Below, piece by piece: positions 1 to 64,000 of a stretch of 64,000 bases of DNA. The notes beneath the pieces are model-generated. The model was not told the origin of the DNA and searched no databases. It saw only the letters and a program-made list of their open reading frames with translations. The translations under genes and the position numbers were made by a program. Within the stretch, counting starts at the first letter, position 1. Every line of letters begins with the position of its first letter. This DNA comes from Pseudomonadota bacterium. GTDB taxonomy: Bacteria > Pseudomonadota > Alphaproteobacteria > Rhodobacterales > Rhodobacteraceae. The DNA lies in assembly GCA_020161615.1 (NCBI GenBank), contig JAIUPD010000010.1:147455-211454 (forward strand), written 5' to 3'.

Positions 1-298
1 GATCGTGGAACATCTGGACCTGCTGCGATTGCATGAGATCCGCGGCAACCTCGGCGGCGGGCGAGTGGCGGATGGCGTGTTCGAACTCGGGGATGCGGGT
101 CCAGTTGCAGTAATCGTCGAAAAACCGCCCGCCCTCGCCCGCCTTCAGGTTCTCGGCCGCATAGGGGCCGGGCTCGGCCATGTTGCGCTCGATCCCCTCG
201 CGGATCTGCTCCACATGGTCCTTGAACAGCCCCTTGATCAGAACGACCCCGTCGCGCTGGAAGGCGTCGATATCCGCTTTGGTCACCAGGTCATGCAT
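1..298 (-). CDS. PhyH-family non-heme Fe(II)/2-oxoglutarate dioxygenase (N-terminal part)
   Basis: This gene is cut by the left edge of the window, so only its first 99 residues are visible. They begin MHDLVTKADIDAFQRDGVVL, the typical opening of the phytanoyl-CoA dioxygenase (PhyH) family, where a helix precedes the 'DG(Y/V)-hydrophobic' strand and the catalytic double-stranded beta-helix follows. The His-x-Asp iron ligands would lie outside the window. The ATG is preceded by AAAGGAG about 7 nt upstream, which fixes the start. The gene is divergent from the LysR gene at 380, so that regulator probably controls it. Family members hydroxylate small molecules, often in secondary or xenobiotic metabolism; the substrate is unknown. 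Confidence 0.75.
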   Translation of the reverse strand, partial: MHDLVTKADIDAFQRDGVVLIKGLFKDHVEQIREGIERNMAEPGPYAAENLKAGEGGRFFDDYCNWTRIPEFEHAIRHSPAAEVAADLMQSQQVQMFHD

Positions 299-379
299 CG
301 CGTGTCTCCTTTGTCAGGGCAAGGTAGACGCGTCATAATTTAGTTTCCAATCATATATTTTCATAGAATAAATAGTTCC

Positions 380-1258
380 ATGCTATCCATTACCCTGCGC
401 CAATACGAATATGTCGTGGCCGTCGCCGAGGAACGCAGTGTCACCGCCGCCGCCGCGCGGCTGCATGTCTCGCAGCCCTCGCTGTCGGTGGCGATCACCC
501 GGGTCGAGGAGATTCTGGGCGAACGGATCTTCCTGCGCCGCAAGGGGTCCGTGATCGTCGTCACCCCCTTCGGGCATCGTCTGGTGGAGCGGGCCCGGCA
601 TCTGCTCGACATGGCGCGCGAGATCGAGACCATCGCCGAAGCCGCCCGTCCCGTGGTCATCGGCTGTTTCGAGGATATCGCGCCATGGTATCTTGCGCCC
701 ATCCTCGAGCTTTTGCAGCGGCAGGTTCCGGCACAGAGGTTCCAAGGGCAGGAAGGACGCTTCGCCAGCCTGGCCCGCGACCTGGCCGAGGGAAAGGTCG
801 ATGTCGCCCTCTGCTACGATATCGGCTTCGATGCCGGGTTCGAGCGGCACAAGCTGCGGACCGTGGCGCCGGTGGCCTTCCTGCCCCAGGCGCATCCGCT
901 CGCCGGTCAACCGTCGCTGACGTTGGAGCAGATCGCCGGACATCCGCTCATCCTGTCCAGCGAGGGGCTTTCGGTCGACTACATCCAGTCGCTGTTCGAA
1001 GCCCTGGGCCTCGTGCCGCGCATCGCGCATCGGGCCTCGTCGCTGGAGCTGATGCGGTCCTTCGCAGCGCATGGCATGGGCATCGGCATCAGCTATTCCA
1101 ATCCGCCCGGCAGTATCAGCTATGATGGCGGGGCGCTGGTCACGCGGCCCATTTCCTCCCCCAGCGCCGCCGCGGACCTGTTTCTGTTCTGGTCCGGCCT
1201 GCGCGGGGAAAGCCCGGATCTGCGGCCGGTCGTCCAGGCGATTGCCGGCTTCTTCTGA
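380..1258 (+). CDS. LysR-family transcriptional regulator
   Basis: A 292-residue protein with a LysR winged helix-turn-helix at about residues 5-64 (SVTAAAARLHVSQPSLSVAI is the recognition region) and a substrate-binding-protein-like effector domain from about 88 to the end. Length and layout are those of a full LTTR. It is divergent from the PhyH-type dioxygenase gene ending at 298, with an AT-rich 81-bp gap between them, so autoregulation and control of the dioxygenase is the usual expectation. The inducer cannot be read from the sequence. The next gene on the same strand is a separate AraC-type regulator. Confidence 0.88.
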   Translation: MLSITLRQYEYVVAVAEERSVTAAAARLHVSQPSLSVAITRVEEILGERIFLRRKGSVIVVTPFGHRLVERARHLLDMAREIETIAEAARPVVIGCFEDIAPWYLAPILELLQRQVPAQRFQGQEGRFASLARDLAEGKVDVALCYDIGFDAGFERHKLRTVAPVAFLPQAHPLAGQPSLTLEQIAGHPLILSSEGLSVDYIQSLFEALGLVPRIAHRASSLELMRSFAAHGMGIGISYSNPPGSISYDGGALVTRPISSPSAAADLFLFWSGLRGESPDLRPVVQAIAGFF

Positions 1259-1369
1259 CGCGCGGCCGAGGCCCCGGGACCCGAGGCCGGACCGAAGCCC
1301 TTCCCATTGCCGCCGCCGTCTGCAACCTTGGCGCCATGCGGTCGCCACGACCCCCGGACGAAAGCGAAG

Positions 1370-2464
1370 ATGGCAACATCGACACTGAAAGGGATCTGCC
1401 GGAATGTGCTGGGCGGCGCCGAAGGCTCGCTCGTGCAGGTCTTCGAGACGCTGAGCCGCCCGGGCTCGCCGTTCCTGCGGCAGGACGATGCCTTCCTGAA
1501 CGCGGCCCAATGGTGGGTCCCCCTGCCCGAGGACGAGGGCGAGGGCGGCTGGCGGCTGATCCGGCTGGGTCCCTCGATGCAGGCCATCGTGACGGAATGC
1601 GTCTATGCCGCGCCGCGCTCTGGTTCCGTCCCGCCCGAGGGCATGGTCGGCCTTCACTTCCTGCTTGATGGCCCGGTGGAACTGACCGGCACCGGCCCGG
1701 GCGCAAAGGCCTTGCCGCCGGTGACCATGCTGGCCTCGCATCAGGCGCCGGGGGTGCGGTTTGCGGTCTTCCAGCCGGCGGGTGTGGCCCGGATGCTGAC
1801 GCTCTGCGTCGCGCCCGAGGTGCTGGTGCAGAGCTTCGGGCTCGACCCGCGCGCCTCGCGCGTGGCCAGCCGCCTGATGGCACCCGAGCCGGGCACGGTG
1901 TCGATTGTCGAGGCGGTGATGCTCGATAGCTGCCGCGCGCTGCTGGAGGCCCTGCTGGCCGAGCATGTCGGGCGCCCCGGGTCATTGGCCGCCTCGGTCG
2001 GGTTGCTGCTCAGGATCGTCGGGCTGGCCGTGGAAACGCTGGTCGGGGATGCGGAAGAGACCAGCGCCGGCAGCTACAGCCTGAAGGACCTGAGCCTGCT
2101 GGAAAACACCCGCCAGGCCCTGGCCGAGGATCTGGCCGAGAACCTGTCCCTGGGCGATATCGCCCGACGGCTGGGCACCAACCAGACCAAGCTCAAGGCC
2201 GGGCTCAGGGCGGTCTATGGCATCACCGCCTCAGGCTACCGCCGGCAATGCCGGATGGAGCGGGCCATGGAATTGCTGGCCACCGAGCAATTGCCCGCTT
2301 CGGTGGTGGCCGGCATGGTCGGCTACAGCGCCCATGCCAGCTTTACCGTGGCCTTCCAGGCCTATCACGGCATCACCCCGCGCGCGGCGCGGCAGCGGGG
2401 CGGGGCGCTGTTCAGGCCGACAGACCGGCCAGACCCTGACGCACCACCTCAAGCCCGCGCGTGA
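1370..2464 (+). CDS. AraC-family transcriptional regulator
   Basis: A protein of about 364 residues with a variable N-terminal sensing region and a C-terminal AraC-type double helix-turn-helix over roughly the last 110 residues. SLGDIARRLGTNQTKLKAGL is the first HTH, and VAGMVGYSAHASFTVAF followed by HGITPRAAR is the second HTH with its family signature. I chose the ATG at 1370 because the longer frame from 1307 begins with a proline/arginine-rich stretch with no family character; the Shine-Dalgarno is weak for either start. Its 3' end overlaps the convergent DUF2817 gene by 53 nt. It lies next to the oligopeptide importer and peptidase genes and may regulate them. Confidence 0.8.
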   Translation: MATSTLKGICRNVLGGAEGSLVQVFETLSRPGSPFLRQDDAFLNAAQWWVPLPEDEGEGGWRLIRLGPSMQAIVTECVYAAPRSGSVPPEGMVGLHFLLDGPVELTGTGPGAKALPPVTMLASHQAPGVRFAVFQPAGVARMLTLCVAPEVLVQSFGLDPRASRVASRLMAPEPGTVSIVEAVMLDSCRALLEALLAEHVGRPGSLAASVGLLLRIVGLAVETLVGDAEETSAGSYSLKDLSLLENTRQALAEDLAENLSLGDIARRLGTNQTKLKAGLRAVYGITASGYRRQCRMERAMELLATEQLPASVVAGMVGYSAHASFTVAFQAYHGITPRAARQRGGALFRPTDRPDPDAPPQARA

Positions 2465-3482
2465 CCACCGCCTGCTGCCAGGCGGGATCGGCGGGATTGT
2501 AGGCCGCGCTCATCCCCGCCTTGACCTGATCCCAAGCCGAATTGTCGCGCCCGCCGTTCGCATGCAGCCAGCCGTCGACACGGACCGCATCGCGCACCGC
2601 GTCGGGATCGAGCGTGCCGAATTCCAGCCCGATCGGGGTAAGCGTCAGCCACGGCGCCGCACGGCGCCAGCCGTCGAGGATCGAGGCCTTGGACCCGGCA
2701 TAGCCCGTCTCGGGCGCCTTGGTATGGGCGACCGCGCCGTACCAGGCGGCGGCGCGGCGGCCCTCATCGCTGGTGGGCGTCTCGCCGCTCAGGCATTCGC
2801 CGAAGCCATAGGGCCCGAGGCCGGTGTGGATGTCGATCAGCCCGGCCCGTCTGGCCTGGCCCAGATGCTCGCGCGCCAGCGTCTCGACCAGACGCGAGGA
2901 CCAGGACGGCCCGGCGCCGCCGAAATAGAGCCCGTCGGGGTGGCGATACTGGCCGAGCTTCAGCGCGCTTTTCAGTGCCGCCTCGCCCTTCTCGGCGCGG
3001 AATGCGTCAAGCACGGCGTTCGAGCGCGCCATCGACGCGGCATCGGGACCCTCGGGAATCACGGCATCGGCAATCGCATCATAGCCCTCGTTCGACAGGT
3101 CGCCCGGCGCGTCCCAATCGACGAAATGGCGGTTGAGGTCGATGTTGTCCTCGTTGAAGCGCCGGTTCCAGGCAAAACCCCAGGGATTGATCGCATGCAC
3201 GATCACCAAAGCCACGCCGGGCGGCGGCGTCAGAATCTGCAAAGCGGCCACCTGAACCGCCGAACCGGCCGGCCCCTCGGCCCCGTGCAGGCCCGATTCC
3301 ACGACCAGAACCGCCTCGGCCCCCGGGTCGCCCAGGGTCAGGACATCGCAGAAAAGCGGCTCTCCCGCGGGTCCCGGCAGAGGGTGGGGAATAGCCCGGT
3401 GATGCGCCAAAGCCGCCGAGCCAGAATCTACAATCTTACGCCTGCATTCGATATAAGACGAGCCGAACGCCCCGATGTTCAT
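2412..3482 (-). CDS. DUF2817 family, M14-like zinc carboxypeptidase
   Basis: A protein of about 356 residues. It has the DUF2817 hallmarks of a carboxypeptidase-A-like fold: SGLHGAEG near residue 65 (zinc ligand His followed by Glu), INPWGFAWNRRFNEDNIDLNR (the Asn-Arg substrate clamp region) and LIDIHTGLGPYG (second zinc His). LTPIGLEFGT near the C terminus carries the candidate catalytic Glu. The start at 3482 begins MNIGAFGSSY and agrees with the family; a longer frame to 3572 is unlikely. It is divergent from a peptide ABC importer starting at 3585. The inferred job is trimming imported peptides or amidated small molecules in the cytoplasm, since no signal peptide is seen. Confidence 0.8.
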   Translation of the reverse strand: MNIGAFGSSYIECRRKIVDSGSAALAHHRAIPHPLPGPAGEPLFCDVLTLGDPGAEAVLVVESGLHGAEGPAGSAVQVAALQILTPPPGVALVIVHAINPWGFAWNRRFNEDNIDLNRHFVDWDAPGDLSNEGYDAIADAVIPEGPDAASMARSNAVLDAFRAEKGEAALKSALKLGQYRHPDGLYFGGAGPSWSSRLVETLAREHLGQARRAGLIDIHTGLGPYGFGECLSGETPTSDEGRRAAAWYGAVAHTKAPETGYAGSKASILDGWRRAAPWLTLTPIGLEFGTLDPDAVRDAVRVDGWLHANGGRDNSAWDQVKAGMSAAYNPADPAWQQAVVTRGLEVVRQGLAGLSA

Positions 3483-3584
3483 GTTGCCGCACTCCTTTTC
3501 ACTGATATTCTGGATACAGGAAACACCATTTCGGACAACTGTTCCGCGGACATCCGCAGCAAACACGTCCACAGGGGAAAATCC

Positions 3585-5108
3585 ATGAACCAGATTCTAA
3601 AGAACCTCTCGGTCCTGGCACTCTGCACGGGCCTGCCGATGGGGGCATGGGCCGATGCCTCGGACGATACGCTGCATGTGGCCGTGGCGCGTGAGACGGA
3701 TTTCATCGACCCGATCCACACCTCCAGCGCGGATGGCGACCTGTTCGCGACGATCCTGTACGACACGCTGATCTACGTTGACCGCGCCACGCGAGAGTTC
3801 AAACCGGCGCTGGCGGAAAGCTGGAGCTGGCTGGACGACACCACCGTCGAATTCCGCCTGCGCGAAGGGATCACCTTCCACAATGGCGAGGCCTTCAACG
3901 CCGATGACGTGGTCTATACCTTCGGCCTGCTGATGGACATGAACAACGGCTTCCGCCAGCAACAGCAGGATTTCGGCAATATCGCCGAGGTCACGAAAGT
4001 GGACGATTGGACCGTCCGCGTGCGCCTGTCCCAGCCGCAACCGACCTTCGAGAACCTGCTGGCCTCGCGCATCGCCATCTGGCCGGACGACTATACCAGC
4101 GCGAACGGCCACATGATCCACGCCACCGCCCCGGTCGGCACCGGACCCTACCGGCTGGACTCGCTGCAGGCCGGCAGCGTCTACACGCTGAGCGCCAATG
4201 CCGACTATGCCGCCCACGCCCGCCCGGCGCCGACCATCGGCCATATCGAAGTCCGCGTGATCCCCGAGATCCAGACCCAGATCGCCGAGGTGATGGCGGG
4301 CCAGCTGGACCTCGCGCTCAGCTTCTCGCCGGGCGATGCGCAGATGCTGGAGGGGATGCCCGGCGTCAGCGTGCAATACGGGCCGGCGACGCGGATGTAT
4401 TTCCTCTCGATGGATGCGGCGGGCGAGGGCGAGAACCCGCTGGCCGACCGCCGGGTGCGGCAGGCGATCACCTGGGCCATCAACCGGCCCGAAATGACCG
4501 CGGCCCTGATCAGCCCCAGCGCCCCCGCGCTGACCAGCCAGTGCAACCCGGCGCAGAATTTCTGCCTGACCGACATCGAGCCCGCCAACGGCTATGACCT
4601 GGAAGCCGCGCGCGCCGCGCTGGCCGAGGCGGGCCATGCCGAGGGGCTGGACCTGCGCCTGATGGCCGAGGCGAGCCTGCGTCCGGTGGCCGAGGCGATC
4701 CAGGGCTACCTGTCGCAGATCGGCATCCGGCTGGCGATCGACACCATGCCCCTGCCCGCCTGGCGCACCGCCTATATCAACGGCGAATCGCAGATGAGCA
4801 TCGTCGGCTGGGGCTCGGGCGTGACCTCGGCCGATGTGTCGAACACGCTGGGGATCTTCTTCAACGGCTCGTCCACGGATTACGTGCAGGACCCCGACCT
4901 GATCGCCTGGACCGCCGAGGCACGTCAGAGCATGGACCCCGCTCGCCGGACCGAGCTTTACCGCCAAGTCTATACCCGCATCAACGAAGAGGCCTATGTA
5001 GTGCCGCTCTATGGTGTCGTGGCGACCTATGTGACCTCGGAGGACGTGGATTTCCCGGTGCCGGTCATGGACTTCCCCGACCTGTCGCTGGTCCGCTGGG
5101 CCGAGTGA
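3585..5108 (+). CDS. Oligopeptide/dipeptide ABC importer, periplasmic binding protein (SBP family 5)
   Basis: A 507-residue protein with a Sec signal peptide (MNQILKNLSVLALCTGLPMG, probable cleavage after AWA) and the SBP_bac_5 fold. Family blocks visible are DFIDPIHTSSADGD, FNADDVVYTF, VGTGPYRL and VRQAITWAINRPEM. AGGGGAAA lies 5-11 nt before the ATG. It opens a five-gene operon (binding protein, two permeases, two ATPases) with 4-nt overlaps between the last four genes. Ligands of the family include di- and oligopeptides, nickel and some glycosides, so peptide specificity is an inference supported by the neighbouring DUF2817 peptidase. Confidence 0.92.
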   Translation: MNQILKNLSVLALCTGLPMGAWADASDDTLHVAVARETDFIDPIHTSSADGDLFATILYDTLIYVDRATREFKPALAESWSWLDDTTVEFRLREGITFHNGEAFNADDVVYTFGLLMDMNNGFRQQQQDFGNIAEVTKVDDWTVRVRLSQPQPTFENLLASRIAIWPDDYTSANGHMIHATAPVGTGPYRLDSLQAGSVYTLSANADYAAHARPAPTIGHIEVRVIPEIQTQIAEVMAGQLDLALSFSPGDAQMLEGMPGVSVQYGPATRMYFLSMDAAGEGENPLADRRVRQAITWAINRPEMTAALISPSAPALTSQCNPAQNFCLTDIEPANGYDLEAARAALAEAGHAEGLDLRLMAEASLRPVAEAIQGYLSQIGIRLAIDTMPLPAWRTAYINGESQMSIVGWGSGVTSADVSNTLGIFFNGSSTDYVQDPDLIAWTAEARQSMDPARRTELYRQVYTRINEEAYVVPLYGVVATYVTSEDVDFPVPVMDFPDLSLVRWAE

Positions 5109-5124
5109 AGGGATCGACGGCACG

Positions 5125-6042
5125 ATGCTGATCTACCTGCGCGACAAGCTGGCGCTCTCGGTGCTGGTGTTGCTGACGGTGTCGCTGATCGGCTTCGCGC
5201 TGTTGCGCCTGTCGGGGGATCTGGCCGCGAGCCTCGCCGGCGAGAATGCCTCGCTGGAGGAGATCGCGGCGCTCCGGCATTCGCTGGGCCTCGACCGCAG
5301 CCTGATCGTGCAATACGGCGCCTGGCTGGCCGATGCGCTGCGGGGCGATCTCGGAGCCTCGTTCTTCACGCATGAGCCGGTCAGCCGGCTGTTCCTCGAC
5401 CGGATCGGCGTCACGGCGACGATGGCGGGGCTGGCGCTTGTCGTGGCGCTGGCGCTCAGCCTGCCGCTGGGGGTCATCGCGGCGCTGCGTCCCAATACCT
5501 GGATCGACCGGGCGATCAGCGCCTTGGCCCTCAGCGGGCAGGCGATGCCGGGCTTCTGGCTGGGGCTGATGCTGATCTCGTTCTTCGGCGTTACCCTGCG
5601 CTGGCTGCCGATCTCGGGCTCCTCCACCCCCGCGCATTTCGTCCTGCCGGTGGCGGTGCTGGCGCTTGGCGCGGTGCCGGCGCTGACCCGGCTGATGCGC
5701 TCGGGCATGCTGGACGTGCTGGAACAGGATTACATCCGCACCGCGCGCTCCAAGGGCCTGCCCGTCACGCTGATCATGCTGCGCCATGCCATGCGCAACG
5801 CACTCCTGCCGGTCGTCTCGCTCTCGGCGGTGCAGCTTGGGGCCTTGCTCGGCGGGTCGGTCATCGTCGAGACGGTCTTCGCCATCGAGGGGATCGGCCT
5901 GCTGACCTATCGCTCGATCCAGCGCAACGATTTCCCGGTGGTGCAGGCGATGCTGGTCTTCGTCTCGGTCTGCTATGTCGCGCTGACGCTGCTGGCCGAT
6001 CTGCTCAACGCTTGGCTCGACCCAAGGCTGCGCGAGGCATGA
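5125..6042 (+). CDS. Peptide ABC importer permease, DppB/OppB type
   Basis: A 305-residue inner-membrane protein with about six transmembrane helices. The N-terminal helix plus GENASLEEIAALRHSLGLDR loop is typical of DppB-class permeases. The EAA motif that contacts the ATPases is seen as YIRTARSKGLP around residue 205. It starts 16 nt after the binding-protein stop and its end overlaps the next gene by 4 nt, so translation of the two is probably coupled. It would form the channel together with the product of the gene at 6039. Confidence 0.93.
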   Translation: MLIYLRDKLALSVLVLLTVSLIGFALLRLSGDLAASLAGENASLEEIAALRHSLGLDRSLIVQYGAWLADALRGDLGASFFTHEPVSRLFLDRIGVTATMAGLALVVALALSLPLGVIAALRPNTWIDRAISALALSGQAMPGFWLGLMLISFFGVTLRWLPISGSSTPAHFVLPVAVLALGAVPALTRLMRSGMLDVLEQDYIRTARSKGLPVTLIMLRHAMRNALLPVVSLSAVQLGALLGGSVIVETVFAIEGIGLLTYRSIQRNDFPVVQAMLVFVSVCYVALTLLADLLNAWLDPRLREA

Positions 6043-6914
6043 GCGACATCGCCCTCCCCGATCCCCGCCGCGCCGCCCTGCGCCGCGCGCTGCGCCACGG
6101 TGGCCTGATCGCCGGGCTTGCCGTGGTGGCGGCGGTGGTCCTGCTGGCCGTCTTCGCGCCGCTGATCGCGCCGCATGACCCCGCCGCCCAGAACCTCACC
6201 CTGCGGCTGATACCGCCGGCGTGGCAGGAGGGGGGAAATCCCGCCTATCTGCTGGGCACCGACCACCTGGGCCGCGATTACCTCAGCCGGCTGATCTTCG
6301 GCGCGCGGGTGTCGCTGGCGGTGGGGCTGTCGGTGATGGTTCTGTCCGGCCTGATCGGCGCGACGCTGGGGTTCCTGGGCGGGTATTTCGGCGGCCGGAT
6401 CGACGATCTGGTGATGTATGTCATCACCGTACGCCTCAGCATGCCCGGGCTGCTGGTGGCGCTGGCTGTCATGTCGCTGCTGGGCGGGTCGCTTGTTACC
6501 ATGATCACCGTGCTGAGCCTGCTGTTCTGGGACCGCTATGCCGTCGTCACCCGTACCGCCGTGCGGCAACTGCGCCAGGCGGATTTCGTGACCGCGGCCA
6601 GGGTGGCCGGGGCCTCGCACCGCTGGATTCTCTGGCACGAGGTCCGGCCCAATGTCATGCCGCAGATCCTGGTCGTCGCGACGCTGGAAATGGCCATGGC
6701 GATCCTGAGCGAGGCCTCGCTCAGCTTCCTCGGCCTCGGCATCCAGCCGCCAACGCCCTCCTGGGGCATCATGATCGCCGAGGCGCGCAGTTTCCTCTTC
6801 GCCAAGCCATATCTGGTCTGGATGCCGGGCCTTGCCATCTTCGCGCTGGTGCTGGCGATCAACCTGCTGGGCGATGGCCTGCGCGATGTCTCGCAACCCG
6901 AGGGGCGGCGATGA
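6039..6914 (+). CDS. Peptide ABC importer permease, DppC/OppC type
   Basis: A 291-residue inner-membrane permease. The start at 6039 forms an ATGA overlap with the preceding stop and gives MSDIALPDPRRAALRRAL, the usual basic N terminus before the first helix. Family signatures are the N-terminal OppC region (PLIAPHDPAAQN, LGTDHLGRDYLSRLIFGAR) and the EAA loop near VTAARVAGASHRWILWHEV. It ends in an ATGA overlap with the first ATPase gene. It pairs with the DppB-type subunit to form the translocation path. Confidence 0.93.
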   Translation: MSDIALPDPRRAALRRALRHGGLIAGLAVVAAVVLLAVFAPLIAPHDPAAQNLTLRLIPPAWQEGGNPAYLLGTDHLGRDYLSRLIFGARVSLAVGLSVMVLSGLIGATLGFLGGYFGGRIDDLVMYVITVRLSMPGLLVALAVMSLLGGSLVTMITVLSLLFWDRYAVVTRTAVRQLRQADFVTAARVAGASHRWILWHEVRPNVMPQILVVATLEMAMAILSEASLSFLGLGIQPPTPSWGIMIAEARSFLFAKPYLVWMPGLAIFALVLAINLLGDGLRDVSQPEGRR

Positions 6915-7876
6915 ACCCTCTGCTCCGGATCGAGGATCTGCATGTCGACATTCCCGGCGCGGCCGGGGTGCTGCGGGCCCTGCGCGGCGTGTCGCTGACG
7001 GTGAACGAGGGCGAGACCTTCGCGTTGGTCGGCGAATCCGGCTGCGGCAAGTCGCTGACCGCGATGGCGGCCCTGGGCCTTCTGCCGCGCGCGGCGCGGA
7101 TGCGGGCCGGCCGGCTCGCGCTGGACGGGCAGGATCTGACCCGGTTTTCGCAGCGACGCTGGAACGCCCTGCGCGCGACGCAGGTGGCCGCCATTTTTCA
7201 AGAGCCGATGACCGCCCTGAACCCCGTACTGACCATCGGCCGGCAGATGACCGAGGCCTATGTCCAGCATGGGCTCGGCTCGGAAACCGAGGCGAGGAGG
7301 CGGGCCTCGGAACTGCTGGAGCGGGTGGGTGTGCTGCCGGTCGGGCGGCGCCTTGCCCAATACCCGCACCAGATGTCCGGCGGTCTGCGCCAACGGGTGA
7401 TGATCGCCATGGCCCTCATGTGCCGCCCACGGCTGATGATCGCCGACGAGCCCACGACCGCGCTGGACGTCACGACCCAGGTCGAGATCCTGCGCCTGCT
7501 GCAGGAATTGCAGCGCGATACCGGGATGGCGCTGCTGCTCATCACCCATGATCTTGGCGTCGTGGCCCATGTGGCCGAACGGATGGCGGTGATGTACGCG
7601 GGCGAGGTGGTCGAGACCGGCCCAGTCGCGCAGGTCGTGACGCAGCCCGCCCATCCCTATACCGCCGCGCTGCTGCGCTGCCTGCCGGTCCAAGCCACCC
7701 GCGACCGGCCGCTGGTGCCGATCCCGGGTGTGGTGCCTGCCCTCTTCGGACCGCTTGAGGGCTGTGCCTTCCGCAACCGCTGCGCACTGGCCGGAGAGGA
7801 TTGTGCGGGCAGCATTCCCTGGCGCGAGCGGGCGGGACAAGGCTATCGCTGCCTGCGGGACGAGGTTCCAGCATGA
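6911..7876 (+). CDS. Peptide ABC importer ATPase, DppD/OppD type
   Basis: A 321-residue ATPase with Walker A GESGCGKS near residue 44, the signature region [15 protein letters not shown] (the usual LSGGQ is altered to MSGGL) and Walker [14 protein letters not shown]. The C-terminal oligopeptide/dipeptide transporter extension ([12 protein letters not shown], then [14 protein letters not shown]) contains the Cys cluster that binds an Fe-S cluster in some homologues. It begins in an ATGA overlap with the permease and ends in an ATGA overlap with the second ATPase. Confidence 0.93.
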
Positions 7877-8694
7877 ACCCGCTGCTGGAGGTCCGCAACG
7901 CCAACCTCTCTTTCCCGACCCGCCGCGGCCTCTTCGGGCGGGGCACCGCGGTGCCGGTGCTGCGCGACGTGTCGCTCCGTCTCGAGACCGGGCAGGTACT
8001 GGGGATCGTGGGCGAATCCGGCTCGGGAAAATCGACGCTGGCGCGGCTGGTGCTGCGGCTGCTCAAGGCTGACAGCGGCGCGGTGCTGATCGACGGGCAG
8101 GACCATCGGGATCTGTCGCCGCGTGCCTTTGCCGCCGCCGTTCAGCCGGTCTTCCAGGACCCCTATTCCTCGCTCAATCCCAAGCGGACGCTGGCCCAGA
8201 TCCTCGAGATGCCGCTGGTGCTGGCGGGCGATTTCGTCGCCGAGGAGCGCCGCACCCGCGTGCGCGCGATGCTGGACCGCGTGGGCCTGCCGCAGCGCCT
8301 GCTGCACAGCTATCCGGCGCAGCTTTCGGGCGGGCAGCGGCAGCGCGTGGCCATTGCCCGGGCGCTGATGGTGCGCCCGCGGCTGCTGATCTGCGACGAG
8401 CCGACCTCGGCGCTGGATGTCTCGGTCCAGGCGCAGATCCTTCAGCTTTTTGACGAGCTGCGGCGGGACTTCGGCCTGACCTGCCTCTTCATCAGCCACA
8501 ACCTGGCGGTCATCGAACGGATCGCCGACCGGGTGGGCGTGATGTACCGCGGCCAGATCGTCGAGGACGGAGAGGGACGTACCTTCTTCGCCGGGCCGCA
8601 GCACGCCTATTCCAGGCTGCTGCTGTCCAGCACCCTGCCCCCGATCCCCGGCCGCCCTCTGCCGGATGTTGCGCGCCCCTGGGATGCAAACTGA
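7873..8694 (+). CDS. Peptide ABC importer ATPase, DppF/OppF type
   Basis: A 273-residue ATPase with Walker A GESGSGKS, LSGGQRQRVAIARAL and Walker B RLLICDEPTSALD. It is a little shorter than many DppF proteins because the C-terminal oligopeptide-transporter extension is brief, ending shortly after HAYSRLLLSSTLPPIPGRP. It is the last gene of the importer operon; the convergent alpha/beta hydrolase gene ends 9 nt downstream at 8704 and no obvious intrinsic terminator separates them. Confidence 0.93.
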   Translation: MNPLLEVRNANLSFPTRRGLFGRGTAVPVLRDVSLRLETGQVLGIVGESGSGKSTLARLVLRLLKADSGAVLIDGQDHRDLSPRAFAAAVQPVFQDPYSSLNPKRTLAQILEMPLVLAGDFVAEERRTRVRAMLDRVGLPQRLLHSYPAQLSGGQRQRVAIARALMVRPRLLICDEPTSALDVSVQAQILQLFDELRRDFGLTCLFISHNLAVIERIADRVGVMYRGQIVEDGEGRTFFAGPQHAYSRLLLSSTLPPIPGRPLPDVARPWDAN

Positions 8695-8703
8695 CCGCGC
8701 GCC

Positions 8704-9408
8704 TCAGCGACCACCGACCGCCCCGGAACCAAGCCAATCGGCAATCACCCTGGCCAGGGCCTGCGGCTGTTCGGCGGGCAGCATATGCCCCGCCTCGGGG
8801 ATGACGCAGAAGCGGGCGCCCAAACGTTCGGCCATCCCCGCCTGCGCCTCGGTCGCGATCACCGCATCCTGATCCGCAGCAACCACCAGCACCGGTTTTC
8901 CGCTGTCCCGCAGCAATGCGGTGCGGTCGGGCCGCTGGGCGCACGCGCGGCTGTGGGCGGCAAAGCGCGCCGGGCCATAGTCCCGCACGGATTGCGCGCG
9001 CTCAGCCTGCAAGGCGGGATTGGCGGCGTTTCGGGGGTGATAGGCCCGCGCCGAGGCTGCCTCGACCAGGGCGGCATACCCCCCCGCTTCGGCCTGCCGG
9101 GCGCGGTCTTCACGGGCGGCGGCCGCGGCCGGGCTGTCGGCACCGGTGGCAGAGTTGATCAGGATCACGCCATCGACACGCTCGGCCGCCTGGGCCAGCA
9201 CGGCCAGCGCCACATACCCGCCGAAGGAATGCCCCGCGACCACGAAGCGCGGCGGGGCCTGAGCCAGGATGCTGCGCGCAATCGCGTCGACATCGGGCAG
9301 CGCGGGACACTCCAGCGCAAGGCAGGCAACGCCCTCGGGCATCGCGGCGATCATCGGGGCAAAGGTCGCCGGGGTGTTGTTGATGCCGGGGATGAGAAGG
9401 AGGGTCAT
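8704..9408 (-). CDS. Alpha/beta-hydrolase fold protein
   Basis: A 234-residue single-domain alpha/beta hydrolase. The nucleophile elbow is AGHSFGGYVAL (Ser near residue 75), a candidate acid is the Asp in VLVVAADQDAVI, and the catalytic His is in IPEAGHMLPAEQP. The oxyanion-hole region is LLLIPGINNTPAT at the N terminus. The start at 9408 is preferred because an alternative ATG at 9447 directly abuts a 10-bp palindrome (9452-9461) and adds residues with no family character. It is divergent from the PadR gene at 9649, so it may belong to the PadR-controlled phenolic cluster. The substrate is unknown; esterase or C-C hydrolase activity are both possible. Confidence 0.82.
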   Translation of the reverse strand: MTLLLIPGINNTPATFAPMIAAMPEGVACLALECPALPDVDAIARSILAQAPPRFVVAGHSFGGYVALAVLAQAAERVDGVILINSATGADSPAAAAAREDRARQAEAGGYAALVEAASARAYHPRNAANPALQAERAQSVRDYGPARFAAHSRACAQRPDRTALLRDSGKPVLVVAADQDAVIATEAQAGMAERLGARFCVIPEAGHMLPAEQPQALARVIADWLGSGAVGGR

Positions 9409-9451
9409 GGCGGCCTCGGTCGCTGGAGAAGGGAACGCGCGTGTCATTAGA

Positions 9452-9461
9452 TAACTAGTTA
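9452..9461. promoter_or_regulatory. 10-bp palindrome TAACTAGTTA, possible regulator site
   Basis: A perfect 10-bp palindrome 44 nt upstream of the hydrolase start, in the divergent gap with the PadR gene. A related half-site, GTAACTTA, occurs at 9620-9627 just ahead of the PadR gene. It could be an operator for the neighbouring PadR protein, but it differs from the dyad upstream of the aldehyde dehydrogenase, so the assignment is tentative. Confidence 0.3.
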
Positions 9462-9648
9462 CACATTCCCGGCTGACGGACAAGCGCAGGGCCCCTGCGG
9501 ACAGCCCAGGCCGGGGGACCACCGGATTTTCCCGCGCCCGAACCCGACATGCCGTGACATGGCAGAGGCCGGATACTATCCTGCCGCCGAGCCGACCTTC
9601 TGACGCCGCCGCGCATCAGGTAACTTATGCAACACGGAGCTTCTGGCC

Positions 9649-10227
9649 ATGAAAGACCCTGCCCGGCATGAGGCGCTCAACAATCTGGGCTACCAGATTC
9701 TGGGTGTCGTGACGCGGGTGCCGCGATCGGGCTATGATATCGTGAAGCAGCTGGAACATTTCCGTCCGGCCAAGACCTCGCAGGTTTACCCCACGCTGTC
9801 CAAACTCGAAGCGGCCGGTCTGGTCGTCGCCGAGGATGTCGAACAGGAAGGGCGCCCCAACAAGAAAGTCTATTCGGCGACGCCCGAGGGCCGGCAAGCC
9901 CTCACCGACTGGATCGGCACGGAACCCGAAATTCCCTATTCCCGCGATGATTTCCTGACCATGATCTATTCGGCCTGGCTGAAAGATCCCGCGGACACCC
10001 GGCGCATGGTCGAGGCCCGGATCGAGCGTATCGACCGCCAGGTGGCGCAGGTGCAATCCGACCTTGCGCGGCTGATCGCGGACCATCCGGTCGAGATGCG
10101 CGACCCCAGCCGCTGGCGTTTCTACCGTCACAGCCTGCAAAGCCGCCGCCTGATGCTGGCACAGGCCGAGCGGGTCTGGTGCCTGAGCCTGCTCTATCAA
10201 TTGTCGGGCGCCCCCATCGACGATTGA
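9649..10227 (+). CDS. PadR-family transcriptional regulator (first of two)
   Basis: A 192-residue protein with an N-terminal PadR winged helix (LGYQILGVVTRVPRSGYDIV, then SQVYPTLSKLEAAGLV, residues about 12-85) and a C-terminal helical dimerisation domain (PadR_C, about 95-185, with the RRLMLAQAERVWCLSLL helix). PadR proteins typically repress phenolic-acid stress or catabolic genes and are released by the phenolic ligand. It precedes the aldehyde dehydrogenase operon, whose promoter carries a candidate operator at 10422-10442. A second, clearly related PadR gene is at 15741. A rho-independent terminator follows at 10291. Confidence 0.92.
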   Translation: MKDPARHEALNNLGYQILGVVTRVPRSGYDIVKQLEHFRPAKTSQVYPTLSKLEAAGLVVAEDVEQEGRPNKKVYSATPEGRQALTDWIGTEPEIPYSRDDFLTMIYSAWLKDPADTRRMVEARIERIDRQVAQVQSDLARLIADHPVEMRDPSRWRFYRHSLQSRRLMLAQAERVWCLSLLYQLSGAPIDD

Positions 10228-10290
10228 CTCCCCGAGGGCATTCATCCCGCCCCCACCCGCTGCAAAGAGCCCAAGAATTGACATATCGGC

Positions 10291-10317
10291 ACGCAGGGCG
10301 ACGACCCTGCGTTTTTT
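10291..10317 (+). terminator. Rho-independent terminator after the PadR gene
   Basis: A perfect 8-bp stem (ACGCAGGG / CCCTGCGT) with a CGACGA loop, running directly into a T tract. It lies 63 nt after the PadR stop and separates that gene from the aldehyde dehydrogenase operon. Confidence 0.85.
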
Positions 10318-10420
10318 CTTGGCCGCCGTTGCCCGTGCTATCTTTCTGAAAAGCCAAAGCCTTTGCCGCCGCGGTGTCGCGGCGGCATCCGCGCGGCACG
10401 CGCGCCTAGCATGATACTCT

Positions 10421-10448
10421 TTGACATATATAATTTATGTCATATGAA
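10421..10448 (+). promoter_or_regulatory. Promoter with embedded dyad, likely PadR operator, for the aldehyde dehydrogenase operon
   Basis: A TTGACA -35 box (10421-10426) is followed after 16 bp by TATGAA as -10 (10443-10448). A perfect inverted repeat, TGACATA-N7-TATGTCA (10422-10442), fills the -35 box and the spacer. The ACAT/ATGT half-sites resemble the ATGT/ACAT halves described for PadR operators, and a bound repressor here would block RNA polymerase. The leader to the TTG start at 10505 would be about 50 nt. Confidence 0.6.
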
Positions 10449-10504
10449 TCTTCTCGTCACACGAATCGGCCACCATCCGATCCCGCCCGCGACAGGAGAG
10501 CAAC

Positions 10505-11947
10505 TTGACCCTAACGGCGCCCCAGACGGACGCATTTCGTGCCCGCAATCCTCGCGATGGCCAGCCTTCCGCCCCCATCCCGGCAACGCCGCTGGCCCAG
10601 CTGGAGGGCATCGTCGCCCGAGCCCGCGCCGCGCAGAAGGCATGGGCAGCCCGGGGCGTCGAAGGCCGCATCGCCGTCCTCGCCCGCTGGCGGGATGTCA
10701 TCGAGGCGATCCAGGATTCGCTGGTCGAAGCCGTGTCGCAGGACACCGGCCGCGTGCTGGAATCGCGCCGCGAGGCGGCGAATATCGGAAAATGGATCGA
10801 CCGCTGGTCAGCCATCGCCCCCAAGGCGCTGGCGCCGGGCGGGGGCCCGACCTCGATCCCCAGCTTCACCTGTGCCTCGGAAACCGCCGCGATCCCGGTG
10901 CTGGGGGTGATCAGCCCCTGGAACTTTCCGATGTCGCTGTCGCTGATGGATGCGATCCCGGCCCTGTTGGCGGGCTGTGCGGTCATCATCAAGCCCAGCG
11001 AAGTTACCCCGCATTTCATCGCGCCGTTGGAGCGCAGCATCGCCCGGATCCCCGAGTTGGAGGGTGTCCTGACCTATATTCGCGGTGCCGGGGATCTGGG
11101 CGCCGCGCTGATCGAGCATGTCGACGGCATCTGCTTCACCGGCTCCACCGCCACCGGCCGCAAAGTCGCCGCACGGGCCGGGGCGTGGCTGATCCCCTGC
11201 TTTGTCGAACTGGGTGGCAAGGATCCCGCCATCGTGCTGGAAGGCGCCGATCTGGAGCGGGCGGCGCGCGCCATCGTCACCGGAGCGACGTTGGGGACCG
11301 GTCAGCAATGCTATTCCATCGAACGCATCTATGTCGCGCGGCCCCTGCACGACGCTTTCCTGGCGCTGCTGACCGAGAAGGCGCGCAAGCTGAAACTGGC
11401 CTTTCCGCAGCCGACCGACGGCCAGATCGGCCCGCTGATCTTTGCCCCGCAGGCGCAGATCATCGCCGCCCATCTGCAAGACGCCCGGGACAAGGGTGCC
11501 GTCGTCCATTGCGGTGGCGAGATCGAACAGCATGGTGGCGGGCTCTGGGTGGCACCGACCGTGCTGTCGCAGGTGACGCACGCCATGGATGTGATGCGAG
11601 ACGAGACCTTCGGGCCGCTGATGCCGGTCATGGCCTTCGACTCAGAAGACGAGGCCGTCCGGCTGGCCAATGAGTCGAGCTACGGGCTCTCGGCCGCGGT
11701 CTTCGGCCCGCAGGAAAGGGCGATGGCGGTCGCCCGGCAGCTCAATGCCGGCGGCATCAACGTCAACGACGCGGGGGCCACGCCCTTCTTCATCGGCGAC
11801 CCCTCCGTCACGCCGAAGGAACCCTTCGGCGCCAGTGGTCTGGGCGGCTCGCGCACCGGGCCGGATTCGATCCTGCGGTTCGTCCGGCACAAGATGATCG
11901 TCACCAACGTGACGAACGAACCCTCAGCATGGTGGTACGATGTTTGA
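10505..11947 (+). CDS. NAD(P)+-dependent aldehyde dehydrogenase
   Basis: A 480-residue member of the aldehyde dehydrogenase superfamily. It has the cofactor region PWNFPMSLSLMDAIPALLAG with KPSEVTP, the general-base Glu in FVELGGKDPAIV and the catalytic Cys in GTGQQCYSIER. The start is an unusual TTG at 10505, supported by AGGAGAG 4-10 nt upstream; no ATG gives a better N terminus. Its stop overlaps the SDR start at 11940 by 8 nt, so the two are co-transcribed. In this cluster it would oxidise the aldehyde released by the carotenoid/stilbene-type oxygenase encoded at 16358; that role is inferred. Confidence 0.9.
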   Translation: MTLTAPQTDAFRARNPRDGQPSAPIPATPLAQLEGIVARARAAQKAWAARGVEGRIAVLARWRDVIEAIQDSLVEAVSQDTGRVLESRREAANIGKWIDRWSAIAPKALAPGGGPTSIPSFTCASETAAIPVLGVISPWNFPMSLSLMDAIPALLAGCAVIIKPSEVTPHFIAPLERSIARIPELEGVLTYIRGAGDLGAALIEHVDGICFTGSTATGRKVAARAGAWLIPCFVELGGKDPAIVLEGADLERAARAIVTGATLGTGQQCYSIERIYVARPLHDAFLALLTEKARKLKLAFPQPTDGQIGPLIFAPQAQIIAAHLQDARDKGAVVHCGGEIEQHGGGLWVAPTVLSQVTHAMDVMRDETFGPLMPVMAFDSEDEAVRLANESSYGLSAAVFGPQERAMAVARQLNAGGINVNDAGATPFFIGDPSVTPKEPFGASGLGGSRTGPDSILRFVRHKMIVTNVTNEPSAWWYDV

Positions 11948-12698
11948 TTTCACGGGAGATATCGTCTGGGTCACGGGCAGCGCCTCGGGCATCGGACGGG
12001 CAACCGCGCTGCTGTTCGCCGAGCATGGCGCGGATGTCGTGGTGCATGGGCTGAACCAGCGCAATGCCTCGCGGCAGGTGGCCGACAGCATCGCGGCGAT
12101 GGGGCGGCGCGTGCAGGTGGTGGACGGCGACCTGACCTCAACCGAGAGCGTCGACGCCATGGCGGCCGACATCGCCGCGCAGATGGGCGGGCTGAGCGTG
12201 CTGGTCAATTGCGCCGGTGGCGCCCCGACCCTGCGGGCGCCGATCTGGGAGCTGGACGACACTACCTGGCTGGCCACGCTCGACCGAAATCTGGGCAGCG
12301 TCTTTCGCACCCAGCGCGCCTGTTTCGCGATGCTCAAGGCCAGCGGCAAGGGCCGCATCGTCAATGTCTCGTCGATGACCGAGCGCAGCGGCGGCATCGT
12401 CGGCTCGTCCGCCTATACCGCGGCCAAGGGAGGGGTGAACGCCTTCACCCGGGCGCTGGCCAAGGAAATGGCGCCGCATGGCATCCGGGTCAACGCGGCC
12501 TCCCCCGGCCTGGTGAACTCGCCCTTCCACGACCAGGACGCCACCGTCCTTTACAAGGATCTCGTCAACCGCATCCCGCTGGGGCGCATCGGCCAGCCCG
12601 AGGATCTTGCCGGTCCGATCCTGTTCCTGGCCTCGGACCATGCCGGCTACATGACCGGCGAGGTGATCGAGGCCAGCGGCGGCATGCGGGTGCGCTGA
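11940..12698 (+). CDS. Short-chain dehydrogenase/reductase
   Basis: A 252-residue classical SDR with the cofactor motif TGSASGIG near residue 12, the structural NCAG motif, a catalytic Ser in NVSSMTERSGG and the YxxxK pair in SSAYTAAKGG. FabG-like length. The Asp/Glu that normally selects NAD over NADP cannot be assigned with certainty from VVHGLNQRN. It overlaps the aldehyde dehydrogenase gene by 8 nt and is followed by a TTT importer, so it probably oxidises or reduces an intermediate in the same pathway. Confidence 0.9.
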   Translation: MFDFTGDIVWVTGSASGIGRATALLFAEHGADVVVHGLNQRNASRQVADSIAAMGRRVQVVDGDLTSTESVDAMAADIAAQMGGLSVLVNCAGGAPTLRAPIWELDDTTWLATLDRNLGSVFRTQRACFAMLKASGKGRIVNVSSMTERSGGIVGSSAYTAAKGGVNAFTRALAKEMAPHGIRVNAASPGLVNSPFHDQDATVLYKDLVNRIPLGRIGQPEDLAGPILFLASDHAGYMTGEVIEASGGMRVR

Positions 12699-12737
12699 TC
12701 CCCTTTTCCGTCAATGCGTTCATATCAGGAGGAAATC

Positions 12738-13703
12738 ATGAACTCATCCAAGGCCCTTTCCTGGGCGTCGGCGCTGCTGGCGCTGAGCGGCACCAGCGCC
12801 ATCGCCGACAGCTTTCCCGAACACGCGATCGAGATTGTCGTGCCCTATGCGGCGGGCGGCGCCACCGATGTCTTCGCGCGGAGCCTGGCGCGGGCCATGA
12901 GCGCCGCCCTTCCGAACACGCCCGATGTGGTGGTGGTGAACGCCCCGGGCGGCGCCGGGACCATCGGGCTGACGCAGGTCGCCAATGCCGAGGCCGACGG
13001 CTATACCATCGTCTTCACCACCAGCTCGCCCATCGCGCTTCAGCCGCTCTATGGCCGCACCCCGTTCACGGTCGAGGATTTCGCTCCCCTGGCCCAGGTC
13101 AGCGTGATCCCCGCCGCGTTCAACGTGCATATGGATTCCGACATCCGCAGCGTCGATGACCTCGTGGCCTGGGCGACGGCGAATCCCGGCGCCTTCACCT
13201 ATGCCTCGACCGGCGGCAACGGCAGCGGAACCCATATCGTTTCCGAGCAATTCGCAGCGGCACTGGGAATCCAGATGCGCCACATCCCCTTCGAGGGCAC
13301 CGCCCCGCTGACCGCGGCCCTGATGGGCGGGCAGGTCATGGGCACGATGCAGATGCCGGACATGCATACCGGCGGCGAGGTTCGGCCCATCGTCTTCCTG
13401 ACACCGATGCGGCCCAGCGATCCGGTCTATGCCGATATCCCCACCTCGACCGAGCTGGGCATCCCGGCGGTGGCGAATTTCTTCACCGCTTTCCTGGCCC
13501 CGGCAGGAACGCCTGCCGACCGGCTGGAGGTCCTGAGCACCGCCATCGCAACGGCGCTGGAGGATCCGGGCGTGCAGGACCTGTTCGAAAACGCCAATTA
13601 CCCGATCTCCTATGCCGGTCCCGAGGCCTTCGGCCAGATCCTGACCGAGACCGTCGCCTCGAATCGGGCCGAGCTGCTTCGCATGGGCCTCATCAGCCAG
13701 TGA
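12738..13703 (+). CDS. tctC: Tripartite tricarboxylate transporter (TTT) periplasmic binding protein, TctC/Bug family
   Basis: A 321-residue secreted binding protein. The signal peptide runs from MNSSKALSWASALLALSGT to a probable cleavage after AIA. Bug-family blocks seen are IVVPYAAGGATDVFARSLA (carboxylate-binding loop), GAGTIG and GSGTHIVSEQFAA. AGGAGG lies 5-10 nt before the ATG. Bug proteins bind di- and tricarboxylates, nicotinate, phthalate-like and other aromatic acids, so a phenolic acid is possible here. A 13-bp hairpin (13712-13745) follows the stop before the tctB gene. Confidence 0.92.
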   Translation: MNSSKALSWASALLALSGTSAIADSFPEHAIEIVVPYAAGGATDVFARSLARAMSAALPNTPDVVVVNAPGGAGTIGLTQVANAEADGYTIVFTTSSPIALQPLYGRTPFTVEDFAPLAQVSVIPAAFNVHMDSDIRSVDDLVAWATANPGAFTYASTGGNGSGTHIVSEQFAAALGIQMRHIPFEGTAPLTAALMGGQVMGTMQMPDMHTGGEVRPIVFLTPMRPSDPVYADIPTSTELGIPAVANFFTAFLAPAGTPADRLEVLSTAIATALEDPGVQDLFENANYPISYAGPEAFGQILTETVASNRAELLRMGLISQ

Positions 13704-13711
13704 GCCGGTGA

Positions 13712-13745
13712 CGGCCGTTCCCGCGCCCCGCTGCGGGAACGGCCG
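13712..13745 (+). other. Intercistronic hairpin between tctC and tctB
   Basis: A perfect 13-bp stem (CGGCCGTTCCCGC / GCGGGAACGGCCG) with an 8-nt loop and no T tract. Its position just after the binding-protein gene suggests protection of the 3' end or partial termination, so that the binding protein is made in excess over the membrane subunits. The second TTT operon has an equivalent hairpin at 59058-59087. Confidence 0.7.
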
Positions 13746-13784
13746 GCGCCGCCCTTCTCCCGACGAAAGGAAAGGCCTCGGACC

Positions 13785-14234
13785 ATGCCTTCGAAAACCG
13801 CTGACCTGCTCATGTACGCGGTGCTGGCCGCGCTGGCCGGGATCGTCATCTGGCAGACCCACGCCCTGCCCAATCCCTTCGGAGGCACCATCGGCTCGGG
13901 CGGTTTCCCCACGCTGATGGCCGGGCTCGCCATCCTGCTCTGTGCCATCGGAGCCCTGCGCACCCTGCGGGCCGCGGCCGGTCCCAAGCTCGAGTTTCCC
14001 GGCGCGGCAAAAGGCGCCGTGACGCTGGGGGCGATGATCCTGCTTTTCGGCCTGTGGCAGGCCATCGGACATTTCTTCCTGCTGGCCTTCGTCTTTCTGG
14101 CCGGGCTGCTGTGCTTCTATGCCGCGGACGAGCGGCTGAGCTGGCGGCTTGTGGCCCTGAACCTGGCCGGTTCCGCCGTGGTGATCGGGCTGATCAAGGC
14201 CTTCTTCACCTACGTTCTTTTCGTTCGCTTCTGA
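13785..14234 (+). CDS. tctB: TTT transporter small membrane subunit, TctB family
   Basis: A 149-residue protein with four predicted membrane helices (about 10-28, 40-58, 78-97 and 100-145 with a loop), matching TctB in size and pattern. The N-terminal half contains LPNPFGGTIGSGGFPTLMAG, typical of the family. ACGAAAGGAAAGG precedes the ATG. It lies between the binding protein and the large TctA subunit and would form the membrane complex with TctA. Confidence 0.88.
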   Translation: MPSKTADLLMYAVLAALAGIVIWQTHALPNPFGGTIGSGGFPTLMAGLAILLCAIGALRTLRAAAGPKLEFPGAAKGAVTLGAMILLFGLWQAIGHFFLLAFVFLAGLLCFYAADERLSWRLVALNLAGSAVVIGLIKAFFTYVLFVRF

Positions 14235-14246
14235 GGGTCGCGTGTG

Positions 14247-15737
14247 ATGGATCTGCTTGCTCACCTCGATCTGGCGATGCTGCTGTCGGCCGCCGGCAGC
14301 ATCGTGCTGGGGCTTTTCGTCGGGATGCTGTTCGGCGCGTTGCCCGGGCTCGGGCTGACGATCGCCATCACGCTGCTCTTGCCGCTCACCTATACGATGG
14401 AGCCGCTGAACGCGATCCTGATGCTGCTGGCGGTCTATCAGGCCGCGGAATACGGCGGCTCGATCTCGGCCATCGCCCTGGGCATTCCGGGCACGGTGAT
14501 GGCCGCCCCCATCGTCAAGGACGGCCGGGCCATGGCGCAGGAAAGCTCGCCAGGCCGAGCGCTCGGCTTCTCGCTCTATGGCTCGACGCTGGGCGGTCTG
14601 GTCGGAGGGCTGGTGCTGATCCTCTTCGCGCAGCCGCTGGCGCGGTTCGCGCTGCGCCTCGGCGATGCGGAATTCTTCCTCCTCGGGCTGATGGGACTGG
14701 TTGCCGTGACCGCCTTTGCCGAGCGTGATCCGATCAAGGTGGCGATCTCGATCTGCTTCGGCATGATCGCCGGGACCATCGGCCTTGATGTCTTCACCGG
14801 CATGCCGCGGCTGACCTTCGATGTGCCGCAACTCTATGAGGGGCTGAACCTGATCGCCCTGGTGGTGGGCCTGTTCGCCTTTTCCGAAGCCTTCTTCATG
14901 ATGGCCGGCAACATGCGGCACCGCTTCATGTTCGATGCCCGACAGATGAAGATCACCCTGACCCTGCGCGAGATGCTGGGCGGCCTGAAGGCGGGGATGA
15001 TCGGGGGTGTGATCGGCACGCTGCTGGGCATCCTGCCCGGGGTCGGGTCCACCGTGGCCGGTTGGCTGTCCTATTCGGCGGCGAAATCGGCGTCGCGCCA
15101 TCCCGAGAAATTCGGCAGGGGCAGCGGCGAGGGGATCGCCGCGCCCGACAGCGCCAACAACGCCGTGGTCGGGGGCGCGCTGCTGCCCTTCCTGACGCTG
15201 GGCATTCCCGGGACCGCTGGCATAGCGATCATCGCCGGGGCCTTCATCATCCACGGCATCACGCCGGGCCCGCAGATGATCCGCGACCATCCCGACCTGA
15301 TCAACGGGATCTTTGTGGGCTTCATCGTCACCACCTTCGGCATGTTCCTGATGGGCAAGTTCCTCAGCCGCGGCTTTGCCCGGGCGCTGGTGACGCCGAA
15401 TTTCGTGCTGGTCCCCGGTGTGCTGATCCTGTCCATCGTCGGGGTCTATACCTCGCGCGCGCAGATCTTCGACCTGTGGCTGGCGCTGGCCATCGGGGCC
15501 GGGGCCTATCTGATGCGGCGGCTGGATTATTCCGTCGCGGGATTCGTGCTGGCCTTCGTGCTGTCGCCGATCATCGAGGTCAGCTTCCGCCGAGCCCTGC
15601 TGATCTCGGGCGACGATTACACTGTCTTCGTGACCCGGCCGATCTCGGCCGTGCTGGTGGCCGTCGTCGCAGCCATGCTGGGCTACACGGTGCTGAAAGC
15701 CCTGCGCCGTCGCCCCCCCGCCAGACACGAGGCCTGA
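14247..15737 (+). CDS. tctA: TTT transporter large membrane subunit, TctA family
   Basis: A 496-residue polytopic protein of the TctA family with about 10-12 membrane helices. Conserved blocks are LFGALPGLGLTIAITLLLPLTYTM, YGGSISAIALGIPGT, GILPGVGSTVAGWLSYSAAK, GIAAPDSANNAVVGGALLP and LGIPGTAGIAIIAGAFIIHG. The ATG at 14247 directly follows an in-frame GTG at 14244; either could be used. It transports the ligand delivered by the TctC protein, using the ion gradient. The second PadR gene starts 4 nt after its stop, so regulator and transporter are in one transcript. Confidence 0.93.
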   Translation: MDLLAHLDLAMLLSAAGSIVLGLFVGMLFGALPGLGLTIAITLLLPLTYTMEPLNAILMLLAVYQAAEYGGSISAIALGIPGTVMAAPIVKDGRAMAQESSPGRALGFSLYGSTLGGLVGGLVLILFAQPLARFALRLGDAEFFLLGLMGLVAVTAFAERDPIKVAISICFGMIAGTIGLDVFTGMPRLTFDVPQLYEGLNLIALVVGLFAFSEAFFMMAGNMRHRFMFDARQMKITLTLREMLGGLKAGMIGGVIGTLLGILPGVGSTVAGWLSYSAAKSASRHPEKFGRGSGEGIAAPDSANNAVVGGALLPFLTLGIPGTAGIAIIAGAFIIHGITPGPQMIRDHPDLINGIFVGFIVTTFGMFLMGKFLSRGFARALVTPNFVLVPGVLILSIVGVYTSRAQIFDLWLALAIGAGAYLMRRLDYSVAGFVLAFVLSPIIEVSFRRALLISGDDYTVFVTRPISAVLVAVVAAMLGYTVLKALRRRPPARHEA

Positions 15738-15740
15738 GGG

Positions 15741-16331
15741 ATGCAGGATAACCCCCAGCCGACCGATGCCGGGCTCAAGCTGAACCCGCTGGCCTATCAG
15801 ATCCTCGGCCTCATCGCCCGCGATCCGACGACCGGCTACGACATCGTCAAGGCGCTGCACCGCTTCCGCCCGGTCAAGCTGAGCCAGGTCTATCAGGCGC
15901 TCTCGATCATGGAGGCCGCCGGGTTGGTCGAGGTCAACGAGGTGACGCAGCAGGGCAAGCCGAACAAGCGTCTGCACCGGATCCTTCCCCGGGGCGCCGT
16001 GATCCTGAACGGCTGGATCGAGAGGCCGACCCACCACCCCGCCAAGAACGACGAATTCGTGCGCAAGGTCTATTCGCTCTGGCACGCCCCGGCCGGGCAG
16101 CGCCGCGCCCTGATGGCCGAGCGGATGGACTGGCTCAAGGGCGAGATCGCCTATTTCGAGGCGATGCGCGACGCGCTGGCGGATGCGGCGCCCGACCGGC
16201 TGGCCGATCCCGATTGCTGGGAATTCTCGCGCCGGATCCTGGTCATGCGCCGCCTCGCCCTGTGTCGTGAGGAAATGCGCTGGTGCGAGACCGTTCTCGG
16301 CCTGCTGGCCGACCCCCCTGACGAACCCTGA
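15741..16331 (+). CDS. PadR-family transcriptional regulator (second of two)
   Basis: A 196-residue PadR protein, clearly paralogous to the one at 9649: both share LAYQILGLIARDPTTGYDIVK-like and FRP(V/A)K(L/T)SQVYxxLSxxEAAGLV blocks, and both end in the same RRLxLxxxExxWCxxxLxLL helix. The winged helix covers about residues 18-90. It starts 4 nt after tctA and is followed after 26 nt by the oxygenase gene, so it lies inside the operon it probably controls. Two PadR proteins may respond to substrate and product, or may heterodimerise. Confidence 0.92.
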   Translation: MQDNPQPTDAGLKLNPLAYQILGLIARDPTTGYDIVKALHRFRPVKLSQVYQALSIMEAAGLVEVNEVTQQGKPNKRLHRILPRGAVILNGWIERPTHHPAKNDEFVRKVYSLWHAPAGQRRALMAERMDWLKGEIAYFEAMRDALADAAPDRLADPDCWEFSRRILVMRRLALCREEMRWCETVLGLLADPPDEP

Positions 16332-16357
16332 CAGAACTTCCAAAGCAAGGACCCGAG

Positions 16358-17872
16358 ATGAAAGAGATCGTTCGCAGCGTGCGCAGCACGGTTCCCGCGG
16401 ATACGGACAACCCGTTCCTGAAAGGCCCCTTCGCGCCCAATATCAACGAATACAACGCCGATACCGGAACGCTGAAAGTGCGGGGCGAGATCCCCAGGGA
16501 CCTGCACGGCATCTATGTGCGCAACACCCATAACCAGGTGCACGATTCCATCGGCATCTATCACCCGTTCGACGGCGACGGGATGCTGCATGCGGTGCAT
16601 TTCCAGGATGGCAAGGCGCGCTACCGCAACCGCTTCATCGAGACCACCGGCTGGTGGGCAGAACAGGCGGCGGGCAAGTCGCTGTGGCCGGGGATCCTGA
16701 CGCCGCAGAAATACACGCGCCGGGGCTGGGGGGCCATCGGCGCGATGAAGGACAATGCCGGCACCGATGTGCATTGCCACGCCGGCAAGCTGATCGCAGT
16801 GATGAGCCAGGGCTCCGAGCCCTGGCGGCTGGATCCCGTCACGCTGGAAAACCTAGGGCCGGACGCGGCCTGGGCACATGAGGTGATGCCGATCGGCGTC
16901 TCGGCCCATTACAAGGTCGATGTCTACACGGGCGAGATGATGTTCTTCAACTTCTCGAACCAGTATCCTTACATGAGCTACGGCGTGGTGAACGCCGAGA
17001 ACAAGCTCATCCATTACACCCCCATCGAGCTGGACGGCCCGCGCTGGCCGCACGACCTGGGGGTCACGCAGAATTACTCGATCCTGCACGACCTGCCGTT
17101 CTTCTTCGACAAGGAAGCCCTGAAGCGCGGCGAGCGCAAGCTGACCTTCCATCGCGACGTGCCCGCGCGCTTCGGCGTGATCCCCCGGCATGGCACGAAT
17201 GCGGACGTGAAATGGTTTGAGGCCACGCCCTGCTACATCCTGCATCTGTCGAACTGCTACGAAGAGGGCGACTGGGTCATCATGGACGGCTGCATCTCGG
17301 TCGATCCGGCCAAGCCGCCGATCGGCAAGATCGACAATGTCTATGACAAGATCCTCGACCATCTGGACAAGCACCGCACCAAGACCCGGCTGCATCGCTG
17401 GAAATTCAATCTGAAGACCGGCGAAACGCGCGAGGAATTCCTGGACGACGAGGTGACGGAATTCCCCTTCTTCGCCAATTCGGTCTGCGGCTATCCCTAT
17501 CGCTACAGCTATGGCACGCTGTTCAAGCCGGGCGACTGGCTGTTCACCGGGATCAAGAAATACGACCTGCTGACCGGCACCCAGACCCGCTTCGAATACG
17601 GGCCCGAACGCTATGGCAGCGAGCCGCATGTCGCGCTCAGGCCCAACGCCAAGGCCGAGGATGACGGCTATATCATCACCATCGTCACCGACATGATCCG
17701 CAACATGTCGGAAACCCTGATCTTCGACGCCGCCGATATCGCCGCCGGGCCGATTGCCGCCATCGAGATGCCCGAGCGCATCTGCCAGGGCACCCATGCC
17801 TGCTGGGTCGAGGGGCATCGCATCCAGGGGGAAACCGGCTCGGTCCCCGGACCGGCGACGATGGAAGCCTGA
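16358..17872 (+). CDS. Carotenoid-oxygenase family dioxygenase (lignostilbene/carotenoid cleavage type)
   Basis: A 504-residue protein of the carotenoid cleavage oxygenase family, which uses a four-His Fe(II) centre to split a C=C bond with O2 into two carbonyls. The four His contexts are all present: SAHYKVDVYTGE, WPHDLGVTQNYSILHDLP, ILHLSNCYEEGDW and CQGTHACWVEG close to the C terminus. Bacterial members cleave stilbenes, isoeugenol or apocarotenoids. No signal peptide is seen. The PadR regulators and the aldehyde dehydrogenase upstream favour a phenolic olefin giving an aromatic aldehyde. A hydrolase gene follows after 22 nt. Confidence 0.9.
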   Translation: MKEIVRSVRSTVPADTDNPFLKGPFAPNINEYNADTGTLKVRGEIPRDLHGIYVRNTHNQVHDSIGIYHPFDGDGMLHAVHFQDGKARYRNRFIETTGWWAEQAAGKSLWPGILTPQKYTRRGWGAIGAMKDNAGTDVHCHAGKLIAVMSQGSEPWRLDPVTLENLGPDAAWAHEVMPIGVSAHYKVDVYTGEMMFFNFSNQYPYMSYGVVNAENKLIHYTPIELDGPRWPHDLGVTQNYSILHDLPFFFDKEALKRGERKLTFHRDVPARFGVIPRHGTNADVKWFEATPCYILHLSNCYEEGDWVIMDGCISVDPAKPPIGKIDNVYDKILDHLDKHRTKTRLHRWKFNLKTGETREEFLDDEVTEFPFFANSVCGYPYRYSYGTLFKPGDWLFTGIKKYDLLTGTQTRFEYGPERYGSEPHVALRPNAKAEDDGYIITIVTDMIRNMSETLIFDAADIAAGPIAAIEMPERICQGTHACWVEGHRIQGETGSVPGPATMEA

Positions 17873-17894
17873 GCTCCGAACGAAAGGAAACCCC

Positions 17895-18704
17895 ATGACC
17901 AGCCTTCCCGTCTACCGGACCCGCGGGTCCGGCCCCACCACGGTTTTCCTGCTGCACGGCGCCTATGGCGACGGACGCTATTTTGACGATCTCGCCAACA
18001 GCCTTGCGGTGGCGGGCTATCGCGTCGTCGATTGGGACGCGCCCGGCTACGGCGACAGCCCGCGGGTCGAGCCCGCCACCATCGAGGCCTTCGCCGATGC
18101 GGCGCAAGCGATGATCCGCGCGGAAGCCAGCGCAACCAACGTTGTTCTGGGTCATTCCATGGGCGCGCTGATCGGCCCGCGGCTGACCAACATGGAGGAT
18201 CGGGTGAACGGCCTGATCCTCTCGGCCGGCTCGATGGGCATTCCCAACCGCTCGCCCGAGGACCGGGCCCGGTTCCTGGAAGAACGCCTGACGCCGCTTG
18301 AGCGCGGCATGAGCGTGCAGGATTACGCGCGGCCGCTGATCACCCACATGATGGCACCCGGGGCCAGCGGCCCGCTGGTCGAGCGGGTGTTCGAGGTGGT
18401 GCTGTCGATGCGGACCGAGACCTTCCGCACCTCGCTGAACGCGCTGACCCTCTATGACGGGCGGGCGGCGCTGGAAGCCCTGACCAAACCCACGCTGATG
18501 ATCGCCGGCGAGCATGACCCGGCCTGTCCGGCCGAGGGGATGCGCCTGATGCACGAGGCCGCGCCGCATAGCGAGTTCGAGATCCTGCCGGGGGTCGGGC
18601 ATTACGGCTTCGCCGAACGGCCCGAGGCCTACAAGGCGCTGGTCCTCGGCTGGTTGGCCCGAACCTTTCCGAGCCAGGCCCGACAGGACCAGGACCGGTC
18701 CTGA
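17895..18704 (+). CDS. Alpha/beta hydrolase, meta-cleavage-hydrolase-like
   Basis: A 269-residue alpha/beta hydrolase. The oxyanion motif is LLHGAYGDGRYF, the nucleophile elbow is LGHSMGALIGP (Ser near residue 92), the acid is the Asp of IAGEHDPACPAEG and the His is in LPGVGHYGFAERPE. AAAGGAAA precedes the ATG at 17895. It follows the oxygenase gene by 22 nt and ends the operon before a bidirectional hairpin. It could hydrolyse an ester or lactone formed in the pathway. The overall pattern resembles MhpC/haloperoxidase-like hydrolases, but the substrate is not deducible. Confidence 0.85.
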   Translation: MTSLPVYRTRGSGPTTVFLLHGAYGDGRYFDDLANSLAVAGYRVVDWDAPGYGDSPRVEPATIEAFADAAQAMIRAEASATNVVLGHSMGALIGPRLTNMEDRVNGLILSAGSMGIPNRSPEDRARFLEERLTPLERGMSVQDYARPLITHMMAPGASGPLVERVFEVVLSMRTETFRTSLNALTLYDGRAALEALTKPTLMIAGEHDPACPAEGMRLMHEAAPHSEFEILPGVGHYGFAERPEAYKALVLGWLARTFPSQARQDQDRS

Positions 18705-18712
18705 CCCGGGCT

Positions 18713-18745
18713 GCGGGCCGCGCCGCGTCGTCCGGCGTGGCCCGC
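18713..18745. terminator. Bidirectional hairpin between convergent genes
   Basis: A 13-bp stem (GCGGGCCGCGCCG with CGGCGTGGCCCGC, one G-T wobble) and a 7-nt loop fill almost the whole 42-bp gap between the convergent hydrolase and TetR genes. No long T tract is present, so termination strength is uncertain. Confidence 0.65.
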
Positions 18746-18746
18746 G

Positions 18747-19448
18747 CTAGGATTTCCAGTCCAGCAGGGCGGGCGAGGCGATGGAGAGTGCCTTGTCCGA
18801 CGGCTCCAACCCGCGCAGCATGACTTCGATCTGCGCAAACAGACGCCGCATGGCGCCCCGGATGTCGGGAATGTCAGCCCAGATGTAGTTGCGATAGGAT
18901 TCGATGATCAACGCCTGCGCCATCGACGCCATCGACTCCGGGTCGAAACTTGCCCGCAGCTCGCCCGTCTCGCCTGCTTGCCTGAAGCGCTGCGCGATCG
19001 CGCCCGTTGTCCCGGAATAGATCTCGCGGAACCGGGTCGATTGCTCGGATCGGTCATAATTGTTCAGATGGCCCAAGGCCGCGCGCGCGATCACGAGGTC
19101 ATCGGTCAGCCGGACCAGATGGTCCAGCGCGATGTTCATCAGATACTCCATGATCGAGATATCGGCCTCGGCCAGTTCCTGCACGTCGCGGGTCGCGTCC
19201 TCCAACACGTCGTTGAACAGCATGAACAGCAGGTCCCGCTTCGAATTGGCGAACAGGAACAGCGTGCCTTGGGCGACATCGGCCATATGGGCGATCTCGC
19301 GTACGGTGGTTTCCTCGAACCCCTTGGACATGAAGAGCGCGCGCGAGGCCTCGCGGATGCGACGCTGGCGATCCAGCTTGGCCTTTCCCGGACGCGCGGG
19401 TTCGGCGGCGGACCGCGACGAGGAACGATTGCGGGGCGTCTTGCTCAC
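18747..19448 (-). CDS. TetR-family transcriptional regulator
   Basis: A 233-residue TetR/AcrR protein with a basic N-terminal tail (MSKTPRNRSSSRSAAEP), then the DNA-binding domain at about residues 28-75 (ASRALFMSKGFEETTVREIA, AQGTLFLFANSKRDLLFMLF). The C-terminal ligand domain is helical and unremarkable. It lies 70 nt upstream of the ATPase gene's 3' end and is transcribed in the same direction as the sugar importer operon, so it may be its last gene or have its own promoter. It is the best candidate for binding the ATGAGC/GCTCAT palindromes at 23760 and 23873, because symmetric sites of about 14-20 bp are usual for TetR proteins. Confidence 0.9.
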   Translation of the reverse strand: MSKTPRNRSSSRSAAEPARPGKAKLDRQRRIREASRALFMSKGFEETTVREIAHMADVAQGTLFLFANSKRDLLFMLFNDVLEDATRDVQELAEADISIMEYLMNIALDHLVRLTDDLVIARAALGHLNNYDRSEQSTRFREIYSGTTGAIAQRFRQAGETGELRASFDPESMASMAQALIIESYRNYIWADIPDIRGAMRRLFAQIEVMLRGLEPSDKALSIASPALLDWKS

Positions 19449-19518
19449 GGCGTCATCCGTCTTGAAGTCGTCAGGATGATCTAAGCGAATTCACCCGACA
19501 ACGGAATAGCGTCGGTTC

Positions 19519-20694
19519 TCAGCGCAGGGCGGCACCATCGGATGCCCTGAAAAAATGCAGGCGGCGGGGATCGAGATGCAGCGCCACACCGGGGCCGTCG
19601 GGCACCGCGGTATCGATGCCCAGCCGGGCGATCAGGGGCGCGCGATGGGCGGCCGCCACCATGCCGAGGTCGGTCAGGAAATCCGCATCCACCGGCTGCC
19701 CGCCGCCGGTCATTGGCGTGTCGGCGCCGATGGTCATGTGGACCAGTTTCTCGGGCGGCAGTTCTTCGATCATGCGCATCTCTGCCGCCAGGCCGGGCGT
19801 GCCGGGCGGCGCGAAGGACAGGTGCTCGGGCCGGATCCCGACCACGATGCGGTGGCCGGACTCCGCCCGAAGGGCGGCGGGAAGCGGGGCGCCGGGATCG
19901 AGCCGCAGGACGGCGCCATCGGTCAGCAACTCGGGCCCGGTCTCGGTAAGCCGGAACTCGGCGCGGAACAGGTTCATCGCCGGCGAGCCGACGAAGGCCG
20001 CAACGAACAGGTTGGTCGGCTGTTCGTAAAGCTCGCGCGGTGTGCCGACCTGCTGCAGCAACCCGCCGCGAAGGATGGCGATGCGATGCCCCATCGTCAT
20101 CGCCTCGGTCTGATCGTGGGTGACATAGAGCGTGGTCACGCCCTGCTGCTTCTGCAGGCCAATGATTTCGGCCCGCATCTGGTTGCGCAGCTTGGCGTCG
20201 AGGTTCGACAGCGGTTCGTCCATCAGGAAGATCTGCGGATCGCGGACCAGCGCCCGGCCCATGGCCACCCGCTGCCGCTGCCCGCCGGACAGCGCCTTGG
20301 GCCGGCGATCCAGATATTCCGTCAGCCCCAGGGTCTGCGCGGCCGCGGCGACACGCCGCGCGATCTCGTCCTTCGAGGCGCCGCGGCTGGCGAGGGGGAA
20401 GGCGATGTTCTCGGCTACGGTCATATGCGGATAGAGCGCATAGTTCTGGAACACCATCGCCACGTCGCGGTCACGGGCAGAGAGGCCATTGACGACCTTG
20501 CCGCCGATACGCAATTCCCCCTCGGTGATCGGCTCCAGACCGGCGGTCATGCGCAGCGCCGTGCTCTTGCCGCAGCCCGAGGGGCCGACGACGACCATGA
20601 ACTCGCCATCCTCGATGGTGAAACTGAGGTCGCGCACGGCGTAAGCGCCGTTACCATAGCGTTTGCCGACGCCGTCGAACTGAATGGTGGACAT
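19519..20694 (-). CDS. Sugar ABC importer ATPase, MalK/UgpC type
   Basis: A 391-residue ATPase with Walker A GPSGCGKST, the LSGGQRQRVAMGRAL signature, Walker B IFLMDEPLSNLDAKLR and the switch His in LYVTHDQTEA. A C-terminal TOBE-type regulatory region (about 240-391) is typical of CUT1 importers. The start at 20694 (MSTIQFDGVGKRYGNGAYAV) matches the family; a longer upstream frame is low-complexity Ser/Arg and unlikely. It lies 13 nt after the MalG-type permease gene in a four-gene operon MalE-F-G-K. Confidence 0.93.
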   Translation of the reverse strand: MSTIQFDGVGKRYGNGAYAVRDLSFTIEDGEFMVVVGPSGCGKSTALRMTAGLEPITEGELRIGGKVVNGLSARDRDVAMVFQNYALYPHMTVAENIAFPLASRGASKDEIARRVAAAAQTLGLTEYLDRRPKALSGGQRQRVAMGRALVRDPQIFLMDEPLSNLDAKLRNQMRAEIIGLQKQQGVTTLYVTHDQTEAMTMGHRIAILRGGLLQQVGTPRELYEQPTNLFVAAFVGSPAMNLFRAEFRLTETGPELLTDGAVLRLDPGAPLPAALRAESGHRIVVGIRPEHLSFAPPGTPGLAAEMRMIEELPPEKLVHMTIGADTPMTGGGQPVDADFLTDLGMVAAAHRAPLIARLGIDTAVPDGPGVALHLDPRRLHFFRASDGAALR

Positions 20695-20707
20695 GGTTCT
20701 GGTCGCT

Positions 20708-21541
20708 TTACTTGATGCCGCCCGTGAAGCCCTTGATGAGCTGTTTCTGGGCGAGGAGATAGAAGGCAAGGATCGGCACGACAGAGACGAAGACCGCCGC
20801 GAAGACGAGGTTCCAGCGGGCCGAGAATTCGCCGACGAAGCCATAGACGGCGACGGGCAAGGTCTGGGCCGGGCTACCGGACAGAAAGATCAGCTGGATG
20901 AAGAAATCGTTCCACACGACCATGCCGACCATGACGGCAACGGTGCCGGTGACCGGGGCCAGCAACGGGAAGATCACCTTGAGGAAGATCCGGCCCCGGC
21001 TGGCGCCGTCGACTTCGGCGGCTTCCTCGTAATCGGCAGGCAGGGTGCGCACGAAGCCGGAGTACAGAAACACCGACATCGGCGTCATCAGCCCCGAATA
21101 AAGGACGATCAGGCCCAGTTGATTTCCGACAAGGCCGATCTGCCGCATCACCGAATAGAGCGGCACGACCGACAGCTGGTGGGGCAGGATGATGCCGATG
21201 ACGAAGAAGAAGAACAGAAGCGTCCCCATGCGCCGGCCGTTGCGGGCGATCACATAGGCGCTGGCCGAGCCGAGGGCGATCACCGCCACGACCGACCCTA
21301 TGGTCACGATCAGGCTGTTGAGCATGGCCTGGCCCAGGCTCACCCCCATCGTGCCGCGCCAAGCCTCGGCATAATTGGCAAAGGCCAATTGGTCGGGAAA
21401 GCCCACGGGATCGGCAAAGATCTCGGACATGGGCTTCAGCGAGACGATGGCGAGGTAATAGAAGGGTACACACCACAGCAGCGCCAGAGCGAGGGCGCCG
21501 AGTTCGCGGCCGAACGTGTTCAGGGCGGAGGGGCGGTTCAT
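20708..21541 (-). CDS. Sugar ABC importer permease, MalG type
   Basis: A 277-residue permease with six membrane helices and the EAA loop YEEAAEVDGASRGRIFLKVIFPLL, which contacts the ATPase. Its start overlaps the stop of the MalF-type gene in an ATGA. This is the CarQ/MalG half of a CUT1-type importer for oligosaccharides or glycosides. Ligand specificity cannot be read from the permease. Confidence 0.93.
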   Translation of the reverse strand: MNRPSALNTFGRELGALALALLWCVPFYYLAIVSLKPMSEIFADPVGFPDQLAFANYAEAWRGTMGVSLGQAMLNSLIVTIGSVVAVIALGSASAYVIARNGRRMGTLLFFFFVIGIILPHQLSVVPLYSVMRQIGLVGNQLGLIVLYSGLMTPMSVFLYSGFVRTLPADYEEAAEVDGASRGRIFLKVIFPLLAPVTGTVAVMVGMVVWNDFFIQLIFLSGSPAQTLPVAVYGFVGEFSARWNLVFAAVFVSVVPILAFYLLAQKQLIKGFTGGIK

Positions 21542-22413
21542 ATCCGGTCCTCCCGGGCACGCAGGACAAGCAGCTGGATCACCGAGACGACCAGCACCAG
21601 CGCGGTCAGCACCAGCGCGAAGGCGGCGCCATAACCGAAGCGGCCAAAGGCGAAGGTCTGTTTGAAGATCTGCGTGGCCAGGGTTTCGGTCGCGTAGCCG
21701 GGACCGCCGAAGGTCAGGGCGATCACCTGATCGAAGGTGCGCAAGCCGAAGATCGTCGGCAGGGCGATGGACACCGTCGCGGCGGGCGCCAGCAACGGGA
21801 AGGTGATCTTGCGAAAACGCCGCCAGGGCGAGGCCCCGTCGATCTCGGCAGCCTCGATCAGGTCGGTGGGGATACCCTGCAGCCCGGCAAGGTAGAAGGC
21901 CATGCACAGCCCCGAGAATTGCCAGACCATGACCACCAGGACCGACCACAGGGCGGTGTCGGGATCGCCCAGCCAGACCCGGGTCGCGCCCTCGAGCCCC
22001 AAGGCCTCGAGCCCGGCATTCAGCGGACCGTTCACCGAGAAGATGAACTTCCAGACATACGAGACGGCAAGCGGGCTCATCACCACCGGCGCGAAAAAGA
22101 CCATGCGCAGGATGTTCTGGGCCCGCAGCGCGCCATTCAGCATCAGTGCCAGGCCAAGACCGATCAGATTGGACAGGGTGACATAGAAGAAGGTCAGCAG
22201 CAGCGTGTTGGTCAGCGCGGCCCGGGCCTCGGCACTGGTCAGCACCTGCCGGAAATTGGCCAGCCCCACGAAATTCGGCGTGCTCAGCCCGTCCCAATCG
22301 GTGAAGGCGTACCAGCCTCCGGCGACGAAAGCCCCGTAATGGAACAGCAGCATGATGACGATGGCGGGGGCCGCCCAGGCGAGCGGCGCACGGGCCGCGG
22401 TCGGAGAGTACAT
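21538..22413 (-). CDS. Sugar ABC importer permease, MalF type
   Basis: A 291-residue permease with six membrane helices. The N terminus (PLAWAAPAIVIMLLFHYGAF) and the EAA loop LIEAAEIDGASPWRRFRKITFPLL are characteristic of MalF/UgpA subunits. I chose the start at 22413 because it gives a short N-terminal tail before the first helix; the Shine-Dalgarno (AAAGA) is weak. It lies 82 nt after the binding-protein gene and overlaps malG-type by 4 nt. Confidence 0.9.
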   Translation of the reverse strand: MYSPTAARAPLAWAAPAIVIMLLFHYGAFVAGGWYAFTDWDGLSTPNFVGLANFRQVLTSAEARAALTNTLLLTFFYVTLSNLIGLGLALMLNGALRAQNILRMVFFAPVVMSPLAVSYVWKFIFSVNGPLNAGLEALGLEGATRVWLGDPDTALWSVLVVMVWQFSGLCMAFYLAGLQGIPTDLIEAAEIDGASPWRRFRKITFPLLAPAATVSIALPTIFGLRTFDQVIALTFGGPGYATETLATQIFKQTFAFGRFGYGAAFALVLTALVLVVSVIQLLVLRAREDRI

Positions 22414-22495
22414 CAGCGGATCTTTCGGCTGCCGACAGGGCGCGGCGCCCACCGGACCGGTCCCAGGCCGGGGCCGGGGCGAGCGCCGCGCAGGA

Positions 22496-23737
22496 TCATT
22501 CCCCGGCGTCCCAGGCGGCATCGAGCGCCGCCAGAACCTCGTCGATCGTGGCCTGCCCGGTGACGATCTGGGTGGCGCCGCGGCTGAGGGTATCCAGGAC
22601 TTCCAGCCGCGTCCACCCGGTGTGGGGCAGTCCGACGATTTCGCCCGCGCTGTAATAGGGCGCAAGGCGCTCGATCATCGCGGGAAAGGTGCCCTCGGCG
22701 ACATCGGCCCGCGCGGTTCCGCCGGCGATGGCGGTGAAGGCGCGCTGCTGCTCGGGCTCGGCCAGCCAGTCGATAAAGCCGAGCGCCGCGTCGAGATTGG
22801 GCGATCCCGCCGCGACCGACAGGGCGTCATTGTAGAACCCCAGCGCCACGGTGTTCTCGCCCGAGGGCCAGGGGCCGACGGCCAGCGACAGGGTCGGGTT
22901 CATCCGCAGCACGGCACCGGCGAGCGTGACCGGACCCACGTTGGTCGCCCCCTGTTCACCGGCCATCGCGGCGAAAAGGTCGGGCACGCTGGCCGCTTCG
23001 AAACCGCGCTGGAAGCAGCCCTCCTCGGCCATGCGGGCAAAGGTGGCGAAGGTCTCGGCCCAGCCCGGGGTCGTGGCGAAACTGACCTCGCCTGCGCGGC
23101 GGCGGGCGTTCCAGTCCGGCGTCTCGGCATAGACCTTCGCGGCGGCGATGGTCTCAACGATGTAATAGGGGAAGGCCCCCGAGGCCGACGAGAAGCTGAC
23201 GCCCTGCCCGGCCGCAGTGGCGCAGGCGGCGAAGAAGTCCTCTTCGGTTTCGGGATAGGCGATGCCCAGCCGTTCCATCATCGCGGTGTTGTGGATCAGC
23301 CCGACCGAGGTCAGCGACAGCGGCAAGCCATAGAGCGCTTCGCCGTCATAATAGACGTCGCGCGCGCTCTCGGGGAAGTCGGCCACCCAGGCACCGGCGG
23401 ACAGGTCGGCAAGATGCCCCGCCTGCGCCAGCGGCATCAGCGATTCCAGCCGTCCGTAACCCGCGTTGGTATAGATCAGGTCGGGGGCCGCGCCGGACTG
23501 GATCTGCGTGACCACCGCCTGCCCATAGCTGTCGCCCGAGGGGAATTTCTGCACCGTGAAGGTCACGCCTCCGGTTTCGGCGGCATAGGTCTGGGCCAGC
23601 TGTTCCAGTGCGTCGCCCACGGCGCTGGCGGGCGCCACAAGCCGCAGGGTCACATCCTGCGCGAGGGCGGGCAGCGCTGTCGAGGCGATCAGAAGGGCCG
23701 CGCCGGAAAGGCGCAGGGCAAGGCTGTCGGAACGCAT
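22496..23737 (-). CDS. Sugar/glycoside ABC importer periplasmic binding protein (SBP family 1)
   Basis: A 413-residue secreted binding protein. The signal peptide ends near ALPALAQ. The SBP_bac_1 fold is seen in PDLIYTNAGYGRLESLMPLAQAG, EALYGLPLSLTSVGLIHNT and EPEQQRAFTAIAGGTA. The ATG at 23737 has a weak Shine-Dalgarno and fits the signal peptide; a longer frame to 23788 would run through the operator and is unlikely. It is divergent from the DUF6379/TIM-barrel/GMC operon, so the imported ligand is probably the substrate of those enzymes. Confidence 0.9.
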   Translation of the reverse strand: MRSDSLALRLSGAALLIASTALPALAQDVTLRLVAPASAVGDALEQLAQTYAAETGGVTFTVQKFPSGDSYGQAVVTQIQSGAAPDLIYTNAGYGRLESLMPLAQAGHLADLSAGAWVADFPESARDVYYDGEALYGLPLSLTSVGLIHNTAMMERLGIAYPETEEDFFAACATAAGQGVSFSSASGAFPYYIVETIAAAKVYAETPDWNARRRAGEVSFATTPGWAETFATFARMAEEGCFQRGFEAASVPDLFAAMAGEQGATNVGPVTLAGAVLRMNPTLSLAVGPWPSGENTVALGFYNDALSVAAGSPNLDAALGFIDWLAEPEQQRAFTAIAGGTARADVAEGTFPAMIERLAPYYSAGEIVGLPHTGWTRLEVLDTLSRGATQIVTGQATIDEVLAALDAAWDAGE

Positions 23738-23759
23738 GGAGGAACCTCTCTGTTCATAT

Positions 23760-23773
23760 ATGAGCGTACTCAT
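23760..23773. promoter_or_regulatory. Operator O1, ATGAGC-type palindrome
   Basis: ATGAG-CGTA-CTCAT, a dyad with perfect 5-bp arms. It is a second copy of the core of the larger palindrome at 23873. It lies just downstream of the predicted transcription start of the binding-protein operon and 22 nt before that gene's start codon, where a bound protein would block elongation. Confidence 0.65.
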
Positions 23774-23786
23774 TTTTTGTGATTCC

Positions 23787-23816
23787 ATGCTAGAGACATT
23801 CCAATCTTTCTGTCAA
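23787..23816 (-). promoter_or_regulatory. Predicted sigma-70 promoter of the sugar importer operon
   Basis: On the minus strand a consensus TTGACA (23816-23811) is followed after 18 bp by TAGCAT (23792-23787). Transcription would start near 23780, placing operator O1 at about +8 to +21. Confidence 0.5.
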
Positions 23817-23872
23817 TCATGAAGAAAGGCCAGAAATATATGTTGTAGACCGCCTGCCCTCCAGCGTCACAT

Positions 23873-23892
23873 TAAATGAGCATGCTCATTTA
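23873..23892. promoter_or_regulatory. Operator O2, perfect 20-bp palindrome
   Basis: TAAATGAGCA followed by its exact reverse complement TGCTCATTTA. It shares the ATGAG/CTCAT core with O1, 113 bp away. It ends 6 bp upstream of a TTGACA box for the plus-strand operon. The symmetry and size suit a TetR dimer or pair of dimers; the TetR gene at 18747 is the nearest candidate and the IclR gene at 27051 the alternative. Confidence 0.75.
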
Positions 23893-23898
23893 TGACCG

Positions 23899-23927
23899 TT
23901 GACAGGCGGCAGCATGGAAAATATTGA
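23899..23927 (+). promoter_or_regulatory. Predicted promoter of the DUF6379/TIM-barrel/GMC operon
   Basis: A consensus TTGACA (23899-23904) is followed after 17 bp by TATTGA (23922-23927), a poor -10. It lies immediately downstream of operator O2 and 55 nt before the first start codon. The -10 is weak, so an activator may be needed. Confidence 0.4.
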
Positions 23928-23981
23928 ACTTTGCTCAGGGGATGCGTCGCATCCCTCGCCGCTGCCAGGGAATTGTGCCTC

Positions 23982-24359
23982 ATGTTGTCGGACCTGCTGA
24001 TCGAGCCAGACTCGCTTGTGGCCACGACCACCGGGCTCTCCCTGGGCCTCCGCCTGCCGTGGTACCAATCCCTCCCGCTGTCGACGGTGCGACTCAGCGA
24101 GGTCGCTGTTGATGGCACCCCACTCTCGCCGGCCGGGCTGTCCTTCACGCTGAACGGCCAGACACGCCCCCTGACCGTGATGCCCGGTCTGACGGGCGAA
24201 TACTGGTTCGTGACGGATACCCTGCACCTGCATCTGCCGCTCTCCGGGCCAAGGCGGGGCACCGACTATCTGTGCCGCCTGCGCCTTCAGCTGTTTCCGC
24301 CCTATGCCGAAACGCTGCGCCGCGACAATGTCGGCGCGCTGAGGATGCGCGCCCGATGA
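23982..24359 (+). CDS. DUF6379 protein, C-glycoside deglycosidase beta-subunit-like
   Basis: A 125-residue, all-beta-looking cytoplasmic protein without signal peptide. It matches my recollection of DUF6379, the small subunit of C-glycoside deglycosidases: an N-terminal strand block GLSLGLRLPWYQSLPLSTVRL, then VAVDGTPLSPAGLSFTLNG, and a mid-protein ELT/GLTGEYWFVTD strand pair. In characterised enzymes this subunit pairs with a TIM-barrel subunit, and that partner is encoded next, in an ATGA overlap. I chose the ATG at 23982; AGGGAA lies about 11 nt upstream. The overlap with the alpha-like gene suggests coupled 1:1 synthesis. Family assignment is by memory of the pattern and needs a profile search. 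Confidence 0.7.
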   Translation: MLSDLLIEPDSLVATTTGLSLGLRLPWYQSLPLSTVRLSEVAVDGTPLSPAGLSFTLNGQTRPLTVMPGLTGEYWFVTDTLHLHLPLSGPRRGTDYLCRLRLQLFPPYAETLRRDNVGALRMRAR

Positions 24360-25378
24360 GCGGGGGGCACGCCATCCGGCTGGGCGTCTCGCTCTACAGC
24401 TTCACCAACGAATTTCTTGGCCGCAGCCACGACCTGCCGGCCCTGCTGCGCGAAACCGCAGCGCGCGGTCTGGGGCCGGGGGTCGAGGCCGTGGGGTTCC
24501 AGAGCTTTCGCAGTTTCCCCGATGTCACCGAGGCCGAGGCCGGCGCCTTTCGCGATGCCCTGGCCGAAGCCGGGCTGCGGCCGACCTGTCTGGGGATCAC
24601 GGCCGATCGCTTCCTTCAGCCGGGGCAAGCGATTGCGGATTCCGAGCTGATCGAGTTCCACGCCCGGCAGATGCGTTCGGCCCACCGGCTGGGCTTTCCA
24701 CTTGTCCGCTTTCAACATGCCGCGACCCCGGCCGTCATCCGCGCGCTGGTGCCGCTGGCTGAATCGTTGGAGCTTCGGATGGGACTGGAAGTGCATGCGC
24801 CGCTGTTCCTCGACCATCCGGTGATCCTGGCCTACCGCGAGATGTTCGAGGCCGTCGGCAGCCCGTTGCTGGGGTTCATCCCCGATTTCGGTGCCGCGGC
24901 CCGTGCGGTGCCCGAGGTTCAGACCGCCTATTTCCGCGACGTATTGGGCGCGCCCTCACGCGCCGTCGATCGGGCCCTTTTCCTGTGGCATGACGACAAC
25001 TTGCAGCCGCTCGACCGGTTGACCGACTTCGCCGCGTTCTGCGCCGCCGAGGGCATCGACGACCGCTTTCGGGACGAGATCGCCTTGATCTTCGGCATCA
25101 TCGGCCGCGGCGATCCCGCCCGCTGGTCCGAGATCATGCCGCAGGTCTTCCACCTGCATGCGAAATTCTACGACTGCGATCCGCAAGACGGGTCCGATCC
25201 GGCCATCGATACCGCGGCCAATCTGGCGCCCTTCCTGGCGGCAGGATGGCAGGGCGACCTGTCCAGCGAATGGGAGGGGCATGTGACCTCCCGCGGGGAC
25301 GGGTTTGCGATGGTCGAGGCACAGCAACGATACCTTGCTACTCTTTTGAACCCCCCGGCCCGCAAGGCAGAGGTCTGA
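24356..25378 (+). CDS. TIM-barrel (xylose-isomerase-like) protein, C-glycoside deglycosidase alpha-subunit-like
   Basis: A 340-residue protein of the sugar phosphate isomerase/epimerase (AP endonuclease 2) superfamily. The N terminus LGVSLYSFTNEFLGR and the block VEAVGFQSFRSFPDVTE resemble the large subunit of C-glycoside deglycosidases. Four residues could form the divalent-metal site: Glu145 (LGLEVHAP), Asp177 (FIPDFG), His267 (HLHAKF) and Glu304 (SSEWEG); His147 is a candidate acid/base. In known enzymes this subunit cleaves the C-C bond between a 3-keto sugar and an aromatic ring. It overlaps the small-subunit gene by 4 nt and is followed after 1 nt by a GMC oxidoreductase, which could make the 3-keto sugar. 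A plain epimerase is the alternative. Confidence 0.72.
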   Translation: MSGGHAIRLGVSLYSFTNEFLGRSHDLPALLRETAARGLGPGVEAVGFQSFRSFPDVTEAEAGAFRDALAEAGLRPTCLGITADRFLQPGQAIADSELIEFHARQMRSAHRLGFPLVRFQHAATPAVIRALVPLAESLELRMGLEVHAPLFLDHPVILAYREMFEAVGSPLLGFIPDFGAAARAVPEVQTAYFRDVLGAPSRAVDRALFLWHDDNLQPLDRLTDFAAFCAAEGIDDRFRDEIALIFGIIGRGDPARWSEIMPQVFHLHAKFYDCDPQDGSDPAIDTAANLAPFLAAGWQGDLSSEWEGHVTSRGDGFAMVEAQQRYLATLLNPPARKAEV

Positions 25379-25379
25379 C

Positions 25380-26996
25380 ATGACCGAATTCGACTACATC
25401 ATCGTCGGCGCAGGCTCATCGGGCTGCGTTCTGGCCAACAGATTGAGCGAGGATCCCCGCCTGCGTGTGCTTCTGCTGGAAGCGGGCGGGGCAAACCGGC
25501 ACCCGTTCATCGCCATGCCGGCAGGTTTCATGAAGCTCGCCGGCGATCCGCGCTATTACTGGAAGTTCCCGGTTCGCGACCAGCTCGACCGCGGGCCCGA
25601 GACGTGGACCTATGGACGCGGCCTTGGCGGGTCCAGCGCGGTGAACGGCATGTGGTATCTTCGGGGGATGCCGCGCGACTACGATGGCTGGCAGGCGATG
25701 GGGCTTGCGGAATGGAGCTGGGCCAGCATGGCCCCCCATTTCACCTGGATGGAAAGCTACCTCGAACCCGGGGCGGACCCGAGCCGGGGACGCACGGGCC
25801 CCTTGCAGATCACGCGCTCACGCTATCGCTCACCGGTCACGGCCGCCACCATCGAGGCCGCCAGGGACCTGGGCCTGCCCGAGCTTGAGGACATCAATAC
25901 CCCGAACGCCGAGGGCATCGGCTGGACCCAACACACGATTGACCGCAAGGGTCGCCGGGCCTCGGCCCACGCTGCCTTCATCAAGCCACTCAGGCGTCCC
26001 AACCTGGTGGTGCGCACCGGCGCGCCGGTTGCCCGCATCCTGATGCGCGACGGCCGGGCGACGAGCGTCGAAATCGTCACGCCGCAGGGCCGCGAGACGA
26101 TCTCTGCGCGGGGCGAGGTGATCCTGTCGGCCGGCGTCTATCAGTCGCCGAAGCTCTTGCAGCTTTCGGGGATCGGCCCCGCCGCGCTGCTGACCCGCCA
26201 CGGTATCGAAGTGCGTCGCGATCTGCCCGCCGTCGGCCAGAACCTGAGCGATCACCAGATGGTCGCGCTGACCTATGATCTGAAGAACGACCCCGGCCTC
26301 AACCGCGAATACACCGGCTGGCGCCTCTATCGGAACGCGCTGACCTACTTTGCCGGACAGCAAGGTTTGCTGGCGCGGGTCGGGGTGCCGCTGACCGTCC
26401 TACAATCCTCGGACGGCGAAAGCGACTGGCCCGACATGCAGCTGGGGATCGGGCCGTTCGCCATGCGCTCGACCCGCGAACGCAAGCTGGAGCCGGGGCG
26501 CGGCCCGATCACCGCCGATCCAGGGATCATGTTTGCGGGCTTTCACCTGCGGCCGCGCAGCCGGGGCTCTGTGGCCATCGCCTCGGCCGATCCGATGGCG
26601 ATGCCCGAGGTTGATGCCGGTTGGTGGCGCGACGAATTCGACCGGCGGAAGGCGGTCGAACTGGTCCGGCTGCTGCGCCGCTTCGCCGCTGCCCCGGCGC
26701 TGTCCCGCTACGTCGGGAACGAGCGGATTCCGGGTTCCGGCGTGCAGACCGACGCGGCCATCATCGACGAGCTGACGTGGATGATGAGCCCCGGCTTGCA
26801 CGGCACCGGCACCTGCGCCATGGGCACCGATCCCGCGACCTCGGTTACCGATGGGCGCTGCCGGGTGCACGGGGTGACGGGCCTGCGCGTCGTGGATTGT
26901 TCCGCCATGCCGACGACCGTCTCGGGGAATACCAATGGCCCCGCGATGGCCTTCGGCGCACGCGCGGCCGACCTGATCCTCGCGGATCGCCAATAG
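25380..26996 (+). CDS. GMC-family FAD-dependent oxidoreductase
   Basis: A 538-residue GMC flavoprotein. It has the FAD-binding GAGSSG at residues 10-15, the GMC signature 1 region (YGRGLGGSSAVNGMWYLRGMPRDYD) and signature 2 (GVYQSPKLLQLSGIGPA). The C-terminal catalytic pair is His in LHGTGTCAMG and Asn in TVSGNTNGPAMAFG. Overall it looks like the choline-dehydrogenase/alcohol-dehydrogenase branch, not the pyranose-oxidase branch that contains the known C-glycoside 3-oxidases. It lies 1 nt after the alpha-like gene. In this operon it could oxidise the sugar C3-OH before C-C cleavage; that role is inferred. Confidence 0.88.
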   Translation: MTEFDYIIVGAGSSGCVLANRLSEDPRLRVLLLEAGGANRHPFIAMPAGFMKLAGDPRYYWKFPVRDQLDRGPETWTYGRGLGGSSAVNGMWYLRGMPRDYDGWQAMGLAEWSWASMAPHFTWMESYLEPGADPSRGRTGPLQITRSRYRSPVTAATIEAARDLGLPELEDINTPNAEGIGWTQHTIDRKGRRASAHAAFIKPLRRPNLVVRTGAPVARILMRDGRATSVEIVTPQGRETISARGEVILSAGVYQSPKLLQLSGIGPAALLTRHGIEVRRDLPAVGQNLSDHQMVALTYDLKNDPGLNREYTGWRLYRNALTYFAGQQGLLARVGVPLTVLQSSDGESDWPDMQLGIGPFAMRSTRERKLEPGRGPITADPGIMFAGFHLRPRSRGSVAIASADPMAMPEVDAGWWRDEFDRRKAVELVRLLRRFAAAPALSRYVGNERIPGSGVQTDAAIIDELTWMMSPGLHGTGTCAMGTDPATSVTDGRCRVHGVTGLRVVDCSAMPTTVSGNTNGPAMAFGARAADLILADRQ

Positions 26997-27050
26997 TCGG
27001 GACGGCGGCAGACCAAACCGAGGCACCGGGCACATGGCGCCAACCGGAAA

Positions 27051-27803
27051 TCAGAGCGCCGTTACGCGACGGACCTGTTCCAGGGTCTGGCGCAATTCGG
27101 CCTCGACAGTATCGCGCATCTGCAGGAAGCGGGGCGTCGGCACGGGAACGGAAATCGCGTGGATCTCGCCGTTCCGGTCGCGGAAGGCCCCGCCAAGGGC
27201 CGAAATGCCGTTCGTGTGCTCGTTGGCATCCTCGGCGATGCCTCGCTCGCGCACCTTGCCCAGCATCGCGGCGAAGGCGGACCAGTCGCCGGGCTGGCGC
27301 GCCCGTTTCCACTCTGCCTCGACCAGGGCGCGGGCCTCGGCTTCTGGCAGAAGTGCCAGCGCGGCGCGGCCATTCGCGCTGGTGGTCAGGGGAAAGACAT
27401 CGCCCACGGCCGAGACGGTCCTGAGCCGGTGCGTTCCCGGGACCTGATCGAGGAAGATCATCCCTGCCCCGCGCAGCACTGACAGATCCGCCGTCTCGCC
27501 CAGGCGCCGGGACAGTTCCGACAGATGCAGACGGCATTCCTCGACCACGTTGTAGCGCGTGGCCTCGGAAAGCGCCGTGATCTCGGGGCCAAGGCGGATG
27601 GATCCACCGGACGAGGTGGCAATGACCAGCCGCTCGGCCTGAAGGGCGCCCACGATGCGCTGGACCGTCGAGCGGGGCAGGTCAACGCGTTCGGCAATCT
27701 GGCCGAGGCTCATCCCCTCGGTATTGTCGCGCAGGACGCGCAGGATGGCAGCCGCGCGCGCGATCACCTGAATGCCCGAGCGCCCCTCGTCCTTGTCCAC
27801 CAT
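27051..27803 (-). CDS. IclR-family transcriptional regulator
   Basis: A 250-residue IclR protein with an N-terminal winged helix (IQVIARAAAILRVLRD, MSLGQIAERVDLPRSTVQRIVGAL, about residues 10-65) and a GAF-like effector domain with LPLTTSANGRAAL and the C-terminal AALGGAFRDR-like block. GAGGGG lies 6 nt before the ATG at 27803; an in-frame ATG two codons upstream (27809) is also possible. It is convergent with the GMC gene and divergent from the cyclase gene at 27984, so it may control the catabolic run to its right. IclR proteins commonly sense aromatic acids or sugar acids. Confidence 0.9.
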   Translation of the reverse strand: MVDKDEGRSGIQVIARAAAILRVLRDNTEGMSLGQIAERVDLPRSTVQRIVGALQAERLVIATSSGGSIRLGPEITALSEATRYNVVEECRLHLSELSRRLGETADLSVLRGAGMIFLDQVPGTHRLRTVSAVGDVFPLTTSANGRAALALLPEAEARALVEAEWKRARQPGDWSAFAAMLGKVRERGIAEDANEHTNGISALGGAFRDRNGEIHAISVPVPTPRFLQMRDTVEAELRQTLEQVRRVTAL

Positions 27804-27983
27804 GCCCATCCCCTCGTCTCTGCCCGCCCAGCAATACAGCAGAAACTAGATGATCTGCAATGCGATACAAGTGTCCCAGAATCTTGTTGACGCGGCGCGA
27901 CTCGCATGTGTACCGTAATTCGAACCGAACGCACCATATTGCGGTGCAGCATCGGCGACACGCATCGGGAGGGAGGAGCCGAG

Positions 27984-28820
27984 ATGGTCAAGGTTCGCGG
28001 CATCGAGTTCGAGGGGAACCTCGACAACAGCATGGGTCTGGAATTCTACAACCTGAGCCACCGCTTCGGTTTCCAGAACCCGAACTGGCCGTATTTCGAG
28101 GATACGAAGATCGAGCGTATCCATTACATGGCGAAGTCGGGCGTGCTGTCGCAGCGCATCACCACGACGATGCACGCCACCACCCATATCGACGCGCCGG
28201 CGCATGTGGTGCAGGGCACGCCCTTCATCGACGAAGTGCCTCTGCCGCATTTCTTCGGCTCGGGCATCGTCGTGTCGATGCCGAAGAAGAAATGGGAGCC
28301 GATCACCTATGACGATCTGGAGGCCGCCTGCGGCAAGTCGATCCGCAAGGGCGACGTGCTGATCATCAACACCGGCTGGCACAAGCGCTACGAGGACGGC
28401 GATTATTTCGCCTATTGCCCGGGCTTCGTGAAATCGGCCGGCGAATGGATGGTCGAGAAAGGGGTGAAGGTGGTGGGCCATGACACGCAGGCCAACGACC
28501 ACCCGCTGGCGACCGCGATCGGGCCGCAGCGCAATGGCCCGCTGCTGCCGCACCTCGCCGAGGAATACAAGGAATGGTCCGGCGGCGTGGACTGGAAAGA
28601 CGCCTTCCCGGAATGGGAGCCGGTGCACAACATCCTGTTCAGGAACGGGATCATGGGCATCGAGAATGTCGGCGGCGATCTGGATGCCGTGACCGGCAAA
28701 CGCTGCACCTTCGCCTTCTTCCCGTGGAACTGGGATCGCGGTGACGGCTGCATCGTCCGCCTCGTGGCGATGATCGACAAGAGCCAGAACTTCCGCATCG
28801 AGCGCGGCGACGCGATCTGA
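27984..28820 (+). CDS. Cyclase-family (kynurenine-formamidase-like) metal hydrolase
   Basis: A 278-residue member of the Cyclase family (PF04199). The metal-binding motif HxGTHxDxPxH appears as HATTHIDAPAH with all three metal ligands kept and the Gly changed to Thr. IINTGWHKRY, later VGHDTQANDHPLA and the C-terminal IVRLVAMID strand support the family. Members hydrolyse N-formylkynurenine, cyclic amides, lactones or related ring compounds. GGGAGGAG precedes the ATG at 27984. It is the first gene of the long plus-strand catabolic run and is divergent from the IclR regulator. The substrate is unknown; ring-opening or lactone hydrolysis is most likely. Confidence 0.85.
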   Translation: MVKVRGIEFEGNLDNSMGLEFYNLSHRFGFQNPNWPYFEDTKIERIHYMAKSGVLSQRITTTMHATTHIDAPAHVVQGTPFIDEVPLPHFFGSGIVVSMPKKKWEPITYDDLEAACGKSIRKGDVLIINTGWHKRYEDGDYFAYCPGFVKSAGEWMVEKGVKVVGHDTQANDHPLATAIGPQRNGPLLPHLAEEYKEWSGGVDWKDAFPEWEPVHNILFRNGIMGIENVGGDLDAVTGKRCTFAFFPWNWDRGDGCIVRLVAMIDKSQNFRIERGDAI

Positions 28821-28825
28821 TCCGG

Positions 28826-28875
28826 GAACCGGGGGCTTCGCGCCCCCCGGACCCCCTGCGGCGTATTTTCCGCAG
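28826..28875. repeat. Intergenic G/C hairpin element
   Basis: CCGGGGGC-TTCGC-GCCCCCCGG forms an 8-bp stem, followed by GACCCCCTGCGGCGTATTTT. This layout is one I recall as a dispersed intergenic element in Rhodobacterales genomes. It separates the cyclase and cupin genes and may act as a terminator or RNA stabiliser. Confidence 0.5.
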
Positions 28876-28908
28876 AATGAAACACAGCCGGAAGGGGAGG
28901 TCTGGCCG

Positions 28909-29262
28909 ATGTTGATCAAGCGTTTTCAGGAGGCCCGGCCCTATGAGGCGCCCAACCATTGGGGCGTCTCGGGCCTGCGCCTGCAGGGCTTCGAGGAGGG
29001 CGGGCCGACAAACCAGTGGATCGGCTACAGCCAGTTCCTGCCGGGGGGGGGCGCGGGGCCGGATTCGACGCCCTTCGAGAAGGTCTATGTCGTGCTGGCC
29101 GGGGAAATGACGCTGGAATGGGACGGCAACACCGCCGTCCTCGGCCCCTTGGACAGCTGCACCATCCCCCCGGGACAGGATCGGCGCATCGAGAACCGCT
29201 CGAACCATGTCTGCAAGATGCTGGTCGTCATCCCCTATCCGCCCAAGCCGAAAAGCGAGTGA
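28909..29262 (+). CDS. Cupin-domain protein lacking the usual metal-binding His
   Basis: A 117-residue single-domain cupin. Motif 1 is degenerate: the usual HxH is replaced by Thr-Pro-Phe in STPFEKVYVVLAGEM, with the Glu kept. Motif 2 is DSCTIPPGQDRRIENRSN, where the usual His after PPG is Arg. It may therefore bind no metal and act as an isomerase or sensor, or it may use other ligands. It begins a closely packed run with the SDR gene 4 nt downstream. The role in the pathway is unknown. Confidence 0.78.
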   Translation: MLIKRFQEARPYEAPNHWGVSGLRLQGFEEGGPTNQWIGYSQFLPGGGAGPDSTPFEKVYVVLAGEMTLEWDGNTAVLGPLDSCTIPPGQDRRIENRSNHVCKMLVVIPYPPKPKSE

Positions 29263-29266
29263 GGCC

Positions 29267-30061
29267 ATGAGCCTGATGAATCCCCTGTCGATGTTCGACG
29301 TGAAGGGCAAGGTCGCGGTGATCACCGGCGCCTCGGGCGCCTTCGGCATGGTCGCGGCGCGCGTGCTGGCGGGCGCCGGCTGCCGGCTGGTGCTGGCGGC
29401 GGGCAATGCGCGCGCGCTGACCGAGATCGCCGGGGAATGCCGCGCCGGCGGCGCCGCGGTGCATGAGGCGAATGTCCGCCCGGATACCGAAGCGGCCTGC
29501 GAGGGGCTTATCGCCTCGGCGGTTGAGGCCTTCGGGTCCTGCGACATCCTCGTCGTCGCCTCGGGCATGAACAAGGTCGCCAAGATCGACGAAATGGCGC
29601 CCGACACCTTCCTGTCGGTGATGGACGCCAATGTCACGCAAAGCTGGCTGATGGCCCGCGCCGCCACGAAGCAGATGAAAGCGCAGGGCACGGGCGGCAA
29701 GATCGTGCTGGTGTCTTCCGCCCGGGGGCTTCTGGGCCATCCGGCGGGGTACACCGCCTATTGCGCCTCGAAAGCGGCAGTCGACGGGATCACCAAGGCT
29801 CTGGGCTGCGAGCTGGGCCCGACCGGGATTACGGTGAATGCCATCGCGCCCACCGTCTTCCGCTCGCCCCTCACCGCTTGGATGTTCGGGGACGACGACA
29901 ACGCCAAGGCCGTTCGCGGCGGGTTCCTCGCCCGGGTGCCGAAGGGCCGGTTGGGCGAACCCGAGGATCTGGCGGGGCCGCTGCTGTTCCTGTCGTCGAA
30001 GGCGTCGGATTTCTATACCGGGCATATCCTCTATGCCGACGGCGGCTACACGGCGGGCTGA
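29267..30061 (+). CDS. Short-chain dehydrogenase/reductase
   Basis: A 264-residue SDR with cofactor motif TGASGAFG near residue 21, a catalytic Ser in LVSSARGLLG and the catalytic pair Tyr and Lys in YTAYCASKAAVDG. The C terminus (ASDFYTGHILYADGGYTAG) is typical of gluconate-5-dehydrogenase/3-oxoacyl-reductase-like SDRs. The start at 29267 lies 4 nt after the cupin stop with GAGTGAGG nearby. It is followed after 3 nt by the 3-hydroxyacyl-CoA-dehydrogenase gene. Probably oxidises a hydroxyl in the same pathway. Confidence 0.9.
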   Translation: MSLMNPLSMFDVKGKVAVITGASGAFGMVAARVLAGAGCRLVLAAGNARALTEIAGECRAGGAAVHEANVRPDTEAACEGLIASAVEAFGSCDILVVASGMNKVAKIDEMAPDTFLSVMDANVTQSWLMARAATKQMKAQGTGGKIVLVSSARGLLGHPAGYTAYCASKAAVDGITKALGCELGPTGITVNAIAPTVFRSPLTAWMFGDDDNAKAVRGGFLARVPKGRLGEPEDLAGPLLFLSSKASDFYTGHILYADGGYTAG

Positions 30062-30064
30062 TCC

Positions 30065-30991
30065 ATGACGCAGGACCGTCTCATCGGGGTGATCGGCGCG
30101 GGGCTCATGGGTCACGGCATCGCCCTGGTCATGGCGCGCGCCGGGCTGCGCGTCGCCATCACCGATCCCATGGCCGAGGCGCGGGCCGCTCTGCCCGCCC
30201 GCGTGCGCGAGTCGATGGTCCTCATGGGCCACGATGACGCCGCCATTGCCGCCACCCTGTCGCGGATCGCGGTGCATGAGACGCTGGCCGCGACCGTCGC
30301 GCAAGCGCATGCGGTCTTCGAGGCCGCGCCCGAGAAGATGGCGCTGAAACAGGCGATCTTCGCCGAGATCGAGGCCGCCGCACCGCACGACTGCATCCTT
30401 GCCTCGAACACTTCGGTCATGCCGATCACCGAGATTATGCAGGGGCTTACACACAAGGATCGCGCGCTGGGGACCCATTGGTGGAACCCGCCGCACATGA
30501 TTCCGCTGGTCGAGGTCATCCGCACCCAATGGACCGCCGAGCCCGCGGTGGCCGCGATGATGGCGCTGCTGGCCGAGGCCGGGAAGACGCCCGTCCGCGT
30601 CGACAAGGACGTGCCGGGCTTCATCGGCAACCGCTTGCAACATGCGCTCTGGCGCGAGGCGATCAGTCTGGTCGAGCGCGGGATCTGCGACGCGGAATCC
30701 GTGGATACCGTGGTGAAATCCTGCTTCGGGCGCCGGCTGTCGGTGCTGGGTCCTTTGGAAAACGCCGATCTGGTGGGCACCGACCTCACGCTCGCCATCC
30801 ATGAGACGGTCATTGCCGACCTCGAGAACCGCCCGGGCCCCTCGCCTTATCTTCAGCAACTGGTCGCCGACGGCAAGCTCGGCATGAAGGCGGGCGCGGG
30901 GTTCCGCACCTGGACTGCGGAAGAGGCCGCCAAGGTCCGCAATCGGGTCACCACGCATCTGAGGAAACTGGACACGATTCTGGACGACTGA
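30065..30991 (+). CDS. 3-hydroxyacyl-CoA dehydrogenase family protein
   Basis: A 308-residue protein with the NAD-binding GAGLMGHG near residue 12, the 3HCDH_N pattern (VFEAAPEKMALKQAIFAEIE, ASNTSVMPITEI), the catalytic His in GTHWWNPPHMIPLVEV and the C-terminal 3HCDH helical domain starting near PGFIGNRLQHALWREA. Single-domain form without hydratase, as in L-gulonate 3-dehydrogenase/lambda-crystallin and carnitine dehydrogenase types, so the substrate may be a free hydroxy acid instead of a CoA ester. It is embedded in the catabolic run between an SDR and a solute-binding-protein gene. Confidence 0.9.
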   Translation: MTQDRLIGVIGAGLMGHGIALVMARAGLRVAITDPMAEARAALPARVRESMVLMGHDDAAIAATLSRIAVHETLAATVAQAHAVFEAAPEKMALKQAIFAEIEAAAPHDCILASNTSVMPITEIMQGLTHKDRALGTHWWNPPHMIPLVEVIRTQWTAEPAVAAMMALLAEAGKTPVRVDKDVPGFIGNRLQHALWREAISLVERGICDAESVDTVVKSCFGRRLSVLGPLENADLVGTDLTLAIHETVIADLENRPGPSPYLQQLVADGKLGMKAGAGFRTWTAEEAAKVRNRVTTHLRKLDTILDD

Positions 30992-31024
30992 GGCTTTCGA
31001 CAACTCGCATGGGGAGGACGAGAC

Positions 31025-32275
31025 GTGAAGAGACTGAACCGCCGAAGATTCCTGGGAACCACCGGCGCGGCGCTGGCTGTTCCGGCCCTGTTGCCGCGCG
31101 GGTTGAAGGCCGCCGAAGGCCCGATCCGCGTCGGGCTGGTGACGCCCACGACCGGGCCGCTTGCCTTCTTCGCCGCGCCCGACGACTTCGTGCTGGCGCA
31201 ATTCGCCGAGGTGCTGGCACAGGGCGCGAACGGCCGCCCGATCGAGATCATCGTCAAGGACAGCCAATCCTCGGCCAACCGCGCGGCCGAGGTGGCGTCC
31301 GAGCTGATCCTGCGCGACGAAGTTGCGCTGATCCTGTCGGCTGGCGGACCGGACACCGTGAACCCGGTGGCCGATCAATGCGAACTCAATGGCGTGCCGA
31401 GCCTGTCCACCGCCTGCCCGTGGCAGCCCTTCGTGATGGGGCGCGGGTCCAATCCGGCGCAGGGTTTCGAGATGACCTACCTCTTCGCCTTCGGGCTTGA
31501 GGACGTGATCGGCGCCTATCTGAAGCTCTGGGAAGGGGTCGAGACGAACCGCAAGGTCGGGCTGCTCTTGGCCAATGACGCCGACGGCAACGCCTGGGGC
31601 GACGCGCAATTCGGCTTCCCGCCGGCGCTGGCCCAAGCGGGCTACGAGGTCGTCGATCCCGGCCGCTACACCCCGATGAGCGACGATTTCAGCGCGATCA
31701 TCGGCCAGTTCCAATCGGCCGGCGTCGATATCGTGATGGGCACAATGATCCCGCCCGAATTCCTGACCTACTGGACGCAATCTCACCAGCAGGGGCTGCA
31801 GCCCAAGGTCACGACCATCGGCAAGAGCCTGCTCCTGCCCAATGTCCTGGAAGCCGCCGGTGCCAGCGGCGAGGGGCTGTCGTGCGAATTGGGCTGGCAT
31901 CCAGCCTTCCCCTTCACCTCGGCCTCGACCGGGCAGAGTGCGGCGCAGATCGCCGAGGCCTGTCAGGCGGCGACCGGCCGGCCCTGGGTGCAGACGCTGG
32001 GGCTGAAACATGCGTTGCTGGATCTCGCCGTCGATGTGCTGAAACGCGCGTCGGACCCCGAGGATGCTGACAGTATCCTCGCCGCGATCCGCGAGACGCA
32101 GTGCGAGACCACACTGGGTGTCGCGGACTGGAGCGCGTCGCCGATTGCCAATGTCGCCAAGTCGGCAATGATGGGCGGCCAGTGGCACCTTGGCCCTGAC
32201 GGCTGGACCATCGACATCGCCGCCAACCCGACCGATTTGCCGGTGCCTGTCACCCGTCCGATGGAAGCGATGTGA
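31025..32275 (+). CDS. Branched-chain-type ABC importer binding protein 1, Tat-exported
   Basis: A 416-residue periplasmic binding protein of the Peripla_BP_6 (LivJ-like) type. The N terminus MKRLNRRRFLGTTGAALAV carries a twin-arginine motif, so export is folded through Tat. The start is GTG with GGGGAGG 8 nt upstream. It is clearly paralogous to the protein at 32979 (shared KDSQS, NRAAEVASELIL, TVNPV, NPAQGF and NDADGNAWGD blocks), and the leaders of the two genes are nearly identical. LivJ-like proteins of this Tat group bind aromatic acids, amides and other small carboxylates as well as amino acids. Confidence 0.92.
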   Translation: MKRLNRRRFLGTTGAALAVPALLPRGLKAAEGPIRVGLVTPTTGPLAFFAAPDDFVLAQFAEVLAQGANGRPIEIIVKDSQSSANRAAEVASELILRDEVALILSAGGPDTVNPVADQCELNGVPSLSTACPWQPFVMGRGSNPAQGFEMTYLFAFGLEDVIGAYLKLWEGVETNRKVGLLLANDADGNAWGDAQFGFPPALAQAGYEVVDPGRYTPMSDDFSAIIGQFQSAGVDIVMGTMIPPEFLTYWTQSHQQGLQPKVTTIGKSLLLPNVLEAAGASGEGLSCELGWHPAFPFTSASTGQSAAQIAEACQAATGRPWVQTLGLKHALLDLAVDVLKRASDPEDADSILAAIRETQCETTLGVADWSASPIANVAKSAMMGGQWHLGPDGWTIDIAANPTDLPVPVTRPMEAM

Positions 32276-32287
32276 GGGAGATCGCCG

Positions 32288-32950
32288 ATGCGCTTTGAAG
32301 ACCGTAACGAGATGCTCAAACCCGGCTATCTGCCGCTGGAATCGGGCATCATCCGCTATGACGACGGCTCGGTGACCATCGCGGCCCTGACCCGGATGCC
32401 GCATTGCCGCGCCAAGATGGTGCATTGGTGGTTCGGCTGGCTGGGTGGCACCGACCAGTACAAGCTGTGGCACCCCGTCGACCATATTTTCAGCGACTGG
32501 GAAGACCGGGGCAACGCCGGCAATTATTACGGCGCGAAGCATCTGGTCCATGAGACGCTGGGCGGCGGTGGCGCGGTGCACAAGCTCCGCATCCATTTCC
32601 GCGACCCGCACGAGGTATTCGACGCCGCCCGCTACGATCAGGTCGACGGCCATGCGATCTGCGCCCGTCCGGGCAGCCTGGAGCGTCCGATCAACCTGGG
32701 GCACATGACGCATTTCGTGCGCAACACCGATTATGGTTGCGAGATGCGCACAAGGTTCTGGCTGGGCGATGTGCACCATCAGGACCTGGCGACCAAGTTG
32801 CCCGACGAGGTGGTGCAGGGGATCCGCCGCGAGGCGCTGACCGATGATTTCTGCACCCGGCTGCACCGCCATGCCATCGAAGAAATGGGCTATCTGGCCG
32901 ATCTCCTGCCGGTTCTGTACCGGCAGGTCACGCAGGACGCGAGCTTCTGA
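32288..32950 (+). CDS. PhlG-like (2,4-diacetylphloroglucinol/phloretin hydrolase family) C-C hydrolase
   Basis: A 220-residue protein matching the DAPG-hydrolase family pattern: PHCRAKMVHWWFGWL, TDQYKLWHPVDHIFSDWE, HETLGGGGAVHKLRIHFRDP and MTHFVRNTDYGCEMRTRFWLG. Characterised members (PhlG of pseudomonads, phloretin hydrolase of gut bacteria) are Zn enzymes with a Bet v 1-like fold that cleave the aryl-acyl C-C bond of acylphloroglucinols. His and Glu residues in HxxDH and HETLGG are candidate metal ligands. It lies between the two binding-protein genes of the importer, so its substrate is probably the imported compound. Whether the compound is an acylphloroglucinol is inferred. Confidence 0.8.
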   Translation: MRFEDRNEMLKPGYLPLESGIIRYDDGSVTIAALTRMPHCRAKMVHWWFGWLGGTDQYKLWHPVDHIFSDWEDRGNAGNYYGAKHLVHETLGGGGAVHKLRIHFRDPHEVFDAARYDQVDGHAICARPGSLERPINLGHMTHFVRNTDYGCEMRTRFWLGDVHHQDLATKLPDEVVQGIRREALTDDFCTRLHRHAIEEMGYLADLLPVLYRQVTQDASF

Positions 32951-32978
32951 ACATTCTCGAACTGGGGAGGACGAGACG

Positions 32979-34247
32979 ATGAAGACCCTGAACAGACGCC
33001 ATTTCCTGACCGGAACCTCGGCGCTGCTGGCGGCCCCCGCGATCCTGCGGGCGACCCGCGCCCATGCGCAGACGCCCACGATCAAGGTGGGGCATGTGAG
33101 CCCCCGCACCGGCCCGCTCGCCGGTTTCGCGGAAGCCGATGATTATATCCTGCAGGCGATCACCCAGCGTTTTGGGGCTGGCATCGACAACAACGGGCGC
33201 GCCTGGCAGATCGAGGTCATCTCGAAGGACAGCCAGTCGAACCCGAACCGCGCGGCGGAAGTCGCCAGCGAGCTGATCCTGTCCGACGAGGTCGACATCA
33301 TCGTCGCCGCCTCGACCCCCGACACGGTCAACCCGGTCTCGGATCAGGCCGAGATCAACGAGGTGCCCTGCATCACCACCGACTGCCCGTGGCAGCCGTA
33401 TTTCTTCGGTCGCGGCGGCAATCCGGCGCAGGGTTTCGCCAGCACCTACCATTTCTTCTGGGGCCTCGAGGACGTGATCGGCGCCTTCCTCGCCATGTGG
33501 GATGGCTCGGGCGTCGCGAAGAAAGTTGGCGGCCTCTTCCCGAACGACGCCGACGGCAACGCCTGGGGCGATCCCCAGCGGGGCCTGCCGACGCCCTTGG
33601 CCGCCGCGGGATACGATCTGGTCGATCCCGGACACTATCAGCCGATGACCGACGATTTCTCGAACTACATCAACGCCTTCAAGGAAGCGGGTTGCGAGAT
33701 CGTCACCGGCAACATGATCCCGCCCGATTTCGGCACCTTCTGGAGCCAGGCCGCACAGCAGGGCTTCAACCCGAAGATCGTCACCATCGGCAAGGCGCTC
33801 TTGTTCCCCTCGGTCATCCAGGGGCTTGGCGACCGCGGCATCGGGCTCTCGTCCGAGGTCTGGTGGTCACCGTCCCATCCGTTTTCGTCGTCGCTGACCG
33901 GCGCCTCGGCGGGCGATCTGGCGGGCGGATACACGCAGGCGACCGGCCGTCCCTGGACCCAGCCCATCGGCTTCAAGCATGCGCTGTTCGAGGTGGTAGC
34001 CGATGTCATCGGCCGCGCCGAGGATCTGGAGGACAGCGAGGCGATCATCGCCGCCATCGCCGCCACCAACATGAACACCATCGTCGGCCCGGTGAACTGG
34101 GCGAACGGGCCGGTGCCGAATGTCACCAAGACCCCTTTGGTCGCCGGCCAGTGGCAGCGCGAGGGCGACGGCATCGACCTGAAGATCGTCGCCAACGCCA
34201 CCGCGCCGAATATCCCCACGACCGGCGAGCTGATGCTGCTAGCATGA
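32979..34247 (+). CDS. Branched-chain-type ABC importer binding protein 2, Tat-exported
   Basis: A 422-residue LivJ-like binding protein with a twin-arginine signal (LNRRHFLTGTSALLAAPAILR). ATG at 32979, with GGGGAGG 8 nt upstream, the same leader as the paralogous gene at 31025. It shares the ligand-binding landmarks with the first copy but differs in the first lobe (STPDTVNPVSDQAEINEVPC), so the two may bind different members of a substrate series. It directly precedes the ATPase and permease genes. Confidence 0.92.
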   Translation: MKTLNRRHFLTGTSALLAAPAILRATRAHAQTPTIKVGHVSPRTGPLAGFAEADDYILQAITQRFGAGIDNNGRAWQIEVISKDSQSNPNRAAEVASELILSDEVDIIVAASTPDTVNPVSDQAEINEVPCITTDCPWQPYFFGRGGNPAQGFASTYHFFWGLEDVIGAFLAMWDGSGVAKKVGGLFPNDADGNAWGDPQRGLPTPLAAAGYDLVDPGHYQPMTDDFSNYINAFKEAGCEIVTGNMIPPDFGTFWSQAAQQGFNPKIVTIGKALLFPSVIQGLGDRGIGLSSEVWWSPSHPFSSSLTGASAGDLAGGYTQATGRPWTQPIGFKHALFEVVADVIGRAEDLEDSEAIIAAIAATNMNTIVGPVNWANGPVPNVTKTPLVAGQWQREGDGIDLKIVANATAPNIPTTGELMLLA

Positions 34248-34298
34248 ACGTGAGGGGGGCCGTCGACTGGCGACGGCCCCGAACCTGCGGGAGAGACC

Positions 34299-35027
34299 AT
34301 GCCTCCGATCCTTGAACTTCAGGGCGTGAAGAAGGCTTTCGGCGCCGTCGTGGTGGCGGACGACCAAACGTGGTCGCTTGCCCCCGGCGAGGCGTTGGGG
34401 GTGCTGGGTCCGAACGGCGCCGGCAAGACCTCGATGTTCAACCTCGTGACCGGCACCTTGTCGGCGGATGCGGGGTCCATCCGTCTGGACGGGCAGGACA
34501 TCACCGGCTGGTCGGCGGCGAAGCGGTGCCGCGCTGGGATCGCCCGCAGCTTTCAGGTGCCGCAGCCCTTCGCGCATATGACGGTGTTCGAGAACGCCTA
34601 TGTCGCCGCGACGCAGGGCGCGAGTCTTTCCGGTCGCGCCGCCGAGGCCCTGTGCCTCGATGTACTCGATCGCACCGGGCTCGTCGCCAAGTCGAACGCG
34701 CAGGCGGGCGGGCTGACGCTTCTGGAACGCAAGCGGCTGGAGCTGAGCCGTGCGCTCTGCGCAAAACCGCGCGTGATCCTGCTCGATGAAATCGCCGGCG
34801 GCCTCACGGAACACGAATGCCAGTCGCTGATCCAGACCATCCGCGACGTGCATGCGACCGGCGTGTCGATCGTCTGGATCGAGCATGTCGTCCACGCGCT
34901 TCTGGCCGTGGTCAGCCGGCTGATGGTCATCGATTTCGGCCGCAAGATCGCCGAGGGCGAGCCCCAGGCGATCATGCAATCGCGCGAGGTGAAGGAAATC
35001 TATCTGGGGATCGAAGCCGATGCCTGA
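34299..35027 (+). CDS. Branched-chain-type ABC importer ATPase, LivG type
   Basis: A 242-residue ATPase with Walker A GPNGAGKTS, the signature region variant AGGLTLLERKRLELSRAL (LSGGQ is replaced by AGGLT), Walker B RVILLDEIAGGLTEHE and the switch His in IEHVVHALL. This LivG pattern is typical. It overlaps the second ATPase gene by 8 nt. Confidence 0.92.
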   Translation: MPPILELQGVKKAFGAVVVADDQTWSLAPGEALGVLGPNGAGKTSMFNLVTGTLSADAGSIRLDGQDITGWSAAKRCRAGIARSFQVPQPFAHMTVFENAYVAATQGASLSGRAAEALCLDVLDRTGLVAKSNAQAGGLTLLERKRLELSRALCAKPRVILLDEIAGGLTEHECQSLIQTIRDVHATGVSIVWIEHVVHALLAVVSRLMVIDFGRKIAEGEPQAIMQSREVKEIYLGIEADA

Positions 35028-35724
35028 CGCCCTTATGAGCCTTCAGGCGCTGAACGCACACTACGGGGATTTTCAGGCGCTCTATGGCGTCAACCTGACG
35101 GTCGAACCCGGCGAGGTCGTGGCGGTGATCGGCGCGAATGGCGCGGGGAAGACCACCATGTTGCGCTCTATCGCCGGGCTGTTGCGCAACGCCCCCGAGG
35201 CGATCCGCTGGAAGGGCCAGCCCATCGGCGCGCTGCGGGCCGATCAGGTCGCGGCCCTCGGGATCGCGCTGGTGCCCGAGGGGCGGCTTCTGTTCCCCTC
35301 GCTCAGCGTCGAAGAGAACCTCGTCATCGGCGGGCAGCTTGGCCGCAAGGGGCCGTGGTCGCTGCAGCGCGTCTACGACCTGTTCCCGATCCTCAAGGAA
35401 CGCCGCAATCAGCAATCAACCTCGCTCTCCGGGGGCCAGCAGCAGATGGTCGCCATCGGCCGCGCACTGATGGCGAACCCGGAGCTGGTGCTGATGGACG
35501 AGATCAGCCTCGGCCTCGCCCCCGTGATTATCCGCCAGATCTACGAGGCCCTGCCCGGCATCGTGGGCGAAGGGCTGACGGCGGTGATCGTCGAGCAGGA
35601 CATCGCCAAGGCGCTCTCGGTCTCGCAGCGTGTCTATTGCCTGCAGGAGGGCCGGGTCTCGCTGGAAGGCCAATCGCAAACCGTCCCGCGCGAGGAGATC
35701 ACTCGCGCCTATTTCGGAGTCTGA
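35020..35724 (+). CDS. Branched-chain-type ABC importer ATPase, LivF type
   Basis: A 234-residue ATPase with Walker A GANGAGKTT, LSGGQQQMVAIGRALM and Walker B LVLMDEISLGLAP, then VEQDIAKAL as the switch region. It overlaps the LivG-type gene by 8 nt at its start and is followed after 3 nt by the permease gene. It completes the ATPase pair of the importer. Confidence 0.92.
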   Translation: MPDALMSLQALNAHYGDFQALYGVNLTVEPGEVVAVIGANGAGKTTMLRSIAGLLRNAPEAIRWKGQPIGALRADQVAALGIALVPEGRLLFPSLSVEENLVIGGQLGRKGPWSLQRVYDLFPILKERRNQQSTSLSGGQQQMVAIGRALMANPELVLMDEISLGLAPVIIRQIYEALPGIVGEGLTAVIVEQDIAKALSVSQRVYCLQEGRVSLEGQSQTVPREEITRAYFGV

Positions 35725-35727
35725 CGC

Positions 35728-36591
35728 ATGGATTGGCTCAATGCCTTGCTCCAGGGGACGCTGCTGGGCGGGCTCTATGCCCTCTTCGCGGCCGGATTGT
35801 CGCTGATCTTCGGGGTGATGCGGCTGGTCAACATCGCCCATGGCGACCTGATCGTGCTCTCGGCCTATATCGCCCTCAGTTTCGGCGTCAGTCTTGGCCT
35901 GAACCCCCTGGCCGCGCTGCTGCTGGTGGTGCCGACCATGGCGCTGATCGGCTATGCCCTGCAGCGGCTGATCCTGAACCGGACAATGGGTGAGGACATC
36001 CTGCCGCCGCTCCTGGTGACATTCGGGCTGTCGGTGATCCTGCAGAACGCCCTGCTCATGGGCTATTCCGCCGATCCGCAGAACCTGCAGGCCGGGGCCA
36101 TCGAGACGGCTTCGGTCAACCTGGGCCCATTGGCGGTGGGGGTGATGCCGGTCATGGTCTTTGTTACCGCAATCGGGGTGATCGCCGCGCTGCAATGGAT
36201 GTTCTACCACACTGCCTTGGGCCGCGCCTTCCGGGCGACCTCGGACCGTCAGGACGTGGCGCAACTGATGGGCCTCAACCGGGCGCATGTCTTCGGGCTG
36301 GCGATGGCCCTGTCGCTGGCGGTCACCGCGCTGGCCGGGGTTTTCCTCGGCATCCGCACGGCCTTTGACCCGGCGGCGGGCGGGGCGCGGCTGATCTTCG
36401 GCTTCGAGGCGGTGATCATCGGCGGCCTCGGCAACCTATGGGGCACATTGGCGGGCGGGGTGATCCTCGGCGTCGCCCAGACCCTGGGCGCCAAGATCGA
36501 CCCGGGCTATCAGATCCTCGCCGGTCACATCGTCTTCCTGATCATTCTGGCCCTGCGTCCGCGCGGCCTGTTCCCGAGGATCGACGGATGA
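35728..36591 (+). CDS. Branched-chain-type ABC importer permease, LivH type
   Basis: A 287-residue permease with about eight membrane helices. It has the LivH start GTLLGGLYALFAAGLSLIFGVMRLVNIAHGDL, ATSDRQDVAQLMGLNRAHVF as the ATPase-contact loop and FGFEAVIIGGLGNLWGTLAGG. It overlaps the LivM gene by 4 nt (ATGA). Confidence 0.93.
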   Translation: MDWLNALLQGTLLGGLYALFAAGLSLIFGVMRLVNIAHGDLIVLSAYIALSFGVSLGLNPLAALLLVVPTMALIGYALQRLILNRTMGEDILPPLLVTFGLSVILQNALLMGYSADPQNLQAGAIETASVNLGPLAVGVMPVMVFVTAIGVIAALQWMFYHTALGRAFRATSDRQDVAQLMGLNRAHVFGLAMALSLAVTALAGVFLGIRTAFDPAAGGARLIFGFEAVIIGGLGNLWGTLAGGVILGVAQTLGAKIDPGYQILAGHIVFLIILALRPRGLFPRIDG

Positions 36592-37604
36592 CCCTGACCG
36601 TCACACGCCGCACCCGCCTCTCGACCGCCTGGCTGATCCTGCTGGTGCCGATCGTGCTTCTGCTGATCGCCGCGCCCTGGTGGGCGGGCAGGGCCGACCT
36701 GCGGCTGATGGGCGAGATCGCGCTCTACATGTCGCTCGCCGTGCTGTGGAACCTGCTTGCGGGCTATGCCGGCCTCGTGTCGGTCGGCCAGCAGGCCTAT
36801 GTCGGCTTCGGCGGCTACCTGTTCTTTGCTCTGACCATGCTGGCGGGCCTGCATCCCTATGCCGCGCTGCCCCTGGTGGTGCTGGCGGGCGCCGTCATCT
36901 CGGCCCCGGTCGCGGTGCTGATCTTCCGCCTGCGCGGTGCCTATTTCGCCATCGGCACCTGGGTCGTGGCCGAGGTCTTCCGGCTGTCCTTCGCCCAGAT
37001 CTCCAGCCTAGGCGGCGGCTCGGGCACCTCGCTGTCGCCCGATATCGTCCGCTCGCTGGCCGATGGCCGCGACGCGCGCGAGGCCGTGGCCTGGTGGCTG
37101 GCGCTTGGCGCAGCGGCGCTGGTGATCGGCGCGGTCGTCTGGCTGCTGCGGTCCCGGCAGGGCGTGGCTTTGACGGCGATCCGTGACAACGAGCTGGCGG
37201 CGCGGTCCCTCGGCATAGACATCTGGCGCACCAAGTTCACCGTCTATGTCGTGGTCTCGGGCCTGACGGCGCTGATCGGCGCGCTGATCTTCCTGCAGAA
37301 GCTGCGCATCTCGCCCGATGCGGCCTTCAGCGCCAATGACTGGACCGCTTTCGTCATCTTCATCGTCGTGATCGGCGGGATCGGCACGCTGGAGGGCCCG
37401 ATCCTGGGAACGCTGGTGTTCTTCGCCCTGCGCGAGACGCTGGCCGACCTCGGCACATTTTACCTGATCGCGCTCGGCGCGGTTGCCATTATCATCATGC
37501 TCTTCGCCCCGCGCGGCCTCTGGGGGTTCCTGCGCGACCGCTGGGGCCTTGAACTCTTCCCGCTCAGCCGTCGGGTGAGCGGCCTTGCCAAGAAGGAGGC
37601 CTGA
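36588..37604 (+). CDS. Branched-chain-type ABC importer permease, LivM type
   Basis: A 338-residue permease, about ten membrane helices, with LWNLLAGYAGLVSVGQQAYVGFGGYL, LTAIRDNELAARSLGID as the ATPase-contact loop and FIVVIGGIGTLEGPILG. The start at 36588 forms an ATGA with the LivH gene; AAGGAGG inside its final codons serves the next gene. It completes the importer. Confidence 0.93.
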   Translation: MTLTVTRRTRLSTAWLILLVPIVLLLIAAPWWAGRADLRLMGEIALYMSLAVLWNLLAGYAGLVSVGQQAYVGFGGYLFFALTMLAGLHPYAALPLVVLAGAVISAPVAVLIFRLRGAYFAIGTWVVAEVFRLSFAQISSLGGGSGTSLSPDIVRSLADGRDAREAVAWWLALGAAALVIGAVVWLLRSRQGVALTAIRDNELAARSLGIDIWRTKFTVYVVVSGLTALIGALIFLQKLRISPDAAFSANDWTAFVIFIVVIGGIGTLEGPILGTLVFFALRETLADLGTFYLIALGAVAIIIMLFAPRGLWGFLRDRWGLELFPLSRRVSGLAKKEA

Positions 37605-37605
37605 A

Positions 37606-38538
37606 TTGGCCCGCAAGCCCAAGACCATCATCACCTGCGCCGTCACCGGGGCGATCCACACGCCCACCATGTCAGAGGCGCTGCCCTGGACCTATGACCA
37701 GATCGCCGAGCAGGCGATCGCGGCGGCCGAGGCCGGGGCCTCGATCCTGCATCTGCATGCCAGGAACCCCGAAACCGGCGCGCCCTCGATCAACCCGGAC
37801 GATTTCGCGCCTTTCCTGCAGCGCATCAAGCAGGCGACGGATGCGGTGGTGAACATTTCGACCGGCGGCTCGCTGACCGCCTCGATCCAGCAGCGCATCG
37901 CGCCGGCCAAGACCTTCTCGCCGGAGATGTGCTCGATGAACATGGGGTCGCTGAACTTCAGCTTCCACGGGCTCGCAGGCCGCTACAAGGACTGGAAATT
38001 CGACTGGGAGAAGGAGTATGTCGCAGGCTCCGAGGGCAACATTTTCCGCAATACCTTCAAGGACATCAAGGAAGCGGCCGAGACGCTGGCCCCGCACCGG
38101 ATCAAGTTCGAGCACGAGATCTATGATGTAGGCCACCTCTACAATCTGAAATTCATGCTGGATCAGGGCCAGTTCCAGGCGCCGATCTTCCTGCAATTCG
38201 TGCTGGGGATCCTGGGCGGGATCGGCGCGGATGTGGAGAACCTCGTGTTCATGAAGCGCACCGCCGACAAGCTCTTCGGCGATCAATACCGCTGGTCGGT
38301 GCTGGCCGCCGGGGCGGCCCAGATCCCGATGGCGGTGACGGCCAGCCAGATGGGCGGGCATGTGCGGGTCGGGCTGGAGGACAGCCTGTTCATCAGCCGG
38401 GGCGAACTGGCCGAGTCGAACGCGCAGCAGGTGGCGAAGGTGCGGCGGATCATCGAGGATCTGGGCAACGCGGTCGCCACCCCCGCCGAGACACGCGAGA
38501 TCCTGGCGCTGAAGGGCGGCGACCAGGTCGCGTTCTGA
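37606..38538 (+). CDS. BKACE-family beta-keto acid cleavage enzyme
   Basis: A 310-residue member of the DUF849/BKACE family, which condenses a beta-keto acid with acetyl-CoA and releases acetoacetate plus a CoA thioester. It has the N-terminal TIITCAVTGAIHTPTMSEALP block and the Zn-binding His49-Leu-His51 of ILHLHARNP, then the catalytic-core PEMCSMNMGSLNF and ILGGIGADVENL. The start is a TTG at 37606, with AAGGAGG 6 nt upstream inside the LivM gene. The last gene of this strand's run before the convergent regulator at 38605. Its presence implies a beta-keto acid intermediate, which fits an acyl-chain leaving group from C-C cleavage. Confidence 0.88.
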   Translation: MARKPKTIITCAVTGAIHTPTMSEALPWTYDQIAEQAIAAAEAGASILHLHARNPETGAPSINPDDFAPFLQRIKQATDAVVNISTGGSLTASIQQRIAPAKTFSPEMCSMNMGSLNFSFHGLAGRYKDWKFDWEKEYVAGSEGNIFRNTFKDIKEAAETLAPHRIKFEHEIYDVGHLYNLKFMLDQGQFQAPIFLQFVLGILGGIGADVENLVFMKRTADKLFGDQYRWSVLAAGAAQIPMAVTASQMGGHVRVGLEDSLFISRGELAESNAQQVAKVRRIIEDLGNAVATPAETREILALKGGDQVAF

Positions 38539-38604
38539 CCGGCCTCACGCCCCAGAGGATAAGTGCGAGGCGGCGCCCTGCCCCTTCGCAAGGAGCAGCC
38601 GACA

Positions 38605-40296
38605 TCACGCCCGGATTGCGTCCGGGCGCGCTTCGGTGCCGGTCTTAAGGCCCAGCTTGCGCAACCGGTAATCAAGCTGCGCCCTGCTGAGACCGAGATC
38701 GCGCGCCGCGGCCGAGACATTGCCCTTGGCCGCCGCCAGCGCGCTGGTATAGGCGTCGATCTCCATCTGCTGCAGGGTGCGCCCCTCGACCTTGCCGTCC
38801 GACGTGCTGCGCACGATGCTGCCGCTGGCATGCGCGCGCTCGATGAACTCGGGCAGTTCTTCCAGCCCGGAAAACAGATGCGAGATTTCCAGCTCGCCCG
38901 CCGGCTCGGCAAAGATTACCCCGCGTTCCAGCATGTTCGACAATTCCCGAACATTGCCGGGATAATCGTAGCGCAGCAGCAGGTCCATCGCGGCCCCGCT
39001 GATCTTGCGCAGGGGGCGGCCGTGGCGGCGGGCGTGGCGCTGTAGGAAATGCTCGATCAGCATGGGCAGATCGTCGCGCCGCTCGCGCAGGGGCGGCAGG
39101 GCGACGGGCAAGAGCGAGAGACGGTAGAAGAGATCGGCGCGGAAGGCGCCCGACTTCACCGCCTCGCGCGGCTGGCCCGAACAGGCCGAGACGATGCGGA
39201 AACCAGCCCGTGCCCCCTCGCGCGCCTGCAGACGCAGCGCCAGATGCCCCTGCAGCGGGCGCGAGAGCGAAAGCACGTCATTGAGAAACAGCGTCCCGCC
39301 CGCGGCACGGTCGATCTGCGCATCGAGCCGGGCGATGGCCGCCGGCGCGTCGTCATTGTCGAACATCGAGCAATTGACCGCGATGAAGGGCCCGCCCGGA
39401 TGCCGCCCGATCTCGTGCAGGCGGCGGGCAAACAGCTCCTTGCCTGTGCCCGGCTCGCCCAGCAACATCACCGGCTCGTCCGAGCCACTGACCCGCTCGA
39501 TCAGCCGCCGCGCCCGCATGATCGCGGCCGAGCGCCCCTGGATCATCGACACCCCGTCCTCGACCGGTTTCGGCAGCTCGACCGGCGGTGTCCAGGGCTT
39601 GCCCTTCACCCGTGGCTCGGTCAGGCCGAATTCCTCCAGTTCGGGCACGTCGTCGCCCCAGGCCTCGGCATTGCGCCCGATGATCACGCAGCGCTCGGCC
39701 CCCATGCCAGTGCATTCCATCTCGCGGAAGATCACCGGATAGCCGAAAAGCCGCGTGGTATAGCCCGAGGGCACGCCGATCAGCATCCAGCAGACCGGGC
39801 AGTCGCACACCCCGAAATGCGTCAGATGCTCGACCGCTTCGGTGCTGTCATGCCAGTAGAATTCGCCATGGTAATGGTTGCGCGAGACGTCGAATTCGAA
39901 GCGCCGCGTCGTGACCTTGACGAAACCCTCCATCGTGTGGATGCGCGGCCCTGCGGCCAAAGCGGCGGTCAGGTCCTGCTGCTGGAAGCGCTTGGCGATG
40001 ACATCGGCCAGATGGATGCCCTGATACCAGCCCACGCAGCGAAAGATGCGGCGGGTCTGGTCGATGCCCATCGCCTCGATCATTTCCCGGCGCAACTGAC
40101 CCAGCGAAGAGGTCTGCAGCAGGACCATCCGGTCCTCGTTCAGCCAGATCCGCCCGTCGCCAAGCGCGAATTGCAACGCGCCCGCGAGGTCAGACAGGGT
40201 TGGTGGCGCGCCCTCGTCCAGCAGCTTTGAATCGCCCCGCGACAACAAGCGCGGCGCCCGGCGCGAGGCTTCGGTGAGCGAGATTCTCTTGGCCAT
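38605..40296 (-). CDS. XylR/DmpR-like bacterial enhancer-binding protein without GAFTGA
   Basis: A 563-residue regulator: XylR_N effector domain (about 25-125), V4R domain (about 140-210, with Cys-rich CDCPVC and MGAERC typical of aromatic-sensing activators), AAA+ domain (about 250-460) and C-terminal Fis-type HTH (NVSAAARDLGLSRAQLDYRL). Walker A is GEPGTGKE. The stretch between VNC and GGTLFL is about 12 residues shorter than normal and lacks the GAFTGA sigma-54 contact loop; Walker B is FLNDV instead of the usual FLDE. It may therefore act with sigma-70. It is divergent from the aldehyde dehydrogenase at 40501 and convergent with the BKACE gene, so it probably senses an aromatic pathway intermediate. 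Confidence 0.88.
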   Translation of the reverse strand: MAKRISLTEASRRAPRLLSRGDSKLLDEGAPPTLSDLAGALQFALGDGRIWLNEDRMVLLQTSSLGQLRREMIEAMGIDQTRRIFRCVGWYQGIHLADVIAKRFQQQDLTAALAAGPRIHTMEGFVKVTTRRFEFDVSRNHYHGEFYWHDSTEAVEHLTHFGVCDCPVCWMLIGVPSGYTTRLFGYPVIFREMECTGMGAERCVIIGRNAEAWGDDVPELEEFGLTEPRVKGKPWTPPVELPKPVEDGVSMIQGRSAAIMRARRLIERVSGSDEPVMLLGEPGTGKELFARRLHEIGRHPGGPFIAVNCSMFDNDDAPAAIARLDAQIDRAAGGTLFLNDVLSLSRPLQGHLALRLQAREGARAGFRIVSACSGQPREAVKSGAFRADLFYRLSLLPVALPPLRERRDDLPMLIEHFLQRHARRHGRPLRKISGAAMDLLLRYDYPGNVRELSNMLERGVIFAEPAGELEISHLFSGLEELPEFIERAHASGSIVRSTSDGKVEGRTLQQMEIDAYTSALAAAKGNVSAAARDLGLSRAQLDYRLRKLGLKTGTEARPDAIRA

Positions 40297-40307
40297 TGCG
40301 CAATTGA

Positions 40308-40398
40308 TGCATGATGAAGACGGGCTTCACCAAATCATGAAATTTCTGCGCGTGCAATGAACTGAAAATAGACGATTAAAAACAGATCTTTGCATGAT
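40308..40398. promoter_or_regulatory. Repeated TGCATGAT motifs in the divergent promoter region
   Basis: TGCATGAT occurs at 40308-40315 and 40391-40398, with TCATGA at 40335-40340 between them, all in the AT-rich gap between the XylR-like regulator and the aldehyde dehydrogenase. They could be binding sites for the regulator. I see no sigma-54 -24/-12 element here. Confidence 0.35.
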
Positions 40399-40500
40399 TT
40401 TCATTTCCATGGAGACTTTTTCCTTGAGCGAGACTTCACCAGATCGCCCAACTCCCCGCATCGCGGCGCCAAAGGAGGCGCTGCCAAGGGAGGAACGGAT

Positions 40501-41970
40501 ATGGACGGGACAACAAGGGCTTTCCTGGACGAAAGCCAGTGGAGCGGGCGCATCTATTCGGGCGGTTGGGCCGATACCGGCGCCAGAACTGAAATCTCGG
40601 CGCCAGCCGACGGCAGCCTCGTCGGGCATATCGGCAAGGCCGGTCCCGCCGATCTGGCCCGCGCCGCTGCCTCCGCCGCGGCCGCGCAACCCGGCTGGGC
40701 CAGGACCCCGCCGCCTTTGCGCGCCAAGATCCTCAACGCCGCCGCCGACATCCTGGAGGCGAACGGCCCCGAGCTGATGCCCTGGATCATCCGCGAGACA
40801 GGTTCCATCCCGCCCAAGGCCGGGATCGAGATTGAACACAGCGCAGGTTTCCTGCGCGCCGCCGCCATGGCCGCTGTCGAACCCGCCGGGCGCATCCTGC
40901 CCAGCCAGGACGGCCGGCACGAAGAGGCCCTGCGTGTGCCGCATGGCGTCGTCGGCGTCATCTCGCCCTTCAACTTCCCGCTGATCCTGTCGGTGCGCGC
41001 CATCGCCGCCGCTTTGGCCACCGGCAACACGGTCGTGCACAAGCCCGATCCGCGCACGCCGATCACCGGCGGCGTCATCATCGCCCGCATCTTCGAGGAG
41101 GCCGGCCTGCCCGCCAATTGCCTGCATATTGCGCCGGGCGGCGGCGATGTGGGCGCGGCGATGTGCGAGGATCCGAACATCGCCATGGTCAGTTTCACCG
41201 GCTCGCCGGAGGTCGGCTCCAAGGTCGGCGAGGCCTGCGGGCGCAACCTCAAGCGGGTGCAGCTGGAACTGGGCGGCAAGAATGCGCTGGTGATCATGGA
41301 GGATGCCGATTTCGATCAGGCGGCCTCGAACGCGGCCTGGGGCACCTGGCTGCATCAGGGCCAGATCTGCATGGCGACGGGCCTGATCCTCGCGCCGAAA
41401 GCCATCGCCGGGAAACTGGCCGAGACACTGGCGGTCAAGGCCCAGTATCTGCCGGTGGGCAACCCGGCCACCGACCAGGTGGCGCTGGGGCCGCTGATCT
41501 CGGGGCAGGAGGCCAGCCGAATCGAGGGCATCGTGCAGGATGCGGTGAACAAGGGCGCGCGGCTGCTGGCCGGGGGCACGGCGAACGGCACGATGTTCCC
41601 CGCCACGGTGCTGGCCGATGTCACCCCCGGCATGCGCGCCTTCGAGGAAGAGATCTTCGGCCCGGTCGCCGTGGTCGCCGCCTATGACGGCGAGGAGGAT
41701 GCCGTGCGGCTGGCCAATCTGTCCGACTTCGGCCTCGCCGCCGGGATCATCGGCAAGGATCTGGGCCGCGCCCGCGCGCTGGGTGACCGGCTGAAGGTGG
41801 GCCATCTGCACATCAACGACCAGACGGTGACCGCCAGCCCCTTCGCCCCCTTCGGCGGACGCGGGCGCTCGGGCAACGGGACGCGGATCTCGGGCCCGGC
41901 GATCTGGGAGGAATTCACCCAATGGGTCTGGGTCACCACCCTGCCCGAGGCGCGCAACTACCCGTTCTGA
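40501..41970 (+). CDS. Aldehyde dehydrogenase, benzaldehyde/vanillin dehydrogenase-like
   Basis: A 489-residue aldehyde dehydrogenase with ISPFNFPLILSVRAIAAALATGN, the general-base Glu in QLELGGKNALVI, the catalytic Cys in HQGQICMATG and FGGRGRSGNGTRIS near the end. The pattern resembles benzaldehyde/vanillin-type dehydrogenases. The ATG at 40501 has GGGAGG about 9 nt upstream; an upstream in-frame ATG at 40390 would add an unrelated tail. Divergent from the XylR-like regulator, which probably activates it. Likely oxidises an aromatic aldehyde formed from the alcohol by the SDR at 42048. Confidence 0.92.
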   Translation: MDGTTRAFLDESQWSGRIYSGGWADTGARTEISAPADGSLVGHIGKAGPADLARAAASAAAAQPGWARTPPPLRAKILNAAADILEANGPELMPWIIRETGSIPPKAGIEIEHSAGFLRAAAMAAVEPAGRILPSQDGRHEEALRVPHGVVGVISPFNFPLILSVRAIAAALATGNTVVHKPDPRTPITGGVIIARIFEEAGLPANCLHIAPGGGDVGAAMCEDPNIAMVSFTGSPEVGSKVGEACGRNLKRVQLELGGKNALVIMEDADFDQAASNAAWGTWLHQGQICMATGLILAPKAIAGKLAETLAVKAQYLPVGNPATDQVALGPLISGQEASRIEGIVQDAVNKGARLLAGGTANGTMFPATVLADVTPGMRAFEEEIFGPVAVVAAYDGEEDAVRLANLSDFGLAAGIIGKDLGRARALGDRLKVGHLHINDQTVTASPFAPFGGRGRSGNGTRISGPAIWEEFTQWVWVTTLPEARNYPF

Positions 41971-42047
41971 CACCGCACCATTCCAGACCGGCGGCCGCCC
42001 CCCAGCGGGGCGGGGGACCCCGGCTGCCCTGAACAAAGGACAAGACG

Positions 42048-42812
42048 ATGAATTTGCAAGGCAAGACCCTTGTGGTGACCGGCGCCTCCTCGGGCATCGG
42101 CTCGGAAGTCGCCCGGCTGGCGCGGTTCCACGGCGCGCGGGTGATCGGCATGGACCGCAACGATCCGATGGTGTCTCTGGCCGGTTTCGTGCGGGTCGAC
42201 ATGGCCGACCCTGCCTCGATCGACGCCGCCATCGACGCCCTGCCCAGCCGCATCGACGCCCTGGTCAATTGCGCCGGGGTCTCGGGCATGGCCGATCCCG
42301 ATCTGGTGGCGCGGATCAATTACCTGGGCCTCCGGCATCTGACCGAGGCGCTGGCTGCCAATCTCAAGGGCGGCGCGGTGGTCAACATCGCCTCGATCCT
42401 GGGCGCCGAGTGGCCAAAGCGGCTCGACGCGCACAAGGCCCTCGCCGCCACCGCCGGCTTTGCCGAGGGTGCCGCCTGGCTGAAGGCGCATCCGGTGCCG
42501 CAGGAGACCTGCTACCAGTATTTCAAGGAAGCGCTGATCGTCTGGACCAAGACCCGCGGCTACGAGCTGTTCATGCAGCACGACATCCGCATGAACTCGG
42601 TCGCCCCCGGCCCGGTGATGACCCCGATCCTGGGCGAATTCGTGCAGATGCTGGGCGAGGAACGCGTCGCCTCGGACGCCGCCAGAATCAAGCGCCCCGC
42701 CATCCCAGACGAGATCGCGCCGCCCGTGGTCTTCCTGTGTTCCGACGCTGCCCGCTGGGTGGTGGGGATCAACCTGCCGGTCGATGGCGGCATCGACGCC
42801 ATGTATGTCTGA
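42048..42812 (+). CDS. SDR, coniferyl-alcohol-dehydrogenase-like
   Basis: A 254-residue SDR with cofactor motif TGASSGIG near residue 12, NCAG and the catalytic YxxxK as YQYFKEALIVW. It has the longer insertion GAEWPKRLDAHKALAATAGF and the downstream MNSVAPGPVMTPILGEFVQMLG block that I associate with the coniferyl-alcohol dehydrogenase (CalA-type) group. Such enzymes oxidise aryl-allylic alcohols to aldehydes, which the neighbouring aldehyde dehydrogenase could take further. AAAGGACAAGACG precedes the ATG. The subfamily assignment is from memory and less certain than the fold. Confidence 0.82.
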   Translation: MNLQGKTLVVTGASSGIGSEVARLARFHGARVIGMDRNDPMVSLAGFVRVDMADPASIDAAIDALPSRIDALVNCAGVSGMADPDLVARINYLGLRHLTEALAANLKGGAVVNIASILGAEWPKRLDAHKALAATAGFAEGAAWLKAHPVPQETCYQYFKEALIVWTKTRGYELFMQHDIRMNSVAPGPVMTPILGEFVQMLGEERVASDAARIKRPAIPDEIAPPVVFLCSDAARWVVGINLPVDGGIDAMYV

Positions 42813-42824
42813 GGGGGCCGGGCG

Positions 42825-43715
42825 ATGTCAAAGGAACAGCTCTACGCCATCCTGGAAATGGGCGCGCAGAACCCGCCGCCGGTGATGGAGGGCCCGGTCG
42901 CGATGCGCGGCTGGTTCGAGGCAATGATGGAACCGACGCCGGTGGCCGAGGGGATCGCCATCACGCCCGTGACCATCGCCGGCCATGGCTGCGAATTCGT
43001 GCGCCCCGCCGGCGCTCCCCACGGGAAACTCATCGTCTATTTCCACGGCGGCGGCTTCATCTTCGGCTCGCCCCGCTCGCATCGGGTGATCGCCTCGAAT
43101 CTGGCGCGGGCCAGCGGCATCACCGTGCTCTCGGCGCAATACCGCATGGCGCCGGAAAACCCCTATCCCGCCGCGCATGACGATGCCTTTGCCGTCTACC
43201 AATGGGTGCTGGAGCAGGGCCATGCCGCGGGCTCGGTCGCGCTGTGCGGCGATTCCGCGGGCGGCAATCTCGCGCTCGGCACCGCCGTGCGGGCGCGGGA
43301 CGCGGGCCTGCCGCTGCCTGCAGCGCTGGTGCTGCTGTCCCCGGCGCTGGATTTCGCGCATGACGGCGCCTCGCATACCGAAATGGCCGATGCGCCGCTG
43401 GTCAACCGCCCCTTCGCCGAGATGTTCACCGCGATGTATCTGGGCGACGGCGACCGCCGCGATCCCGGCGTAGCGCCGCTTCAGGGCGATCTGTCCGGCC
43501 TTCCGCCCACGCAGGTGCAGGTGGGCAGCTGGGAATTCCTGCGCGACGACAGCGTGACGCTGGTCCAGCGCCTGAAGGCTGCCGGCGGCGAGGCCGAGCT
43601 GACCCTCTGGGAGGGCATGTGCCACAACCACCAGCTTTTCGCGCCGTTACTGGAGGAGGGGATGGCCTCGATCGACCGCGCCGGGGCGTTTCTGCGCGGA
43701 CATCTGAGAACCTGA
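42825..43715 (+). CDS. HSL-type alpha/beta hydrolase (esterase/lipase)
   Basis: A 296-residue hydrolase of the hormone-sensitive-lipase group: HGGGF oxyanion motif near residue 71, nucleophile elbow GDSAGGN, and His of the MCHNHQLF region near the C terminus. The start at 42825 is 12 nt after the SDR stop. No signal peptide, so it acts on imported esters or acyl-phenolics in the cytoplasm. It ends the aromatic run; a GC hairpin at 43724 follows. Confidence 0.88.
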   Translation: MSKEQLYAILEMGAQNPPPVMEGPVAMRGWFEAMMEPTPVAEGIAITPVTIAGHGCEFVRPAGAPHGKLIVYFHGGGFIFGSPRSHRVIASNLARASGITVLSAQYRMAPENPYPAAHDDAFAVYQWVLEQGHAAGSVALCGDSAGGNLALGTAVRARDAGLPLPAALVLLSPALDFAHDGASHTEMADAPLVNRPFAEMFTAMYLGDGDRRDPGVAPLQGDLSGLPPTQVQVGSWEFLRDDSVTLVQRLKAAGGEAELTLWEGMCHNHQLFAPLLEEGMASIDRAGAFLRGHLRT

Positions 43716-43723
43716 TCCGAAAA

Positions 43724-43739
43724 CGGGCCCGAAGGCCCG
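43724..43739 (+). terminator. Short GC hairpin after the hydrolase gene
   Basis: A 6-bp stem (CGGGCC / GGCCCG) with a CGAA tetraloop, 8 nt after the stop. No T tract, so any termination is probably partial; the next start codon has a strong ribosome site 20 nt downstream. Confidence 0.4.
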
Positions 43740-43762
43740 CACAAACTCTGGGAGGAGTGACC

Positions 43763-44126
43763 ATGACGACCCAGACCCCCGGCGCCCTGACCCGCCGGCA
43801 ATTCACCGCCCTGGGCGGCGCGGCGCCGGACAGGACATGAGAATGACTGAACGCCTGTTGCCGATGCCGGGTGCCGACCGGCGCCTGATCCTGCTGCCCG
43901 CAGGCAGCTATTCCTGCTGGCGCTGGCCCGGCTGATCGACCCGGCGCAATGAATCGACAAGCTCACGCGGCAGGGCAACTATGTGCTGCTGGAGGGCTAT
44001 GCGGGCCTCGTCGCCTATGCCATGGCGCGGCTGGGCGAGCCGGGTCTGGTCGGCCTGTGGAGCACCCGGGCGGGGCGTGAGCCGCTGGCGATGCGGGCAT
44101 GGCTGGCCGACCGGCGGGAATCCTAG
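43763..44126 (+). pseudogene. Gene debris: truncated Tat signal peptide and broken downstream frames
   Basis: A 25-codon open frame (43763-43840) with a strong GGGAGGAG Shine-Dalgarno encodes the start of a Tat signal peptide (LTRRQFTALGGAA) and then ends after a few unrelated codons. A 32-codon frame overlaps it by ATGA (43837-43935). A further frame reads LLALARLIDPAQ, stop, then a 58-codon open stretch to the TAG at 44124 (including NYVLLEGYAGLVAYAMARLGE). Together they look like a secreted-protein gene cut by a deletion and joined to decayed sequence. I do not recognise the second part. No intact gene fills this 420-bp gap. Confidence 0.55.
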
Positions 44127-44135
44127 ATCGCGCGC

Positions 44136-45497
44136 TCAGCCCATGAACTCGCTGGGCGACAGCGCCTGATGCAGGAAGAGCACGTTCTCGCGCAGGTCCT
44201 CGCGGCTGATCCTGCCGCCAAGGCAGACGCGCAGCCTTTCCTGCGGCGGGCCCTCGACCGTGAAGGCGTCCGAAGGAATGAGGCCCAGTGACCGCCCGGC
44301 CATCTTCACCATGACATCGGCCCGGCCCACCCCTTCGGGCAGGGTCAGCCAGAGGTTGAAGGCATTTTCCGAAGCCTCGAACGCCAATCCCTCCAGCGCC
44401 TCGCGGGCGATGGCCTGTCGCGCGGCGCTTTCGGCGCGCAGGAACCGGCGGATGCTGTCGGCGGTTCCGTCCTCGATCCATTGAGTGGCGAGCGCGCAGG
44501 CGAGGGGCGAGGGCATCACCGACAGCGCCCGGATCGCCTGCGACAGCCGGATCGCGCAGCGCGGAGAGGGCGCGATGGTAAAGGCCAGCCGCAACCCCGC
44601 GCCAAGGCATTTTGCGAGGCCGCCGATATGCCAGGTCAGATCGGGCGCCAGGGAAGCGAACGGCGCAGGCGAGGTGGCGGGTATGAAGCCATAGGCGTCA
44701 TCCTCGATCAGTGTGAGGCCGGTGGCGTTCAGCACCTCGGCCAACGCAAGCCGCCGCTCGACCGGGATAGTCAGCGTCGTGGGGTTCTGCAGCGTCGGGT
44801 TCAGGTACAATGCCCTGGGCTTGTGTACGGCAATCGCCGTGCGCAACGCCTCGGGCGTCACGCCCTGCGCATCCATCCCCAACCCGACCAGCGTTACGCC
44901 AAAGCGCGCCGCGATGTTGCGGATGCCGGGATAGGTGACACGCTCGCAGAGGATCCGGTCACCGGGGGTGGCGATGATCGACAGGATGGCCGCCATCGTG
45001 GCATGGGCGCCCGGGGTGACGGCGATCCGCTCCATCGACGGGGCCATGCCGCGCAGGCTGAGCCAACGGGCGGCCGCAAGCCGGTCGCGTTCGGCCCCGA
45101 CCGGCGATTGATAGCGCAGCAGGTCGATCAGATTGGCCGAGACGGTGCCCAGCCCCGCCTGCATTCGGGCGATCAGCGCGGGATCGGTGGGCTCGGGCGG
45201 CATGTTCATCGACAGATCGCCCGCGCGCCTGCGCTCGGGATCCGCGGCCGGGGTCCGGGGCCTGACGAAGGTACCGCGACCCACATGGCTATCCACCAGG
45301 CCGCGCGCCTGCGCCTCGGCATAGGCGCGCGAAACGGTGGTGAAATCAATACCGAGACTCGCGGCGAGGCGGCGCTGCGGCGGGAGCCGGTCGCCGCTGC
45401 CCAGCCGACCCTGCTGGATGTCCTGCGCGATGGCATCGGCAATCGCCAGATAGCGCGGCTTGCCGCCACCTTGCAGCTGGGGGATCCAATCCATCAT
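44136..45497 (-). CDS. MocR-family regulator (GntR HTH fused to aminotransferase-like domain)
   Basis: A 453-residue MocR protein. The N-terminal GntR winged helix is at about residues 12-80 (LGSGDRLPPQRRLAASLGID), followed by a class I aminotransferase-like domain from about 110. The PLP-binding Lys is Lys296 in GGLAKCLGAGLRL, and NPTLQNPTTL and DDAYGF are family cofactor motifs. MocR proteins use PLP as effector sensor and often control amino acid, taurine or PLP metabolism. The start codon (45497, or 45494 for the second Met) is preceded by AGGAG, which lies inside a 14-bp palindrome. Its target is not clear; the DUF983 gene is divergent. Confidence 0.92.
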   Translation of the reverse strand: MMDWIPQLQGGGKPRYLAIADAIAQDIQQGRLGSGDRLPPQRRLAASLGIDFTTVSRAYAEAQARGLVDSHVGRGTFVRPRTPAADPERRRAGDLSMNMPPEPTDPALIARMQAGLGTVSANLIDLLRYQSPVGAERDRLAAARWLSLRGMAPSMERIAVTPGAHATMAAILSIIATPGDRILCERVTYPGIRNIAARFGVTLVGLGMDAQGVTPEALRTAIAVHKPRALYLNPTLQNPTTLTIPVERRLALAEVLNATGLTLIEDDAYGFIPATSPAPFASLAPDLTWHIGGLAKCLGAGLRLAFTIAPSPRCAIRLSQAIRALSVMPSPLACALATQWIEDGTADSIRRFLRAESAARQAIAREALEGLAFEASENAFNLWLTLPEGVGRADVMVKMAGRSLGLIPSDAFTVEGPPQERLRVCLGGRISREDLRENVLFLHQALSPSEFMG

Positions 45498-45505
45498 CGA
45501 GGCAA

Positions 45506-45519
45506 CTCCTGATCAGGAG
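45506..45519. promoter_or_regulatory. 14-bp palindrome covering the Shine-Dalgarno of the MocR gene
   Basis: CTCCTGATCAGGAG is a perfect palindrome. On the minus strand its right arm, CAGGAG, is the ribosome-binding site of the MocR gene, 8 nt before the start. It could be an operator for autoregulation, or a small RNA hairpin that hides the ribosome site. Confidence 0.5.
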
Positions 45520-45732
45520 CAGATTACAGGATGGCCGCGCAAGATTGAAGGGAAATTGTATGTATCGTGATCCTGACAAGAGGCCGGACGGGAGGCCAGC
45601 AGGTCAGTTGGATTACCTGGCGAACTACAATAATTCCTAACCTTCGTTGTTCCATACGATGACGCCACAATGTCGCATATTGATTCATCACTGGCCCATT
45701 CAATATTCCCCGATTTGCGCTATATTCCCCTC

Positions 45733-46140
45733 ATGAGTCGACCGAAAGCGAGCTTGCCCATGACCTCCTCCACCCCCCGTGATACCAAGCGCGCCGTGCG
45801 GCGCGGGCTCATGCTTCGGTGCCCGGCCTGTGGCGAGGGCAAGCTTTTCGGCCGCTACCTGAAGGTCAATCACAGCTGCCCCGCCTGCGGTGAGGAACTG
45901 CACCACCAGCGCGCCGACGATGGCCCGGCCTATCTGACGATCCTGATCGTCGTGCATGTGATCGGCATTTCGCTGCACAGCATGGTCGGCCATTATCAGG
46001 ACGACCCGCTGCAACTGGCGCTGATCCTCTGTACCTTGGCCACGGTGATGTCGCTGGCGCTTTTGCCCCGGATGAAGGGGCTGATGGTCGCGATCCAATG
46101 GGCCAAGGAAATGCACGGCTTCGGCGAACAGGCACGCTGA
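45733..46140 (+). CDS. DUF983 membrane protein
   Basis: A 135-residue protein of the DUF983 family: an N-terminal zinc-ribbon-like CPxCGEG...CPACGEE (Cys pairs near residues 30 and 51, LRCPACGEGKLFGRYLKVN, SCPACGEEL) followed by two membrane helices (YLTILIVVHVIGISLH and LALILCTLATVMSLALL). The start is uncertain: ATG at 45733 lies 6 nt after a TATATT box and would give an almost leaderless mRNA; ATG at 45760 is possible and no Shine-Dalgarno supports either. Function of the family is unknown; genes are common in alphaproteobacteria. Confidence 0.85.
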   Translation: MSRPKASLPMTSSTPRDTKRAVRRGLMLRCPACGEGKLFGRYLKVNHSCPACGEELHHQRADDGPAYLTILIVVHVIGISLHSMVGHYQDDPLQLALILCTLATVMSLALLPRMKGLMVAIQWAKEMHGFGEQAR

Positions 46141-46165
46141 CCGCCGAAACCGTGCCGGGTCCGGC

Positions 46166-47218
46166 TTACTCGGGCGCCTCGACCAGGATCTTGACGTGGG
46201 ATTTCTCGGCCACCAGCGCCTCGAACCCCTCGGCCACGATATCCTCCAGCGCGATGCGCTTCGTCACCAGCCGGTCGGCGCTGAAGTAGCCCTGCGTCAT
46301 CAACGCCATGACCGCAGGATAGACGTTGCGGTAGGCGATGGTGCCCTGCAATTGCCGTTCCTTCAGGACGATGGTGTTGGGCTGGAACGACGCTTCCTTC
46401 TCCCAGATCGAGACGACCAGAACCTGCCCCTCGTGCCGCGTGGCCTCGATGCATTGCGGCAGGACCTGCGGCACGCCCGTCACCTCGAAGGCCACGTTGA
46501 CCCCGCCGGTGGCCGCGCGGATCGCCGCCACCGCATCCGTCGCCGTGGGGTCGATGGCAGCGGTCGCGCCCAGTTCCAGCGCCTTGCGGCGGCGTACGTC
46601 CGAGGGTTCGACGACATGGATTTCCGAGGCCCCTGCGACGCGCAACGCCTCGACCACCAGCAACCCGATGGGCCCCGCGCCGAACACCGCGGCCTTGTCC
46701 CCGGCCTTGATCTTCGACAGCCGCACCGCGTGCAGGGCGACGGCGGCGGGTTCGACCAGCGCGCCCTGTTCCATCGACAGCGCATCGGGCATCTTGTGGA
46801 CCATCCGCGCGGGCACCACGCTATGCGCCGCAAACCCGCCGTGCCCGCCCGAGAGGCCGACGAAACCGAGGCTGTCGCAGAGGTTATAGGTCCCCTCCAG
46901 ACAGGCGGGGCAGGTGCCGCAGGCGAAGATCGGCTCGATGGCCACGCGCTCGCCGATGGACAGGCCCGTCACGCCCTCGCCCAGCTCGGTGACGGTGCCG
47001 CAATATTCGTGGCCCATGGTGATCGGCGCCTTGTCATGGCTAAGCGGGTGCTCCTCGCCGACCGGGACGAAGATCGGCCCGGCCAGGTATTCATGCAAGT
47101 CGCTGCCGCAGATGCCGGTCCAGGCGACCTTGATCTTCACCTCGCCCTTGCCGGGCTTCGGGTCAGGGATGTCTTCGACGCGAATATCCTTCACGCCATG
47201 CCAACGCGCTGCTTTCAT
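46166..47218 (-). CDS. Zn-dependent alcohol dehydrogenase, 2,3-butanediol dehydrogenase-like
   Basis: A 350-residue medium-chain dehydrogenase. Catalytic zinc ligands are Cys in TGICGSDLHEYLAGP, His-Glu in MGHEYCGTV and Glu in LVEPAAVALHAV; the structural zinc lobe is CGTCPACLEGTYNLC. The NAD-binding GAGPIGLLVVEAL follows. The pattern (CGSDLHEY, long loop before the structural lobe) resembles (R,R)-butanediol dehydrogenase/sorbitol dehydrogenase-like enzymes. It is downstream of the FMO gene on the same strand, separated by two strong hairpins. In this cluster it could oxidise a secondary alcohol to the ketone that the FMO attacks; inferred. Confidence 0.88.
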   Translation of the reverse strand: MKAARWHGVKDIRVEDIPDPKPGKGEVKIKVAWTGICGSDLHEYLAGPIFVPVGEEHPLSHDKAPITMGHEYCGTVTELGEGVTGLSIGERVAIEPIFACGTCPACLEGTYNLCDSLGFVGLSGGHGGFAAHSVVPARMVHKMPDALSMEQGALVEPAAVALHAVRLSKIKAGDKAAVFGAGPIGLLVVEALRVAGASEIHVVEPSDVRRRKALELGATAAIDPTATDAVAAIRAATGGVNVAFEVTGVPQVLPQCIEATRHEGQVLVVSIWEKEASFQPNTIVLKERQLQGTIAYRNVYPAVMALMTQGYFSADRLVTKRIALEDIVAEGFEALVAEKSHVKILVEAPE

Positions 47219-47247
47219 GGGTCTTCTCCGATGACAGTAAACGAAAT

Positions 47248-47275
47248 GCGCCCGGCGGGAGGGTCGGCCGGGCGC
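47248..47275 (-). terminator. Second hairpin downstream of the FMO gene
   Basis: A 9-bp stem (GCGCCCGGC / GCCGGGCGC) with a 10-nt loop. It lies directly after the hairpin at 47278 on the FMO transcript and upstream of the alcohol dehydrogenase start. No T tract. Confidence 0.5.
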
Positions 47276-47277
47276 TT

Positions 47278-47302
47278 GGGTGCCGCCCCCAAGGCGGCAC
47301 CC
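47278..47302 (-). terminator. Strong hairpin downstream of the FMO gene
   Basis: A perfect 10-bp stem (GGGTGCCGCC / GGCGGCACCC) with a 5-nt loop, 10 nt after the FMO stop. With the following hairpin it probably ends or attenuates FMO transcription before the alcohol dehydrogenase gene. Confidence 0.65.
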
Positions 47303-47312
47303 GGTCAGGGCA

Positions 47313-49112
47313 TCACGACAGGTGATGGACCTCTTGCAGGCCGTAGACGGGGGTATCCAGCCCCTCCATCCGGGCCTTCAGTTGCAGGGCCAGATACAGC
47401 GAGTAATGCCGCGACTGGTGCAGGTTGCCGCCGTGGAACCACAGGTTTTCCTGTTGGGTCGGCTTCCACATGTTGCGCTGCTCGCCTTCCCAAGGGCCGG
47501 GGTCCTTGGTGGTGTCGGAACCGAGGCCCCAGACCTTGCCCACCTTGTCCGCGACCTCCTGGCTGATCAGATCGGCAGCCCAGCCGTTCATCGAGCCATA
47601 GCCGGTGGCCATGACCACCAGATCCGCGTCCAGGTGCCGCCCATCCGCCAGCACCACGCCGGTTTCGTCGAAGCGCTCGGGCTGGCCCTTCACCAGCTTG
47701 ATCTCGCCGTCGATGATCAGCTGGCTGGCGCCGACGTCGATATAATAGCCCGACCCGCGGCGCAGGTATTTCATGAAGAGGCCCGAGCCGTCATCGCCCC
47801 AATCCAGATCGAACCCGGCCTTTTCGAGGCCCGCGTAGAATTCGGTGTCCCGCTCGCGCATCTGGTCGTAAAGCGGGATCTGGAATTCGTGCATGATCCG
47901 GTAGGGCAGCGAGGCGAAGATCATGTCGGCCTTTTCCGTGGTCATGCCCGCGGCCACGGCTTCCTCGGAATAAAGCGCGCCGAGCCCGATCTCCATCAGG
48001 CTGTCCGAGCGCACGATATGGGTCGAGGAGCGCTGCACCATCGTCACGTCGGCATCCGCCTCCCAGAGCGCGGCACAGATGTCATGGGCCGAGTTGTTGG
48101 AGCCGATGACCACGACCTTCTTGCCGCTCCAGGCATCCGGCCCCTCGTGCTGCGAGGAATGCTGGATCGTGCCCTTGAAGCTCTCCATCCCCGGGAAGGC
48201 GGGCATGTTGGCCTTGCCCGACATGCCGGTCGCCAGCACCAGCTGCGTCGGGCGCAGCGTCACCGGCTGGCCGTCGCGGTTGACCGTCACCTCCCAGGTG
48301 CCGCTGGCCTCGTCGAAACGGGCTTTCTGGACTTCGGAGCGGGTCCAGTAATTCAGCTCCATCACCTTGGTGTACATTTCCAGCCAGTCGCCCACCTTGT
48401 CCTTGGGGGTGAAGACCGGCCAGTTGTCGGGGAATTTGATATAGGGCAGGTGGTCGTACCAGATCGGGTCATGCAGGCAGAGCGACTTGTAGCGGCTGCG
48501 CCACTGGTCGCCGGGGCGGTCGTGCTTGTCGAGGATGATGGTCGGCACGCCCAGTTGCCGCAGCCGGGCGCCCAAGGCGATACCGCCCTGCCCGCCGCCG
48601 ATGATGACCGTATAGGGCTGGGTGGTGGTGCCCAGCTCGGCCGCCTCGGCCTCGCGCTTTTCCTTCCAGGACAGGCGATTGCGCGCGGCGCCGTGTTCGG
48701 CGCCCATCGGTCGGCGTTTGCCCTTCGGTTCCTCGAATCCCTTGAGTTCTTGAAGCGCGGTGAGCAGGGTCCAGATGCGACCGTCCCTCAGCCGCATCAG
48801 CCCCCAGCCGCGGCCCGCGCCGGTCTCGAAGGTGATCCAGGCGGTGGTGACGCCGCCCTCCTCGGCCGGCATCTCGCCCTCCTGAAGGGCGAAATGGCCC
48901 GGGCGGGTGTGGGGAAGCTGCGCGCTGAGCATGGACTCCACCCCCGACGGCCCCTCGACCGTCTTCAGGTTCCAGGTCACGGCGATCAGGTCGCGCCAAT
49001 AGCTGTCGGTGGCAAAGAGCGCGGCGGCGGCCTTGGCGTCGCCTTCCTCAAGGGCGGCGTTCAGGCGGTCGAGCGTTTCCTGCACCTGCGCGGTGGGTGT
49101 GTGATCGAGCAT
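47313..49112 (-). CDS. NTF2-like domain fused to flavin-containing monooxygenase
   Basis: A 599-residue protein. The first ~130 residues form a SnoaL/NTF2-like domain (QETLDRLNAALEEGDAKAAAALF, WITFETGAGRGWGLMRLRDGRIW). From ~165 it is a group B flavoprotein: FAD motif IIGGGQGGIALGARL, second Rossmann VVVIGSNNSAHDICAAL and the FMO-type loop FPGMESFKGTIQHSSQH. It likely uses NADPH and O2 to oxygenate a heteroatom or, if of Baeyer-Villiger type, a ketone. The FMO domain is of usual length. GAGGAGGAGG precedes the ATG. The AcoR-like activator gene directly upstream, with a palindromic site between, indicates its regulator. Confidence 0.9.
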   Translation of the reverse strand: MLDHTPTAQVQETLDRLNAALEEGDAKAAAALFATDSYWRDLIAVTWNLKTVEGPSGVESMLSAQLPHTRPGHFALQEGEMPAEEGGVTTAWITFETGAGRGWGLMRLRDGRIWTLLTALQELKGFEEPKGKRRPMGAEHGAARNRLSWKEKREAEAAELGTTTQPYTVIIGGGQGGIALGARLRQLGVPTIILDKHDRPGDQWRSRYKSLCLHDPIWYDHLPYIKFPDNWPVFTPKDKVGDWLEMYTKVMELNYWTRSEVQKARFDEASGTWEVTVNRDGQPVTLRPTQLVLATGMSGKANMPAFPGMESFKGTIQHSSQHEGPDAWSGKKVVVIGSNNSAHDICAALWEADADVTMVQRSSTHIVRSDSLMEIGLGALYSEEAVAAGMTTEKADMIFASLPYRIMHEFQIPLYDQMRERDTEFYAGLEKAGFDLDWGDDGSGLFMKYLRRGSGYYIDVGASQLIIDGEIKLVKGQPERFDETGVVLADGRHLDADLVVMATGYGSMNGWAADLISQEVADKVGKVWGLGSDTTKDPGPWEGEQRNMWKPTQQENLWFHGGNLHQSRHYSLYLALQLKARMEGLDTPVYGLQEVHHLS

Positions 49113-49222
49113 TGCGGTTCCTCCTCCTCAGCAATGTGATGGGGAAGAGTGGCGATGACGGGCGCCCCTGCTCCACGAAAATCTGGTCGAGAGGGGCCGT
49201 CCGGCGCTTGCGGCGACGCAGC

Positions 49223-49250
49223 ATGTTGCGCGCGCAACGCCGCGCAACAT
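49223..49250. promoter_or_regulatory. Long inverted repeat upstream of the FMO gene, likely activator site
   Basis: ATGTTGCGCG-N8-CGCGCAACAT with perfect 10-bp arms; the 8-nt centre CGCAACGC holds a third GCAAC half-site, so the left half also forms a GTTGCGCGCGCAAC palindrome. It lies 1 nt after the AcoR-like gene and 111-138 nt upstream of the FMO start, the usual distance for an enhancer-type upstream activating site. No sigma-54 -24/-12 element was found between it and the FMO gene. Confidence 0.65.
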
Positions 49251-49251
49251 C

Positions 49252-51000
49252 TCACACGGGCGCGCGCAGCCCCTCCTTGCGGATCCGGCGCAGGATGGTC
49301 GAGCGGTTGACGCCCAGACGCCGCGCGGCGCGGGCCATGTTCCAGTCGCAGGCGTCGAGCACCGCCTCCAGATCCTGCGTTTCCGCGCGGGGACGGGGCG
49401 CCGCGGGCAGGTCCGGCAGGTCGATGACCGAGCCCTCGGCGAGGGCGCAGGCGACATCCAGCACATGACCAAGCTCGCGCAGGTTCCCCGGCCAATCCCG
49501 CGCCATCAGCTCGGCCCTTGCCGAGGGGGTAAGCCGCATCTCCCCGCCGCAGCGCCGGGCCAGCAGCCGCTCGATCAGCCAGCCCAGATCCTGCCGCTCG
49601 CGCAGCGGCGGCAGGTCCAGCACCGCGCCGGCCAGCCGGTGATAGAGCGCGGCGGGCAGCGTCCCGGTGGACAGCAGGGTGCCGGGCGGATGGCGGCTGG
49701 TGACCAGGGCGCGCAGATGGGGATGGGCGTCCAGAAGCGCGGGAAGGGCGCGGGCTGCCTCGGGCGGCAGGTCCTCCACACCCCGCAGGAGCAGGCTGCC
49801 CGGCACCTGTTGCGCCACCATCGCCGCCTCGATCTGCCCGGGCCCGGCCCCGGCGCAATCCAGCGCCACGAAACCCCGCCGGCGCGAGGCCATGTGCAGC
49901 GTGCGGGCGAGCTTGGTCTTGCCGGTGCCGCTTTCGCCGCAGATCAGCAGCGGCACCGGCGTGCTGGCAAGCCGCTCGGCCTGTGTCAGCAGACGGGTCA
50001 TCGCGGGATCGCCCCCGGCCAGCATGGCGAGGCCCCCGCCCGAGGCGCGCGGCTGCGGCATCCGGCGGTCGGATGGTGCCCGGCGCGGGGTCTGCGGTGC
50101 GATCGCATGGCCAAAGACCGCGCCACCATCGCTGAGCGAGACGATCCTGTCCTCGGTCGGGCGGTCGCGCATCAGATCGGGCAGGTCATCGACGCTGAGC
50201 CCCAGCAGGCTGTCGATCCGCTCGCCGATCAGCCCCCTGCCGCGCGCCAGCATCCGCGTCGCCGCATGGGTGGCGCCGATCACCCGCCCCGATCCGTCGA
50301 GCGCAACCGCGGCCTCGGGGTCCACATCCAGGAACTCGGGGCTCGAGGAAAAGCGCAACACCCATTCGCGGCGGCTGGCGGCCATCAGATTGGCCATCTC
50401 GACCCGCCGCGCCGCTGCGGTCACCAGCGACATGGCCAGCCCCTGACTGCTTTTCGGCGAGGGCGAGCGCAGGAGCGAGATATCCAGCACCGCCGCCAAT
50501 TGCCCGAGGCTGTCGTAGATCGGCGCCGAGGTGCAGGAGAGCCCGGTATGGGCATTGCCGAAATGGTCGTCCTGATGGACCGTGACCGGCTCGCCGGTAT
50601 AGAGGCAGGCGCCGACGCCGCAGGTCCCGGCCAGGTCTTCCGACCAGTTGGACCCCAGATAGAGCCCGGCGCCCCGCAGATCGTCGACGAAACGGTCGTC
50701 GCCGAAGAAATCGACGCAAACGCCCTTGGCATCGGTCAGCAGCAAAACGTAATTCTGCCCCGCCACCTGCCGGAAGAGGCTTTGCAGGCTGGCCCGGGCC
50801 GCGCCGATCATCCAGTCCGCCTGCTCGCGATGGGTGCGAAATTCCGATTCCGTGACGATATGCGCCGGCTCGTTGCGGGTCGGGTCCATGCCATAAACCT
50901 CGACACAGCGCCGCCAGGAGGCATCGACATAGCTGTCGCGGCCGGTTGCCTGACCCTCCAGAACCTGGGCGATCTCCTCGACGTGATGACGCTCGACCAT
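49252..51000 (-). CDS. AcoR-like activator (GAF, AAA+, Fis HTH) without GAFTGA
   Basis: A 582-residue activator. The N-terminal AcoR-type region (SWRRCVEVYGMDP) leads into a GAF domain (about 75-190, with LGSNWSEDLAGTCGVGACL and TGLSCTSAPIYDSLGQLAAVLDISL typical of AcoR). A PAS-like segment (about 215-300) and an AAA+ domain (about 320-510, Walker A GESGTGKT) follow, then a Fis-type HTH (WNMARAARRLGVNRSTILRRI). The AAA+ domain lacks GAFTGA, and Walker B is reduced to LLLRGVEDL. GGGAGGAG precedes the ATG. It most likely activates the FMO gene through the inverted repeat at 49223. Confidence 0.9.
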   Translation of the reverse strand: MVERHHVEEIAQVLEGQATGRDSYVDASWRRCVEVYGMDPTRNEPAHIVTESEFRTHREQADWMIGAARASLQSLFRQVAGQNYVLLLTDAKGVCVDFFGDDRFVDDLRGAGLYLGSNWSEDLAGTCGVGACLYTGEPVTVHQDDHFGNAHTGLSCTSAPIYDSLGQLAAVLDISLLRSPSPKSSQGLAMSLVTAAARRVEMANLMAASRREWVLRFSSSPEFLDVDPEAAVALDGSGRVIGATHAATRMLARGRGLIGERIDSLLGLSVDDLPDLMRDRPTEDRIVSLSDGGAVFGHAIAPQTPRRAPSDRRMPQPRASGGGLAMLAGGDPAMTRLLTQAERLASTPVPLLICGESGTGKTKLARTLHMASRRRGFVALDCAGAGPGQIEAAMVAQQVPGSLLLRGVEDLPPEAARALPALLDAHPHLRALVTSRHPPGTLLSTGTLPAALYHRLAGAVLDLPPLRERQDLGWLIERLLARRCGGEMRLTPSARAELMARDWPGNLRELGHVLDVACALAEGSVIDLPDLPAAPRPRAETQDLEAVLDACDWNMARAARRLGVNRSTILRRIRKEGLRAPV

Positions 51001-51064
51001 CCAGCACTCCTCCCGCGTGCAAGCCTAGCATTGCGCGGCCCCGGAACGAGGGGGGACTTTGGTC

Positions 51065-51082
51065 GGACGGCGCCTGCCGTCC
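51065..51082 (-). terminator. Hairpin at the end of the siderophore importer operon
   Basis: A 7-bp stem (GGACGGC / GCCGTCC) with a 4-nt loop, starting at the last base of the EamA stop codon. No T tract, so a possible terminator only. Confidence 0.5.
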
Positions 51083-51981
51083 TAGGGCCGCCTGCCGGGC
51101 CGGGCGACGAAGGCGCCCAGCAGGATCAGCGGCCCGGCCAGAAGGAAGGCGAGACCGGGCACTTCGGCAAAGAACGCAAAGCCGAGCGCGACAGCCCAGA
51201 GGACCGAGAGATATTCGAAGGGCGCAAGCGCCGAGGCATCGGCATGACTGAACGAGAGCGTCATCAGGATATGCGCGAGCCCACCCGCAAGCCCCGTCGC
51301 GATCAGCAGCGCCATGCCCGCAGCCCCGGGCCAGACCCATCCCCAGGGCAGGGTCAGAAGGCCCCCCAGCGCCGAAACCATGGCGAACCAGAAGGCGATG
51401 GCCCCGGCACCCTCGCCCAAAAGGGTCAGACGCCGCACCTGGACCAACGCCCCGGCCGTCAGCACGGCCGTCACCAGGCCGAAGAACACGCCCAGCCCGC
51501 CCGCATCCGGCAGGACGCCGGCAAAGGCGGGCAGGCAGAAGACCGCCGCCCCGGCCAGGCCAAGCGCCACGCCCCCGATCCGCCGGGCATTCGGCCGCTC
51601 GCCCAGCAGCGCCCAGGCCAGCAGCACCAGCATGATGGGCGCGAGGTAAGAGAGCATGGTCGCCTCGGCCAGGGGCAGCAGCCGGATCGCGGCGAAGGAG
51701 GTGAACATGGCCGTGGCCCCCATGACGCAGCGCGCGACATGACCGAAGGGGCGCGAGGTCGCCAGCCCCCGGGGCCATTCGCCGCGCCACCAGAGGAACA
51801 GGACCAGCGGCAACAGCGCCCCGGCCGAGCGGAAGAACACCACCTGCCCCAGCGGCACTGTGTCGCCAAGCGCCTTGACGCAGAGCCCCATCGCCGCAAA
51901 GGCCAGCGTCGACAGGATGCGCAGGGTGATCCCCAGCCCCTCGGTCGAGGCCGGGCGCAGGGGGGCTATCGGCGGGGTCAT
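51082..51981 (-). CDS. EamA/RhaT-family (DMT) transporter
   Basis: A 299-residue membrane protein with ten predicted helices in two EamA repeats (ILSTLAFAAMGLCVKALG, VVFFRSAGALLPLVLFLWW for the first, then VFFGLVTAVLTAGALVQVRRL for the second). The start at 51981 forms an ATGA with the preceding ATPase gene. Drug/metabolite transporters export metabolites, amino acids or dyes. Coupling to an Fe-siderophore-type importer is unusual and suggests siderophore or metallophore export or recycling, which is inferred. Confidence 0.88.
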   Translation of the reverse strand: MTPPIAPLRPASTEGLGITLRILSTLAFAAMGLCVKALGDTVPLGQVVFFRSAGALLPLVLFLWWRGEWPRGLATSRPFGHVARCVMGATAMFTSFAAIRLLPLAEATMLSYLAPIMLVLLAWALLGERPNARRIGGVALGLAGAAVFCLPAFAGVLPDAGGLGVFFGLVTAVLTAGALVQVRRLTLLGEGAGAIAFWFAMVSALGGLLTLPWGWVWPGAAGMALLIATGLAGGLAHILMTLSFSHADASALAPFEYLSVLWAVALGFAFFAEVPGLAFLLAGPLILLGAFVARPGRRP

Positions 51982-52760
51982 CCCGGCGCCTGCGCTTTCT
52001 CTCCGCTGAACCGGATATGCGGCCGGTCGGAGTCCGGCGACCAGCTGACATGGGCCGTGACCCGGAAAACCTGACGCAGAAGCTCGGGCGTCAGCACGGC
52101 CCCCGGCGTGCCGCAAGCGCGCACCGCGCCGCCCTCCAGCACCACGATCCGGTCGCAGAACATGGCCGCGAGGTTCAGGTCGTGCAACGCGATGACGCTG
52201 GTCAGATCGAGTTCGCGCACCATGCGCAGGATCTCGATCTGGTGGTGGATGTCGAGGTGATTGGTCGGCTCGTCCAGGAACATGACCTGCGGTGCCTGCG
52301 CCAGCGCCCGGGCGATATGCACCCGCTGCCGCTCGCCACCCGAAAGGGTCTGCCAGGCCTGCTTGCGGCGTGACGCCATTTCGACGCGGCCAAGCGCTTG
52401 CGTCACCGCTGCCTCATCGGCCTCGGACCAGCCCGCGAGCGCCGAGCGGTGCGGCGTCCGACCCAGCCGCACCACATCGGCCACGGTGACGTTGGTGTCG
52501 GTGGCGGCGCTCTGCTGCACGAAGGCCACCTGCCGCGACAGCGCCTTGCGCGAGACCTGCGCGATGTTCTGGCCATTGATCTCGACCCGGCCCGAGGCCG
52601 GCCGCCGCAGCCCGGCCAGAAGCCGCAGCAGCGAGGATTTGCCTGAACCGTTCGGCCCGATCAGCCCCAGCGTCTCGCCCGGGGCGACGCTGAGCGAGAC
52701 GTCCTGCACGATCATGCGGCGCTTCACACCCCAGGTCAGGTTTTCCGCGACGATGCTCAT
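51978..52760 (-). CDS. Siderophore/cobalamin-type ABC importer ATPase, FepC type
   Basis: A 260-residue ATPase with Walker A GPNGSGKSS, the LSGGERQRVHIARAL signature, Walker B VMFLDEPTNHLDIHHQ and the switch His of ALHDLNLAAMFCDR. The pattern is that of FepC/FecE/BtuD-type ATPases. It overlaps the permease gene and the EamA gene by 4 nt each, so all four genes of the operon are translationally coupled. Confidence 0.93.
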   Translation of the reverse strand: MSIVAENLTWGVKRRMIVQDVSLSVAPGETLGLIGPNGSGKSSLLRLLAGLRRPASGRVEINGQNIAQVSRKALSRQVAFVQQSAATDTNVTVADVVRLGRTPHRSALAGWSEADEAAVTQALGRVEMASRRKQAWQTLSGGERQRVHIARALAQAPQVMFLDEPTNHLDIHHQIEILRMVRELDLTSVIALHDLNLAAMFCDRIVVLEGGAVRACGTPGAVLTPELLRQVFRVTAHVSWSPDSDRPHIRFSGEKAQAPG

Positions 52761-53794
52761 GCCTGCGGCCTCGCCCGGTACAGGATGATGGCGAAAAAGG
52801 GCACGCCGACCAGCGCCGTGACCACGCCGATCGGCACGGTCTGCTGCGTGGCGATCATGCGCGAGGCGATATCGGCAATGACCATGAAGACCGCGCCGAC
52901 CATGGCGCAGGCAGGCAGCAGCCGCATATGCATGGGACCCACGACGTAGCGCGCGGCATGGGGCACCACCAGACCGACGAAGCCGATGGCGCCGACCATG
53001 CTGACGATGGTCGCGGTCAACAGCGCGGTCACGCCGAACAGCACCAGACGAATGCGCACCACCGGCACGCCGAGGGCCGCCGCATCCTCATCCCCGAAGG
53101 TGAAGGCGTCGAGCGAACGCGCCATCAGGATGCAGATCGCAAGGCTGACGAGCACGACGCCCAGCAGAAGCTGGAAATCGGGCCAACGCACGCCGCCGAA
53201 GCTGCCCAGCAGCCAGAACATCACGTCCCGCGCCTGCTGCGCATTGCCCGAGGTGGTGACGATATAGGACGTCAGCGCGTTGAAGAGCTGCGAGGCGGCG
53301 ACCCCCGCCAGAATGGTGTGGTTGGGCCCGCTGGTCGCACCGTTCGACAGCAGGGCCACCAGCGCGAAGGCGGCGAAGGCCCCGGCGAAGGCGCCCAGCG
53401 ACAAGGACAGGCTGCCCGCGCCGATCCCCAGCACGATCACGCAGACCGCCCCGGTCGAGGCCCCCGCCGAGACGCCCAGCACGAAGGGTTCGGCCAGTGC
53501 GTTGCGCAACAGCGCCTGCAGGATCGCCCCGCAGATCGCCAGCCCCGCCCCGGCGAGCGCCGCCACCAGCGCGCGGCTCAGGCGCAGGTTCCAGATGACG
53601 CTCTGCTCGATGGGGGCGATCTCGGCGCCGGTCAGGCCGAGCTCGTTGGTCACCGACAGGAAGACGGTGCGCAGGGCGATGTTGTAATCGCCAATCGCCG
53701 TCGCGGCGGCGACGGCGAGGATCAGGGTCACGAGCGACAGGCCGAGGAAGAGGACGAGGCGCGCGGCCCCGTCCCCCGACGTATCGGAAGACAT
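52757..53794 (-). CDS. Siderophore/cobalamin-type ABC importer permease, FecCD family
   Basis: A 345-residue FecCD-type permease with about ten membrane helices. Conserved features are WNLRLSRALVAALAGAGLAICGAILQALLRNALAEPFVLGVSAGA and GAIGFVGLVVPHAARYVVGPMHMRLLP. Only one permease gene is present, so the channel is a homodimer as in BtuC-like systems. The start at 53794 overlaps the binding-protein stop by 1 nt (TGATG). Confidence 0.93.
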   Translation of the reverse strand: MSSDTSGDGAARLVLFLGLSLVTLILAVAAATAIGDYNIALRTVFLSVTNELGLTGAEIAPIEQSVIWNLRLSRALVAALAGAGLAICGAILQALLRNALAEPFVLGVSAGASTGAVCVIVLGIGAGSLSLSLGAFAGAFAAFALVALLSNGATSGPNHTILAGVAASQLFNALTSYIVTTSGNAQQARDVMFWLLGSFGGVRWPDFQLLLGVVLVSLAICILMARSLDAFTFGDEDAAALGVPVVRIRLVLFGVTALLTATIVSMVGAIGFVGLVVPHAARYVVGPMHMRLLPACAMVGAVFMVIADIASRMIATQQTVPIGVVTALVGVPFFAIILYRARPQA

Positions 53795-54807
53795 CACCGC
53801 AGGTCGAGCGCTTGCAGCTGCTCGGCCACCTGCTCGGCCCCATAGAGCGTGCGGATGCTGGGATTCATCGCCGCCCCGCTCATCACCACGATGCGGCCGT
53901 TGCGGACCGCCTCCATCTGGCTGATGGTGGGGTCCGAGGTCAGGAACTCGATCTTGTTCGCGGCGGTGTCCAGATCCCAGCGGTTGCGGTCGACCTGCGC
54001 CGCGACAATCACCGTCGGATCGGCGGCCATGATTCCTTCCCAGCCAAGCGCGGGCCAATCCGCCTCGGTCCGGATGGCGTTCGACCCGCCCAGCAGATCG
54101 GCGATATAGCCCGAAGGCCCGTTGCCACCGCCGAGATAGGCGTCATCGGCGGGCGAGGGGCTGGAGAACCAGAAGAGGAAGGTCAGGTCCTCGTTGTCCG
54201 AGAATTGCTCGCGCAGGGCCGCCTCACGCGCCCGGAAATCCGCGATCAGCGCCTCGCCACGGTCGGCCACGTCGAAGATCCGGGCCAGATCCTCGATCTC
54301 TTTGTAGAGCAGGTCCATGCCCCACAATTCGCTGCGCGAACCATAGGCATCGCCGGCATCGAGCGTCGTGGCGCAGGCACTCGGCGCCAGATAGGTCGGA
54401 ATGCCCAGCTCCTCGAAATCCGACCGGTTGGCGACGGTGCTGTCCGGGCCCATCAGCGTGGTCAGCATCGCCGCCACGAAATCGGGCTGGCGCGAAAGCA
54501 CGGCTTCCAGCGTCGGGAATTCCACGGTCAGAACCTCGACCTGGGCATTCGCTTCGGCCAGCTCAGGCAGCACCGAGTTGGGCCAGAAGGCGCTGGCCGC
54601 CATCCGGTCCTGAAGTCCCAGCAGCAGCATGATCTCGGCGCTGTTCTGACCCAGCGCCACGGCGTTCTGCGGCGCCCGGGTGAAGGTGACCGATTGACCG
54701 CAATTCTCGATCGTCAGCGGATAGGTCGTGCGGGTCTGGGCCGCTGCGGCAGCGCCGGTCAGGGCCAGCGCAGCGGTCGCAAGGGCCAGAAGGGACGGAA
54801 TCGACAT
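53794..54807 (-). CDS. Siderophore/cobalamin-type periplasmic binding protein
   Basis: A 337-residue binding protein with a signal peptide ending near TGAAAAAQ, and the Peripla_BP_2 fold: VALGQNSAEIMLLLGLQDRMAA, QPDFVAAMLTTL, SGYIADLLGGSNAI and MAADPTVIVAA. It may bind a ferric siderophore, cobalamin or heme; the sequence does not choose. It leads the operon. No convincing Fur box, RirA/IRO box or cobalamin riboswitch was seen upstream. Confidence 0.9.
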   Translation of the reverse strand: MSIPSLLALATAALALTGAAAAAQTRTTYPLTIENCGQSVTFTRAPQNAVALGQNSAEIMLLLGLQDRMAASAFWPNSVLPELAEANAQVEVLTVEFPTLEAVLSRQPDFVAAMLTTLMGPDSTVANRSDFEELGIPTYLAPSACATTLDAGDAYGSRSELWGMDLLYKEIEDLARIFDVADRGEALIADFRAREAALREQFSDNEDLTFLFWFSSPSPADDAYLGGGNGPSGYIADLLGGSNAIRTEADWPALGWEGIMAADPTVIVAAQVDRNRWDLDTAANKIEFLTSDPTISQMEAVRNGRIVVMSGAAMNPSIRTLYGAEQVAEQLQALDLR

Positions 54808-54902
54808 CGCTGATCTCGCATTGTTGAGTATTCTTGTCGGGAAGCGCTAGTCCCATTCCGGCGCGATTTCAAGAGTCGTTTTGTCAGGATATTCCCGCCC
54901 GA

Positions 54903-55787
54903 TCAGCGGGCCGGTGCCGCCTCCCGGATCAGCCAATCGACGAAAGGGCCGACCTTGTGCCGGGGCTCCGGCGCGCGGGCTGTCAGCAGGAAGAACCCCT
55001 CGCGGGAGGGCACGCCCAGACCGAAGGGTGCGACGAGCCGGCCGCTCTCGCGGTAGGGCGCAGCCAGCGAACTGCGACCCAGCGCCACGCCCGCCCCCCG
55101 CGCGGCCAGGTCATAGGAAACCAGCGAGGTATCGGTCTGGATCCCCTGCCCTGGATCGACGCTGGCCGCCCCGGCGGCGGCCAGCCAGGTGCCCCAGCCC
55201 TCGTGATAGCCCTGAACATGCAGCAGGCATTGCGCGGCCAGGTCGTCGGGGTGGCGCAGCGAGGCGGCCAGCGCGGGCGCGCAGAGCGGTGTCAGGACCT
55301 CTTGCGTCAGGCGGTAGCTGACAGCGCCGGGAAAATCGCCGGTGCCGTATTGGATATCGAGGTCGAGTGCCTCGGCGTCGAAAGGGTCGGCCCAGACGCT
55401 GCACAGGATCCGCAACCGGCTCTCCGGCGCCTCAGCCAGGAAGCGGGGCAGCCGTGGGGACAGCCAGTTGACCGCGAAGGAGACCGAACACCGGATGGTC
55501 AGCAGATCGTCCTGCCGCCGGCCAAAGACCTCCCGCGTACCATGTGCCAGCCGTTCCAGCGCGTCCTGCACCTTGGGCAGATAGGCATCGCCCCAGCGGG
55601 TCAGCTCCAGGCTGCGCGGATGGCGCACGAAGAGCGGCCGTTGCAGCCGTTGCTCCAGCGATTTCACGTGCTTTGAGACCGCGGCCTGCGTCAGGTGCAA
55701 CTCCTGCGCGGCGGCGGTGAAGCTGAGGAGGCGGGCCGAGACCTCGAAGGCCCGCAGCCAGGTTAGGGGCGGAAGATCGCGGTACAT
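54903..55787 (-). CDS. LysR-family regulator, GcvA-like
   Basis: A 294-residue LysR with an N terminus of the GcvA type (LPPLTWLRAFEVSARLLSFTAAAQELHLTQAAVSKHVKSLE). HTH about residues 7-65, effector domain about 90-290. It is divergent from the GcvT/DmdA-like gene at 55897, which it probably controls together with itself. A candidate LTTR dyad is at 55805-55818. Confidence 0.9.
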   Translation of the reverse strand: MYRDLPPLTWLRAFEVSARLLSFTAAAQELHLTQAAVSKHVKSLEQRLQRPLFVRHPRSLELTRWGDAYLPKVQDALERLAHGTREVFGRRQDDLLTIRCSVSFAVNWLSPRLPRFLAEAPESRLRILCSVWADPFDAEALDLDIQYGTGDFPGAVSYRLTQEVLTPLCAPALAASLRHPDDLAAQCLLHVQGYHEGWGTWLAAAGAASVDPGQGIQTDTSLVSYDLAARGAGVALGRSSLAAPYRESGRLVAPFGLGVPSREGFFLLTARAPEPRHKVGPFVDWLIREAAPAR

Positions 55788-55804
55788 CAGCAGCCAAACC
55801 CATT

Positions 55805-55818
55805 CATAACCTTTTATG
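55805..55818. promoter_or_regulatory. CATAA-N4-TTATG dyad, candidate LysR-type site
   Basis: A dyad with 5-bp arms lying 18 bp upstream of the LysR start and 79 bp upstream of the divergent GcvT-like gene. Position and symmetry suit an LTTR recognition site, but the arms are short. Confidence 0.4.
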
Positions 55819-55896
55819 CAGTCTCAGGCCGCGAATACGTCGTTTGTCAAGCCGGGGCCGGGACCGCACTCTCCGCCCGAAAATCACGAGGTCCCC

Positions 55897-57000
55897 ATGT
55901 TCTCCTTCCAGCCCAACACCCGTATCCGCCCCTCCCCCTTCTTCGAATCCGCCGTTGCCGAGGGGATGACCAAGGCGAATGTCTATAACCGCATGATCAT
56001 GCCGACCTCCTACGGCGACCCTGAGGGCGAGTATTGGAGGCTGCTGAACGGCGTGTCCCAATGGGATGTGGGCGTCGAGCGGCAGGTGCAGTTGAAAGGC
56101 CGTGATGCCGCGCGGCTGGCGCAGATTCTGGCGGTGCGGGACCTGTCCACGTGCAAGGTCGGGCAGGGAAAATACGTGGGGCTCTGCGATCATCGCGGGA
56201 CGATCTTCAACGATCCGATCCTGCTGAAACTGGCCGATGACCTGTTCTGGCTGTCCATCGCCGACAGCGACGTCGAACGCTGGGCAAAGGCCATCGCCGC
56301 CGAACGCGGGCTCGATGTCGAGATCTGCGAACCGGATGTTTCGCCCATGGCCCTGCAGGGGCCGAAGGCCGAGGATGTGGTCGCGCATGTGCTGGGCGAT
56401 TGGGTCCGCGGCCTGAAATACTTCTGGTTCCGCGAAACCGAGATCCAGGGCATTCCCGTGGCCGTCCAGCGCTCGGGCTGGTCCAAACAGGGCGGGTTCG
56501 AGATCTATCTGAAGGACGGCAGCCGGGGAACGGAACTGTGGAACATCTTCAAGGAAGCGGGCCGGCCCTGGGACATCGGCCCCGGCGCGCCCTCGTCGCC
56601 TGAACGTGTGGAAAGCGGGCTCGTGTCCGTCGGCGGCGACACCGATGACGATACGAACCCGTTCGAGGTCCGGCTGGAGCGCTATGTCGATCTGGACGTG
56701 CCCGACGACACCATCGGCGTGACGGCGCTGCGGCGGATCAAGGCGGAAGGCGTCAAGCGCCATCAGCTGGGCATCGTGCTGGAGGGGGACGAGCCCGCGC
56801 CCCTGGGCATGCGGCCCGAGGATGTGATGCTAGACGGTCGCCGGATCGGGATGCTGACCAATTGCGTCTGGTCCTACCGGATGAAGGCCAATATCGGCTA
56901 TGTGCTGGTTGATTCAGCGGTCCCGCTGGGCACCGAGGTGCTGGTCAGCCGCAACACCGGGCCCACGGCGGGCAAGCTGGTCGACATCCCCTTCCTCTGA
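55897..57000 (+). CDS. GcvT-family THF-dependent methyltransferase, DMSP-demethylase (DmdA)-like
   Basis: A 367-residue protein of the aminomethyltransferase (GcvT) superfamily. It resembles DmdA-type demethylases in length and layout: N-terminal VYNRMIMPTSYGD, WDVGVERQVQLKGRDAARL, DHRGTIFNDPILLKL, LQGPKAEDVV and a C-terminal GcvT_C barrel ending GKLVDIPFL. These enzymes move a methyl or aminomethyl carbon to tetrahydrofolate. Whether it uses DMSP, dimethylglycine-like amines or an O-methylated aromatic cannot be told. The start at 55897 has ACGAGG 6 nt upstream. Solitary gene beside a GcvA-like LysR, with two terminators downstream. Confidence 0.82.
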   Translation: MFSFQPNTRIRPSPFFESAVAEGMTKANVYNRMIMPTSYGDPEGEYWRLLNGVSQWDVGVERQVQLKGRDAARLAQILAVRDLSTCKVGQGKYVGLCDHRGTIFNDPILLKLADDLFWLSIADSDVERWAKAIAAERGLDVEICEPDVSPMALQGPKAEDVVAHVLGDWVRGLKYFWFRETEIQGIPVAVQRSGWSKQGGFEIYLKDGSRGTELWNIFKEAGRPWDIGPGAPSSPERVESGLVSVGGDTDDDTNPFEVRLERYVDLDVPDDTIGVTALRRIKAEGVKRHQLGIVLEGDEPAPLGMRPEDVMLDGRRIGMLTNCVWSYRMKANIGYVLVDSAVPLGTEVLVSRNTGPTAGKLVDIPFL

Positions 57001-57006
57001 CGCGAA

Positions 57007-57026
57007 ACGGGGCCGTCGGGCCCCGT
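57007..57026 (+). terminator. Hairpin after the GcvT-like gene
   Basis: A perfect 8-bp stem (ACGGGGCC / GGCCCCGT) with a 4-nt loop, 6 nt after the stop codon. No T tract. Confidence 0.55.
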
Positions 57027-57045
57027 CCTGAGCGCTTGCCAGGAG

Positions 57046-57084
57046 AACGGCGCGCGGACAATCCTCCGCGCGCCGTTTCGGTTT
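57046..57084. terminator. Bidirectional terminator between convergent genes
   Basis: A perfect 13-bp stem (AACGGCGCGCGGA / TCCGCGCGCCGTT) with a 6-nt loop, followed on the plus strand by TCGGTTTCTC. It sits directly before the stop of the convergent TctA-TctB gene and could terminate both transcripts. Confidence 0.75.
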
Positions 57085-57085
57085 C

Positions 57086-59032
57086 TCAGGTGAGGGTGGC
57101 GAGGATCAGCCCCTCCGGCAGCCGCAGCGACATGGCCGTGGTGATGCCATAGATGAAGGCCAGTGCCGAGGCGGTCAGGATCAGCGCCCGGATCACCGGG
57201 GCCTTGCCGATCAGGATCAGGAACAGCGGGAAGAACAGCGCCATCGCCGGCAGGAAGCCGATCAGCCAGATCGCCGCGACCACGCCGACGAAGAGCGCCA
57301 GATACAGCTCGCGCCCCGACCAGCGACCGGCGATTGCCAGCGCCGCGTCGTCGTCGTGCAGCGCCGAGGCGCGGCCGAGCGCCAGATGGGCCAGCACCCA
57401 GACCGCACCCCCGCCCGCCAGCAGTCCGACGGTCAGCGGGAAGACCTGACCGAGGAAACTCAGCCCCAGCGCGGAGACGACGCAGGCCAGCGCGGCACCG
57501 AGGAACAGCGCGGTGAAGGCCATCTGCCGGGGACGGGTGGCGGCGGCGGCGGGATCGGTCTCGCCCTCGCTGGAGATATCGGCGCCATAGCGCAGGCCCA
57601 GGACGACCGAGGCCACGGTGATCGCGGCGATGATCAGCACGCCCGGCCGCCAGATCCAGTCCCAGTCATAGAACTGGACGGCCTGATAAAGGTAACCCTC
57701 GGCCCCCGGGGCCAGCACGAAGCCGATCAGCAGCGCCGGGCGGGGCCAGCCGAAGCGGCGCATGTAGAGGCCGACCGCCCCCATCACCACCAGCGCCACC
57801 AGATCGGCGATCGAGCGCGTGGCCTGAAAGGCCGCGAACATGGTGATCATGATCATGAAGGGCGCGAGATAGACGAAGCGGATCTGCGTCAGCCTGGCGA
57901 CATAGCGCGCGAGCAGCACGCAGAGCCCCGCGCCGACGATATTGGCCAGCGCCAGCGACCAGATGATCGTATAGGTCAGGTCAAGCCGCGTCTGCACCAG
58001 CGTGATGCCGGGCTGGATCCCCAAAAGCACCATGCCGCCCAGGAACACGGCCATCGAGCCCGAGCCCGGCACGCCGAACAGCAGCGTCGGCACCAGCGCG
58101 CCGCCCTGACAGGCGTTGTTGGCCGATTCCGGGGCGATGACACCGCGAATGTCGCCCTTGCCGTATTGCGACTTGTCGCGACTGGTCTGCACCGCATGGC
58201 TATAGGCGATCCAGTCCACGACCGCCCCGCCAAGGCCCGGCAGCGCGCCGATGACGCAGCCGAGACCGGCGCAGCGGGTTACCAACCAGGGATGGCGCAA
58301 CACGTCGCGCAGCCCCCTGCCCCAGCCGCCGCCGAGGCCCGTGGTCTCGGAAATGGCGTTGCCGCGTTTCAGCAGGTCGATGATCTCGGGGATGGCGAAA
58401 AGGCCCATGGCGACGACGACCAGCGGGATACCGTCATAGAGATAGTCGATGCCCAGCGTCAGACGGGGCTCGCCGGTGGCGGGTGCCGTCCCGATCACGC
58501 CGACGATCAGGCCGAGGCCCGCGGCGGCGATCCCCTTGGCGAGGCTGCGCCCCGACAGGACCGCGACCATCGACAGGCCGAAGAGCGTCAGCATGAACAA
58601 TTCCGCCGACGAGAAGGACAGAACCAGCGGCCGCGCCATGACGATGGCCACAGACAGGACCAGCGCGCCGATCACGCCGCCGAAAAGCGAGCTGGCGAAG
58701 GCGGCCGAGAGGGCGCGGGCGGCCTCGCCCCTTTTGGCGAGGGGGAAGCCGTCCAGCACCGTGGCCTGACTGGCGCTCGATCCCGGTATCCCCATCATGA
58801 CGGAGGTGAAGGTGTCGCCGGTCGGAATGACGGCGACCATGCCGATCAACATGCCGAGCGCCGAGGTCGGATCCATCCCGTAGAGGAACGGCAACAGGAT
58901 CGACATGCCCGCAATGCCGCCCAGTCCCGGCATGATGCCGACGGCCAGGCCCACGAAGACACCGATGACCAGAAATCCAAGGTGTGCGCCGGTAAAGACC
59001 TGACCCAAGGCAAGAAGCGCTGCGTCGAGCAT
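57086..59032 (-). CDS. TctA-TctB fusion, TTT transporter membrane component
   Basis: A 648-residue membrane protein in which a TctA domain (about 1-490, with VGIMPGLGGIAGMSILLPFLYGM, PTGDTFTSVMMGIPGSSASQ, GALPGLGGAVVDWIAYSHA and IAPESANNACQGGALVPTLLFGVPGSG) is joined to a C-terminal TctB-like domain (about 515-640, four helices, GVVAAIWLIGFLPAMALFFPLFLIL). In the first operon these are separate genes. The SANN and GIPG motifs of the TctA core are intact. It lies downstream of the TctC gene after a hairpin and ends at a bidirectional terminator. Confidence 0.9.
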   Translation of the reverse strand: MLDAALLALGQVFTGAHLGFLVIGVFVGLAVGIMPGLGGIAGMSILLPFLYGMDPTSALGMLIGMVAVIPTGDTFTSVMMGIPGSSASQATVLDGFPLAKRGEAARALSAAFASSLFGGVIGALVLSVAIVMARPLVLSFSSAELFMLTLFGLSMVAVLSGRSLAKGIAAAGLGLIVGVIGTAPATGEPRLTLGIDYLYDGIPLVVVAMGLFAIPEIIDLLKRGNAISETTGLGGGWGRGLRDVLRHPWLVTRCAGLGCVIGALPGLGGAVVDWIAYSHAVQTSRDKSQYGKGDIRGVIAPESANNACQGGALVPTLLFGVPGSGSMAVFLGGMVLLGIQPGITLVQTRLDLTYTIIWSLALANIVGAGLCVLLARYVARLTQIRFVYLAPFMIMITMFAAFQATRSIADLVALVVMGAVGLYMRRFGWPRPALLIGFVLAPGAEGYLYQAVQFYDWDWIWRPGVLIIAAITVASVVLGLRYGADISSEGETDPAAAATRPRQMAFTALFLGAALACVVSALGLSFLGQVFPLTVGLLAGGGAVWVLAHLALGRASALHDDDAALAIAGRWSGRELYLALFVGVVAAIWLIGFLPAMALFFPLFLILIGKAPVIRALILTASALAFIYGITTAMSLRLPEGLILATLT

Positions 59033-59057
59033 GGTTCACCCTCCCAAGTGTTGAAAG

Positions 59058-59087
59058 GCCGGCGGCACACTCCCGGGTGCCGCCGGC
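59058..59087 (-). other. Intercistronic hairpin between tctC and the tctAB fusion gene
   Basis: A perfect 11-bp stem (GCCGGCGGCAC / GTGCCGCCGGC) with an 8-nt loop and no T tract, 7 nt after the TctC stop. It matches the position of the hairpin at 13712-13745 in the other TTT operon. Confidence 0.7.
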
Positions 59088-59093
59088 GCAGGG

Positions 59094-60182
59094 TCAGAAG
59101 CTGACGTTGAACGCGTCGCGCAGCCAGGTCACCAGGTAATCCCGGACGGCGGGGTCGATCTGCAGCGCCTCGGTCAGGGCCGCATCCGCTTCGGCGCCAA
59201 CCAACTGAGTATAGGCCCCCAGCTCCTCGCCCGCGCGTTCCCGGAAGTCCGGGGCATCGACGATGGCCTGCGCGGCGGCGGTATAGGCGGCGATGATCTC
59301 GGCGGGGACATCCCGCGGCAGGACCACCATCTTCTGCAGCGAGAAACCGGCCAGCATGAGCGAACGCCAGGCGTCGAAGGCCTCGCCTTCCGGCGCGGCG
59401 CCGGTCGCCTGTTCGAAGAACTCGACAAAGGTCGGCAGGTCGGGGAAGGAGGGATCGCGCGAGACACTGCCATCCGCGTTGACCACGCCCAGGGCGAAGA
59501 GCGGCACGGCATTGCCCGCTTCGACCAGGGGCACAACGCTGCTCAGATAAGCGGGCGTCGTCTGGAAATCGATGCCCGACTCGCCCCGTTCAAAGGCGAG
59601 GCGGCCAGCGCCCCGGCTTTCCATACCAAAGACCGGGCGGATGTTGAGGTCGAGCATCGCGAAGGCCAGCAGAACCGGCATTTCCAGACCCGTCGCACTT
59701 TGAGCCGCAAAGCGGATCTCGGCACCGCGCAGGGCCTCGATATCCGCAGGGCCGCTCACGCCGTAGCTGGGCGCGATATAGACGACACCGCCGACGGGCG
59801 AGGCCAGAACCGCGGTCCAGTCGGCATAATCGTAGCGCACGCGGGGATCGCCCAGGATCGCCGGGAACTGGGTTGAGGCCGAGGTGCCCAGAATTTCCAA
59901 CCCGTCGGACTCCGCCCGCATGGCGAATTGGTTGGCCCCGGTGATCGAACCGCCACCCGGCACGTTCAGCACCACCACGTTGGGATTTCCCGGCAGGTGC
60001 TCGCTGAATTGCGGCGCGAAGAAGCGCGCCCAGACATCCGTGCCGCCGCCCACACCGAAGGGAATGGTCCATTCGATGTTCTCGCCCGCGAAATCCTGGG
60101 CGATGGCGGTGGTCGTCAGCGGGGCAAGGGCGATGGCCGACGCGAGCAGGCCGCGCAGGGTCAGGGATTTCAGGTTGGTCAT
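59094..60182 (-). CDS. TTT transporter periplasmic binding protein, TctC/Bug family
   Basis: A 362-residue secreted binding protein with a signal peptide ending near TTTAIAQ and the Bug motifs WTIPFGVGGGTDVWARFFAP (anion-binding loop) and VVLNVPGGGSITGANQFAM. It is longer than the usual ~320 residues because of insertions around 200-230. GAGGAGGAG precedes the ATG. It lies between the PrpF/GalD-type gene and the TctA-TctB fusion, so its ligand is probably the substrate or a precursor for the tautomerase, for example a tricarboxylate or oxalomesaconate-like acid. Confidence 0.88.
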   Translation of the reverse strand: MTNLKSLTLRGLLASAIALAPLTTTAIAQDFAGENIEWTIPFGVGGGTDVWARFFAPQFSEHLPGNPNVVVLNVPGGGSITGANQFAMRAESDGLEILGTSASTQFPAILGDPRVRYDYADWTAVLASPVGGVVYIAPSYGVSGPADIEALRGAEIRFAAQSATGLEMPVLLAFAMLDLNIRPVFGMESRGAGRLAFERGESGIDFQTTPAYLSSVVPLVEAGNAVPLFALGVVNADGSVSRDPSFPDLPTFVEFFEQATGAAPEGEAFDAWRSLMLAGFSLQKMVVLPRDVPAEIIAAYTAAAQAIVDAPDFRERAGEELGAYTQLVGAEADAALTEALQIDPAVRDYLVTWLRDAFNVSF

Positions 60183-60208
60183 GTCGTCTCCTCCTCAGGT
60201 TATGGCAG

Positions 60209-61288
60209 TCAGGCGGCGGTGTCGCGGACGTGGACAACGCCTTCGAGAATACGCCGCGCGGTTCGGATGACCGAAACCCGCGTCACTTCTTGCGTCTCGG
60301 GGTTCTGCTCGATCTCGATCGGCGTACTGCCCGAGGGATGCTCGATCTGCAGCAGGCGCCGCCCTTGAGCGTCGGGCGCGGGCAGCCGGGCCAGGTCATG
60401 GGCCACGGTGCCGGGCGTGCAGCAGGCGGCGGCGATGCAGACGGCGCCGGTCACGGCCACGGCGGTGTGACAGGAATGCGGCATGAAATACCGCGCGCGG
60501 ATCGTTCCCCCCGCCGCGGGCGCCGAGACCAGGATCGGCTTGGGGATCACCAGTTGCGAGACGTCACCCAGACCCATCGCCTGCCCTGCCAGAAGGCGTG
60601 CGGCCTCCAGTTCGGCCATGAAGGCGCGGTCGGCGTCCAGCGCGGCGGGGCTTTCGCCACCTGTCTTTCCGAAGACTTGGGCATCGGCCATCATCGCCGC
60701 GACCGCCATGTCGATCAGGCTCACCTCGCGCCCAGCGAGCCGGTCGCGGGTCTGCCCGGTGGGCAGGAACTTTCCCGTCTTGGACCCGGCCGCGTCGAGA
60801 AAGGCCAGCCGGATCGGTGCCGCGGTGCCGGGAACCCCGGCGATGGCCGTTGCGCCGTCATAGGTCACGCGGCCGCCCGGCGTTTCCACGGTCGATTCGA
60901 TCAGCTTGCCGGTGTTGACGTTGTGGATGACAAGGCGCGTCAGCCCCGGCGTCGCAGGCACCAACCCCTGCTCGATGGCGAAGGGGCCGACGGCGGCCAG
61001 CATGTTCCCGCAATTGGGCGCGGTATCGACCAGCGGCTTCTCCACATTGACCTGGGCGAACAGGTAATCGACATCCGCCCCCGGCACGCTGGCCGGACCG
61101 ACGATGGCCACCTTGCTGGTCAGCGGATTGCCCCCCCCTACCCCGTCGATCTGCAGGGGATGGCCCGAACCCAGCGCCGAGATCAGCGCGGCATCGCGCG
61201 CGGCGCGGTCGGCCGGCAGATCGGTGGACAGGAATACCGGACCCCGCGACGTGCCGCCACGCATCAGAACGCAAGGTATTGTCTGCAT
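60209..61288 (-). CDS. PrpF/GalD-type isomerase (4-oxalomesaconate tautomerase-like)
   Basis: A 359-residue protein of the PrpF family. The N terminus MQTIPCVLMRGGTSRGPVFL is that of GalD/PrpF proteins; Lys59 (NPLTSKVAIV) and Cys93 (TAPNCGNM) match the catalytic Lys and Cys of the family. PrpF isomerises 2-methylaconitate; GalD interconverts oxalomesaconate tautomers in gallate breakdown. The MRGGTSRGP form is closer, from memory, to GalD. I chose the ATG at 61288. First gene of a three-gene operon with TTT transporter genes, divergent from a LysR regulator. Confidence 0.85.
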   Translation of the reverse strand: MQTIPCVLMRGGTSRGPVFLSTDLPADRAARDAALISALGSGHPLQIDGVGGGNPLTSKVAIVGPASVPGADVDYLFAQVNVEKPLVDTAPNCGNMLAAVGPFAIEQGLVPATPGLTRLVIHNVNTGKLIESTVETPGGRVTYDGATAIAGVPGTAAPIRLAFLDAAGSKTGKFLPTGQTRDRLAGREVSLIDMAVAAMMADAQVFGKTGGESPAALDADRAFMAELEAARLLAGQAMGLGDVSQLVIPKPILVSAPAAGGTIRARYFMPHSCHTAVAVTGAVCIAAACCTPGTVAHDLARLPAPDAQGRRLLQIEHPSGSTPIEIEQNPETQEVTRVSVIRTARRILEGVVHVRDTAA

Positions 61289-61359
61289 CGGCTCGCTCCC
61301 GCTCCCTCGGACCCTGTCCGAACTCGAGGCGATACTTGCCATTCGCAGTCTTTTGTGTG

Positions 61360-61390
61360 AAATGCATTTTTTACACTCTTAAATGCGTTT
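61360..61390. promoter_or_regulatory. Two AAATGC(A/G)TTT repeats 21 bp apart, candidate LysR sites
   Basis: AAATGCATTT (61360-61369, a perfect palindrome flanked by GTGTG and TTACAC) and AAATGCGTTT (61381-61390) lie on the same face of the helix, 21 bp apart, in the gap between the PrpF-like and LysR genes. The second site ends 5 bp before the LysR start. This matches the usual recognition-site plus activation-site layout of LTTRs. Confidence 0.6.
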
Positions 61391-61395
61391 GACAC

Positions 61396-62289
61396 ATGAA
61401 TATCGATCTCGACGACCTCCGCGCCTTCGTCGCCACGGCCGAGATGCGCAACTTCGGCGCGGCGGCGGACAGCATCCATCTGTCGCAGCCGGCGCTGACC
61501 CGGCGCATCCAGAAACTCGAATCCGTGCTGGGGGTGACTCTGCTGGACCGCACCACGCGGCGGGTCGAACTGACGGCGGTGGGGCGTGACTTTCTGGGCC
61601 GGGCGCGGCGCTTGCTGGACGATTTCGAGACCTCGCTGCTTTCGGTGCGGGAAATCGCCGAGCGGCGCTCGGGCCTCGTCAGCATCGCCTGTATCCCGAC
61701 TGCGGCCTATTACTTTCTTCCCGACGTGGTCCGGGCCTTCAACACCGCCTATCCCGCCATCCGCATCCGGATTGTCGACAGCGGCGCCAATGAGGTGCTG
61801 CAGAGCGTCCTGAACCGCGAGGTCGATTTCGGCATCACGCTTCTGGGCGCCGACGATCCCGATGTCCTCTTCGCCCCGCTGGTCGAAGAACCCTTCATGC
61901 TGGCCTGCCGCAAGGATCACGAACTGGCGCAGCGAGGCGCGATCTCCTGGGCCGATCTGGCCGAACATCGGTTCATCACCGTCGGTCGGTCCAGCGGAAA
62001 CCGGCTGATCGTCGATCTGGGGCTGGGCCGGGCGGGGATCCGGTCGAAATGGTTCTACGAGGTGCAGCACCTCTCGACCTCGCTGGGTCTGGTCGAGGCG
62101 GGCCTCGGCATCGCCGCCCTGCCCCGCATGTCGCTGCCCGGCCCGGACCATCCGACCATCGCCAGCCGTCCCCTGGTCGATCCGGTCGTCACCCGCACCG
62201 TCGGCCTGGTGCGGCGGGTCGGAAGTACGCTCTCGCCCTCGGCAGAACGGTTCTATGCGATGATGATGGAACGCTGGAAGGACGGCTGA
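61396..62289 (+). CDS. LysR-family transcriptional regulator
   Basis: A 297-residue LysR with the N-terminal HTH (LDDLRAFVATAEMRNFGAAADSIHLSQPALTRRIQKLESVLG, about residues 5-62) and the effector domain about 90-290. The start at 61396 lies 5 bp after the second repeat site. It is divergent from the PrpF/TctC/TctAB operon, which it most likely activates in response to a tricarboxylic intermediate. Confidence 0.9.
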   Translation: MNIDLDDLRAFVATAEMRNFGAAADSIHLSQPALTRRIQKLESVLGVTLLDRTTRRVELTAVGRDFLGRARRLLDDFETSLLSVREIAERRSGLVSIACIPTAAYYFLPDVVRAFNTAYPAIRIRIVDSGANEVLQSVLNREVDFGITLLGADDPDVLFAPLVEEPFMLACRKDHELAQRGAISWADLAEHRFITVGRSSGNRLIVDLGLGRAGIRSKWFYEVQHLSTSLGLVEAGLGIAALPRMSLPGPDHPTIASRPLVDPVVTRTVGLVRRVGSTLSPSAERFYAMMMERWKDG

Positions 62290-62325
62290 CACCTGTCACG
62301 GGACCAGCCGTTCACGCCCGATGCG

Positions 62326-64000
62326 TCACGAGGCCAGGCGTTGACGCTCTGCGGCCGCGTGCAGCGCATCCAGCAACAGCGCCCGGTTCAACGGTTTCGC
62401 CACGCAGCCGACGAAGCCCTCGTCAAGATATTCCCGCACCTGATGCGCCATCACATTGGCGGTGAAAGCGATGGTCGGCGGGCAGGAACGGCCGCTGCCG
62501 CTGGCCTCGCTGGCGATCTGGCTGCGCGCCGCCATCCCGCCGAGGACCGGCATCGAAATATCCAGCAGCATCACGTCATACTCATCGCGGCGCCAGGCCT
62601 CGACAACCTCCTGGCCGTTGTTGACCAGTGTCAGGACCACACCCGTACCGCGCAGCATGGCCTCCAGAACCCGCCGGTTCGTGGCATTGTCGTCCGCCGC
62701 CAACAGGCGCAGCCCGGCCAGATCCTGCGCGGATTGGCCCTCGGAACTGGTCGATTGGACCATCTTCTCGTCGGGCAAGGACAGCAGAACGGTGATTGAC
62801 GTCCCCTCGCCCAGAACAGACTGAACGTCGATCTGGCCGTTCATCATCGCGACCAGATGGCGCACGATCGACATGCCGAGACCGGTGCCCCCATAGCGCC
62901 GCGCGACCGACCCGTCACCCTGCACGAAGGCCTCGAACAACGTTTCTAGTTGCTCTGGCGACATGCCGGGGCCGGTATCGGTGATACGGAGGCGCAGATC
63001 GCGACCGGCGAGATTCGACACCTCGACCGCGACGGAACCCTTCTCGGTGAACTTGATGGCGTTGGAAATCAGATTGTGCAGGATCTGACCGAAACGATGC
63101 ACATCGCCAGTGCGCGCCGGACCCTGCGGCGTCTGCCCCGAGAGGCTCAGGTCCAGACCCTTTTCCTCGGCCCGCAGTTGGTGCAGGGCGACGATGCGCT
63201 GCAGCGTCTCCTCGGGCTGGAAAGGGTTCTCTTCCAGTTCGAGCTTGTTTGCCTCGATCTTCGACAGGTCGAGAATATCGTTGAGAATGTTGTTCAGGCT
63301 CTGCCCGCTCTCTCGGATCGTGGTGACCATGGCGCGCTTGTCAGGGTCGTTCATCAGGCTTTCCAACACCTGCGCCATCCCCAGAACGCCGTTCAGCGGG
63401 GTGCGGATCTCGTGACTCATATTTGCCAGAAAGATCGACTTGGCCCGGCTGGAATCGTCGGCGGCCTGGCGCGCACGCTGCACGCTCGTCACGTCCATGC
63501 CCGCGCCGCGATAGCCGCGCAGCTTCCCCTCGTCGTCGAACACGGGCGTTCCCGACAACTGCAACCAGATCTCGCCATGGCCCTGCGTGTTCAGGGGAAA
63601 GACGAAATCCTTGAACGTCTGATGGTCGGCGATGGCCTCGTCCAGCGAATCCCAATCCGCCGATTGCCGGTCCTTGGCATCGCCACTGCCAAGGTTGCGC
63701 AAGCTCTGGCCGATCAACTGCTGCCGCGGCAATCCGGTGATGTCCTGATAGCTTGACGAGAGATAGGTCAGCTTTCTTTCGGCGTCCTGCTCCCAGACGA
63801 AACTGCGGCTGATCCGCGAGACGCTCTGGTAGCGGCTGTTCGTCTCGCCCTGACGACGCAGCGCCTGTTGCAGCCGCCCGACGTTTCGCGCCCGCTCGTC
63901 CAGCAGCCGCCCCATCGTCAGGCTGGGGATCACGATCAGCAGGGCCCCCATCAGCAGCCAGAGTCGCAGGGTCCAGAGGTTGGGCGGCGACAGGTTCCAG
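62326..64000 (-). CDS. Hybrid sensor histidine kinase (N-terminal part cut by window edge)
   Basis: The frame is open to the window edge, so the start is missing. The visible 557 residues begin WNLSPPNLWTLRLWLLMGAL, a membrane helix running into the cytoplasm, then a PAS domain with PAC (SQDAERKLTYLSSSYQ-like, about 60-170). The HisKA H-box is MSHEIRTPLNGVLGM with the phospho-accepting His, the ATPase has NLISNAIKFTEKG and DTGPGM and GGTGLGMSI, and a receiver domain closes the protein with DDNATNRR, the phospho-acceptor Asp in MLLDISMPVLGG and Lys in VAKPLN. It has no visible partner regulator and is convergent with the LysR gene. Confidence 0.92.
   Translation of the reverse strand, partial: WNLSPPNLWTLRLWLLMGALLIVIPSLTMGRLLDERARNVGRLQQALRRQGETNSRYQSVSRISRSFVWEQDAERKLTYLSSSYQDITGLPRQQLIGQSLRNLGSGDAKDRQSADWDSLDEAIADHQTFKDFVFPLNTQGHGEIWLQLSGTPVFDDEGKLRGYRGAGMDVTSVQRARQAADDSSRAKSIFLANMSHEIRTPLNGVLGMAQVLESLMNDPDKRAMVTTIRESGQSLNNILNDILDLSKIEANKLELEENPFQPEETLQRIVALHQLRAEEKGLDLSLSGQTPQGPARTGDVHRFGQILHNLISNAIKFTEKGSVAVEVSNLAGRDLRLRITDTGPGMSPEQLETLFEAFVQGDGSVARRYGGTGLGMSIVRHLVAMMNGQIDVQSVLGEGTSITVLLSLPDEKMVQSTSSEGQSAQDLAGLRLLAADDNATNRRVLEAMLRGTGVVLTLVNNGQEVVEAWRRDEYDVMLLDISMPVLGGMAARSQIASEASGSGRSCPPTIAFTANVMAHQVREYLDEGFVGCVAKPLNRALLLDALHAAAERQRLAS

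Follow-up and report, generated by a model that had tools for sequence, protein, structure and literature searches.

C-glycosides hold sugar and aglycone together by a C-C bond that resists ordinary hydrolysis, and outside strains from the gut and soil actinobacteria little has been learnt of what becomes of them. We asked whether two divergent gene clusters on plasmid-like DNA from an alphaproteobacterium (the window, 64,000 nucleotides in all) could encode the uptake and cleavage of such compounds, and which of their enzymes would oxidise the sugar. Our main reading, to which we give a probability of roughly 0.7, is that of a horizontally mobile C-glycoside utilisation locus, combining import, C3 oxidation by a GMC oxidoreductase, cleavage by a C-glycoside deglycosidase (CGD), later hydratase and Gfo steps, and TetR control. 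The CGD system itself is of a known kind; the new part would be the GMC clade, a conserved glycoside C3-oxidoreductase candidate that is apparently so far undescribed in the literature. The features concerned are the following:

18747-19448, minus strand: TetR-family regulator (PF00440, 42 bits), probable repressor of both divergent units, its presumed targets
19519-20694, minus strand: MalK/UgpC-type ABC ATPase (ABC_tran and OB_MalK; PRK11650 428.7 bits, cut-off 432)
20708-21541, minus strand: ABC permease, MalG-type (BPD_transp_1, 60 bits)
21538-22413, minus strand: ABC permease, MalF-type (BPD_transp_1, 71 bits)
22496-23737, minus strand: extracellular solute-binding protein, family 1, sugar type (SBP_bac_1, 88.8 bits)
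23761-23772, no strand: palindrome-like TGAGCGTACTCA, candidate TetR operator upstream of the importer operon
23877-23888, no strand: perfect palindrome TGAGCATGCTCA, candidate TetR operator upstream of the cleavage operon
23982-24359, plus strand: CGD beta subunit (DUF6379/CGDB; PF19906, AgCGD2 beta match, Tyr28)
24356-25378, plus strand: CGD alpha subunit, metal-dependent TIM barrel (7dnm_A match, catalytic residues, predicted fold)
25380-26996, plus strand: FAD GMC oxidoreductase of the choline-dehydrogenase branch, proposed glycoside C3-oxidoreductase (profiles, GMC tree, His474, Asn517)
27051-27809, minus strand: IclR-family regulator (IclR_C, 117 bits), a neighbour probably outside the system

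The open reading frames of the window confirmed the coordinates of the two divergent units, importer on one side and beta, alpha and GMC genes on the other, together with the tight overlaps reported in the initial annotation. The beta and alpha genes share 4 bases, a single base separates the alpha stop (25378) from the GMC start (25380), and on the opposite strand the two permease genes also share 4 bases. As the identical gene set was found again in other genomes, the arrangement is not due to chance.

The initial annotation had taken the TIM-barrel and the small protein for CGD alpha and beta subunits, and both assignments held. The closest solved chain to alpha is 7dnm_A, the alpha subunit of AgCGD2 (E 1.8e-53), and the sequence matches among solved chains comprise 8 CGD chains and ten weak P450 chains, with nothing else. 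The predicted model (pLDDT 93) has CGD chains as its top 16 fold matches, ahead of epimerases, with a TM score of 0.92; in this fold comparison AgCGD2 is 33% identical. Of seven catalytic and metal positions published for AgCGD2 (PMC8563793), all are retained: paired through the 7dnm_A alignment, residues 147, 179, 269, 271, 305, 149 and 307 correspond to Glu145, Asp177, His268, Lys270 and Glu305 as metal ligands and to His147 and Glu307 as catalytic residues. Two of the four ligands first proposed, Glu145 and Asp177, were thus correct, while the other two (His267, Glu304) were one position off and Lys270 had been missed. The seven residues are invariant across 21 aligned alpha rows; in a second alignment Gln replaces His268 in 2 of 20 rows (RAC03 and P6W). 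Judged from sequence and model, 24356-25378 is a CGD alpha subunit with predicted catalysis.

The beta protein scores 39.7 bits against the Pfam family CGDB (PF19906, cut-off 27.6), a match spanning 75 of 112 profile positions, and it matches AgCGD2 beta at E 2.3e-08. Its residues 18-83 pair with 29-94 of DgpB at equal length, in a weak match (E 0.15). All 13 betas that were aligned have Tyr28, AgCGD2 beta also has Tyr at the aligned position, and by alignment Tyr28 is probably the counterpart of PuCGE Tyr39, which lies close to the oxyanion of the aglycone. Sequence comparison indicates that 23982-24359 is a CGD beta subunit. That the barrel might instead be an ordinary sugar epimerase, and the small protein unrelated to it, finds some encouragement in Pfam, which places alpha solely in the general AP_endonuc_2 family at a score under cut-off, and in NCBIfam, which has no match to either subunit. 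This reading is extremely improbable and was rejected, considering that CGD chains take the first 16 fold matches and all 8 non-P450 sequence matches, that beta lies above the CGDB cut-off, and that each of the 80 loci scanned, the best of 366 relatives, has a beta match no more than 400 bases from alpha.

The GMC protein belongs, by profile, tree and fold, to the choline-dehydrogenase branch and not to the pyranose-oxidase branch, as had been supposed. It scores 445 bits against the choline dehydrogenase subfamily PRK02106 (under its cut-off of 605) and 33 bits against the pyranose oxidase model, and in the GMC tree the CGD-linked proteins form one clade, with the pyranose-oxidase type on a separate, long branch; both results led us to reject a pyranose oxidase. 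The tree holds 50 of 103 extracted ORFs, after removal of closely redundant rows from sphingomonads, of two loci present twice and of most rows of the pyranose-oxidase type, and its label "not CGD-linked" rests on flanks of about 1.5 kb for most rows and on 16 kb for one relative (L122), in which no CGD was found. An identity as BetA was likewise rejected, since the equivalog score of 366.5 bits is far under the cut-off of 732.1, though the branch is shared. His474 and Asn517 are invariant among aligned relatives. Among solved chains the window protein is closest in sequence to a chloramphenicol-inactivating GMC enzyme, and in fold to an alcohol oxidase and choline oxidases. The solved enzymes sharing fold and branch (BetA 9LQ0, choline oxidase 2JBV, chloramphenicol-inactivating 8B7S, alcohol oxidase 8RPG) are named for other alcohols and are 29-37% identical to the window protein. 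A G3DH type was also rejected, on two short local matches (59 and 75 residues) to a Croceicoccus G3DH-type GMC, GlycDH being set apart by this proxy; moreover, a search of the window at E 1e-10 turned up no partner resembling gluconate 2-dehydrogenase subunit 3.

What ties this protein to glycosides is its linkage to CGD genes. Among the best 80 of 366 relatives, some of them short loci and two (L060 and L062) sharing part of a contig, the window GMC type accompanies 34 of 37 alphaproteobacterial CGD loci and the pyranose-oxidase type none of them; among the 43 other loci the figures are 0 and 30, and within the 32 Actinomycetes loci 0 and 27. The two types never occur together in these 80. 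The alpha tree omits 24 of the scanned loci, and class-wide searches scored at most 3 or at most 5 candidates per genome. The three alphaproteobacterial exceptions (L022, L040, L094) carry instead a GMC of G3DH type and the small subunit that goes with it; the L040 sequence is cut off 43-46 bases ahead of beta, so that any GMC upstream lies outside reach. A G3DH-type GMC also shares the stretch with the window type in 4 of 34 loci (L021, L032, L033, L047), and its small subunit does so in L025 and L029, suggesting a possible division of steps between these GMC types. Of 10 plasmid records in which the window GMC protein has a relative at E 1e-130, 9 contain a relative of alpha as well. The clade was found as well near more distant CGD-like alpha-beta pairs, including RAC03 and P6W; as their alphas have Gln for the ligand His268, these may not be ordinary CGDs, which weakens the argument from several lineages. 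In N. resinovorum, a member of the wider GMC clade (49%), no CGD match was found in 21.6 kb, where a hydratase homologue is present. Linkage of this kind suggests, rather than proves, that the sugar is oxidised at C3.

The comparison with known systems places the candidate. The initial annotation had held that known sugar C3 oxidases all come from the pyranose-oxidase branch. This proved too narrow: the sources describe NAD-dependent DgpA and the flavoenzyme GlycDH besides pyranose-oxidase-type flavoenzymes (PMC12724307, PMC10628242), and some CGD loci hold a G3DH-type GMC. AgCGD2 (AgCarB2-C2) of Arthrobacter globiformis (PDB 7DNM, 7DNN; PMC8563793) shares the alpha-beta make-up, metal ligands, base His, second Glu and TIM barrel; its source is actinobacterial, and the 32 Actinomycetes loci, none of them named as A. 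globiformis, carry no window-type GMC. CarABC of Microbacterium and PurABC of Paenarthrobacter (PMC8563793, PMC12724307) likewise proceed by oxidation and then cleavage, with an FAD enzyme and a CGD. CarA-type C-glycoside oxidases occupy pyranose oxidase sequence space (PMC10807413), and the window GMC matches a pyranose-oxidase-type partner, standing in here for CarA and PurA, weakly (26% over 337 residues). DgpABC of the gut strain PUE (PMC12724307, PMC8563793) shares the CGD homologues DgpB and DgpC, with NAD-dependent DgpA in place of the flavoprotein. The Agrobacterium route (GlycDH, AtOGE, AtHYD, Gfo; PMC10628242) shares oxidation, elimination, hydration and reduction; its eliminase AtOGE is unrelated in sequence to the window CGD, and GlycDH is expressed together with a Tat-signal protein, whereas the window has no such small subunit. 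In one paper "choline dehydrogenase" is a database label on pyranose-oxidase-type seed sequences.

The same oxidation and beta-elimination could serve a system mainly for O-glycosides, with C-C cleavage as a side ability. PuCGE cuts 3-keto O- as well as C-glucosides (PMC10628242), and the RAC03 and P6W clusters with the GMC clade also carry glycosyl hydrolases. We nonetheless consider this unlikely: the beta subunit is kept, with Tyr28 as counterpart of a residue that the same source ties to C-glycoside cleavage; Agrobacterium, as described there, uses a sequence-unrelated O-glycoside eliminase without a second subunit; and profile searches found no glycoside hydrolase in the window's two operons. 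Doubtful, too, is the idea that the GMC protein oxidises an aglycone alcohol, aryl or benzylic, or a different carbon of the sugar, while an unlinked NAD-dependent enzyme does the C3 step. Its nearest solved relatives and the 4 loci with two GMC types would suit such a role, and NAD enzymes are able to perform the step (cf. DgpA, PMC12724307). Against it, the clade tracks CGDs over several alphaproteobacterial orders and distant CGD-like pairs while neighbours differ, as expected if the GMC acts on the shared sugar, and in the 80 loci it keeps apart from the pyranose-oxidase type. Moreover, neither of the other two GMC-type oxidants has a close counterpart in the window's own genome (no pyranose-oxidase-type match at E 1e-10, with a positive control run, and a sole G3DH-type match of 27%), although Gfo/Idh enzymes remain candidates.

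We therefore return to C-glycoside utilisation. The ABC importer would take the intact glycoside into the cytoplasm, as its gene type and synteny suggest, and the linked GMC flavoprotein may convert the C3 hydroxyl of the sugar to a ketone, filling the slot held elsewhere by DgpA, pyranose-oxidase-type or GlycDH-type enzymes. In the CGD, with its metal held by the five ligands, His147 would be the base taking the C2 proton, and the aromatic ring would leave as a resonance-stabilised carbanion with the help of beta Tyr28; by the mechanism that publications propose for homologues, the products would be the aglycone and 2-hydroxy-3-keto-glucal. A hydratase and a Gfo-type oxidoreductase on another contig could lead from the glucal to 3-keto-glucose and glucose. 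We infer a C-glycoside as substrate, and plant-type sugar conjugates are probably what is imported. On balance we also favour, with some reserve, a broader view in which Alphaproteobacteria possess a further, independently evolved choline-dehydrogenase-branch glycoside C3-oxidoreductase, recruited by 2-3 distant deglycosidase-like lineages and forming, with the TetR-controlled importer, a transferable plasmid-borne module. With a conserved GMC clade from a different branch, a specific test can be made at little cost; the proposed role, if true, would assign a function to these choline-dehydrogenase-like genes, and the clade could be a source of new catalysts for making aglycones.

The earlier claim of a self-contained locus did not hold: neither a hydratase nor a 3-keto-sugar reductase was found within the window, and the likely ones lie elsewhere in the genome. 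The contig labelled C3 carries an orthologue of the solved hydratase 8RO4 (607 bits over 350 residues, the next solved match scoring 121 bits), this solved enzyme being perhaps AtHYD of Agrobacterium, and a Gfo oxidoreductase gene adjoins the orthologue. The pair fits the published four-step route; hydratase homologues are common (310 plasmid records), and their presence is thus weak evidence. With these corrections, the CGD subunits, GMC branch and importer of the initial annotation stand, and its C3 oxidase claim and self-containment do not.

Around the two units, a phloretin-hydrolase-like gene at 32288 and an RPE65-type oxygenase at 16358 are tempting candidates for aglycone steps. They were rejected as members and treated as neighbours, being absent beside CGDs in 84 related loci except for a single RPE65 match (28%, L015). 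The IclR gene was also rejected, with no match at E 1e-8 in the 84 loci.

The TetR protein probably represses both operons by acting at TGAGCATGCTCA-like candidate sites. Searching the window for the operator at 2 mismatches gave 16 matches against 14.5 expected, no excess. A consensus gave 7 sites, where shuffled sequences average 0.07 (none of 1000 shuffles reached 7), a circular count because the consensus was taken from the same sequences. Fairer is a consensus-free palindrome count of 8, where shuffles average 2.4 (1 of 500 reached 8); only 4 of these 8 are operator-like, and L017 is without any. TetR homologues occur in L017 (76%), L018 (43%), L019 (34%) and L020 (37%), and importer, TetR gene and palindromic sites come back in three other genomes. 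The importer is of MalEFGK type, as first described, on its solute-binding, ATPase and permease domains, and of the 32 Actinomycetes loci among the best 80 of 366 relatives, 23 also have MalFG-type permeases. It is syntenic in L017, L019 and L020, ATPase gene included, with identities in that order of 89, 66 and 70% for the MalG-type permease, 86, 66 and 63% for the MalF-type permease, and 79, 44 and 39% for the solute-binding protein.

Importer genes divergent from a cleavage operon, as claimed by the initial annotation, were found at the places assigned to them, and a family scan gave the following assignments:

18747-19448, minus strand, TetR regulator (TetR_N)
19519-20694, minus strand, importer ATPase (ABC_tran/OB_MalK)
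20708-21541, minus strand, permease (BPD_transp_1)
21538-22413, minus strand, permease (BPD_transp_1)
22496-23737, minus strand, substrate-binding protein, SBP (SBP_bac_1)
23982-24359, plus strand, C-glycoside deglycosidase (CGD) beta subunit (CGDB)
24356-25378, plus strand, CGD alpha subunit (AP_endonuc_2, below cut-off)
25380-26996, plus strand, GMC protein (GMC_oxred)

The beta and alpha genes overlap by four bases, and a single base separates the alpha and GMC genes. The small protein, which had been likened to a beta subunit, indeed matched PF19906 ("C-glycoside deglycosidase beta subunit") at 39.7 bits against a cut-off of 27.6, and its top six matches among solved structures were all CGD betas (E 2.3e-08 to 0.15). 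For the alpha, a PDB search at E <=10 returned 18 matches: eight CGD alphas, led by AgCGD2 (7dnm_A, E 1.8e-53), plus ten P450 chains, none with an E below 0.89. PMC8563793 gives Glu147, Asp179, His269, Lys271 and Glu305 as metal ligands of AgCGD2 and His149 as the base, and also names Glu307. The window alpha has as counterparts Glu145, Asp177, His268, Lys270, Glu305, His147 and Glu307, all invariant in a 21-row alignment (two rows being the same protein); a second, 20-row alignment showed six of these residues invariant, the exception being His268, which is Gln in Sphingobium RAC03 and Novosphingobium P6W. When the AlphaFold2 model of the alpha (mean pLDDT 93) was compared with the PDB by Foldseek, CGD chains occupied ranks 1-16, and next came a xylose-isomerase-domain protein (query-length TM 0.63) along with epimerases.

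In the beta subunit, Tyr28 is probably the counterpart of PuCGE Tyr39, a residue proposed in PMC10628242 to hold the aglycone oxyanion, because the DgpB match that pairs them is equal in length (18-83 to 29-94), albeit weak (E 0.15). All 13 betas that were aligned have this Tyr. We also scanned genome contigs and kept the best 80 of 366 relatives as loci; all 80 had a beta match <=400 bases from the alpha and at least one beta match with the Tyr, some additional beta matches carrying Ile. Several actinobacterial loci (L066, L071, L075 and L096 among them) contained up to four CGD beta matches per 16-17 kb stretch, and some of these betas, with Ile at the conserved Tyr28 position, possibly have a different substrate or function.

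Against the choline dehydrogenase subfamily model the GMC protein scored 445 bits, and against that of pyranose oxidase 33. Its best solved sequence match was the chloramphenicol-inactivating oxidoreductase 8b7s, while its model (pLDDT 89) was closest in fold to the alcohol oxidase 8rpg and then to choline oxidase. GMC relatives at E 1e-60 were present in 18/18 genomes of its own genus, none above 44% identity except the GMC protein itself; by contrast, GMCs that adjoin CGDs in other genera share 54-76% identity with it. Within a sample of 385 genomes of the class, one genome reached 632 bits (56%) and the next 438 bits (46%). A maximum-likelihood tree of 50 rows placed the 20 CGD-linked GMCs in one group (98/90) adjoined by a Novosphingobium resinovorum protein, the 21 rows jointly (100/100) being separate from the remaining 25 alphaproteobacterial GMCs and distant from the four pyranose-oxidase-type partners. 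The N. resinovorum locus (L127 6149-11620), which holds this closest clade relative without a CGD match, has a hydratase homologue and an IolE-like TIM barrel nearby and is perhaps an O-glycoside variant.

We asked which GMC type accompanies the 80 CGD loci, counting >400 bits as the present type and >100 bits as the pyranose-oxidase type. Results showed that alphaproteobacterial loci had the present type in 34/37 and the pyranose-oxidase type in 0/37, the corresponding figures for all other loci being 0/43 and 30/43; none of the 80 loci had both. The three alphaproteobacterial loci without the present type (L022, L040, L094) carry a G3DH-type GMC and a gluconate 2-dehydrogenase subunit 3-like gene. 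G3DH-type GMCs also occur in four Burkholderiales loci and share the stretch with the present type in L021, L032, L033 and L047, and the small subunit of the G3DH type was found in L025 and L029. Ten plasmid records hold a GMC relative at E 1e-130, and in nine of them there is an alpha relative as well. Together with that of the more distant pairs below, this linkage argues strongly for a shared pathway and moderately for the step assigned to the GMC protein.

In RAC03, P6W and genome G464, members of the GMC clade have a CGD-like pair at a distance of 1 to 5 kb, its alpha only 28-31% identical to the window alpha; the betas of RAC03 and G464 are above the CGDB cut-off. The alphas of RAC03 and P6W are without the ligand His and possibly have a changed metal site or reaction:

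L125 (RAC03) 7309-8325, CGD-like alpha, Gln at the His268 column; the adjoining beta keeps Tyr28
L126 (P6W) 5522-6505, CGD-like alpha, Gln at the His268 column; the adjoining beta keeps Tyr28

In an alpha tree with its root placed on the RAC03, P6W and G464 alphas, these were distant and that of G464 formed a very long branch. In G464 (L120 2233-9400) the very divergent pair is about 4 kb ahead of the clade GMC, its beta being ~19% identical to the window beta and above the CGDB cut-off; another CGD pair of G464 (L121) is accompanied by hydratase and Gfo genes.

As for the remaining steps, PMC10628242 describes the Agrobacterium route as oxidation, elimination, hydration and reduction. In RAC03, a hydratase gene close to the GMC gave a match to the solved 2-hydroxy-3-keto-glucal hydratase 8ro4. 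The window's own genome has an orthologue on another contig (607 bits to 8ro4); after it come a Gfo/Idh/MocA gene, which shares 49% identity with its RAC03 counterpart, and ABC importer genes. Hydratase homologues are widespread (310 plasmid records). As to C3 oxidants of GMC type, the own genome gave no pyranose-oxidase-type match at E 1e-10, and for the G3DH type no more than a 27% match; as a control, the pyranose-oxidase-type query was run on a Microbacterium genome and found a match of 76%.

Fungal pyranose dehydrogenase, likewise no member of the pyranose-oxidase branch, acts on sugars by oxidation at C2/C3, so the proposed chemistry would not be new to the GMC family beyond pyranose oxidases. 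For CGDs, PMC12724307 gives DgpA and PurA/CarA as two C3-oxidant routes, and GlycDH is a further C3 oxidant (PMC10628242). We recognised no description of a choline-dehydrogenase-branch CGD partner in the literature covered, mostly open papers without supplements, so that an earlier mention is possible.

The full order TetR-ATPase-permease-permease-SBP // beta-alpha-GMC recurs in Mesobacterium pallidum (L017), Devosia enhydra (L019) and Rhizobium sp. RU36D (L020); Agrobacterium vitis (L018) has TetR // beta-alpha-GMC, the importer being absent from the examined stretch. MalFG-type permeases were present in 23/32 Actinomycetes loci. The divergent gap of the own genome and of L017-L020 contains a site <=1 mismatch from TGAKCRTGMTCA, a consensus derived from the same sequences. 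Exact TGAGCRTRCTCA occurs four times in the 4.87 Mb genome, twice in this locus; the remaining copies, one separating a repB-like from a repC-like gene and the other within a MatE gene, look unlikely to be additional targets.

At E 1e-20, an alpha match was found only in the own genome among 292 genomes of the order, and in three of 385 class genomes, the own genome included. The repC- and repB-like genes on the same contig (L124, its first 6000 bases, 1151-3507) suggest that the locus sits on a repABC-type replicon, the contig being probably a plasmid or chromid of that type. Plasmid records with an alpha relative came from sphingomonads in 12 of 15 cases.

Elsewhere in the window, a PhlG/phloretin-hydrolase-like gene (32288-32950; PF18089, 155 bits; phloretin hydrolase 5xey, E 2.4e-16) stands in a row with a cyclase, an SDR, a 3-hydroxyacyl-CoA dehydrogenase, two Peripla_BP_6 binding proteins, a branched-chain-type ABC importer and a beta-keto acid cleavage enzyme, which looks like acylated phenol catabolism. 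An RPE65/carotenoid-oxygenase family protein adjoins an alpha/beta hydrolase at 16358-18704, its closest NCBIfam models being 8'-apo-carotenoid and lignostilbene dioxygenases, below cut-off. Sigma-54 activators are encoded at 38605-40296 and 49252-51000, the first of XylR/aromatic-catabolism type.
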